A DNA stretch of 33,383 nt, taken from assembly GCA_003576975.1 (NCBI GenBank), contig QEVD01000012.1, forward strand, positions 1 to 33,383, read 5' to 3'. Of the stretch, positions 1-33,383 are shown piece after piece. The stretch is from Candidatus Zhuqueibacterota bacterium (GTDB lineage Bacteria; Zhuqueibacterota; Zhuqueibacteria; Zhuqueibacterales; Zhuqueibacteraceae). Under the pieces are notes generated by a model. It saw only the letters and a list, made by a program, of their open reading frames with translations, was not told the origin of the DNA and did not search any database. The translations under genes were made by a program, and so were the position numbers. How positions within the stretch are numbered: the stretch's first letter is position 1; each line of letters begins with the position of its first letter.

Positions 1-60
1 ATCTGTGGTTCGTCGATTCTCTTTTTGATTCCGGTTCGTCCGGTGTAGGTATATTGAAAA

Positions 61-935
61 ATGCCATACAAACTCTTCCCTTTGGGTGACCAACTCAATC
101 TGCCGCTCACGTTGCGGCGCTATCATGCGTTTGGTGAAGATGCGGCAAATCGATATGATGGCAAGGTTCTCAAGAAAGTGTTTGTCGTCGATTCACGTTT
201 GTATTTGCTTACGCTTTTCGCGCAAGCAAACCACGTTTGCTGCGAAGTTTTTCCGGCAACCAAGTCGCCGCGAGTTCTTGCCGAAGCCGAGCGCATCGCC
301 CGCCACCTTCTCGGCCTGCAATTTCCACTTGCCGAATTTTACGCATTTGCCAAAAACGATCCGGTGCTGCGCCGGCTCACGCAGCAATATCGCGGCTTCC
401 GGCCGACGCTGGCAGCCGATCTCTTTGAGATGATGGTGACGTCGATCAGCGCGCAGCGTTTACGGTACGCAGCCGCCTGGTGCGGCGTTACGGCGAGAAA
501 CTGCACTACAACGGGCAAATTTATTTTGCCTTCCCCTCGCCGAAAAAACTATCACGCGTGCGTATTAGCTCATTGCGCGCGCTGCAATTCACCGAGAAAA
601 AGTCCGAATACATCATCGGCCTGGCCAAGGCGATTCATGCCGGCGGGCTTGATCTTTATAAATTGCAGAACCTCTCCGACGAGGAAATTGCCGAACAACT
701 CCTGCCGCTGCACGGTGTCGGACGCTGGACGGTCGATTGGTTGCTGGCGCGCGGACTTGGCCGCGGCAATGCCATTGCCGCTGGTGATCTCGGCGTGCGC
801 AAAGCGATTCAATATTTCTACTTCAATGGGGAATCTCAATCAGAAGACACAATTCGCGCATTCGCACAACGTTGGGGAAATTTCACCAATCTGGCCGTGC
901 ATTATTTGCTGACGGGATTGGCATTAGGCTCGTGA
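61..935 (+). pseudogene. AlkA-type 3-methyladenine DNA glycosylase, frame-disrupted
   Basis: Base-excision repair glycosylase of the HhH-GPD superfamily, which removes alkylated purines. The first part reads in frame from 61 to about 456 and ends in a typical motif (TSISAQ). The rest reads in a different frame from about 459 to 935 and holds the helix-hairpin-helix (LPLHGVGRWTVDW) and the GPD-loop aspartate (AAGDLGVRKA). At the junction, between ISAQ and SRLVRRYGEK, family members normally have about 12 residues; here only about 17 nt are present, so roughly 19-20 nt look lost, shifting the frame. No single ORF spans both catalytic halves, so this is a pseudogene or a sequence/assembly error. 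The family call is firm; the substrate is inferred. The ATG at 61 has a weak ribosome site. Confidence 0.82.
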
Positions 936-1154
936 CTGGGCGAATTCTTTCTTGCACAAATTGTATCTCATTTGTTTAAAGTTCATATTGCAACTCAAAA
1001 GAGTTTTGTTAGATTTGGTAGCGTTACTTGTCCGCACATGGCTTGGTCGTTGCTGATGAATGCCCCCGCGGATTGAAGCACCGGCTTTTTGATGCTCTTG
1101 TTTGAAAGTCATTTTGCAGGCCACTGCTTGGACAATAAAGTTTCAGGAGCTAAC

Positions 1155-2817
1155 ATGTCCGCTCTCCTCGATCAAGATCTGCAATCTCTGCAGGAAGTGC
1201 GCAGCCTGCTCAGCCGTGCGAAGGCCGCGCAGCTCAAGTTCAAAGAATTCTCGCAAGAGCAGGTCGCGGCCATGGCCGAGGCCGGCTTCAAAGCGAGCGA
1301 GCGTCTCGCTCGCATGGCGGTTGACGAAACCAGATACGGCAAGGTTGCCGACAAGACCATCAAGAATCAATTCTCCACGCGCGATCTTTACGAAGGCATC
1401 AAGCACCTTAAGACGGTCGGCGTCATTCGCGAAGACACCAAGAAAAAGATTCTTGAGATTGCCGAGCCGATGGGCGTGGTTGCGGCAGTTGTACCCACGA
1501 CTAACCCCACTTCCACCGCGATGTTTAAATGCCTCATCGGTGTGAAGTCACGCAATGCCGTGGTGGTGTCGCCGCATCCGCGCGCAAAGGATTGCACGCA
1601 AGAGGCGGTGCATGTGATGCGCAAAGCCGTGGAAAGCGCAGGCGCACCGCCGGATTTGTGTTTGTGCTTGTCATTGCCCACGCAAGAGGGCACCAACGAA
1701 TTGATGCGCCATCGCGACACTGCGGTGATTCTCGCCACCGGCGGAACCGGCCTTGTGCGCGCAGCATATTCTGCGGGCAAACCTGCGTACGGCGTGGGTC
1801 CGGGCAATGTGCCGGTGTACATCGATCGCAGCGCAGATATTCCGAAAGCGGTTGCAGATGCGGTGGCAGGCACGACGTTCGATTGGGGCACGCTGTGCTC
1901 GTCCGAACAGGCGCTGGTGGTTGATGCGCCGGTTGCCGATCGCGTACTCGAGGAGTTGCACAAACAAAAAGCCTATTTCTTGAATGAAGCCGAGGCCGAC
2001 AAAGTTGCGAAGGTTTTGGTCACACCGGATTTTCGCATTAACGGAGAGATGGTGGGACAGGCGCCGCAACGCATTGCCGAAGCAGCGGGAATCAAAATTC
2101 CCGAAGACACGCGCGTGCTGGTGGCGCGGCTCGCGGGCGTGGGCAAACAGTATCCGCTCTCGATGGAAAAACTCTCGCCTGTGCTCGCGCTTTATGTTGA
2201 AGACGGCTGGCAAAAAGGCTGCGATCGCTGCATGGAACTGCTCAACTTCGGCGGCCGCGGCCACACGCTCGGCATAAAAACCCGCATTTCGCATCATCGT
2301 CAATTCGCCCACGGCCATCGGTGCGGTGGGATATACCACTGAACTCGATCCCAGCATGACCCTGGGCTGCGGCTCCTATGGCGGCAACATCACCAGCGAC
2401 AACATCGGCCCGGTGCATTTGATGAACATCAAGCGCGTGGCGTGGGAAACCAAGCCGCTGGCAAAACCGCGTGACACCGGCGCCTGGCGACCCTCGGTTT
2501 CTGTGGAATCGCGCAGCCGCGAGGCCTTTCCTTATCAAAAGGCGTTGTCCTCCGAGGTTTCACGCAAAGGCATGGCGCATGTGTCAATGCCGGCTGTGGC
2601 CCCGATTGCCGTAGAGACGTCCCGGCGGGACGTCTCTACAGTGCTGGGGATAACCCAGGCTCCGGTTGAGGTTTCGCGCCGGGACGTCTCTACTGCGCCG
2701 CCTCGCCGAAACGATTCCACGCAACCCGAACCGGCAACACAGAAATTTGGCGCCAGCGGAATGACTGCCGAACAAGTGGATAAAATCGTCGAAGAATTCT
2801 CCAAGCGCCGGAAATGA
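1155..2817 (+). pseudogene. acylating aldehyde dehydrogenase (AdhE-N/EutE/PduP type) with C-terminal tail, frame-disrupted
   Basis: CoA-acylating aldehyde dehydrogenase, converting an aldehyde plus CoA and NAD+ to acyl-CoA. The start at 1155 follows an AGGAG five bases upstream. The nucleotide-binding block (VPTTNPTSTAMFK, SPHPRAKDC), the GGTGLVRAAYSAGKP block and catalytic Cys248 (GTLCSSEQ) are intact in the first frame up to about 2275. The sequence resumes in the next frame from about 2278 ([19 protein letters not shown], then LGCGSYGGN). Relatives have about 12-18 residues between GHT-x-GI and PAFRI, so some 35-50 nt are missing here with a frame change. After the catalytic domain comes a linker of about 100 residues, rich in Ser, Arg and Pro and built partly from palindromic repeats. 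It ends in a short amphipathic helix ([18 protein letters not shown]), like the encapsulation peptides of microcompartment aldehyde dehydrogenases. No shell protein gene is visible. Family is certain; intactness and targeting are not. Confidence 0.85.
2611..2639. repeat. 29-bp near-perfect palindrome (GTAGAGACGTCCCG family)
   Basis: Two 14-base arms, GTAGAGACGTCCCG and its complement, flank a single central base. A right-arm half copy follows at 2677-2693, and a diverged full copy lies at 3267-3299. This copy is inside the C-terminal linker of the aldehyde dehydrogenase and is read in frame (ETSRRDVST). It looks like a dispersed REP-type element. Confidence 0.85.
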
Positions 2818-2824
2818 TATGATC

Positions 2825-2853
2825 GTCGGGGCGTCCCGGTGCAATGCTCCGAC
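2825..2853. terminator. possible hairpin between convergent genes
   Basis: GTCGGGGC (2825-2832) can pair with GCTCCGAC (2846-2853), allowing one G-U pair, around a 13-base loop. It sits between the stop codons of the convergent aldehyde dehydrogenase and rhodanese genes. No uridine run follows, so this is only a candidate; it could also be a decayed copy of the GGGACGTC repeat family. Confidence 0.3.
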
Positions 2854-2857
2854 AAGA

Positions 2858-3253
2858 TTATTCATTTTGAATTGCCTGCCACGCCTTCATCCCACCGCGT
2901 AGATTGACGGCATTGAAGCCGCGTTTTTGCAGAATATTGACTGCGTTCACGCTGCGCGGTCCGGTGGCGCAGTAGACCACAATCTCGCGCTCGCGAAATC
3001 CTTCCAATTCTCTCCAACGCCTGCCCAGTTCTTGCACGGGAATGTGTAATGCGCCTGCGATATGGCCGCGGCGAAATTCTGCCAGCGTGCGAACATCGAG
3101 CAAAACCGGCGGGGTGGCGCTGCGCAATTTCTTTGCAACTTCGCCTGCTTGATAATGGCGCAGTCTTTTGCCAAGAACCAACTGGCGCATGGTGATGATC
3201 GCCAGCAATGCAAGCACGGTCGCGCCGAAGATAATCGTGATTAGCATTGTCAC
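2858..3253 (-). CDS. membrane-anchored rhodanese-like protein
   Basis: Single-domain rhodanese (sulfurtransferase fold) of 131 residues with an N-terminal hydrophobic segment (about residues 3-22) that should anchor it in the inner membrane. The domain shows the usual blocks: LLDVRTLAEFRRGHIAGA (about 51-68), the active-site loop with Cys95 (VVYCATGPRS), and the closing NLRGGMKAW. The six-residue loop beginning with cysteine is intact, so thiosulfate or persulfide transfer is plausible; the physiological donor is unknown. The listed start is a GTG; an ATG two codons later (3247) is equally possible. The gene converges with the aldehyde dehydrogenase and lies downstream of the DUF3187 gene on the same strand, separated by a palindromic repeat. 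Confidence 0.85.
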   Translation of the reverse strand: MTMLITIIFGATVLALLAIITMRQLVLGKRLRHYQAGEVAKKLRSATPPVLLDVRTLAEFRRGHIAGALHIPVQELGRRWRELEGFREREIVVYCATGPRSVNAVNILQKRGFNAVNLRGGMKAWQAIQNE

Positions 3254-3266
3254 ATTTCGTTGATGA

Positions 3267-3299
3267 CGGTAGAGACGCTCCGCCGGGGCGTCCCTACCG
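3267..3299. repeat. diverged copy of the GTAGAGACG palindrome
   Basis: CGGTAGAGACGCTCC and CGGGGCGTCCCTACCG form an imperfect inverted repeat between the rhodanese and DUF3187 genes. It is the intergenic relative of the in-frame copy at 2611-2639. Confidence 0.75.
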
Positions 3300-3311
3300 T
3301 GTGCGACCTAA

Positions 3312-4712
3312 TCATTTTTTAATTTCCACCCCCACCTGCATCCCCAAATCCGGCGAGCTGTTGAAATAGGCATAATTCTCCGTCACCGCAATGCTCCAGC
3401 GCAGACCGTGGCTGCCGTCGATCTTCACGCCCGCAGTGATTTCATGTGCCATGCGGCGAATGCCTTCGCTGGTCACGCCGCGCAGGGGACTGGTGGTGTG
3501 ACGATCTTGAATTAGAAAAGAAACGCGCTTGCCGAATGAATGTTCATAGCTCAACATCATCGCATAAATCGGCGTCAATTCAAGTTCTGGCAAAATCTCC
3601 CAGCGGCCGGGTTTGGTGATGCCGACATTTAAATCCAGCCAGTTGCGCTGCCAGGCCCATGAAGCGCACAGATTGAAACCAAAATCAAACGAGCCGTTGC
3701 CGCGCAGTTTTTTCTCGTTGCCGGTGGGTAATTCGAGGCCGGCGGCGAGCGCCAGCACCGGGCGAAGCTTATTTCCGTCGATGATCTGCCGTTTCGCAAA
3801 TAGAGACACATCCCCAATCCCGGTTCCTGCCAAATCACTTTTATCTCCAAAGAAAAGCTGCTGATCGAAATACAAAAACACATTGGCATCATGGCGGAAA
3901 AATTCTGGGCGATCGCCGTCGGGGAAGCCGAAAATTTTATGAAAGCTCTCGATCATCGGATCCATAAACTGGCCGCCAAAGCGCAACACCGGCAGCTCTG
4001 CTGCCAATGAGAATTTTTCCAATGGCGCATATTCCAGCCGCAGCGTCCAGCGATTGACTTCGGCATCGATCAAAAACGCATCGGCATTCGGATTGTTCTG
4101 CAAAATGCGCTGCACGGTTTCGGTCGTGAAGGGATTGCGATTGCCAGACGAGTCGAGATTCTCCACAATACCGCCGGATTTGACGAAAGTGTTGGCGCGA
4201 TCGTAAGACAGTTCAACACGAAGTTGGTATTTCGGCAGCGTTGCTGCCGGTTCTGCGGAGAACGAAAAAAATGGCAACGCAATTGGGAATTGATTGCGGC
4301 CATGCAGCGGGCCACGACGCATTTCGGTTTGGGCGCGAGCCTGATTGGAAGAGGCGGCCAGTGGGTTGTTGGCTTGAAAATGATACCCCTCCCGATTTGT
4401 CATTCCGAAGGAATCTTGTGATAATTCAGCGCTAACGCTAAACTTCACAAGATTCTTTCTGAATGACAGAATGGGAGGCTCATGCAAATTGCACATTTGT
4501 ACGTTTTCAATAGGATTCCCATAGTCCCCGCCCCTTGTGGGCGGCTCTTCGAATACAAGCTTTGTCTCAGGCATCGCGCCCCACAAGGGGGCGGGACTAC
4601 AAAGGACGTGCACGAGAAGTGCAAGAGAGATCAAGATTGGGGCATTTTGCAAACGATTTTTCCTTGGGCAAAAAACGGATAAGGGAAACGGCGGTTGTGC
4701 CACAAAATACAT
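3312..4712 (-). CDS. DUF3187-family outer-membrane-type protein with repeat-derived N-terminal insert
   Basis: A 466-residue protein that I recognise as DUF3187-like from the block GPLHGRNQFPIALPF (about 134-148), followed by alternating strands typical of a beta-barrel. It ends in a charged-aromatic pattern and VGVEIKK. Residues about 22-46 form a hydrophobic stretch ending in an AxxLWGA-like site, suggesting export, although the hydrophobic segment is preceded by an unusually long N-terminus. Residues about 39-64 and 82-105 correspond exactly to two inverted-repeat elements in the DNA (4522-4599 and 4398-4468), so most of the segment between signal and barrel is repeat-derived. The frame is open throughout. 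Function of the family is unknown; a porin-like or surface role is only inferred. Confidence 0.7.
   Translation of the reverse strand: MYFVAQPPFPLSVFCPRKNRLQNAPILISLALLVHVLCSPAPLWGAMPETKLVFEEPPTRGGDYGNPIENVQMCNLHEPPILSFRKNLVKFSVSAELSQDSFGMTNREGYHFQANNPLAASSNQARAQTEMRRGPLHGRNQFPIALPFFSFSAEPAATLPKYQLRVELSYDRANTFVKSGGIVENLDSSGNRNPFTTETVQRILQNNPNADAFLIDAEVNRWTLRLEYAPLEKFSLAAELPVLRFGGQFMDPMIESFHKIFGFPDGDRPEFFRHDANVFLYFDQQLFFGDKSDLAGTGIGDVSLFAKRQIIDGNKLRPVLALAAGLELPTGNEKKLRGNGSFDFGFNLCASWAWQRNWLDLNVGITKPGRWEILPELELTPIYAMMLSYEHSFGKRVSFLIQDRHTTSPLRGVTSEGIRRMAHEITAGVKIDGSHGLRWSIAVTENYAYFNSSPDLGMQVGVEIKK
4398..4468. repeat. palindromic element, TGTCATTC..GAATCTTGTGA family, copy 1 (in-gene)
   Basis: Arms TGTCATTCCGAAGGAATC+TTGTGA (4398-4421) and 4445-4468 are inverted repeats with two mismatches around a loop of about 23 bases. 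It is read in frame in the DUF3187 gene (SFRKNLVK...LSQDSFGMT). Related elements with the same arm and loop sizes lie at 18745-18815 and 21626-21695, both intergenic. Confidence 0.85.
4522..4599. repeat. inverted repeat TAGTCCCCGCCCCTTGTGG
   Basis: TAGTCCCCGCCCCTTGTGGGC (4522-4542) pairs with 4578-4599 with about one mismatch or indel, around a loop of about 35 bases. It also lies inside the DUF3187 gene, at the signal-peptide end. No second copy was seen in the window. Confidence 0.75.
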
Positions 4713-4850
4713 TCATTCCAAGGCCGAAACAAGCGCCATTTCAAAGGCCTTGCTGATTTCGATAATTCTTGTTACCATTTCGCGCGAACCAAAATGCGGC
4801 GGCCACGCCGTCGCGGATCATTCCACAAGCGCGCATTTCCAATCACAGTC

Positions 4851-4864
4851 AGGAGGCGATTCTG
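4851..4864 (+). promoter_or_regulatory. Shine-Dalgarno with probable CTG start
   Basis: AGGAGG at 4851-4856 is followed five bases later by CTG (4862), opening the reading frame LNTRREEYDVIVVGGG. There is no ATG or GTG in frame near the flavoprotein N-terminus. The only upstream alternatives are ATT at 4859 (too close) and a TTG at 4769 that would add an unrelated 31-residue extension. Confidence 0.6.
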
Positions 4865-6044
4865 AACACACGCAGGGAAGAGTACGACGTGATCGTGGTG
4901 GGCGGCGGGCCGGCAGGCGCGACCGCCACGCTCTATTGTGTCCGCCACGGTTTGAAGACGTTGCTGCTCGACAAGGCCAAATTTCCCCGCGACAAAATCT
5001 GCGGGGACGCCATTTCCGGGAAGGGCTTGCGCTTCTTGCGCGAGCTGGGTTTGGAAAGCGATCTGCAAGCTGCGCCGAAAGTAAAGGCGCGCGGCATCAT
5101 CTTTTCCGCGCCCAACGGCGTGAGCGCCGACATCTCTTTCACCCCGCCGCGCTCGAACAAGCAGGTGCACGGTTACGTTTGCCGGCGATTGGTGTTTGAC
5201 GAGGTATTGTTCCGCGCCGCGAAGAAAAATGCGACGGATTGCATTGAAAATTTCAACGTCGACCAAATCATCAAGGATGGCGATCGCGCCGTTGGCGTCT
5301 CGGGCCGCGATCAAAATTCGGGCGAGACGCGGGAATTTCATGCGAATCTCGTGTTGGGCGCCGACGGCTTCAACTCCATCGTCGCGCGCGGCATGAATCT
5401 TTATGAACATGATTCGCGGCATTGGTGTGTGGCCACGCGCGGCTACTATCGCGGCGTCAGCGAGTTGACGGATTACATTGAAATTCATTTTGTGGAAGAT
5501 GTGCTGCCGGGCTATTTCTGGATTTTTCCGCTGGAAGACGGACTCGCCAATGTCGGCATCGGCATGCTGCATTCCGAGATTCGCAAGCGCAAAATCAATC
5601 TGCGCGAGGCCCACATTGCGGCTACTGAGTCGCCCACATTTAAGAAACGATTCGCGCACGCGCAGCTTACAGATGCGATTCGCGGCTGGAATGGGCGATG
5701 CCGCCGGCTTGATCGATCCGTTCTCGGGCGAGGGCATCAGCAATGCAATTTATTCGGGACATCTGGCCGCGCAAGTATCCGCGGCAGCGTGTGCAGAACA
5801 GAATTTTTCAGCGGAGAGATTGGGGGAGTATGCGAATCTGCTTTGGGGTGAGATCGGCCACGAACTGCAAACCAGTTTCATGTTGCAGCGCATCGGCCGC
5901 ATCAAGCCGCTGCTGAATCTCGTGGTGGGCAAAGCGGCAAAGAGCGTCGAGGTGGCGCAATGGATATCGAGCATGATGGCGAACGAAATGCCGAAAGAAG
6001 CGCTGGCCTCGCCGATGACATACCTCCGGTTATTGTTCACATAA
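4862..6044 (+). pseudogene. geranylgeranyl reductase-family FAD oxidoreductase, frame-disrupted
   Basis: Flavoprotein of the geranylgeranyl reductase family, which saturates isoprenoid chains of lipids or quinones. Visible motifs are the dinucleotide loop (VVGGGPAGATAT), the KICGDAIS block, GADGFNSIVAR, and PGYFWIFPLEDG, all in one frame to about 5689. The second FAD motif (MGDAAGLIDPFSGEGIS) and the C-terminal helices follow in another frame from 5691 to 6044. Between RGW and MGDAAG, relatives carry about 16-18 residues (LPxG...GDGF); here only one base is left, so about 50 nt appear lost. Either a pseudogene or an assembly fault. The gene ends 90 bases before a convergent radical SAM gene. 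Substrate cannot be read from sequence; menaquinone or archaeal-type lipids are possible. Confidence 0.83.
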
Positions 6045-6057
6045 GAATTGGAGTGAG

Positions 6058-6134
6058 GGATTGGGGATTAGTGGATTGGTGGATCAATGGAACAGCAAGC
6101 CCAATAATCCATCAATCCATCAATCCAACTATCC
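6058..6134. repeat. GGATTGATGG-rich inverted repeat between convergent genes
   Basis: A G-rich arm (GGATTAGTGGATTGGTGGA) and a C-rich arm (CCATCAATCCATCAATCC) form an imperfect long hairpin that fills the gap between two converging stop codons. A related hairpin lies at 13112-13171. It may act as a two-way terminator, although it lacks a uridine tract. Confidence 0.65.
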
Positions 6135-7202
6135 TTATTCTGTTGCGAAGAGATTCTGCTGCGCCGAGGGCCGGCGAAAATGCTCAGTCGAGAACGGCCG
6201 GCGGATTTGATTGAGGCCGTGCTTCTTGCAGCAGACTTCGAACATGCGGTGCAGCATTTCCGCGCGCTCGCCTTCGCCGGTCATGCGCGTGCCGAAACGG
6301 GGATCGTTGAGCTGGCCGTTGCGCACGTCGCGGATGGCGTTCAGCACTTTGGCGGCGCGCTCGGGATAATGCGTTTCGAGCCAGTTCGCGAACAACTCTT
6401 TGAGGGCATAAGCCAGGCGCACCATCACCATGCCGGCCCGGGTTGCGCCGCGTTCGGCTGCTGCGGCGAGAACCGCAGCCATTTCGTGATCATTCAAGCC
6501 GGGAATCACCGGCGCAAAATTGACGCCCACGCGTACGCCCGCCGCCGCAAGTTTTTCGACGGCCTCCAGCCGTTTTTCCGGCGCGGAGGTGCGCGGCTCC
6601 ATTTTGCGGCACAATTGATTATCCAGCGTTGTGATCGACAGCGTCACCGCGACGAGATTCAGCTTGGCCATCTCGGCCAGCAAATCCAAATCGCGCAGCA
6701 CCAGCGCATTTTTGGTGATGATGCCCACGGGATTGCGATAGCGCAAAAACACTTCCAGGCAGCCGCGCGTGATGCGCAAGCGCCGCTCGGCAAGCTGGTA
6801 GCAATCGGTATTTCCTGAAAGCACGACGGTCTGCGGCTTCCAGCTTCGTTTTTCAAATTCTTGCGCGAGCAGTTCGGGCGCATCGGGCTTCACGAGAATT
6901 TTGGTTTCGAAATCCAACCCGGATGACCAGCCGAAATACTCGTGCGAAGGCCGGGCATAACAATAAATGCAGCCGTGCTCGCAGCCGCGATAGGGATTGA
7001 GGCTGTACATGTGCCCCAGGTCTGGGCTGTCGCTTTTCGAGATGATGCCGCGCGTGCTGTCGATAAAGAATTGCGTTTGCGGCGCCGGCAGGCCTTCCTC
7101 ATTCAGCCACTCCGGATCGATTTCGAGCGCAATCGGCTCAAAACGATTGGCGGGATTGAGGTTGGCGCCGCGGCCGTGGATGATGGGAATTGTGGAAGTC
7201 AT
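6135..7202 (-). CDS. PA0069-family radical SAM protein (SplB-like)
   Basis: A 355-residue radical SAM protein. The cluster motif is Cys74-x3-Cys78-x2-Cys81 (YRGCEHGCIYCYA) and is preceded by LGHMYSLNPY, the signature order of the PA0069/Rv2578c group related to spore photoproduct lyase. Other family blocks are VVLSGNTDCYQ, TKNALVLRD, SITTLD and a C-terminal RFGTRMTGEG. The ATG at 7202 is preferred over an upstream ATG at 7283, because the family starts shortly before the HGRGA segment. The substrate of this family is not established. It is transcribed divergently from the TPR gene and converges with the broken flavoprotein. Its product 5'-deoxyadenosine would be a substrate of the deaminase at 10562. 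Confidence 0.88.
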   Translation of the reverse strand: MTSTIPIIHGRGANLNPANRFEPIALEIDPEWLNEEGLPAPQTQFFIDSTRGIISKSDSPDLGHMYSLNPYRGCEHGCIYCYARPSHEYFGWSSGLDFETKILVKPDAPELLAQEFEKRSWKPQTVVLSGNTDCYQLAERRLRITRGCLEVFLRYRNPVGIITKNALVLRDLDLLAEMAKLNLVAVTLSITTLDNQLCRKMEPRTSAPEKRLEAVEKLAAAGVRVGVNFAPVIPGLNDHEMAAVLAAAAERGATRAGMVMVRLAYALKELFANWLETHYPERAAKVLNAIRDVRNGQLNDPRFGTRMTGEGERAEMLHRMFEVCCKKHGLNQIRRPFSTEHFRRPSAQQNLFATE

Positions 7203-7428
7203 TTCATTTAATGGTAATTTTTGTACACCAATATATAAAAAATGAGTATTCGTGCAAGAGTATTTTGGAATTATTTTGTTCACTATTTTATCTTTTTCAG
7301 AATCCCATCACGTAGACACGTCGTAGCCCAAGACAGGATTTTCCTGTTGCAGTTATCGGCTCGCCTGAGTAATTTTGGTCAACAAACGTCTGGGTTTTCA
7401 GCCGATCAAAAAGATGGAGGAACTATTT

Positions 7429-9129
7429 ATGAAAGTAAAATTGATGATGTTTTTGGGTCTGCTTCTGCTGTTTAGCGCAACAATTTCCATTCGTGCACAA
7501 GGTATCGAATGGGAGATACTCAGCGAGGAAGCGATGTCGCTCTTCCAGAAGAGGCACTACCATCGCGCTATACCGGTAGCGGAGAAGGCACTTGATATAG
7601 CGGAAAAAGCAGTCGGGCCAGACCACCCATCTGTGGCTACGAGCCTTAATATGCTTGCTGAGTTGTATCGAACCCAAGGTCAGTACACACTAGCGGAACC
7701 ACTCTACAAACGCTCATTGGCAATTAGGGAGAAGACACTTGATTCAGACCATCCCCACATGGCCACGATTCTGAATAATCTAGGGTTGTTATATAACGAT
7801 CAAGGCCATTATGCGCAAGCTGACCCGCTCCTCAGGCGGGCGTTAGCAATTAGGGAGAAGACTCTCGGTCCAAACCACGTGGATGTAGCCAAAAGCTTGA
7901 GCAACCTAGCGTTACTGTACGATAATCAAGCGCAATACGCACAAGCAGAACCACTCTATAAGCGGTCGCTAGCAATTCTGAAAAAGACCCTTGGACCGGA
8001 TCACACTGATCTGGCTACGAGCCTGAACAACTTAGCTGAACTTTATCGAGACCAAGGCCAGTACACGCTATCTGAACCACTCTACAGACGCTCGCTATCG
8101 ATTTGGGAGAAGGCATATGGCCCTGACCATCCTCTCGTAGCCACTAGTTTGAATAATCTGGGATTATTATATAATAACCAAGGCCAATATAAAAAGGCCG
8201 AGCCGCTTTTCAAGCGTTCACTTACAATGAAGGAAAAAATCCTCGGTCCAGACCATCTAGATCTGAGCACAAGCCTAGCCAACTTGGCGACATTGTATCA
8301 GGATCAAGGCCAGTATGCACAAGCAGAATCGCTCTACAAGCGGTCGCTGGAAATCTTGGATAAGACCTTGGGTCCTCACCACACTTCTGTGGCCACGGCC
8401 TTAAACAACTTGGCTGACTTATACCGAATTCAAGGGCACTACATGAAGGCTGAACCACTTTACACGCGATCGCTGGCGATTCGAGAAAGGCTTCTCGCCC
8501 CTGACCACCCAGCTATCGCCATTAGTTTGGGCAGTTTAGCGATGTTGTACAAGGACCAAGGCCAATATGCGCAAGCTGAACCACTCTTTGAACGATCACT
8601 AGCGATTCGAGAAAGGGTTTACTCCCCTGACCATCCCGATGTCGCCATCAGCTTAAACAATCTCGCGGAGCTTTATCTAACTCAAGGCCAGTATGGAAAG
8701 GCTGAGCCCGTCTACAAACGTGCCCTGACGATTTTGGAAAAAACTCTAGGCCCGAATCACCCTCAGATAGCCGCTATCCTGCATAACTTGGCCGGATTGT
8801 ACCAACTTCAAGGCCAGTACTTGCAGGCCGAGCCGCTCTATAAGCGGGCATTGACTATTTGGGAGAAGACCCACGGCCCAGACCACCCCTCTGTAGCCAC
8901 TGGCTTGGGCAATCTAGCTAGGCTATACAATATTCAAGGTCAGTACGCGCAGGCTGAGCCGCTCTACAAACGCTCGCTAACGATTTTGGAGAAAAATTTT
9001 GGTCCAAACCATCCTAGTGTGGCCACTATTCTGGAGAAGATCGCAGCGTTCTATCGACAAACCGGTCGATACTATGAAGCAGAGACTCTAGAAAAACGAG
9101 TCGCAGCAATTCGGGCGATCAAGCGATGA
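7429..9129 (+). CDS. secreted tetratricopeptide-repeat protein (kinesin-light-chain/NPHP3-like repeats)
   Basis: A 566-residue protein with a clear signal peptide (MKVKLMMFLGLLLLFSATIS, cleavage near RAQ) followed by one degenerate and eleven regular 42-residue repeats plus a terminal half repeat. The repeat pattern is QGQYAQAEPLYKRSL, then GPDHPxVATSLNNLAxLY, the 42-residue TPR form found in kinesin light chains and NB-ARC proteins. GGAGG at 7416-7420 fixes the ATG at 7429 rather than the upstream GTG. With no catalytic domain it should be a periplasmic or surface scaffold for protein binding. The repeats are strongly alike at DNA level, so copy number may vary. Codon choice is AT-richer than in flanking genes, which suggests separate ancestry. 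Confidence 0.9.
   Translation: MKVKLMMFLGLLLLFSATISIRAQGIEWEILSEEAMSLFQKRHYHRAIPVAEKALDIAEKAVGPDHPSVATSLNMLAELYRTQGQYTLAEPLYKRSLAIREKTLDSDHPHMATILNNLGLLYNDQGHYAQADPLLRRALAIREKTLGPNHVDVAKSLSNLALLYDNQAQYAQAEPLYKRSLAILKKTLGPDHTDLATSLNNLAELYRDQGQYTLSEPLYRRSLSIWEKAYGPDHPLVATSLNNLGLLYNNQGQYKKAEPLFKRSLTMKEKILGPDHLDLSTSLANLATLYQDQGQYAQAESLYKRSLEILDKTLGPHHTSVATALNNLADLYRIQGHYMKAEPLYTRSLAIRERLLAPDHPAIAISLGSLAMLYKDQGQYAQAEPLFERSLAIRERVYSPDHPDVAISLNNLAELYLTQGQYGKAEPVYKRALTILEKTLGPNHPQIAAILHNLAGLYQLQGQYLQAEPLYKRALTIWEKTHGPDHPSVATGLGNLARLYNIQGQYAQAEPLYKRSLTILEKNFGPNHPSVATILEKIAAFYRQTGRYYEAETLEKRVAAIRAIKR
7675..9060 (+). repeat. eleven tandem 126-bp coding units
   Basis: Eleven in-phase units of 126 bp, each encoding one 42-residue TPR and each beginning with a CAA-GG/C codon pair (QGQY or variant). 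No indels break the phase between units. This is a candidate site of unit loss or gain by recombination. Confidence 0.85.
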
Positions 9130-9355
9130 TGACCTATGTATAACCGTGCATTTCCTCGTTCACGTGTGCGGGTCATGTTTGCGGGCGATCGTGGTTAGCA
9201 ACAGGTACGCGATGAAGAAATAAAGTTTGGTGCGCGTGACTAAAGACGAGGTTTGTGACAAAGGCAGAATATAGCAAATCGAGACTTTATCGCACAGACA
9301 ATTTTTATCTAACTATCTACAAAGCTATCTCACTTTTAGTTCAAGGATGATGGTT

Positions 9356-9823
9356 ATGAGAACGATACGATTGTTATTGGTTTCAGCGCTCTGTGGCGCA
9401 TTCATTTACAATTGCTCTTCTCCGGATGACAAAGCCTTTCAAAATGTAAAAAAAGAAAACTCGATTTCGGCTTACGAAGCTTTTTTAAAGATCTATCCTA
9501 CTTCAAAGTATGCGAATGAAGCAAAAGATTCCATCAGAGTCTTTCAAAAAAGACGAGGATTCGCCTTAAGTGGCACTTATACTTGTGAACAATGCCCAAT
9601 ATACAAGGCAATAAAATTTATTGATAAAAATACTGTTATAATAACAGGCCCACCTGAGCTTGGATCGCTTTTTAAGGTAAAACCGTACAAATATATAATA
9701 GATGATGGACTTATTACTGTCATAACCGATCCCGAAGAATTCAATCTTTCCTTTAGGATCAAGAACCAAAACATTTTAGTTGGAATGGGGCTTACTAAAG
9801 GAACATATACTAAGACGAAGTGA
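9356..9823 (+). CDS. small secreted lipoprotein-like protein of unknown function
   Basis: About 155 residues. An N-terminal hydrophobic stretch (LLLVSALCGAFIYNCSS) ends in a cysteine that could be lipidated, although the residues before it (IYN) are not a standard lipobox. The next segment (SAYEAFLKIYPTSKYANEAKDSI) resembles the single tetratricopeptide often found after the signal in lipoproteins. The rest is predicted beta-rich. AAGGA before the ATG at 9356 favours that start over 9347. It lies downstream of the TPR gene and its stop is only three bases before the next ATG, so the two ORFs are probably cotranscribed. AT-rich like its neighbours. I recognise no family beyond the short repeat. 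Confidence 0.65.
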   Translation: MRTIRLLLVSALCGAFIYNCSSPDDKAFQNVKKENSISAYEAFLKIYPTSKYANEAKDSIRVFQKRRGFALSGTYTCEQCPIYKAIKFIDKNTVIITGPPELGSLFKVKPYKYIIDDGLITVITDPEEFNLSFRIKNQNILVGMGLTKGTYTKTK

Positions 9824-9826
9824 GAG

Positions 9827-10273
9827 ATGTTTTTGAATAAGCGTCTAAGTTTTTCTATGCGTTTTGCTGATGGCATCGCGATACTGCGTGCTGCCGAGCT
9901 TGTCGCTGATATTCTGGAGAACGCCACCCTGAGCACGGCGGCCGAGGATTACGCGTGGCAAATCAGAGACATTGGTGCCGTGGATTTCACCTCCGGTAAG
10001 ATTCACATTGATCCTACATGCAGTGAATACAAAGTGAACAATAAGAGAATAAAATCCTTTTCGCTTCTCGCTTATGTAGAACAAGCCCTAAAGTTGGCAG
10101 AGTACGAAAAGGATGAGAACGGTATCATCGTTGCTCACGTTCCAAACGTTTCAGGCTTTTTTTCCCAGGGCGATAATTTTGAAGAGGCGCGTGATAATCT
10201 TCGGGATGCCATCGAGGGCAATCTGGTTGTTGCCTTGCAGCTCGGCTTCGAAATTCCACAAAGCCGGTTTTAA
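9827..10273 (+). CDS. composite ORF ending in a HicB-like antitoxin domain
   Basis: A 148-residue ORF starting three bases after the preceding stop. The last 69 residues (from 10064: LLAYVEQALKLAEYEKDENG...) match HicB-type antitoxins of the form AYV-A---A-YE----G---A-VP, with the usual GDNFEEARDNLRDAIEGNLVVAL helix. The first 79 residues (RFADGIAILRAAELVADILE, RDIGAVDFTSGKIHIDP) are not part of HicB and I do not recognise them. No ATG, GTG or TTG start lies close before the HicB part, so it either is translated as a fusion or has lost its own start. There is no hicA toxin gene beside it, so this looks like an orphan or decayed antitoxin. Confidence 0.55.
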   Translation: MFLNKRLSFSMRFADGIAILRAAELVADILENATLSTAAEDYAWQIRDIGAVDFTSGKIHIDPTCSEYKVNNKRIKSFSLLAYVEQALKLAEYEKDENGIIVAHVPNVSGFFSQGDNFEEARDNLRDAIEGNLVVALQLGFEIPQSRF

Positions 10274-10561
10274 TGTTAGAGAGTTGAAATAAAAATCGCT
10301 ACGGATGCACAGGGATAAAACTCGGATCAGATGCGCCTAAAACATGAAATCCGTGAAAATTCGTGCTCATCAGTGGTTGAAGATCTTTGGCTCTAACTTC
10401 GTTGCGTTATGTTGATCGGTAACGAGTGAATATTTTAGTGCATGAACAACATCAACTAATTCAAACAAATCAACTTATACCCTTGTTCGTTTTTATCTCC
10501 CCTCCGTAAATCTGCGCCAACGTTAAGCATTGCGCATTTTCTTCATTGAGATCGTAGATAC
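10274..10561. other. non-coding spacer with decayed repeat-like text
   Basis: Nothing codes here. The stretch at about 10295-10377 (GGATGCACAGGG, then ATGAAATCCGTGAAAATTCG and CATCAGTGG) resembles widespread intergenic repeat text found in many environmental genomes. I could not define arms or a second copy in this window. Confidence 0.3.
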
Positions 10562-11917
10562 ATGCCAAAAACCCTCTTCCAAAATGCGCTGTTGATCACC
10601 ATGAATCCCGGGCGCGAGGTTTTTCACGGCGATTTGTTGGTGGAAAATGACCGCATCGCGCAGATCGTGAAGGCAAGCGAGCGAACCCGGGCGAAAGAGA
10701 ACGCGCCAGACGGCCAGGTGCGCGTGATCGATGCCAATGGCTGCGCTCTGCTGCCGGGGTTCGTGCAAACACACATTCACCTCTGCCAAACTTTGTTTCG
10801 CAATCAAGCCGAAAACTTGAGCTTGCTCGATTGGCTGCAGCAGAAAATCTGGCCGTTCGAAGCAGCTCACAACGCTACTTCAATGCGCATTTCAGCAAGA
10901 TTGGGCATTGCCGAGTTGCTTGCCGGCGGCACAACCACGATTCTCGACATGGGCAGTGTCCATCATTACGACGAAGTCTTTGCCGAGGCCGAAGCGCGCG
11001 GACTTCGTCTCATCGGCGGCAAGTGCATGATGGATAGCGGAGAAAACGTGCCGGCCGGTTTGCACGAAGACACGCGCCAATCTTTGCGCGAAAGCGAGCG
11101 CCTGCAAAAGCAGTGGCATGGCGCTGCCGGTGGGTGTTTGCGCTATGCTTATGCGCCGCGCTTCACACTCAGTTGTTCTGAGGCGTTGCTGCGCGAGACG
11201 GCCGCGATGGCAATCGCGCAAGGTTGCATGGTACATTCCCATGCCGCGGAAACGGCTGCCGAAGAAGAGATTCTCCTAAAACAAAAGAACCGGCGCAGCG
11301 TTGCTTTTTTTCATGAATTGGGAATTGCGGGCGAGCATTGCTGCTTTGCGCATGGCGTGCAGGTGCATCACGAGGAAATGCAAATGCTGGCAGCCGACGG
11401 CACGAGCATCGCACATTGCCCTGGTTCGAATATGAAACTCGCCAGCGGCCTGGCGCCGGTGATCGAGATGCGGGAGGCGGGTGTGAAAGTCGGCCTGGGC
11501 GCGGACGGCGCGCCGTGCAACAATCGCCTCGACATCTTTAAGGAAATGCAGCTTGCGGGATTGATTCAAAAAATCCGGCGCGGGCCAACCGCATTGCCGG
11601 CGGTGGAGATTGTTGCAATGGCCACGATCGAAGGCGCGCGATGTTTGGGATTGGCGGATGAAATCGGCAGTCTCGAAGCCGGCAAGAAAGCAGATGTGAC
11701 GCTGCTGCGACTCGACACATTGCCGCAAACGCCAAACAATACCGCGGACATTTATGCGCAAATCGTCTACGCCGCCAGCGCCGGCGACGTTAGATTGACG
11801 ATGGTGGAAGGCCGCGTGTGTTATGAGAACGGCGAGATCGTCAAACTCGACCGCGCCGCGCTGGCAGCGCAGGCAGAAGATGAATTCAAAAAATTATTGC
11901 AGCGGGTTGAATTATGA
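10562..11917 (+). CDS. 5'-deoxyadenosine deaminase / SAH deaminase-type amidohydrolase
   Basis: A 451-residue metal-dependent amidohydrolase that deaminates an adenosine derivative. Metal and catalytic residues are visible: His71 and His73 (QTHIHL), His227 with Glu230 (HSHAAE), His264 (CFAHG) and Asp315 (GLGADGAPCNN). The blocks LFRNQAENLSLLDWLQQ and GSVHHYDEVFAEAE are those I associate with 5'-deoxyadenosine deaminase (DadD) rather than with guanine or cytosine deaminases. S-adenosylhomocysteine and methylthioadenosine remain possible substrates. The role would be salvage of the product-inhibitory 5'-deoxyadenosine released by radical SAM enzymes, one of which lies 3.4 kb away. The stop overlaps the next start by four bases (ATGA), so the genes form an operon. 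No ribosome site stands out. Confidence 0.85.
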   Translation: MPKTLFQNALLITMNPGREVFHGDLLVENDRIAQIVKASERTRAKENAPDGQVRVIDANGCALLPGFVQTHIHLCQTLFRNQAENLSLLDWLQQKIWPFEAAHNATSMRISARLGIAELLAGGTTTILDMGSVHHYDEVFAEAEARGLRLIGGKCMMDSGENVPAGLHEDTRQSLRESERLQKQWHGAAGGCLRYAYAPRFTLSCSEALLRETAAMAIAQGCMVHSHAAETAAEEEILLKQKNRRSVAFFHELGIAGEHCCFAHGVQVHHEEMQMLAADGTSIAHCPGSNMKLASGLAPVIEMREAGVKVGLGADGAPCNNRLDIFKEMQLAGLIQKIRRGPTALPAVEIVAMATIEGARCLGLADEIGSLEAGKKADVTLLRLDTLPQTPNNTADIYAQIVYAASAGDVRLTMVEGRVCYENGEIVKLDRAALAAQAEDEFKKLLQRVEL

Positions 11918-12504
11918 ACGACGGGGCGTTGCGGGTGGCGATCGGATCGCTGCGACCGCCGAAGGTCGAGGCGGTGCGCGCGGTGATGAGTCAGGTGGCG
12001 CCGTTTCTTGGTTGCCAGCCGAAGCAAATCAATTACATCGCGCGTGAGGTGGATAGCGGGGTGTCGAGCATGCCGCTATCGATTCACGAGATTCGACGCG
12101 GCGCGCGCAATCGTGCGGAAGCCGCGCGTGCGTTGGTGGAAAGTGAGTACGGCCCGGTCGATTTTGCCATCGGCCTTGAGGGTGGGTTGTTCATACTCAG
12201 CACGGTACGTATCGAGCGCGTGCATTTGCAAAGCTGGGCGTTTGTGGAGCGCGAGGGCATAGGCCATTATGGCAGTTCGATGAGTATGCCAGTGCCGGCT
12301 GCCGTGTCACATGCCGTGATCGAACAGAAGGAAGATTTGGCCAAAGTCATCGACCGGTTTGCGGGCCGCAAGGACGTGCGCAACAACGACGGCGCGTTCG
12401 GCGTGCTCAGTCGCGGTTTTCTGAATCGCCAGCAGGCATTTGAGCTGGCACTGTTCGCGGCGCTGGCGCCGTTTTACCATGAAAAAATGTATAACCAATC
12501 ATGA
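11914..12504 (+). CDS. DUF84 inosine/xanthosine triphosphatase
   Basis: A 196-residue member of the DUF84 (YjjX-like) house-cleaning NTPases, which hydrolyse non-canonical purine triphosphates such as ITP and XTP. Typical blocks are VAIGSLRPPKVEAVR at the N-terminus, SGVSSMPLSIHEIRRGARNRA, FAIGLEGGLF and the C-terminal GVLSRGFLNRQQAFE. It overlaps the deaminase by ATGA at its start and the methyltransferase by ATGA at its end. The grouping with a deaminase that yields inosine-type products makes functional sense. The C-terminal tail is short. Confident in family; substrate from family knowledge. Confidence 0.88.
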   Translation: MNDGALRVAIGSLRPPKVEAVRAVMSQVAPFLGCQPKQINYIAREVDSGVSSMPLSIHEIRRGARNRAEAARALVESEYGPVDFAIGLEGGLFILSTVRIERVHLQSWAFVEREGIGHYGSSMSMPVPAAVSHAVIEQKEDLAKVIDRFAGRKDVRNNDGAFGVLSRGFLNRQQAFELALFAALAPFYHEKMYNQS

Positions 12505-13064
12505 CCCTCTGGCGCATCAAGGCGCCGTTTTATTCCCGCATTCGCCGCCTGCCTCCGTTCAGCCTCATGCTTCAGCAAGAGCGCACGCAACTTGCCAAGT
12601 TGCTGCAGCAGATTGATCTCCCCATTGTCAGTCATTTAGATTTAGGCAGCGGCTCGGGTGACACGCTTGCGTTGTTTTCGAAATATGAAATTCAGGTATG
12701 CGCCGATGCTTCATTTGCCATGCTGCAGCAATCCCCGGCAACGAGAAAGACGCTTGCCCGCGCGGAATGCCTGCCCTTTGCCGATCATTCCTTTGATTTT
12801 GTCACTGCCATCGGATTGTTGGAGTATATAGCTGATGCTGAAAAATTTTTGGTCGAAGTCAGCAGAGTGCTCAAGTCCGGCGGCATGTTTTTGTTTACCT
12901 CGGCCCCGCCGAATGCTGCAAATTGCATGCGGCTTATTCTGGGAGAACGCCTTTATTATTGGAGAGAGAAAGAGGTAACGATCTTGTTGCACAAATCAGG
13001 CTGGGCCATCCGCGGGACAGCGCGATCCTGGATGCAACAGCAATGGCTGGCGCAGGCGCGGTGA
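12501..13064 (+). CDS. class I SAM-dependent methyltransferase
   Basis: A 187-residue protein with the Rossmann-type methyltransferase signature: motif I SHLDLGSGSGDTLALF (about 43-58), an acidic strand end (VCADAS), LPFADHSFDFVTAIGLLEYI and the late VLKSGGMFLFTS. This is the Methyltransf_11 pattern. It is shorter than many relatives but has a complete core. It is the last gene of the deaminase operon (four-base overlap with DUF84). The substrate is unknown; it would make S-adenosylhomocysteine, which could in turn feed the deaminase if that enzyme accepts it. Confidence 0.8.
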   Translation: MTLWRIKAPFYSRIRRLPPFSLMLQQERTQLAKLLQQIDLPIVSHLDLGSGSGDTLALFSKYEIQVCADASFAMLQQSPATRKTLARAECLPFADHSFDFVTAIGLLEYIADAEKFLVEVSRVLKSGGMFLFTSAPPNAANCMRLILGERLYYWREKEVTILLHKSGWAIRGTARSWMQQQWLAQAR

Positions 13065-13111
13065 GTAAAGAGACGATTATCTGCTCAGCCGGAGGTTTTG
13101 CAGCAAAATAA

Positions 13112-13171
13112 CGGATAGGTGGATTGATGGGATGATGGATCTTATCAATCCAATCATCCAACGATCCAATC
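13112..13171. repeat. second GGATTGATGG-type inverted repeat
   Basis: CGGATAGGTGGATTGATGGG pairs imperfectly with the segment ending CCAACGATCCAATCC. It is related to 6058-6134 and lies just before the cytochrome operon promoter. It may end transcription from the methyltransferase gene. Confidence 0.6.
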
Positions 13172-13193
13172 CCGGTTGTCCAACCCTTCCCGC

Positions 13194-13222
13194 TTGACAT
13201 TCAAAACTTTTTAATTTATATT
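13194..13222 (+). promoter_or_regulatory. sigma-70 promoter of the Rieske/cytochrome b operon
   Basis: Perfect -35 box TTGACA (13194-13199), a 17-bp spacer and -10 box TATATT (13217-13222). Transcription should begin near 13229, leaving a leader of about 49 bases before the ATG at 13278, which is preceded by AGGAGAGGG. Confidence 0.8.
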
Positions 13223-13277
13223 CGCGCCATTCAAAAATTAACTCCGGCTGCACCGAACCCACAACTGAGGAGAGGGC

Positions 13278-14051
13278 ATGCAAGCGGTCATCAACAAGAT
13301 GCGGGACAGTTTGCTCAAATCCCAAGTCTGGAAGTCGATGTTCCGTCACGATTACGAAGACTCGCAGCGTAATCGTCTTCTACAGGTGCTGGATAATTTC
13401 TGGATGCACCTTCACCCCACCAAGCTACCCCGTCACGGCACATATATTCGCTTCACCTGGTGCATGGGCGGCATCACGTTCCTGCTGTTTTTGGTCACCG
13501 CGGTCACCGGCGTATTGCTGATGTTTTATTATCGCCCCACCGCCGAGTACGCTTTTGCCGATATGAAGTATCTGCAATTCGACGTGCCTTTTGGCATGTT
13601 CCTGCGCAACATGCACCGGTGGGCGGCGCACGGCATGGTGATCGCCGTATGGCTGCACATGTTCCGCGTTTTTCTCACCGGCTCTTACAAACCACCGCGC
13701 GAATTCAATTGGGTGGTTGGCGTTATTTTGCTCACCACAACCCTCTTGCTGTCCTTCACCGGTTATTTGCTGCCGTGGGATCAGCTTTCCATCTGGGCGG
13801 TAACCGTGGGTACCAACATGGCGCGCGCCACGCCGCTGCTCGGTCACGAAGGCCCGTTCGGCCCGGAATTAGGCATGAAGCCGGACAACGATGTGCGCTT
13901 CGTGCTGCTGGGCGGCACGCAAGTCGGCCCGCCCACACTGCTGCGCTTTTACGTGCTGCATTGCATTTTCCTGCCGCTGTTTGCGGCGGTTTTTATGGGC
14001 GTGCATTTTTGGCGCGTACGCAAAGACGGCGGCATCTCCGGCCCGCTGTAA
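13278..14051 (+). CDS. petB: cytochrome b6-like subunit (N-terminal half of split cytochrome b)
   Basis: A 257-residue four-helix cytochrome b carrying the two b haems and the quinone sites of a Rieske/cytochrome b complex. Haem ligands are His113/His127 ([15 protein letters not shown], 14 apart) and His228/His243 (15 apart). The 15-residue step in the second pair is the b6 pattern; bc1-type proteins have 14. Cys62 (TWCMGGITF) aligns with the cysteine that covalently holds haem ci in b6f (YCLGGIT). [16 protein letters not shown] and the terminal [10 protein letters not shown] also match b6. An N-terminal extension of about 45 residues precedes the first helix compared with plant b6. First gene of the operon; the gap to the next gene is 109 bases. 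The symbol follows homology only; nothing here suggests photosynthesis. Confidence 0.93.
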
Positions 14052-14160
14052 CACCGGCGTTCTCCCCGCTCTCGTAAAAATCTCCTTTTGAGTTGCCGGC
14101 CGGCTGCTTCGAATCGCCGGCCCGCGCAGGGCTGTCTCATGCAGAGAAGGTTGGATATTC

Positions 14161-15042
14161 ATGGAAAATCTCAAATACATTCTCAGCAATACCGACAATG
14201 TCCCCATTGTAGCGCTGCTGTTCATCATTCCATTTTATATCTGGCTGTGGTGGCGGGAGGCCAGCCGCAACGACTTGCGCATCGCCAATGGCGAATTCGG
14301 AAAGATGAAAGAGGAAGGACAGGATCGCATTCACACCTGGCCGTATCTCGCGCGCAACGAGTTTCTCTCCGCAATAATTATGATGATCATTCTCACCGTG
14401 TGGGCAATCATGCTCGATGCGCCGCTGGAGGAGCCGGCCAATCCTTCGCGCACGCCGAATCCTTCCAAAGCGCCGTGGTACTTCCTCGGCTTGCAGGAAA
14501 TGCTGGTTTATTTTGATCCCTGGATTGCCGGCGTGGTGCTGCCGACGCTGATCATCATCGGCTTGATGGCGATTCCCTACATCGACCCCAACAAAAAGGG
14601 TAACGGCTATTACACCTTCAAAGAAAGGCCCTTTGCGATCTCCGTGTTCCTGTTCGGCTTCGTCGTGTTGTGGCTCTCGTTGATCATTTTGGGAACGTTT
14701 TTACGCGGGCCGGGCTGGAACTTTTTTGCGCCGTGGGAACTGTGGGATCCCCACAAAGTTGTGGCCATGGTGAACGTCGATTTGCATGAATGGTTCGGCA
14801 TCCGCTCCAAGTTGGGCGCAGCCATTTTCGGATTTATTCTCGTGGGCGGATATTTCGCGCTGATTCCAATCTATTGGTTTTGGAAAAAGGACAAATCCGA
14901 AATTCTCAAAACACTCGGGCCCCTGCGCTACAGCGTCAATGCGTTTTTGTTTTTGTCGATGATGGGTTTGGTGATCAAGATCATTTTGCGCATTGGATTC
15001 AATATCAAATATATCTGGGTGACGCCCTGGTTTAATGTGTGA
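14161..15042 (+). CDS. enlarged subunit IV-like C-terminal half of cytochrome b
   Basis: A 293-residue membrane protein. The central part holds the Qo-site block equivalent to PEWY (here APWY at residues 104-107, in NPSKAPWYFLGLQEMLVYFDPW) and the helices of subunit IV. I count about six hydrophobic segments: one before the conserved region (VPIVALLFIIPFYIWLWW), ARNEFLSAIIMMIILTVWAI, the post-APWY helix, ISVFLFGFVVLWLSLIILGT, then two more at the C-terminus. Plant subunit IV has only three helices and about 160 residues, so this version is extended at both ends. The Glu of PEWY is replaced by Pro, with possible effects on quinol proton release. No haem ligands are expected in this half. Confidence 0.88.
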   Translation: MENLKYILSNTDNVPIVALLFIIPFYIWLWWREASRNDLRIANGEFGKMKEEGQDRIHTWPYLARNEFLSAIIMMIILTVWAIMLDAPLEEPANPSRTPNPSKAPWYFLGLQEMLVYFDPWIAGVVLPTLIIIGLMAIPYIDPNKKGNGYYTFKERPFAISVFLFGFVVLWLSLIILGTFLRGPGWNFFAPWELWDPHKVVAMVNVDLHEWFGIRSKLGAAIFGFILVGGYFALIPIYWFWKKDKSEILKTLGPLRYSVNAFLFLSMMGLVIKIILRIGFNIKYIWVTPWFNV

Positions 15043-15189
15043 TGTTTTATTGGACTTGTTTCGATTTGGCGCCAAAAGGCTGGACGATACCACACATTTT
15101 CTGATTAATGCTCTAAAAACTTGCCCCCAACGGTGAACCGGTAAAACGTGTTCTCATCGTTGGCTGCCGCTATCCGCCGGGCATTTCAC

Positions 15190-15204
15190 AAGGAGGAGAC
15201 GTTG
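15190..15204 (+). promoter_or_regulatory. strong ribosome site selecting a TTG start
   Basis: AAGGAGGAG at 15190-15198 precedes TTG at 15202. The upstream GTG (15148) would add 18 residues with no ribosome site, so TTG is the likely start of the octahaem protein. Confidence 0.7.
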
Positions 15205-17847
15205 GCCAAGCGTTCCGATATTCCGATTGAAGAGCGGGATTACAGCCACATCTATTTCGTTTGCAGCGCGCTGCTCGCTGTCGCAACATTCTGGGCGGTC
15301 ATCGACATGATCTGGGTGCGCTCACCCTGGCAACGGACACAGCGCGAGTTCAATCGCATTGAAAAGGAAGATTTGCAAGCCAAGCTGAACGCCGAGGTCG
15401 AAAAGCTCACCAACGGTGAATCGAAAGATCAGTATGCCAGCCTTCTGGCAAGCTTGCAGGAAGCACGCGCAGGCATGAAAAGCCCGGAATACCAGCAAGC
15501 GTTACAAGATTCCGCCAAAGTGGCGCTTGAAATCCAGCAAGCGGTGCAACAATATCGCTTTGCGAAGAGCGAGGCTGACGCCGAGTATTACCTTTATAAA
15601 GAAGCGCAGTATCACAACGACGAGCCGGCTCAGGAAAAACATGGCAAAAATGTCGAGAGGCTGACCGGCGAGTATACGGAATGGAAAAGCAAGTGGGATG
15701 CCGCTGAGGAGAAAAAACGCGACGTGCAAGCGCGGCTGGCAGGCTTTCGCCAGCAGATGACTGATATTCATGGGCAACTCGCCGCCTTGACCAAAGAGCG
15801 GGACGAGCTGCAATTCCGCATCGACCGTGTCGACGAGCGCCCCATTAAAATTCAACAAGTCGTCATGTCGGAGTTTGTGAAAAGCAATTTCGGCAATTTC
15901 ATCAGCACTGTTGATCGCTGCCACACCTGCCACGTTTCATTCAATCGCAAAGGCTTTGAAGAAGCGGAGACGCCTTTTCGCACGCACAGCTCGCTGGACA
16001 CGCTGCTGCGCCTCCACCCCGTCGAACGGTTCGGTTGCACACCGTGCCACGAGGGCCAAGGCCCGGCTCTGCAAAACGTGAAATTTGCGCACGGCTTTGC
16101 CAAATTCTGGCTGCATCCGCTGCTGACCGGCAAATATGTACAGGCTGGTTGCAACAAATGCCACGCGAAAGAGCTTCGCCTGCAGTATGCGGAGAATCTC
16201 AACAAGGCCAAGCGCATGGTGTTCGATCTCGGCTGTTACGGCTGCCACGAAATTAGCGGCTACGAGACGCTTGACCGCATCGGCCCGGATTTGAGCCGGA
16301 TTGCGCAGAAGCTCGAGCCCGGTTTCGTGTACGGCTGGCTGCGCGACAACCGTGAGTTCCGGCCGCATTCGCGCATGCCGAACCCGATGTATACGCATGA
16401 AGAAGCCGCAGCCGCCACCGCTTATTTGTTCGATGCCAGCAACAAAAACGGCTGGTCTCCGGCGCCGATGCCGGCCAGCGGCAACGCGGCACGCGGTGAA
16501 GGCCTGGTGGAAACCGTGGGTTGCAAAGGTTGCCACGTGGTCGATGACAGCGATCGCGAACTGCGCCCGAACGATCTGCCTTATGACATGGCGCCGGATC
16601 TCAGCGCCGCCGCTGCGAAAGCCTCATCGCAGTGGCTGTTTGATTGGATCAAGAATCCTAAAAGGTTTTCTCCCACCACGCGCATGCCGAATTTGCGTCT
16701 GAGCGATCAAGAAGCCGCAGATATCGTCGCTTATTTGGAAACATTCAAGAGCCAGATCTCGCTGCCGGCAAATTACACCGCGGCGCTGCCCGATCTCTCC
16801 GATCAAAATTTGATCAACGAAGGCAAAGCCGTGCTGCGGAATTTTGGCTGTCATGGCTGTCACGTGATTCCCGGCTTGGAAAATGAAGGCCGCGTTTCCG
16901 TCTCGTTGAATGAGTTTGGCGCCAAGCCGGTCGAAGAGTTGTTTTATGGCGACGCGCTGGCGAAAAAGGCAGTCGAAAAAACTTGGGAAGGCTGGACGAC
17001 CGGCAAGCTGAAAAACTCGCGCTTGTATGCCACCGAAGCCGTGATTCAGCGCATGCCAAATTACCAACTCTCCGAAGAAGATGCCACTTCGCTGGCCGTC
17101 TTGCTGCGCTCGTGGGATGGCCGCGTGATCGGCGAACGTTATGTCAAACAGTGGAGCGGCCAGGATGAAGCGGTGCATGCCGGACGCTTGTTGGTACGCA
17201 AATACAATTGCACCGGCTGCCATTTGATTGAAGGCGAAGGCTGGGACATCAAACCCTCGCTCACGCAGGCGCTGGGCAAAGAAGGCATCGACGAAATTGC
17301 CGCTTCGGCTTATGCGCCCCCGGATCTCATCAGTCAAGGCCAGAAAGTGCAGGGCGATTGGTTCTTCCGGTTCTTGAAAGAGCCGAAAACCGGCGAGATT
17401 CGTCCCTGGCTGCGTACACGTATGCCGACCTTCAATTTCAGCGATAAAGAAGCCAATACCTTGGTGGACTATTTCAAATCGCTGGAAGGCGAAGCGCCAG
17501 GCTTTACGTATTTGCCTGAGTTCGAGCTGACCGCGGAGCAACGCGCCGGCGCGCTGAAGCTGGTTTCGAAAGATTACTTCGATTGCTTTTCATGCCATCA
17601 GCAGGGCAATATCAAGCCGGAAGGCCCGCCGGACGGTTGGGCGCCGGATTTGGCTATGGCAAGCCAGCGGCTCAATCCGAACTGGGTTGCGGCATGGATT
17701 CGTGACCCGCAAGCGCTGCAGCCCGGCACCAAGATGCCGTCGTTTTATCCGGATTCGTATCCGCCGGACGTGTTGGACGGCGATCCTGACAAGCAGATCG
17801 TGGCATTACGCAATTATCTGCTGAGTTTGAGCAACGGCAAACGATAG
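15202..17847 (+). CDS. membrane-anchored coiled-coil octahaem cytochrome c of the b6f-like complex
   Basis: An 881-residue protein. One N-terminal transmembrane helix (about residues 16-39) is followed by a long charged coiled coil (about 45-215), then the haem region. Eight CxxCH sites begin at residues 240, 279, 317, 345, 441, 550, 670 and 795. The first three are closely spaced with no nearby Met motif. The last five each precede a class I cytochrome c methionine motif (SRMPNP, TRMPNL, QRMPNY, TRMPTF, TKMPSF), suggesting five successive mono-haem domains. It lies where cytochrome f or c1 would be encoded, so it is the likely electron acceptor from the Rieske protein and an extended wire to terminal acceptors. 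No catalytic nitrite-reductase or oxidase domain is visible. Haem count is read directly; role is inferred from position. Confidence 0.9.
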   Translation: MAKRSDIPIEERDYSHIYFVCSALLAVATFWAVIDMIWVRSPWQRTQREFNRIEKEDLQAKLNAEVEKLTNGESKDQYASLLASLQEARAGMKSPEYQQALQDSAKVALEIQQAVQQYRFAKSEADAEYYLYKEAQYHNDEPAQEKHGKNVERLTGEYTEWKSKWDAAEEKKRDVQARLAGFRQQMTDIHGQLAALTKERDELQFRIDRVDERPIKIQQVVMSEFVKSNFGNFISTVDRCHTCHVSFNRKGFEEAETPFRTHSSLDTLLRLHPVERFGCTPCHEGQGPALQNVKFAHGFAKFWLHPLLTGKYVQAGCNKCHAKELRLQYAENLNKAKRMVFDLGCYGCHEISGYETLDRIGPDLSRIAQKLEPGFVYGWLRDNREFRPHSRMPNPMYTHEEAAAATAYLFDASNKNGWSPAPMPASGNAARGEGLVETVGCKGCHVVDDSDRELRPNDLPYDMAPDLSAAAAKASSQWLFDWIKNPKRFSPTTRMPNLRLSDQEAADIVAYLETFKSQISLPANYTAALPDLSDQNLINEGKAVLRNFGCHGCHVIPGLENEGRVSVSLNEFGAKPVEELFYGDALAKKAVEKTWEGWTTGKLKNSRLYATEAVIQRMPNYQLSEEDATSLAVLLRSWDGRVIGERYVKQWSGQDEAVHAGRLLVRKYNCTGCHLIEGEGWDIKPSLTQALGKEGIDEIAASAYAPPDLISQGQKVQGDWFFRFLKEPKTGEIRPWLRTRMPTFNFSDKEANTLVDYFKSLEGEAPGFTYLPEFELTAEQRAGALKLVSKDYFDCFSCHQQGNIKPEGPPDGWAPDLAMASQRLNPNWVAAWIRDPQALQPGTKMPSFYPDSYPPDVLDGDPDKQIVALRNYLLSLSNGKR

Positions 17848-17941
17848 GCGCGGCATGCACAAGTCAAGGTCACGCAGGTATCTGGTTTTTGCGCGGCGCA
17901 CGGCCTCGCTGGCAAAGAACATGTTAGCGCCTAATTCCCCA

Positions 17942-17964
17942 AAGCCGGACGAGCCGGAACCAAA
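17942..17964 (+). repeat. 23-bp dispersed repeat AAGCCGGACGAGCCGGAACC, copy 1
   Basis: AAGCCGGACGAGCCGGAACC plus AAA occurs here and again at 18557-18579, on either side of the 4-TM gene. Each copy is followed by loosely repetitive text (ACGAAGAC, GCAAAGA). The short ORF spanning this region looks like translated repeat rather than a gene. Confidence 0.8.
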
Positions 17965-18126
17965 GAGAGAAAACTCATCCCGCAAAGGCGGGACGAAGAC
18001 GCAAAGAACCCGCAAAACTTTTCTTTGCGTATGTTGGCGGCTTTGCATCTCTGTGTGAATTCTTTGCTTTTTTGCGAAGAGTTCACTCTAAAGAGACCAA
18101 GGCTTTCAAGCTGAAAGGCAGGGAAT

Positions 18127-18558
18127 ATGAATCCAGTTCTTAGAAATGTATTGGCCGTTATCGCCGGAGTCGTGGTTGGCAGCCTGGTAAACATGGGACT
18201 CATCACGATAAGCGGCAAGGTTATCCCGCCCCCTCCCGGTGTCGATGTGACGAATTTTGAAAGCCTGAAATCTTCAATGCATTTATTTGAGCCTAGGCAT
18301 TTCATTTTTCCGTTTTTGGCTCATGCGTTGGGTACGTTGGCAGGTGCTTATGTCGCCTCCCGTCTGGCGGCAAGCCATAAATTAAAATTTGCGTTAGGCG
18401 TGGGCGTCTTTTTCCTGCTTGGAGGCCTGACCAATGTCTTCATGCTTCCCTCGCCGACCTGGTTTGCAGTATTGGATTTAGTCGGCGCTTATATTCCCAT
18501 GGCGTGGTTTGGTCACAGATTGGCTGAAAAAAGCAGCGTCAAACTTGCAAGAGCCTAA
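18127..18558 (+). CDS. conserved four-helix membrane protein of unknown function
   Basis: A 143-residue integral membrane protein with about four helices: residues 5-28 (NVLAVIAGVVVGSLVNMGLI), about 58-78 (FIFPFLAHALGTLAGAYVAS), about 86-106 and about 113-132. A PPPGVD loop follows the first helix and HFIFPFLAHALGTL starts the second. I recall similar proteins annotated only as hypothetical in Bacteroidota and relatives. It lies between the octahaem cytochrome and Rieske genes, but 279 bases after the former and bracketed by copies of a 23-bp repeat. It may therefore be an insertion into the operon rather than a subunit of the complex. The start ATG has a GGCAGGG ribosome site. Confidence 0.75.
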   Translation: MNPVLRNVLAVIAGVVVGSLVNMGLITISGKVIPPPPGVDVTNFESLKSSMHLFEPRHFIFPFLAHALGTLAGAYVASRLAASHKLKFALGVGVFFLLGGLTNVFMLPSPTWFAVLDLVGAYIPMAWFGHRLAEKSSVKLARA

Positions 18559-18579
18559 GCCGGACGAGCCGGAACCAAA
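18557..18579 (+). repeat. 23-bp dispersed repeat AAGCCGGACGAGCCGGAACC, copy 2
   Basis: Identical to 17942-17964; it overlaps the stop codon of the 4-TM gene. The pair brackets a segment of about 615 bp that contains this gene alone. Confidence 0.8.
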
Positions 18580-18947
18580 TTTTACCACGAAGACCCAGAG
18601 ACACCAAGATTTTTTGTTTTTTTTAGCGCGATAGAGCTTCAAAGAGATTAAGCTGGTGTTGAGCACAGAGCCTGAAGCAAAAACGCGCAGCGTGCGCCAT
18701 TGTTCGCGGACGTTGCCGTAATTTGTAGAAGTACCCTCTTGAAATGTCAGTCCGGTGAATCTTGTGAAGGACGCGGCGTGGTGTTAACACTTCACGGGTT
18801 CTCCACGGCATGACAAGATTGCCATTCATGCAAATCAGCGTAACTGCTCAAACGCTTCGGTTGACGCGCATGCGTCTGCGCGGAACCGGTTGGCGGGATC
18901 GATATCCGACAGAATTCTAAACACTCTCGAGCTAGAGGAGGCTGAAC
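18559..18947. other. 389-bp non-coding spacer rich in repeats, upstream of the Rieske gene
   Basis: It holds the tail of the 23-bp repeat, a run TTTACCACGAAGACCCAGAG typical of dispersed repeat text, and a palindromic element at 18745-18815. No gene or clear promoter is seen, so the Rieske gene may be read from the operon promoter or from an unrecognised one. A strong ribosome site (AGAGGAGG, 18934-18941) ends the spacer. Confidence 0.55.
18745..18815. repeat. palindromic element, TGTCATTC..GAATCTTGTGAAG family, copy 2
   Basis: TGTCAGTCCGGTGAATCTTG and five further bases (18745-18769) pair imperfectly with 18790-18815 around a loop of about 20 bases, the same layout as 4398-4468 and 21626-21695. 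This is the most diverged of the three. Confidence 0.65.
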
Positions 18948-19613
18948 GTGTCCGAAGAAAAAAAAGAAACTGCTGCCGGGGAACCGGGAAATGCGGAAAA
19001 AAAAGCAGCGCCCGCGAAGGCCGCGCCTGCAAAAGCAGCGGCTCCGCCCGCAGCCGGTGAAGTCACTAAAGCAAAACCTGGAGCAAAATCAACGTTAACG
19101 GAGCCGATCGCTCCCGGAACCCTCTGGATGTCGCGGCGCAATTTTCTCTCGCGCGCAGGCTGGACGGCGTTCTTCAGCTTTCTCGGCATGATGTTGCTCG
19201 GCTCGTTGCGCTATATGTTTCCGCGCGTGTTGTTCGAGCCTTCCACGGTTTTTAAAGCCGGCTTGCCGGATGATTACCCCATCGGCGCCGTCAGCACGAA
19301 ATGGGTGAAAGATTACCGCACGTGGATTGTGCGCAATGACAAGGGTTTCTATGCCATTTTCGCGCAATGTACACATCTCGGCTGCACCCCGCGCTGGCTC
19401 GAAGCGGAAGCCAAATTCAAATGCCCGTGTCACGGCAGCGGCTTTACTATGGACGGCCTGAATTTTGAAGGGCCGGCGCCGCGGCCGCTGGAACGCGTGA
19501 AAATCGGCATCTCCGAAGACGGCCAATTACTCGTCGATACGAGTATTCGCTACCGCGAGGAACAAGGTCAATGGAGCAACCCCGACGCCTTTTTACCGCT
19601 CGGCGTATCGTGA
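18948..19613 (+). CDS. petC: Rieske iron-sulfur protein
   Basis: A 221-residue Rieske [2Fe-2S] protein. Cluster ligands are Cys141 and His143 (CTHLGC) plus Cys159 and His162 (CPCHGSGF); Cys146 and Cys161 would form the disulfide. The first 45 residues are Ala/Lys/Pro-rich and cytoplasmic by prediction. A twin-arginine motif (SRRNFLSRAGW) precedes the single membrane helix (FFSFLGMMLLGSLRY), as in Rieske proteins exported by Tat. The GTG start at 18948 has AGAGGAGG six bases upstream. It would accept electrons from quinol at cytochrome b and pass them to the octahaem cytochrome. Rieske genes usually precede cytochrome b; here it is last and is followed at once by a terminator. Confidence 0.94.
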   Translation: MSEEKKETAAGEPGNAEKKAAPAKAAPAKAAAPPAAGEVTKAKPGAKSTLTEPIAPGTLWMSRRNFLSRAGWTAFFSFLGMMLLGSLRYMFPRVLFEPSTVFKAGLPDDYPIGAVSTKWVKDYRTWIVRNDKGFYAIFAQCTHLGCTPRWLEAEAKFKCPCHGSGFTMDGLNFEGPAPRPLERVKIGISEDGQLLVDTSIRYREEQGQWSNPDAFLPLGVS

Positions 19614-19631
19614 GCAAATGCTGCAAAGCCA

Positions 19632-19688
19632 GGGGCAAACGGTAAGAGGTGAATATTCCAAAATCCCCCTTGCCGTTTGCCCCTTTTT
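19632..19688 (+). terminator. intrinsic terminator of the cytochrome operon
   Basis: GGGGCAAACGGTAAG (19632-19646) pairs with CTTGCCGTTTGCCCC (19669-19683) over 15 bp with one G-U pair, around a 22-base loop, and TTTTT follows. It begins 19 bases after the Rieske stop codon. Confidence 0.88.
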
Positions 19689-19702
19689 CGTTGGGTGGGA
19701 AA

Positions 19703-19804
19703 GGGTGCAAGCAGTTTGCTGTCATTCCGAGTCGAGGTTGTCTGGAGCCTCGTTAAATATCCGGGCAGTGGGAAGGGGTGCAAGCAGTTTGCTGTCATTC
19801 CGAG
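19703..19804 (+). repeat. 29-bp exact direct repeat, period 73
   Basis: GGGTGCAAGCAGTTTGCTGT plus CATTCCGAG occurs at 19703-19731 and 19776-19804. Each copy ends in TGTCATTCCGAG, the outer arm of the palindromic element family, so these may be solo half-elements. No gene lies here. Confidence 0.85.
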
Positions 19805-19889
19805 GGGTTTTGTGCCGCGCCAGGTTCATCATCGCTTTGCGCCTCGTTTAGTGAGATTCAATTAAAATGATCTTTGCCGTGACTTAACG

Positions 19890-19918
19890 TTGCAACGTAG
19901 CGCGAAGCAATGTATATT
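19890..19918 (+). promoter_or_regulatory. sigma-70 promoter of the nucleotidyltransferase cluster
   Basis: TTGCAA (19890-19895), a 17-bp spacer and TATATT (19913-19918). The predicted start near 19925 leaves a leader of about 20 bases before the small two-TM gene at 19945. Confidence 0.7.
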
Positions 19919-19944
19919 ACCGCATCTCTTGAAGGGAGCATATT

Positions 19945-20139
19945 CTGAAGCAGGCGCTCTGGTATTTTGCCAAAGCTTTTCAAATGCTCGGTTTGTTCAT
20001 CGTATTTTTTGGCATCATCATCGGCTTGTCTGATCCGCATGGCGATGAAGCCTTCAAGGCCGAGTTTAGATATGCCATTACCGGCGTGCTCGTGTTCGGC
20101 GTCGGCTGGCTGATGGAACGAATGTTTGCAAGACGATGA
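19945..20139 (+). CDS. 64-residue two-helix membrane protein with probable CTG start
   Basis: An open frame bounded by an in-frame stop at 19930 encodes a small protein with two hydrophobic helices (ALWYFAKAFQMLGLFIVFFG and YAITGVLVFGVGWLMERMF) joined by a charged loop (SDPHGDEAFKAEFR), ending RR. GGGAG at 19934-19938 sits six bases before CTG (19945); the only in-frame ATG is 14 codons later, inside the first helix and without a ribosome site. A good promoter lies just upstream and the glgC-like gene follows 25 bases after its stop. The gene is real by composition and context, but function is unknown. It could lead the sugar-nucleotide operon. Confidence 0.7.
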   Translation: MKQALWYFAKAFQMLGLFIVFFGIIIGLSDPHGDEAFKAEFRYAITGVLVFGVGWLMERMFARR

Positions 20140-20164
20140 CGGTCAACCTTCCCGGGTGTTGGGC

Positions 20165-21460
20165 ATGAGAAAAATACTTGCGATGATTCTTGCCGGCGGG
20201 CGCGTCGACGAGCTTTCGGTGTTAACGCTGATCCGGCCCAAAGCGGCCGTGCCGTTCGGCGGTTTGTATCGCGTCATCGACTTTCCCATGAGCAACCTCA
20301 TGCACTCCGGCATCGAAAATGTCGGGATTCTCTCGCAATACCGCTCATATTCGTTGATCAATCACATTGGCAACGGCGCCTCGTGGGAGATGGTGGGCCG
20401 CGATCGTAGCGTCACGATTTTGCCGCCCTTTAAAACACAAACACTTTCGAGCTGGTATCGCGGCAATGCCGATGCAGTTTATCAAAACCTCGGTTATCTG
20501 CGCATTCACCGCCCCGATCTTGTGCTGGTGCTCTCCGGGGATCACATCTATTCGATGAATTACAATCCGCTAATCGAGTTTCACCTCGAAAATCGTGCGG
20601 ATTTGACCATGGCGTTTACGCGCATTAACAAGGCGCAAGCCACGCGCTTCGGCGTCGGCCGCATTGAGCTGGAAACCGGCAAACCCGGCGGCCGCTTGCT
20701 GGAATATGCCGAAAAACCCGAAACTTCTCCGGATTGGCCGGAGCAGGAATGCTGGGCCTCGCTCACCATCTATCTCTTTTCTGCAAAAGTGCTGGCCGAG
20801 GTTCTTGCTAAACACGCGCAGAGCGATCCGACAACGTATGAATTCGGACGAGACATCATCCCCGCTGCCGTAAAAAACTATCGGGTATTTGGCTACGCGT
20901 ATGAGGGCTATTGGGGCTACACGCGCACGATTGATGAATACTGGCAGACCAACATGGATATGCTCGGCGAAAAGCCCATGATCGAGCCTGAGCGCTGGAA
21001 AATCCGCACCAATCTCGAACACAGCGCGGTGCGCGATCGCCCGCCTGCGTTGATCGGGCCGCAAGCGAAGATCGAGAATTCGCTGATCTACAGCGGCTGC
21101 CGCGTGTACGGCGCGGTGAAGAATAGCATTCTCTTTCCCGGCGTGGTGATTGGCGAGAATGTGCAGGTGGACGATTCCATTTTGATGTTTGACGCCAAAG
21201 TTGCGCCGGAATGCGTGTTGCATAAAGTTATCACGGATTCGGAGGTGGAGATTGGCCGCGGGTGTTTGATCGGCAATGGCGATCCCACAATTCACAATGA
21301 AGAATACTCGGATTTGTTGCGCAGCGGCATTACGCTGATCGGCCGTGGCGCGATTCTACCCGAGGGCATTACGATCGGCTCGAATTGCATTGTGCATCCG
21401 GAGCTGGAGCCGTCGCGGTTTCACGACAAGGTGTATGAATCGGGTGTGTCGATTTCTTAA
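20165..21460 (+). CDS. GlgC-like sugar nucleotidyltransferase with altered nucleotide loop
   Basis: A 431-residue member of the glucose-1-phosphate adenylyltransferase family: N-terminal nucleotidyltransferase domain (about 1-265) and a left-handed beta-helix (about 290-420). The usual loop GGxGxRLxPLT is here GGRVDELSVLT, losing the glycine and arginine that hold the nucleotide phosphates. The remaining catalytic signatures stay: VPFGGLYRVIDFPMSN, the SGDHIY aspartate and the LLEYAEKPE lysine. The start ATG at 20165 is chosen because homologues begin MRKILAMILAGG. It may act as the regulatory or modified partner of the second GlgC-like protein, as GlgD does in Firmicutes, but retained catalytic residues argue against a wholly dead enzyme. 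Confidence 0.85.
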   Translation: MRKILAMILAGGRVDELSVLTLIRPKAAVPFGGLYRVIDFPMSNLMHSGIENVGILSQYRSYSLINHIGNGASWEMVGRDRSVTILPPFKTQTLSSWYRGNADAVYQNLGYLRIHRPDLVLVLSGDHIYSMNYNPLIEFHLENRADLTMAFTRINKAQATRFGVGRIELETGKPGGRLLEYAEKPETSPDWPEQECWASLTIYLFSAKVLAEVLAKHAQSDPTTYEFGRDIIPAAVKNYRVFGYAYEGYWGYTRTIDEYWQTNMDMLGEKPMIEPERWKIRTNLEHSAVRDRPPALIGPQAKIENSLIYSGCRVYGAVKNSILFPGVVIGENVQVDDSILMFDAKVAPECVLHKVITDSEVEIGRGCLIGNGDPTIHNEEYSDLLRSGITLIGRGAILPEGITIGSNCIVHPELEPSRFHDKVYESGVSIS

Positions 21461-21794
21461 GATAAGCTGGGGCGGCAGCGCTTTAGTGGTGCAAGTTTTC
21501 GGTTGATTTTTACCGGCGGCGTAGCCCGGGCCGCGTTAAAATCAAATGACAAACTTTCTATGACATTTATGCACAACACATCTGGCTCAGACAGATTCAA
21601 GAAAAAAAAGTTTATCAATCCTTTTATGTCATCCAGGGATCTTGTGAAGTTGCGGGCAAATTATCGAGTACTTCACAAGATTCGTCTGAATGACATTTCG
21701 AAGGAACTACTCCTGCAAATTAAGGTACCAGCGAACTAGGCGTTGTGGCCTGGTCAAGAGTTGCCGATATGAAACAAATCATATCCTTTCTCCC
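21461..21794. other. 334-bp non-coding spacer between the two glgC-like genes
   Basis: It contains one palindromic element (21626-21695) and AT-rich text before it (AAATGACAAACTTTCTATG). I see no terminator and no clear promoter. The repeat could divide expression of the two genes. Confidence 0.5.
21626..21695. repeat. palindromic element, TGTCATTC..GAATCTTGTGAAG family, copy 3
   Basis: ATGTCATCCAGGGATCTTGT plus GAAGT (21626-21650) is inverted at 21670-21695 (ACTTCACAAGATTC...) around a loop of about 19 bases. Same design as 4398-4468. Confidence 0.85.
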
Positions 21795-23054
21795 ATGAAG
21801 AAAACCCTCGCCATGCTGCTGGCCGGCGGCGTCGGCAGCCGGCTGAACATTCTCGCGCACGCGCGCGCCAAGCCGGCTGTGCCGTTCGGCGGCATGTATC
21901 GCATCATCGACTTCACCCTGAGCAATGCCAAGAATTCCGGCATCATCAATGTCGGCGTGCTCACGCAATACAAGCCGCTTTCGTTGATGGAACATATCGG
22001 CGGCGGCGAGCCATGGGATTTCATGGGCCGTATGCGCGGCGCGAAAATTCTGCCCCCGCGTACCGGCGAAAAGGATTCCGATTGGTATAAAGGCACGGCC
22101 GACGCCATCCGACAAAATGCCGACTACATCCGCAATTTCGATGCGGATCAGGTATTGATTCTCTCCGGCGATCACATTTACTACATGGATTACAGCGAGA
22201 TGGTCGCCTTTCATAAAGCCCGGAATGCCGATCTCACCATCGCCATGATGCGGGTACCGTGGGATCAAACACATCATTTCGGCATTGCCACGACCGATGC
22301 CCGCGACCGCATCACGGCCTGGGAAGAAAAGCCCAAACAGGCAAAAAACAATCTGGCCTCGATGGGCGTCTATGTGTTCAACACTGATTTTCTATTTCAC
22401 TGTTTGCGCGCGATTCCTGAGCACGATTTTGGCAAACATGTGATCACCGAAGTCATCAAAACCCACACGGTATGCGCCTTTCCGTTTAGCGGCTATTGGC
22501 GTGACGTCGGTACGCTTTACGCGTACTGGGATGCCAACATGGATTTGCTGCGACCGGATTCCGGTTTGGATATTTCGCGCTGGAACGTGTACACCAATCT
22601 CGAAGAAGAAGGCCGGTCCGGCGACCGGCCGCCCACGCGCATTCTCAAAAGCGCGAACGTAGAGAACAGTTTTATCGCGCAGGGCTGTGTGATCGAAGGC
22701 GAGGTGCGCAATTGCGTCGTGTCGCCAGGCGTGCATATCGGCAAAGGCGCAGCAGTACACGACTCCGTGATCATGCACGACAGCGTGATCGAGTCTGGCG
22801 CGACCCTGTCATTCGTGATAGCCGACAAGCTTTCGCATTTTCGCAACGATTGCAAAGTCGGCGCCGGCGACCGCACAACGCCCAACCGCCGCTTTCCCGA
22901 TCATCTCAGTGAAGGATTGACGGTGGTCGGCAAACTGGCGACCGTGCCGGCGAAAGTGACGATCGGCTGCAACTGCTTTATTCACCCGCAAAGTACTGAA
23001 ACAAGCTATACTACTGATTTCGTAAAGGACGGCGAGACAATCGGATTTAACTAA
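21795..23054 (+). CDS. glgC: glucose-1-phosphate adenylyltransferase
   Basis: A 419-residue enzyme making ADP-glucose from glucose-1-phosphate and ATP, the committed step of bacterial glycogen synthesis. It has the standard loop GGVGSRLNILAHARAKPAVPFGG, the SGDHIYYMDY aspartate, the AWEEKPKQA lysine and a C-terminal beta-helix with hexapeptide repeats (VHIGKGAAVHDSVIMHDSVI). The ATG at 21795 matches the family N-terminus (MKKTLAMLLAGG); the longer open frame upstream is not conserved text. Ribosome site is weak. About 35-40% similar by eye to its upstream neighbour but with an intact nucleotide loop. The two probably form a mixed or paired system. Confidence 0.92.
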   Translation: MKKTLAMLLAGGVGSRLNILAHARAKPAVPFGGMYRIIDFTLSNAKNSGIINVGVLTQYKPLSLMEHIGGGEPWDFMGRMRGAKILPPRTGEKDSDWYKGTADAIRQNADYIRNFDADQVLILSGDHIYYMDYSEMVAFHKARNADLTIAMMRVPWDQTHHFGIATTDARDRITAWEEKPKQAKNNLASMGVYVFNTDFLFHCLRAIPEHDFGKHVITEVIKTHTVCAFPFSGYWRDVGTLYAYWDANMDLLRPDSGLDISRWNVYTNLEEEGRSGDRPPTRILKSANVENSFIAQGCVIEGEVRNCVVSPGVHIGKGAAVHDSVIMHDSVIESGATLSFVIADKLSHFRNDCKVGAGDRTTPNRRFPDHLSEGLTVVGKLATVPAKVTIGCNCFIHPQSTETSYTTDFVKDGETIGFN

Positions 23055-23188
23055 ACCATTTCGGTTGGAATCGAACAGGAGCGCGAACCGTTTCTTCCAA
23101 TTAGAATCGAGCATGACTTCCCTCTGCATGTTGGTTTTGCCGGATTGCCTCATGGCCTTAGGACTTCTAACACGAACAACGAGCCACC

Positions 23189-25621
23189 GTGAAAGCCATT
23201 TTACTTGCAGGCGGAATGGGGACGCGTTTGCATCCCCTGACATTAACCTGCCCCAAGCCGCTATTGCCCATCGGCAATCTTCCCATCATCGCCAGAATCA
23301 TTTTCGCGCTGCGCAAGCAAAACATTCGCGAGTTTATTTTCCTGCTGCACTATCAGCCTGAAGCCTTCATCGACGCGCTTGGCGACGGCTCGGCGTACGA
23401 CGCTTCATTTGAATACGTTGCACTGGAAAAGGATTTGAGCACAGCCGGCAGCGTGCGCTGCATTCGCGAGTATGTGCGCGAAACCTGCCTCGTTCATGCC
23501 GCGGACATTCTTGCGGAAGCGCCGGTGCGCGCCATGCTCGATTTTCATCGCAGCAAGCGCAGCCTCGCGACGCTCGCGCTTTATCCGCAACCGGCGCCGT
23601 TGTCGTATGGCATCGTGCGCCGCCAGCCCGACGGCCGCATCCGGCAATTTCTTGAAAAACCCACCTGGCCGGAAGTGTTCAGCGATTGGGTAAATGCCGG
23701 TGTGTATCTCATCGAACCGGAATTGGTGGATCACATTCCTGAAAGTGATCATCAAATTTATTTTGAGAAACACGTTTTTCCGCAGCTCGCGGCTGCCGGC
23801 GCGCCGCTGTACGGCTTTCCCATCACCGGCTACTGGCGCGATGTCGGCACGCCGGAGGATTTGCGCGTCGCCAATTTGGAATTTCTGGATGGCCAGCTTC
23901 CTGCCGCGTTTTTGACGCGCGACGAAACCGCGCGCCATCGCCACGAACGCACGTTTCTGGCCTACGGCGAAAGCAATAGCATTGCCAACACCGCGTTGTT
24001 GTCCGAAACCGTGATCAAAAGCGGATGCCAGATTGCGGCCAATGCCAAGATCACGCGCAGCGTGCTGCTTGATAATGTGAACGTGCTTGCCGGCGCCATC
24101 ATTGATTCCGCCATTATCATGGACGATGCCTGCATCGGCGAATCGGCGTGCTTGTTGCCGAACAGCTTGATCGGTGAAGGCGCTGAAATCGCTGCGCAAT
24201 CGATCATACAGGCTCACGGCGTTGTCAATCCCAAACAACGAGTTTCCTCGGGGCAAGTTGTTCCCACGCGCCGCGTGTTGCCCACCGGCTATTTGCGCGG
24301 CTTTGTCGACGGCGGAAGCGTGATGGGCATGTGTTTCAATGCCGATTTCATGACGTGGCTTGGCAAAGCATTCGGCTCACGGCAAGCGCTTGCCGCTGCC
24401 AGCAACAGCGAGGCGGTACACAGGCCTATTTTACTTTGCGCCGCCGATGCCGGAAACATGCGCGAGTTGGTTACCCCGCTTATCGCCGGACTGACGGCCG
24501 CGGGTTGTGACGTTGCTTGTTTGCAGCGGGGCACGTTGCCGCTCGCACGGCATCTGCTTTTCTCAAAAAATTATGCTGGCGGCATATATGTTGGCAAAGA
24601 AGATGACACGAATCTCCTGCGTGTTGCGTTGCTGACTGGTTCCGGCGAAGATCTCACCTCTCTCGAAACCTGTTCATTGGAGTTCGTCGATCTGCTTGAA
24701 CATGGCCGGCAGGGAAGCGTAACAGCCGTTGACGAGCGCTATGCCTATGAACACTATCTGCAAGCGCTTGCGAATGTCGTTCCGCCCGGGCGGGTTGACT
24801 CTCCTGCGCCTGTGTTTGTCAGTATTGCCAACGCGAAGATCGAGCCTTTGCTGCAACGTTTCGTCGAGCGTCTGCAATTGCCGCTCCGTATTAATTCGCT
24901 GCCCGGAGACGTTGTTGTCGCATCACCGGTCGAAACCGAGGGTTGGCATTTTGAAATTGATAGCGCCGGCGAGAAGCTGAAGGTTTTCTTCAAGAACGAT
25001 GCCGGTATGCGCACCACGATCTCAGATGGCGCGCTTGCAGAGTTGTTGCGGCAACAGGTTAATGGCGAGGTGAAGCTGCTGTTTAATTGGCTGATGTTGC
25101 CAACCTGCAATCGCGAAGAAGACCCGCGCATGATTCGTGTTCCGGGCGTCAAGGCGAATTTTGTAGATTTTGCTCGCCGGGAGAAAATACCGTCATGGCT
25201 GAGCTTTGATGGCCAGGGCAGCATTACGATTTCTGCCTGGCAATCTTATCCTGATGCCTTAATGGTTCTTGTATATCTTTTGCCCGGATTGGCCGCGCTG
25301 GCGCGGCGCAATGACGATGCCACTTTGCGCCAACAGCAATTGTTATCCTGCACAAACGAACTGAAGGCGATGTTGATGCGGCGGTTGTTGGAGAATTTTG
25401 CCGGCAACGTGACCGGCATTAGCGACGGCATTCGAGTGGGCGCCGAGGCCGAATGCGTCATTGTCAGACCCTGCGCCGGGATTGACGCGCTGCAGATTTT
25501 TTATGCGGAGAGCCCGTTCAATGAAAAACGGAATTCCCTGGCGGCTTTGGTTACAAAGAATTTGACGGCCTGGATAAAAGAAAAGGAAGACAGGTTTATG
25601 AAGAATGGCAGGAGGAATTAG
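23189..25621 (+). CDS. mannose-1-phosphate guanylyltransferase-like / degenerate phosphomannomutase fusion
   Basis: An 810-residue fusion. Residues 1 to about 235 are a nucleotidyltransferase (LAGGMGTRLHPLTLTCPKPLLPIGN, LEKPTWPEVF, GYWRDVGTPEDL). Residues about 250-370 form a hexapeptide beta-helix (IAANAKITRSVLLDNVNVLAGAIIDSAII). Residues about 375-800 follow the phosphohexomutase fold. In active mutases a serine in a TASHNP-like loop carries the phosphate; the corresponding place here reads LLFSKNYAGGIYVGKEDD, so the mutase half is probably inactive and may be regulatory. The start is GTG (MKAILLAGG). Similar fusions are known in cyanobacteria and other phyla. Likely role is making an NDP-sugar for polysaccharide; the sugar is not certain. 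Confidence 0.85.
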   Translation: MKAILLAGGMGTRLHPLTLTCPKPLLPIGNLPIIARIIFALRKQNIREFIFLLHYQPEAFIDALGDGSAYDASFEYVALEKDLSTAGSVRCIREYVRETCLVHAADILAEAPVRAMLDFHRSKRSLATLALYPQPAPLSYGIVRRQPDGRIRQFLEKPTWPEVFSDWVNAGVYLIEPELVDHIPESDHQIYFEKHVFPQLAAAGAPLYGFPITGYWRDVGTPEDLRVANLEFLDGQLPAAFLTRDETARHRHERTFLAYGESNSIANTALLSETVIKSGCQIAANAKITRSVLLDNVNVLAGAIIDSAIIMDDACIGESACLLPNSLIGEGAEIAAQSIIQAHGVVNPKQRVSSGQVVPTRRVLPTGYLRGFVDGGSVMGMCFNADFMTWLGKAFGSRQALAAASNSEAVHRPILLCAADAGNMRELVTPLIAGLTAAGCDVACLQRGTLPLARHLLFSKNYAGGIYVGKEDDTNLLRVALLTGSGEDLTSLETCSLEFVDLLEHGRQGSVTAVDERYAYEHYLQALANVVPPGRVDSPAPVFVSIANAKIEPLLQRFVERLQLPLRINSLPGDVVVASPVETEGWHFEIDSAGEKLKVFFKNDAGMRTTISDGALAELLRQQVNGEVKLLFNWLMLPTCNREEDPRMIRVPGVKANFVDFARREKIPSWLSFDGQGSITISAWQSYPDALMVLVYLLPGLAALARRNDDATLRQQQLLSCTNELKAMLMRRLLENFAGNVTGISDGIRVGAEAECVIVRPCAGIDALQIFYAESPFNEKRNSLAALVTKNLTAWIKEKEDRFMKNGRRN

Positions 25622-25732
25622 CGTTTCTGCGAGGATGTTGCTTTGCGGGAATCTTTTTCGAGCGTCGCGGGAGCGCGCGCTCAAAAAAGATTCTCAAAAC
25701 GATCGGGCGAGAAAACCCTGAAAGCGCTCAGG

Positions 25733-26215
25733 TCACATGTCTTCGTAGAATGTGATCTCGGTGATTTCAACGTGTTTGGTGCGGCGCGGCAATTTGATTT
25801 CGACCGAATCGCCCACCTTGTGCTTCATCAAGGCTTGCGCGATGGGAGACTGGTAGCTGATGATGTTTTTTTCCAGGTCGGTTTCGCCGTCGCCGAGAAT
25901 GATGTAATTCTCCTTCTCCTGCGAGGCTTTGTCGACGATCGTCACCATCTTGCCGAGCGTGACGATGCCATCCGGCAAATCATTTTTGCGGATGATGCGC
26001 GCGTTTTGAAAGCGTTCTTGCAGCATGCCGAGCTTGGCCATGAAGTTCGCCTGCTTGTTTTTGGCGGACTCATATTCCGCGTTTTCACGCAGATCGCCGT
26101 GCTCGCGTGCAGTTGCAATTTCCTTTGCGATGTCGTTTTTGAGATATTTTTCGACGCGCTCGATTTCTTTGCGCAATTTTTCGTAGCCGGCTTCGGTAAA
26201 ATAGTACTGCTTCAT
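25733..26215 (-). CDS. greA: transcription elongation factor GreA
   Basis: A 160-residue GreA, which rescues backtracked RNA polymerase by stimulating transcript cleavage. The N-terminal coiled coil carries the acidic tip (EHGDLRENAEYESAK, Asp and Glu in place) and the C-terminal FKBP-like domain includes YQSPIAQALMKHKVGDSVEI. The start at 26215 (MKQYYFTEAGYEKL) matches the family and has GAGGAG upstream; an in-frame ATG ten codons earlier is unlikely. It converges with the fusion gene and diverges from mutY, with its own promoter at 26340-26368. Confidence 0.95.
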   Translation of the reverse strand: MKQYYFTEAGYEKLRKEIERVEKYLKNDIAKEIATAREHGDLRENAEYESAKNKQANFMAKLGMLQERFQNARIIRKNDLPDGIVTLGKMVTIVDKASQEKENYIILGDGETDLEKNIISYQSPIAQALMKHKVGDSVEIKLPRRTKHVEITEITFYEDM

Positions 26216-26282
26216 GAATAAACTCCTCGAACAAAATATAAACAAGCTGCTGATTTTGGCGTGGCGCTGGAAGATACAGCAA

Positions 26283-26308
26283 AGCCATTCTGCGCAGGCG
26301 GAATGGCT
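26283..26308 (-). promoter_or_regulatory. hairpin in the greA leader
   Basis: AGCCATTC (26283-26290) and GAATGGCT (26301-26308) form a perfect 8-bp stem with a 10-base loop, about 70 bases upstream of the greA start and within its predicted transcript. It may be an attenuator-like or stabilising element; no uridine run follows on either strand. Confidence 0.45.
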
Positions 26309-26339
26309 GTTTGATTCCCGCTAATTTTAAAGGCGCGAA

Positions 26340-26368
26340 AATATACAAAATTAGCCGGTGGGTATCAA
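26340..26368 (-). promoter_or_regulatory. sigma-70 promoter of greA
   Basis: On the minus strand: TTGATA (26368-26363), 17-bp spacer, TATATT (26345-26340). Predicted leader of roughly 115 bases. The -10 box is the same as in the two other strong promoters of this window. Confidence 0.7.
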
Positions 26369-26388
26369 CTTATTTTCGAAATTTATAA

Positions 26389-26417
26389 TTGCGATTATCA
26401 GCGCTTGCGTGTAAATT
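26389..26417 (+). promoter_or_regulatory. possible promoter of the mutY operon
   Basis: TTGCGA (26389-26394), 17 bp, TAAATT (26412-26417), ending about 21 bases before the mutY ATG. Each box matches consensus at four of six positions, so this is tentative. Confidence 0.4.
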
Positions 26418-26438
26418 CTCCGGCAAAAAAATCCAACG

Positions 26439-27569
26439 ATGCCTCGCAAGAATTTTAATCCCGGCGTTTATTTAAACAGGATTCCCCGGCCCCGGCAGCG
26501 GGTGTTACAAAACAAACTTCTGCAGTGGTATCACGCGGCGCATCGTGTTTTGCCCTGGCGCAAGCTGCGTGGGGCATATGCCATCTGGGTTTCGGAAGTC
26601 ATGTTGCAGCAAACCCAAACCGCCAAAGTGCTCGAGTATTATGCGCCATTTTTGCGCCGTTTCCCCCGGGTTGAAACCCTGGCCGCAGCGCCGCTCGATG
26701 ACGTGCTGAAGGCGTGGGAGGGTATGGGTTATTATGCGCGCGCGCGCAATTTGCACCGCGCGGCAAATTATATTCACGAAAACTTGCGTGGCCGGCTGCC
26801 GCGGGACTATGAGGCATTGCTGCAGATTCCCGGAATCGGGCCGTACACTGCGGCGGCCGTTGCCAGCATCGCTTTCAATCGCGATCATGCCGTCGTCGAT
26901 GGCAATGTCGAACGCGTGCTCAGCCGCCTGTTTCGCATTGCGCTTCCGCCCAAAGATCATCGCGCCAAGCAACTCTTTCGTGAGCTGGCGCAGGCCTTTT
27001 TGTACCCGGGCCGCGCGCGTGTGTGGAATCAGGCGCTGATGGAATTGGGAGCTTTAATATGTACCCCCAAGCGCCCCAAATGCAGCGAATGCCCCGCAAA
27101 AAAATATTGTTGTGCCTATAACCAATTGCGTGATCCGGCGCAACTTCCGGCGCGGCGCCGCAAGCCGGTGCTGCCGCATTACGATATTGTCGTCGGCCTG
27201 GTGAGAAAAAACAATCTCCTGCTTATCGACCAGCGCAAACCGGAGGGTTTGCTCGGCGGTTTATGGGAATTTCCCGGCGGCGGGGTCAATCCGGGTGAAA
27301 CTCATGCGCAAGCATTGCCGTTGCGATTGCGCGAGGGCCTGGCGATCGAAACGGTGATGGGCAAAAATTTTTTGCAAGTTAAGCATGGCTATTCGCATTT
27401 TCGTGTGACGCTGCACGTGTATCACTGCGACTATATCAGCGGCGAGCCGCAAGCGTTAACCTGCCAGCAATGGAAATGGGTACACCCAAAGGATCTAAAA
27501 AATTATGCTTTTTCAACCGCGAATCGGCGCATCATCGCGGCGTTAATGCAAGAAGCTGGAAGCGTATGA
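26439..27569 (+). CDS. mutY: A/G-specific adenine DNA glycosylase MutY
   Basis: A 376-residue repair enzyme removing adenine mispaired with 8-oxoguanine. Catalytic Glu53 (WVSEVMLQQTQ), the helix-hairpin-helix (QIPGIGPYTAAAVASIAF), catalytic Asp154 (VVDGNVERV) and the four iron-sulfur cysteines Cys208, 215, 218 and 224 (C-x6-C-x2-C-x5-C) are all present. The C-terminal NUDIX-like domain (about 236-370; GGLWEFPGGGVNPGE) recognises 8-oxoguanine. Length is typical. The ATG at 26439 is the natural start. It is the first gene of a run with clpS, a methyltransferase and a GT39-type enzyme on the same strand. Confidence 0.95.
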   Translation: MPRKNFNPGVYLNRIPRPRQRVLQNKLLQWYHAAHRVLPWRKLRGAYAIWVSEVMLQQTQTAKVLEYYAPFLRRFPRVETLAAAPLDDVLKAWEGMGYYARARNLHRAANYIHENLRGRLPRDYEALLQIPGIGPYTAAAVASIAFNRDHAVVDGNVERVLSRLFRIALPPKDHRAKQLFRELAQAFLYPGRARVWNQALMELGALICTPKRPKCSECPAKKYCCAYNQLRDPAQLPARRRKPVLPHYDIVVGLVRKNNLLLIDQRKPEGLLGGLWEFPGGGVNPGETHAQALPLRLREGLAIETVMGKNFLQVKHGYSHFRVTLHVYHCDYISGEPQALTCQQWKWVHPKDLKNYAFSTANRRIIAALMQEAGSV

Positions 27570-27670
27570 GTTGTATGGCAAATCCAATAGACTTTTTTAC
27601 CGTTGGCGCACGGCGTTTGCCTGCCGCATATCTGTCGCAAGCGCTGAACTGGCAAAACATCGACAAGACG

Positions 27671-27994
27671 ATGTTCGCAGCGCCGGCTCTTGACATCCGG
27701 CTGGGACTAACGACGCCCTACGCAGACGAAGAAACCATTGTTGACGATGACATCGGCTCGCGCATCGGCGAGCCGTGGAAAGTGATCCTGTTCAACGACG
27801 ATATTCACACCTTCGACGAAGTCATTGTGCAGTTGCAAAAGGCGCTGGGCTGCGGCGCTAAGCGCGCTGAAAAAATCGCGTTCGAAGCGCATACCCGCGG
27901 CAAGGCCATCGCGTTTGACGGCGAATTTCCGGAATGCTTTCGGGTGGCCGGCGTGTTGCGCGAAATCCAGCTTATCGTAGAGATCGAAGGATAA
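27671..27994 (+). CDS. clpS: ClpS-like N-degron adaptor
   Basis: A 107-residue ClpS, the adaptor that hands substrates with bulky N-terminal residues to ClpAP. The amine-binding LFNDDIHTFDEV motif and the later EAHTRGKA histidine are present; the C-terminal FDGEFPECFRVAGVLREIQL matches the Bacteroidota-type version. The start is uncertain: ATG 27671 gives normal length with a poor ribosome site, while ATG 27566 overlaps the mutY stop (ATGA), has GGAAG upstream and would add 35 residues. Either way it is downstream of mutY and translation may be coupled. No clpA gene is in the window. Confidence 0.85.
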   Translation: MFAAPALDIRLGLTTPYADEETIVDDDIGSRIGEPWKVILFNDDIHTFDEVIVQLQKALGCGAKRAEKIAFEAHTRGKAIAFDGEFPECFRVAGVLREIQLIVEIEG

Positions 27995-27995
27995 A

Positions 27996-28760
27996 ATGGA
28001 ACAAAGCCATTACCACCTCTTTAACGAAATCCAGGAAAGCCATTGGTGGTTTCAAGCCCGCAATCAAATCGTCGCTGCCCTATTGGATAAACACCTCGCG
28101 GCTCTCCCGCTTGACTCACAGAATCACTCCGGCGCCCAACGCTGCTTGATCGATGTCGGCTGCGGCACCGGCGCGATGTTGCCGATGCTGGCGCGCTTTG
28201 GCCGGGTTTATGGCATCGATAGTGAGCCGGAAGCCATTGCTTTGTGCCGCCAGCGCGGTTGTGAAGACGTATTTCTCGCCGATGATGCGCAATGGCGGGA
28301 TAAGCGTTATGACGTGCTGACATTTTTCGACGTCATCGAGCATGTTGATGATGACAGCGGAATGCTCTCGCATTATCTGCGCTGGCTCAAGCCCGGCGGC
28401 CTGGTGATGATCACTGTGCCGGCATTCATGTTTTTATGGAGTGAACACGACGAAATCAATCATCATCGCCGGCGCTATACCAAAAAACAATTGGCAAATC
28501 TCATTGCGGCAAGCGGGCTTCAGCTCGATCGTATTTCCTACTACAACAGCTTGCTCTTTCCTCCGATTGCGTTTCTGCGGGTGCTGAAAAAACTCGTGCC
28601 TACAAAAGCGCGCCCGCCGCGCTCGGATTTCGAGTTGTCAAGTCCGCTAATCAATACGGCGCTCAAAACCATTTTTGCCTCCGAGCGATTTTGGTTGCGG
28701 CGCTTCTCGTTTCCTGCGGGCTTGTCGCTGCTATGCGTGGCGCGGAAACCAAATGGATAA
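27996..28760 (+). CDS. class I SAM-dependent methyltransferase
   Basis: A 254-residue methyltransferase with motif I LIDVGCGTGAMLPML (about 51-65), an acidic strand-2 end (GIDSEPEA), FFDVIEHVDDD and WLKPGGLVMITVPA. The C-terminal part (RRYTKKQLANLIAASGL) resembles UbiG-like and polysaccharide-associated methyltransferases. It starts two bases after the clpS stop. Because a lipid-linked-sugar-type glycosyltransferase gene follows, a role in cell-surface glycan or lipid modification is possible, but the substrate is not visible. Confidence 0.82.
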   Translation: MEQSHYHLFNEIQESHWWFQARNQIVAALLDKHLAALPLDSQNHSGAQRCLIDVGCGTGAMLPMLARFGRVYGIDSEPEAIALCRQRGCEDVFLADDAQWRDKRYDVLTFFDVIEHVDDDSGMLSHYLRWLKPGGLVMITVPAFMFLWSEHDEINHHRRRYTKKQLANLIAASGLQLDRISYYNSLLFPPIAFLRVLKKLVPTKARPPRSDFELSSPLINTALKTIFASERFWLRRFSFPAGLSLLCVARKPNG

Positions 28761-28871
28761 CCGGCTTTCCGGCGATTCACGAACGCCAGCATTTCGTCGT
28801 TGCCGGAACAGTGTTTGAGAAATCGATCAAATCAGATTAATCGCAGCCACGCCAAAAGCGCGGCTTGACAT

Positions 28872-30587
28872 ATGATGTCTCGCTCGAATTTTGTTCACAA
28901 TATTCTCTTGCCGGCGTTGCCGGTTCTCGTCTTGCTGGGTCTGGCTTTGCCCAACTTGCGGCTGCCCGGGTTGCAATACGATGAACTTTATTACGTGCCG
29001 CCGGCCGTGCGCTTGCTCTATGGCGAGCTTGGCGGCGAGCCGATTGCGATCGATCCCTCCACGATCAATCTTTGGGGCCGGCCCTTTCCGTTGATGTTCA
29101 ATTACTACACCAGCTTTCTGCGTACTTATCTCGCCTTGCCGGTTTTTGCCGTGTGCGGTGTGACACCTGAAAGTGTGCGCGGCATTTCCCTCGCGCTTGC
29201 CGGCGGCGCGCTCATTTTTGGATTTTTCTTCCTGCGCCGATTATTCCGCGATTATCGCCCGGCATTTTTAACCTGCCTGCTGTTGGCGTGCGACCCGAGT
29301 TTCGTGCTCTACAGCCGCCAGGATTATGCAGCTATCGGCACCATGATGCTTTTGAAAATGGGCGGATTCTGGGCTTTGCTCAAATGGTGGCAGGATAAAA
29401 AAAATCTTTATCTGTATCTCGGTTTGTTCTTGCTGGGATTGGGTATCAGCGATCGCGCCAGTTTTTTGTGGATCGTGTTTGCGTTGGCGCCGGCTGTTGC
29501 CCTGGTAAAATGGCGCGAAGCGTTCGCGGGCATGGCCGCGTTGTGGCGCGATAAAGCTTCATTCTTTAAAGCAATGGCAGCGGCCGTTGCCGGCGCCTCC
29601 ATTTTTCTTGCCTTCAATCTCGCCACTGGCGGCGGCACGTTCAGTCCGATGGCGCAAAATTTTGGGAAAACAGAATTGGGCGGTGTGAATAATCTGCAAT
29701 TCTTTGATAACTTTTGGCTGCGCTGCCAAATGCTGACGGATTTGCTCGGCGGACATTATTTGCCGCAATCGTATGACAGCAACGGCGCGTATCAAACCAT
29801 GGCCTGGCATTGGGGCCCCTCGCCGCTGGCATGGTTGATTCCCGCAACTTTCATCGGGGTTGTGCTGCAACAAATTCGAAGAAAACTGAAAAAACAAACC
29901 GCTGATGCGGCGCTGGCGTTCTTGCTTGCGCTCAGCTTTCTGATTTTCGTGCAAACCTGCTTCACGCCGACGAAATTAAGCGGGCAGCAATTGCTGTTGC
30001 TTTATCCGTTTCTTCATGCGCTGGCAGCCGCGGCCCTCGTGAACATGTACGATTTCTTTTCTTCAAACACGCGCACGAAACGTGTTGCCGGCCGTTTTGG
30101 GACTGTTTTATTGCGCATGAAAACCGCAATCGCGGTGGTTGGCGTCGCTATTGTCTTGTTGCTCTCGGCCTGGCCGGTTTTCACTTATCATCGCGCCCTT
30201 CTAACAACCGGCGGAAAAGGCGTTTGGAGTGATGCGATTTACACGATGGCTGATTTTCTGCGCGAACATCCCGGCAAAACCGTGGTGTGCATGGACTGGG
30301 GTTTCAATCAAAACCTGCTTTCGCTCAGCGCCGGAAAAATCAAAACCGAGCGCAATTACTATGCACACCGGCGCATGCCGCTCGAACAGCTTGCGGCGCA
30401 TTTTGATGAACAACATTGGTTTCTGTTTCATGCGCCGCAATACACGCTGCAAGCCTGGCCACGAGAGGATTTTAACGAAGCGTTGCGCCTTCATGCAAGT
30501 GCGGTGGATACCGTGAAGAAATTTTTTCAACGAAATGGCGAGGAAGTTGCTTATCTGCTGCAAATCAGCTCTGGCGCTGGCCGATAA
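28872..30587 (+). CDS. GT39/ArnT-like polytopic membrane glycosyltransferase
   Basis: A 571-residue protein with about ten or more membrane helices (for example ILLPALPVLVLLGLALPNL at the start). The first loop carries the acidic pair of the GT-C fold (LQYDELYYVPPA), as in protein O-mannosyltransferases and ArnT, which transfer sugar from a polyprenyl-phosphate donor on the outer face of the membrane. The C-terminal soluble part is about 110 residues. The start is ATGATG at 28872. It is 111 bases after the methyltransferase gene on the same strand and may be part of that operon. Acceptor unknown. Confidence 0.75.
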   Translation: MMSRSNFVHNILLPALPVLVLLGLALPNLRLPGLQYDELYYVPPAVRLLYGELGGEPIAIDPSTINLWGRPFPLMFNYYTSFLRTYLALPVFAVCGVTPESVRGISLALAGGALIFGFFFLRRLFRDYRPAFLTCLLLACDPSFVLYSRQDYAAIGTMMLLKMGGFWALLKWWQDKKNLYLYLGLFLLGLGISDRASFLWIVFALAPAVALVKWREAFAGMAALWRDKASFFKAMAAAVAGASIFLAFNLATGGGTFSPMAQNFGKTELGGVNNLQFFDNFWLRCQMLTDLLGGHYLPQSYDSNGAYQTMAWHWGPSPLAWLIPATFIGVVLQQIRRKLKKQTADAALAFLLALSFLIFVQTCFTPTKLSGQQLLLLYPFLHALAAAALVNMYDFFSSNTRTKRVAGRFGTVLLRMKTAIAVVGVAIVLLLSAWPVFTYHRALLTTGGKGVWSDAIYTMADFLREHPGKTVVCMDWGFNQNLLSLSAGKIKTERNYYAHRRMPLEQLAAHFDEQHWFLFHAPQYTLQAWPREDFNEALRLHASAVDTVKKFFQRNGEEVAYLLQISSGAGR

Positions 30588-31103
30588 AATCGGCGCTACG
30601 CTGTCTGGTTGCTCCAAGACGGTTAACTATAACGCCGGGAATCGAATCTTTCAGACGAACACGACTTAATCCCCCGTACCCAGAAATTGGCTGCTTGAGG
30701 TGACGGCACCAACTTCCTCTCTGAATGGGTGCCACAAAACGACCCCTCCCACAAAGATTTCCTCCTGCCACTCTTGCTTATTTTTTCAGAATTTAATACA
30801 GAAATTCGACGCCGGAAGCGCCTTTCCGTGGCACCCATTGGCATATTCTAACCAGATATTTTTTGACACTCCTATTTTTGTTTTTAATAGAATTGCGTTT
30901 GCTCTTAAAGATTTGGCAAGTAGTTTGCTAAGGAATATGTCTAATTAAATAATTTCGATAATTGGTTGTAATTTATATCATATTTAAAATTTAGACAAAA
31001 CATAAATTAAATTAATTATTGATATTTTAATTTTGACTTAACATCGATGAGTTATTTTGCCAAAAATCTACCAGATAATATGGACCAGCTACAGGAGTAA
31101 GAA
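30588..31103. other. 516-bp non-coding, AT-rich spacer
   Basis: The first half contains a pair of 12-bp inverted repeats (30724-30839); the second half (about 30840-31085) is strikingly AT-rich with runs such as TAATTTATATCATATTTAAA. A short ORF crosses the repeat but shows no protein character. The AT-rich part may hold a promoter or protein-binding region for the small secreted protein downstream; no box pair with good spacing was found. Confidence 0.5.
30724..30839. repeat. 116-bp segment bounded by 12-bp terminal inverted repeats
   Basis: AATGGGTGCCAC (30724-30735) and GTGGCACCCATT (30828-30839) are exact inverted repeats 92 bases apart. The interior is pyrimidine-rich with no ORF. It could be a miniature transposable element or a fortuitous pair. 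Confidence 0.6.
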
Positions 31104-31553
31104 GTGAAAAAAATCAATTGGCGGTTTGTTTTTGCGGCGATAGTGCTTCTTGGACTTTTTCCTTTGCACGGCCAGGCGACGCAACGCAGCGCGGCATCCG
31201 TGGTAAAGGAGCCCAGAAAGTTGTCAACGGTTTTGCGCAATTATAATAATTGCCTGCGCGCCGAGGTCGAGGGCGTGGTTGAATCCGCGATTTTCCACAC
31301 GATCATCCTGCGCCTCAAAGCGCCACAGGAAGATTACTCCAAACTTATCGCCGAATTGCAGCGCCTGTCATTCGCAGCCGGCAATCCGAGGCTGCGCTAT
31401 CAAGCCTTTCTCGGCGCCACGCTTCTGGCGAATGCCGAGCAATTTCTCGATGCCGGCCAAAGCGAACACCTGCAAACGTTCACGGATGATCGCCGCGTGG
31501 AGTTTTTTGCTGAGATTGCGACACTGCTGGAAAATCAGTTTGCCGATTTATAG
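31104..31553 (+). CDS. small secreted protein of unknown function
   Basis: A 149-residue protein starting with GTG (31104) after AGGAG at 31094-31098. It has a typical signal peptide (KKINWRFVFAAIVLLGLFPL, cleavage near GQA). The mature part (KLSTVLRNYNNCLRAEVEGVVESA...) is predicted all-helical, with repeated short helices such as NPRLRYQAFLGATLLANAEQF and one cysteine. I recall similarly sized helical proteins in FCB-group genomes but know no function. It stands alone between an AT-rich spacer and the LacI-type gene. Confidence 0.72.
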   Translation: MKKINWRFVFAAIVLLGLFPLHGQATQRSAASVVKEPRKLSTVLRNYNNCLRAEVEGVVESAIFHTIILRLKAPQEDYSKLIAELQRLSFAAGNPRLRYQAFLGATLLANAEQFLDAGQSEHLQTFTDDRRVEFFAEIATLLENQFADL

Positions 31554-31637
31554 AAGTCGTTGTTTTTCTCTTCCTCGCAGGATGCGAGGAAATTTATTCG
31601 CCGCATTGATGTGCCGTCGTAGCCTGGATTTGTCGCA

Positions 31638-31691
31638 GACCGAGCTAGTCGCGCGGCCTGAGCTTGTCGCGTAGCCTGAGCTTGTCGAAGG
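31638..31691 (+). repeat. three tandem 18-bp units (GCCTGAGCTTGTCGCG)
   Basis: Units at 31638-31655 (diverged), 31656-31673 (GCCTGAGCTTGTCGCGTA) and 31674-31691 (GCCTGAGCTTGTCGAAGG). The text GCCTGAGCTTGTCGAAGG is a common dispersed repeat in many genomes. The surrounding 292-bp gap before the LacI-type gene holds nothing else that I can name. Confidence 0.8.
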
Positions 31692-31845
31692 CGCGGTTTG
31701 GCCGGCGGTGAATACAAACAGGCCGGAGAGCCATCTGGCCGTCTCGCGGACTAAATCAATTTGTGACGGTGTGCGAAAGTCGCATCCCGCATGCTTATTG
31801 CAAACAACGTGTTCTTGATCATTCTACATTGTGTGAGGACAACTT

Positions 31846-32883
31846 ATGGCTGCGACCATCTATGAAGTTGCCAGAAAATCAGGTGTGAGCATCGGCACGG
31901 TGTCGCGTGTGTTGAATGACAGTCCATTAACTGCCGTGACCACGCGTGAGCGGGTGTTGCAGGTGATCAGTGAGTTGGATTATCAGCCGCATGCCCTGGC
32001 GCGCGGGCTGGCGCGGCGCAAAACCAACGCCGTGGGCGTGGTGGGGCCGCTGTTCAATGGCGGCTTGCACGCGGAGGTGTTGCGCGGTATTCAACGCGGC
32101 CTGGAGCAGCACAATTTTGATTTGGTGCTCTACGGCGTTGATGATCAAAACAAGAAGGATGCGTTTTTGCGGCGCGCGCTGCAACAACGCCGCGTCGACG
32201 GCCTGCTGCTCGTTTCCATGCCGCTCTCCGGCGCTTTGGCGGTGGATTGCAAACGCCGGCGGCTGCCGCTGGTGTTGGTGGACAGCCAGCATCATCAATT
32301 CGATTCGATTACGGTTGACAATCAATATGGCGCGGCTCTGGCAACACAGGAATTGCTGCGTCTCGGTTATCGCCGCTTCGCCCTGCTTGCCGGACATTAT
32401 GAAAACATGCGGGCGCAAGCGCGTTTGCAGGATTGCCAAAACGCCTTGCAGGAAGCGGGGATCGCCGCGTCTGCGCAAACCGTAATTCGAAGCGAGGCGC
32501 TCGGGAAAAATGCCGCTGCCTCCGCCTGGCAATCCGGCTATGCCGCCATGAAAACGTTTTTGGCGCAGCAGGTTCAGGAGGGCCGGGCGAGCACGCCGCT
32601 CGCGCTGTTTGTCACATGTGATTCGTTGGTGCGTGGCGCGCTCAGCGCCGTGCAAAACGCGGGTCTCCGCCTGCCGCAAGACGTGGCAATCGTGGCATTC
32701 CGTGACAGCGAGCTGGCCGAACATAGCGGCGTCATGATTGTGCGCCAGCCCCAGGCCGAAATCGGATATCAAGCCGTCAAGCGCATGCTGGCATTGATGA
32801 AGCATCCCGGCTCGCCGCCGCAACAAGTAACGGTGAAGCCGCAACTACAAATGCAGCAACACGGCCTGCCAGCGAAGGTTTGA
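31846..32883 (+). CDS. LacI-family transcriptional regulator
   Basis: A 345-residue regulator with the full LacI plan: N-terminal helix-turn-helix (TIYEVARKSGVSIGTVSRVL), the hinge helix (YQPHALARGLARRK), and a periplasmic-binding-protein-like sugar-sensing domain (AVGVVGPLFNGGLHAEVLRG to the C-terminus). The start ATG at 31846 has GAGGAC upstream. No operator or sugar-utilisation genes adjoin it in this window, so its regulon is probably beyond the right edge or elsewhere. A strong terminator follows 60 bases after the stop. Confidence 0.92.
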   Translation: MAATIYEVARKSGVSIGTVSRVLNDSPLTAVTTRERVLQVISELDYQPHALARGLARRKTNAVGVVGPLFNGGLHAEVLRGIQRGLEQHNFDLVLYGVDDQNKKDAFLRRALQQRRVDGLLLVSMPLSGALAVDCKRRRLPLVLVDSQHHQFDSITVDNQYGAALATQELLRLGYRRFALLAGHYENMRAQARLQDCQNALQEAGIAASAQTVIRSEALGKNAAASAWQSGYAAMKTFLAQQVQEGRASTPLALFVTCDSLVRGALSAVQNAGLRLPQDVAIVAFRDSELAEHSGVMIVRQPQAEIGYQAVKRMLALMKHPGSPPQQVTVKPQLQMQQHGLPAKV

Positions 32884-32943
32884 TGCGAGTTGAAATTTGA
32901 GACCGGACGCAGGCCTGCCCCGGAATCCTTCGCACCTTTCGCT

Positions 32944-32991
32944 CAGAAAACAGAAATCCCACCAACGTTGCGGTGGGATTTCTGTTTTCTG
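32944..32991. terminator. 20-bp perfect-stem terminator after the LacI-type gene
   Basis: CAGAAAACAGAAATCCCACC (32944-32963) pairs perfectly with 32972-32991 around the loop AACGTTGC. The distal arm is T-rich (TTTCTGTTTTCT), which can serve as the uridine tract; the symmetry would allow function in both directions. Confidence 0.85.
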
Positions 32992-33383
32992 TTGGCAAGA
33001 ACCGCTCAGGATTTCGACAAAACCTTCTGATTTCATTATCCGCGAATTGTTTTGCAAAATCACGAAATGCCAAACCCCATCATCTTGCTATAGATGAGTG
33101 CCATGTTTATAGACAAAAAGGTACCAACGTTTTGTCAGCTCCGAAGGTGCGGCATGGGCACGGCGTTCTGAGTGCGGGAACGAAATTCGCTTGTCACTCC
33201 TGGTGTTGAATCCCCGGCTGCCAGACAACGCTGATCCGGATCTCTTCCACAACCTCATGCAACGCGCCTTCCGCGGGGAGTTGGTGAGACAATCACGCCC
33301 CTTTTCCCACCACAACAACAAGAACCTTTGACACGCCGCAACAAGATTGAGATTGCAAGTGTTTTTTTAATTCACGAGGTTTT
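32992..33383. other. right-edge stretch without a recognisable gene
   Basis: About 390 bases. A 77-residue open frame on the minus strand (33088-33321) has irregular, Arg/Ser/Cys-rich composition and no ribosome site, so I do not call it. The end (GTTTTTTTAATTCACGAGG) may be the start of something outside the window. Confidence 0.5.

Follow-up and report, generated by a model that had tools for sequence, protein, structure and literature searches.

The window, a stretch of 33,383 nucleotides, carries on its forward strand the four genes of a Rieske/cytochrome b complex. They specify a cytochrome b of the b6 type, a subunit IV of unusual length, a membrane-anchored octahaem cytochrome of 881 residues and a Rieske protein of the Tat type. 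The first-pass annotation had claimed this gene set, and coordinates together with domain matches confirmed all four. The cytochrome b (257 residues; 13278..14051) matches Pfam Cytochrome_B (7.7e-44) and cytochrome b6 in the PDB (1q90_B, 7e-50), and contains the four haem b ligands H113, H127, H228 and H243. Aligned with 1q90_B, its C62 matches the b6 cysteine, at the site of haem ci. A cysteine stands here in 22 of the 35 cytochromes b compared, including that of the window. A further histidine near the N terminus, H44, is kept in 34 of the 35 rows, the remaining row being a gap. Subunit IV is encoded separately (293 residues; 14161..15042; Pfam Cytochrom_B_C 8.7e-07; b6f subunit IV, PDB 1vf5_B, 2.3e-07) and contains six hydrophobic segments as judged by hydropathy. 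Its Qo motif is APWY, not PEWY, as in all 35 sequences compared. Since APWY is without the glutamate of PEWY, the Qo chemistry may differ.

The Rieske protein (221 residues; 18948..19613; Pfam Rieske 2.6e-08) has a twin-arginine motif, SRRNFL, and the cluster motifs CTHLGC and CPCHGSGF. An RRxF motif was found within the first 140 residues of 16 of 26 Rieske ORFs and not in the other 10, the two ORFs of locus L103 being set apart. In the PDB, it matches Kustd1480 of Kuenenia (9rk3, 5.2e-47), to which the protein is 60.5% identical over 114 positions. A phylogenetic tree, from which L103 was excluded because its Rieske is split over two ORFs, placed the window's Rieske inside the Kustd1480 clade, which holds 21 of the 33 rows with support of 96/89.

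The octahaem cytochrome (15202..17847; Pfam Cytochrom_C 7.9e-28) contains one N-terminal membrane helix and eight CxxCH motifs. Translation starts at a TTG codon, with AAGGAGG just before it, and aligned relatives begin at this position or within a few residues of it. On the same grounds, we rejected an alternative GTG start that would give a protein of 899 residues. None of the 30 rows of the alignment (A2) lacks any of the eight haem histidines. The first three motifs (15919..16164) are accompanied by H262, H272 and H297, again in 30/30 rows, so that haems 1-3 are probably bis-histidine ligated, with the pairing of the ligands inferred. Motifs 4-8 lie in five His/Met haem domains (16234..17847), with M392, M495, M618 and M741 present in 30/30 rows and M845 in 26/30. 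Thus, the earlier description of three haems without methionine followed by five with it is borne out by conservation. Five-haem relatives from other clusters align to residues ~208-518. AlphaFold2 modeled the three-haem region poorly (pLDDT under 50), and a Foldseek search of the octahaem model against the PDB returned nothing at E <= 0.001.

No gene for cytochrome f (PF01333) or cytochrome c1 (PF02167) was detected in any of the eight genomes searched, the window's own included, while among 14 named genomes used as controls the two profiles gave hits in 2 and 1, respectively. This agrees with the prediction that neither gene is present. Taken together with the eight CxxCH motifs, the sequences support the central claim of the first-pass annotation, namely a Rieske/cytochrome b complex in which an octahaem c subunit replaces cytochrome f or c1.

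The four genes had also been assigned to one transcription unit. Sequences resembling both proposed boundaries are present. Upstream, a sigma-70-like sequence, TTGACA-17-TATATT (13194..13222), agrees with 11 of 12 consensus positions as a pattern match alone, and a scan of positions 12000-21000 found 7 sites scoring 9 or better against 5.3 in shuffled sequence, so that sites of this class are near chance. Downstream, a terminator-like hairpin followed by T5 (19631..19684) has a folding energy of -32.4 kcal/mol (z -5.0, 0 of 200 shuffles as stable); it was missing from a pattern scan because its loop is long. The unity of the operon is weakened by the 1,100 bases (17848-18947) between the octahaem and Rieske genes, which contain an ORF of 143 residues (18127..18558). 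This gap is real in the species, as a second genome, G081, is 99% identical across it, but the same intergenic stretch measures only 89-144 bases in five other loci of KSB1 family f1 (L031-L035). The ORF has no Pfam or NCBIfam match, is present in G081 and absent from L031 and L032, and is probably not a component of the complex.

To place the locus among its relatives, eight loci (L079-L083, L085, L092, L093) were removed before counting as duplicates of contigs already included, and the 5'-truncated L096 was excluded from stalk scoring. Matches were found in 15 of 82 genomes of the KSB1 phylum, the window's own included, spread over two families. Within these 15, the octahaem gene is divided between two contigs in G081 and is a fragment in G030. 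An earlier survey of 60 genomes, own included, had found 12 full-length relatives and one ending at a contig edge. With these relatives at hand, we rejected a chance ORF or a pseudogene. Relatives also occur in other phyla; two pattern matches in viral contigs were not relatives. Tabulation of the neighbors, as the first-pass annotation had suggested, revealed that the genes of the complex stay together across phyla. The order cytochrome b, subunit IV, octahaem is maintained in KSB1 loci, with the Rieske gene downstream in 6 of 6 family-f1 loci, and the Rieske gene lies upstream of cytochrome b in all ten stalked non-KSB1 loci with flanking DNA on that side. In KSB1 family f7, the Rieske is unlinked: 7 of 8 genomes encode one elsewhere, 60-70% identical to that of the window, and we therefore rejected the substitution of a cupredoxin for the Rieske in this family. 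A search of genome G036 found no Rieske of this type, perhaps owing to an assembly gap.

Between the membrane helix and the first haem lies a stalk of ~202 residues (15313..15918), assigned as mostly helical from the AlphaFold2 model and from periodicity. The model contains helices at residues 15-71, 75-92, 95-137 and 141-211, with breaks at 72-74, 93-94 and 138-140. A 3.5-residue periodicity is present in 95-137 (18 of 2000 shuffles as strong) and 141-211 (0/2000); in segment 45-92, the heptad signal is absent (1756/2000). The single coiled coil of about 170 residues described at first has thus given way to a longer stalk predicted as several helices. This division makes a clamp of helical hairpins likelier than an outward wire, and the stalk most likely forms hairpins that grip the Rieske head or the complex, rather than standing as a straight mast. 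The first-pass annotation had suggested an electron wire pointing outwards, in which the stalk would lift the His/Met haems far from the bilayer, towards partners in the outer membrane or on its far side. That suggestion is unproven and we consider it unlikely. Eight haems borne on a stalk of this length would suit it, and the cytochrome b scores close to Geobacter ExtP (274.3, cut-off 290), which belongs to a selenite/tellurite cluster with outer-membrane parts (PMC5877670). On the other hand, besides the predicted helix breaks, the Kuenenia model has helices that wrap half way round the complex (as described in sections of PMC12954380), and no porin or outer-membrane cytochrome was recognized among the 17 window proteins scanned.

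The sequences establish all four subunits and the ligands of their cofactors, the lack of cytochrome f and c1, and the place of the Rieske in the Kustd1480 clade. Our main reading of them, to which we assign a probability of roughly 0.7, is that the locus encodes a quinol-oxidizing Rieske/cytochrome b complex of the octahaem kind, with a Rieske that is kin to that of Kustd1480-1485 and with no NAD(P) oxidoreductase gene beside it. In such a complex, cytochrome b and subunit IV would enclose the Qo site, where quinol, probably menaquinol, would be oxidized. Of its two electrons, one would return to quinone by way of the b haems and probably of haem ci, whereas the second would pass from the Rieske cluster to the N-terminal octahaem haems, the part common to the five-haem relatives, then along the string of His/Met haems to a periplasmic acceptor and onwards to a terminal oxidase. 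The acceptor would often probably be a blue-copper lipoprotein, encoded adjacent or elsewhere, or else a dihaem cytochrome. Of the 29 stalked loci, 15 have a blue-copper lipoprotein gene next to that of the octahaem protein; it is non-adjacent in 9, the window among them, which have at least 1 kb downstream, and the remaining 5 were left unassigned. The window's genome encodes this candidate acceptor away from the octahaem locus. The lipoprotein has a cupredoxin fold, with H150, C187, H190 and M193 in 16 of 16 rows.

Electrons could instead run in the reverse direction, from a high-potential periplasmic donor to quinone, as proposed for complex III of nitrite oxidizers. A similar operon occurs in Nitrospina, where such reverse flow has been suggested (PMC3578206, in the part consulted). 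We regard this as improbable here: the window's own genome has two haem-copper oxidases, one of them on a contig that also carries an NrfD-family gene, which makes forward flow the simpler reading.

By their NAD(P) oxidoreductase genes, the loci examined fall into two types: the stalked, which has no NAD(P) module next to it, and the short-linker, which mostly does. A tblastn search (E <= 1e-8), which would miss diverged or distant genes, found no such oxidoreductase in the DNA around 29 stalked loci, the window's 33 kb included, whereas 9 of 10 short-linker loci contain the gene. The two types sometimes coexist in one genome. Their separation makes the NAD(P)H role proposed for the Kuenenia complexes testable by comparison. 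That the window's complex itself forms NAD(P)H, by sending a low-potential electron to a cytosolic oxidoreductase encoded elsewhere, is very improbable: the Rieske clade, the near-universal H44 and an oxidoreductase of this sort in the five-haem cluster L030 of the same genome favor it, but the gene is missing around the stalked loci and sits instead beside short-linker cytochromes, in L030 and eight other loci. In Kuenenia, an N-terminal cytochrome b histidine is proposed to bind a haem b where the halves of the dimer meet (PMC12954380), and H44 may, from its position, match Kustd1481 H62. We put forward, as a speculative extension of the main reading, that complexes with a stalked octahaem subunit make up a class of complex III, spread over several phyla, that does without the NAD(P) module yet keeps this histidine. 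Its interface haem would pass electrons between the halves of the dimer, or to some cytosolic partner, instead of forming NAD(P)H, and such a class would combine an APWY Qo site with a blue-copper lipoprotein as output.

The complex shares with cytochrome b6f the split cytochrome b, the four haem b histidines and the cysteine at the haem ci position, but differs in having no cytochrome f, APWY for PEWY and a subunit IV of 293 rather than 160 residues. Compared to cytochrome bc1, it is without c1 and its cytochrome b is split. The ExtO/P/Q/S proteins of Geobacter likewise comprise a Rieske protein, cytochrome b, membrane protein and c cytochromes, ExtS reportedly being a 4-haem lipoprotein (PMC5877670). 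ExtP and ExtQ are the nearest NCBIfam models, but membership of this complex was rejected as the scores fall under the curated cut-offs (274.3 of 290 for ExtP; 64.2 of 150 for ExtQ). The five-haem or stalkless octahaem clusters (L030, L044-L048, L100-L102) have homologous Rieske, cytochrome b, subunit IV and N-terminal haem regions, with subunit IV fused to cytochrome b in some. They differ in a linker of 47-53 residues against ~200 in the stalked type, in the NAD(P) oxidoreductase gene upstream and in a Rieske outside the Kustd1480 clade.

Two systems come closest. Nitrospina gracilis is reported to encode in one operon an Fe-S protein, cytochrome b6 and subunit IV as separate genes and, as sole c subunit, an octahaem cytochrome, an organization shared by Kuenenia and Methylomirabilis (PMC3578206). 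By this description, all these features are common to the window; the part of the article consulted describes neither stalk nor haem ligands for the Nitrospina protein. Kustd1480-1485 of Kuenenia stuttgartiensis has been modeled with a large multihaem subunit whose long helices surround the Rieske (PMC12954380); from the wording "hexa- or octaheme" and "far larger", we infer that Kustd1485 is the octahaem subunit. As described there, it resembles the window in several respects: the cytochrome b is b6-like, subunit IV is a protein of its own with additional helices, the Rieske belongs to the same clade, and cytochrome f is replaced by a multihaem c subunit that has long helices and a membrane helix; unlike the window, where none is adjacent, it includes a putative NAD(P) oxidoreductase subunit. 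The octahaem architecture, of which the first-pass annotation could not say whether it had been described, has already been reported in anammox and nitrite-oxidizing bacteria. The refuting case named there, a thoroughly characterized complex bearing this very octahaem subunit, is matched only in part: the kind has been reported, with the likeness drawn from published description. Literature matches listed for complex III of KSB1 contained no KSB1 occurrence. The present loci bring KSB1 and several other phyla into a kind of complex III that has hardly been studied and was reported in anammox bacteria and nitrite oxidizers, and add to it the stalked loci without an NAD(P) gene, the blue-copper neighbor, the APWY Qo site and the unlinked Rieske of one KSB1 family.

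The operon on the forward strand of the window encodes a cytochrome b (13278-14051; Pfam Cytochrome_B, 7.7e-44), a subunit IV (14161-15042; Cytochrom_B_C, 8.7e-07), an octahaem cytochrome (15202-17847; Cytochrom_C, 7.9e-28; a longer GTG frame begins at 15148) and a Rieske protein (18948-19613; Rieske, 2.6e-08). The positions of these four genes agree with the first-pass annotation, and the promoter and terminator that it had proposed were recovered as a promoter-like site and a terminator. A species-specific 1.1-kb gap (17848-18947) precedes the Rieske gene and holds a 143-aa ORF, flanked by two 26-base direct repeats (17939 and 18554; 96% alike) and with a 35% relative on contig C729; 153 bases of the gap are 80% similar to a second genomic site (L074). 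The window also encodes a 584-aa protein made up almost entirely of tetratricopeptide repeats (7375-9129) and a protein with UPF0150/HicB-like antitoxin matches (9827-10273).

Among 60 genomes, counting the window's own, full-length relatives of the octahaem protein number 12, and one more is truncated at a contig end. Across the phylum, 15 of 82 genomes, again counting the window's own, contain matches; these are seven of the eight genomes of family f1 and all eight of family f7. A contig scan confined to two peptide patterns, whose count is therefore a lower bound, returned at least 28 loci labelled candidate division KSB1, Caldithrix sp., Deltaproteobacteria, Binatia/Binataceae, Ignavibacteriales, Zixiibacteriota, Alphaproteobacteria or Acidobacteria/Terriglobia, or bacterium only. 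Elsewhere the host genome carries an unsplit cytochrome b paired with a Rieske protein (L029) and a five-haem-type cluster (L030). It also has five NrfD-family genes and two haem-copper oxidases, one of each being on contig C311. Thus, the window's complex is one among several such complexes in its host.

Inspection of the 30-row octahaem alignment revealed that the eight haem histidines, H262, H272, H297, M392, M495, M618 and M741 are invariant, and that M845 is present in 26 rows and substituted in L047 and L100-L102. Because of these conserved columns, haems 1-3 are probably bis-histidine and haems 4-8 His/Met ligated. In cytochrome b, H127, H228 and H243 occur in 35/35 aligned rows and H113 in 34/35. 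H44 is likewise found in 34/35, the remaining row (L029) having a gap. C62 is present in 22/35 rows, namely those of the KSB1 and Deltaproteobacteria/Binatia stalked loci and L099, and is replaced by glycine in the Zixiibacteriota and Ignavibacteriales rows. All 35 multihaem-linked rows that have residues at the Qo motif read APWY (3 further rows are blank), and L029 reads PEWY. According to the available text of PMC9162462, the residue at the second position of this motif differs with phylogeny and tracks quinone type and potential.

A stalk of about 202 residues separates the membrane helix of the octahaem cytochrome from its first haem. The AlphaFold2 model, built from 30 sequences (pLDDT 79.8), contains helices at 15-71, 75-92, 95-137 and 141-211, with pLDDT below 50 at 217-248 and 260-309. 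Hydrophobic periodicity of about 3.5 residues was detected in 95-137 and 141-211 (equalled in 18 and 0 of 2000 shuffles), but not in 45-92 (1756) or 45-211 as a whole (362). In the first 25 alignment rows, block 115-137 is conserved at 0.61, about the level of the haem domains, versus 0.37 for 95-114, 0.41 for 138-165 and 0.40 for 166-211; this block may be a contact site near a turn. Foldseek returned no match to the model at E <= 0.001, and its best weaker matches (E > 0.001) were SH3BP5 and colicins, which are antiparallel helical hairpins.

We compared 29 stalked loci (window, L031-L043, L084, L086-L091, L094, L095, L097, L098, L103-L106) with 10 short-linker loci (L030, L044-L048, L099-L102), in which the linker spans 47-68 residues. 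The L044 NAD(P) oxidoreductase (Pyr_redox_2, Fer4_20, Fer4), used as a tblastn query at E <= 1e-8, matched 9 of the 10 short-linker loci, all except L099, and in these nine its gene immediately precedes that of the Rieske protein. No match was obtained in the 29 stalked loci, several of which are on short contigs, with at least 2 kb upstream of the Rieske gene covered in eight (L086-L089, L094, L097, L103, L105) and 13 kb before cytochrome b in the window. A second KSB1 complex combines the NAD(P) oxidoreductase and a Rieske protein with a 404-aa five-haem cytochrome and a cytochrome b to which a subunit IV-like part is fused; it is encoded at L030 (4734-9229; the host's copy, interrupted by a contig end), L044 (7744-13090), L045, L046 and L048. 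L047 (7545-9506) and L100-L102 carry short-linker octahaem cytochromes beside the oxidoreductase. In these proteins the methionine of the last haem is missing, and the loci have a cupredoxin-like gene that lies, as seen from the cytochrome, beyond the oxidoreductase gene.

In all six f1 loci (window, L031-L035) the Rieske gene is 3' of the octahaem gene; in 10/10 stalked non-KSB1 loci where sequence covers that side, it precedes cytochrome b. In f7 it is unlinked: a copy sharing 60-70% identity with that of the window is present in seven of eight genomes, and no Rieske of this type was found in G036. Among four unlinked copies examined, L138 (7515-8168) and L141 (7729-8400) lie near a glgC-like nucleotidyltransferase gene, and L139 and L140 do not. 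The window's glgC-like gene (20126-21460), 3' of its Rieske gene, is the first of three consecutive nucleotidyltransferase genes (20126-25621; NTP_transferase plus hexapeptide) and has the same position in L031-L035. A midpoint-rooted tree of 33 Rieske heads placed Kustd1480, the Rieske of the Kuenenia stuttgartiensis complex, in a clade of 21 rows (support 96/89 for the clade as a whole) with 15 stalked-locus Rieskes, the four unlinked ones and L099. Outside are Kuste4569, the nine NAD(P)-linked Rieskes, L029 and a b6f Rieske. No clear partner emerged for Kuste4569, at 46.9% identity to L044 and 46.5% to L087.

Of the 29 stalked loci, 15 (L036-L042, L084, L088, L090, L091, L094, L095, L103, L104) have a lipoprotein-like gene 3' of the octahaem gene. 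None was found there in nine with at least 1 kb covered (window, L031-L035, L087, L089, L097), and five were outside this scoring (L043, L086, L098, L105, L106). H150, C187, H190 and M193 are invariant in 16/16 aligned lipoproteins, with the C-x2-H-x2-M spacing of amicyanin. The AlphaFold2 model (pLDDT 86.8) matches PDB cupredoxins (80 at E <= 0.001; best 6hbe, 5.0e-07; amicyanin, 3.6e-06). Relatives occur in 14/14 genomes searched, including the host's on contig C402; therefore, absence beside the window's operon does not mean absence from the cell. This blue-copper lipoprotein is a candidate acceptor of the complex.

The b6f-like octahaem complex noted in the first-pass annotation is real, conserved and well described, and it belongs to an already known kind. 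The available text of PMC3578206 describes an octahaem bc-like operon in Nitrospina, with a structure said to be shared by Kuenenia and Methylomirabilis. That of PMC12954380 gives Kustd1480-1485 a b6-like cytochrome b, a five-helix subunit IV, c subunits with six or eight haems, an NAD(P) oxidoreductase and, in Kustd1485, long helices, and proposes an interface haem b at Kustd1481 H62. Geobacter Ext is treated in PMC5877670, and a Caldithrix Rieske/cytochrome b pair, with the type 1 monohaem cytochrome absent nearby, in PMC5317091. In the open-access literature searched, including the available text of these four papers and PMC9162462, we found no description of a stalked type without the NAD(P) module or of a blue-copper link to octahaem complexes. 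The main value of the finding lies in the division into stalked and NAD(P)-linked types, together with the candidate acceptor.
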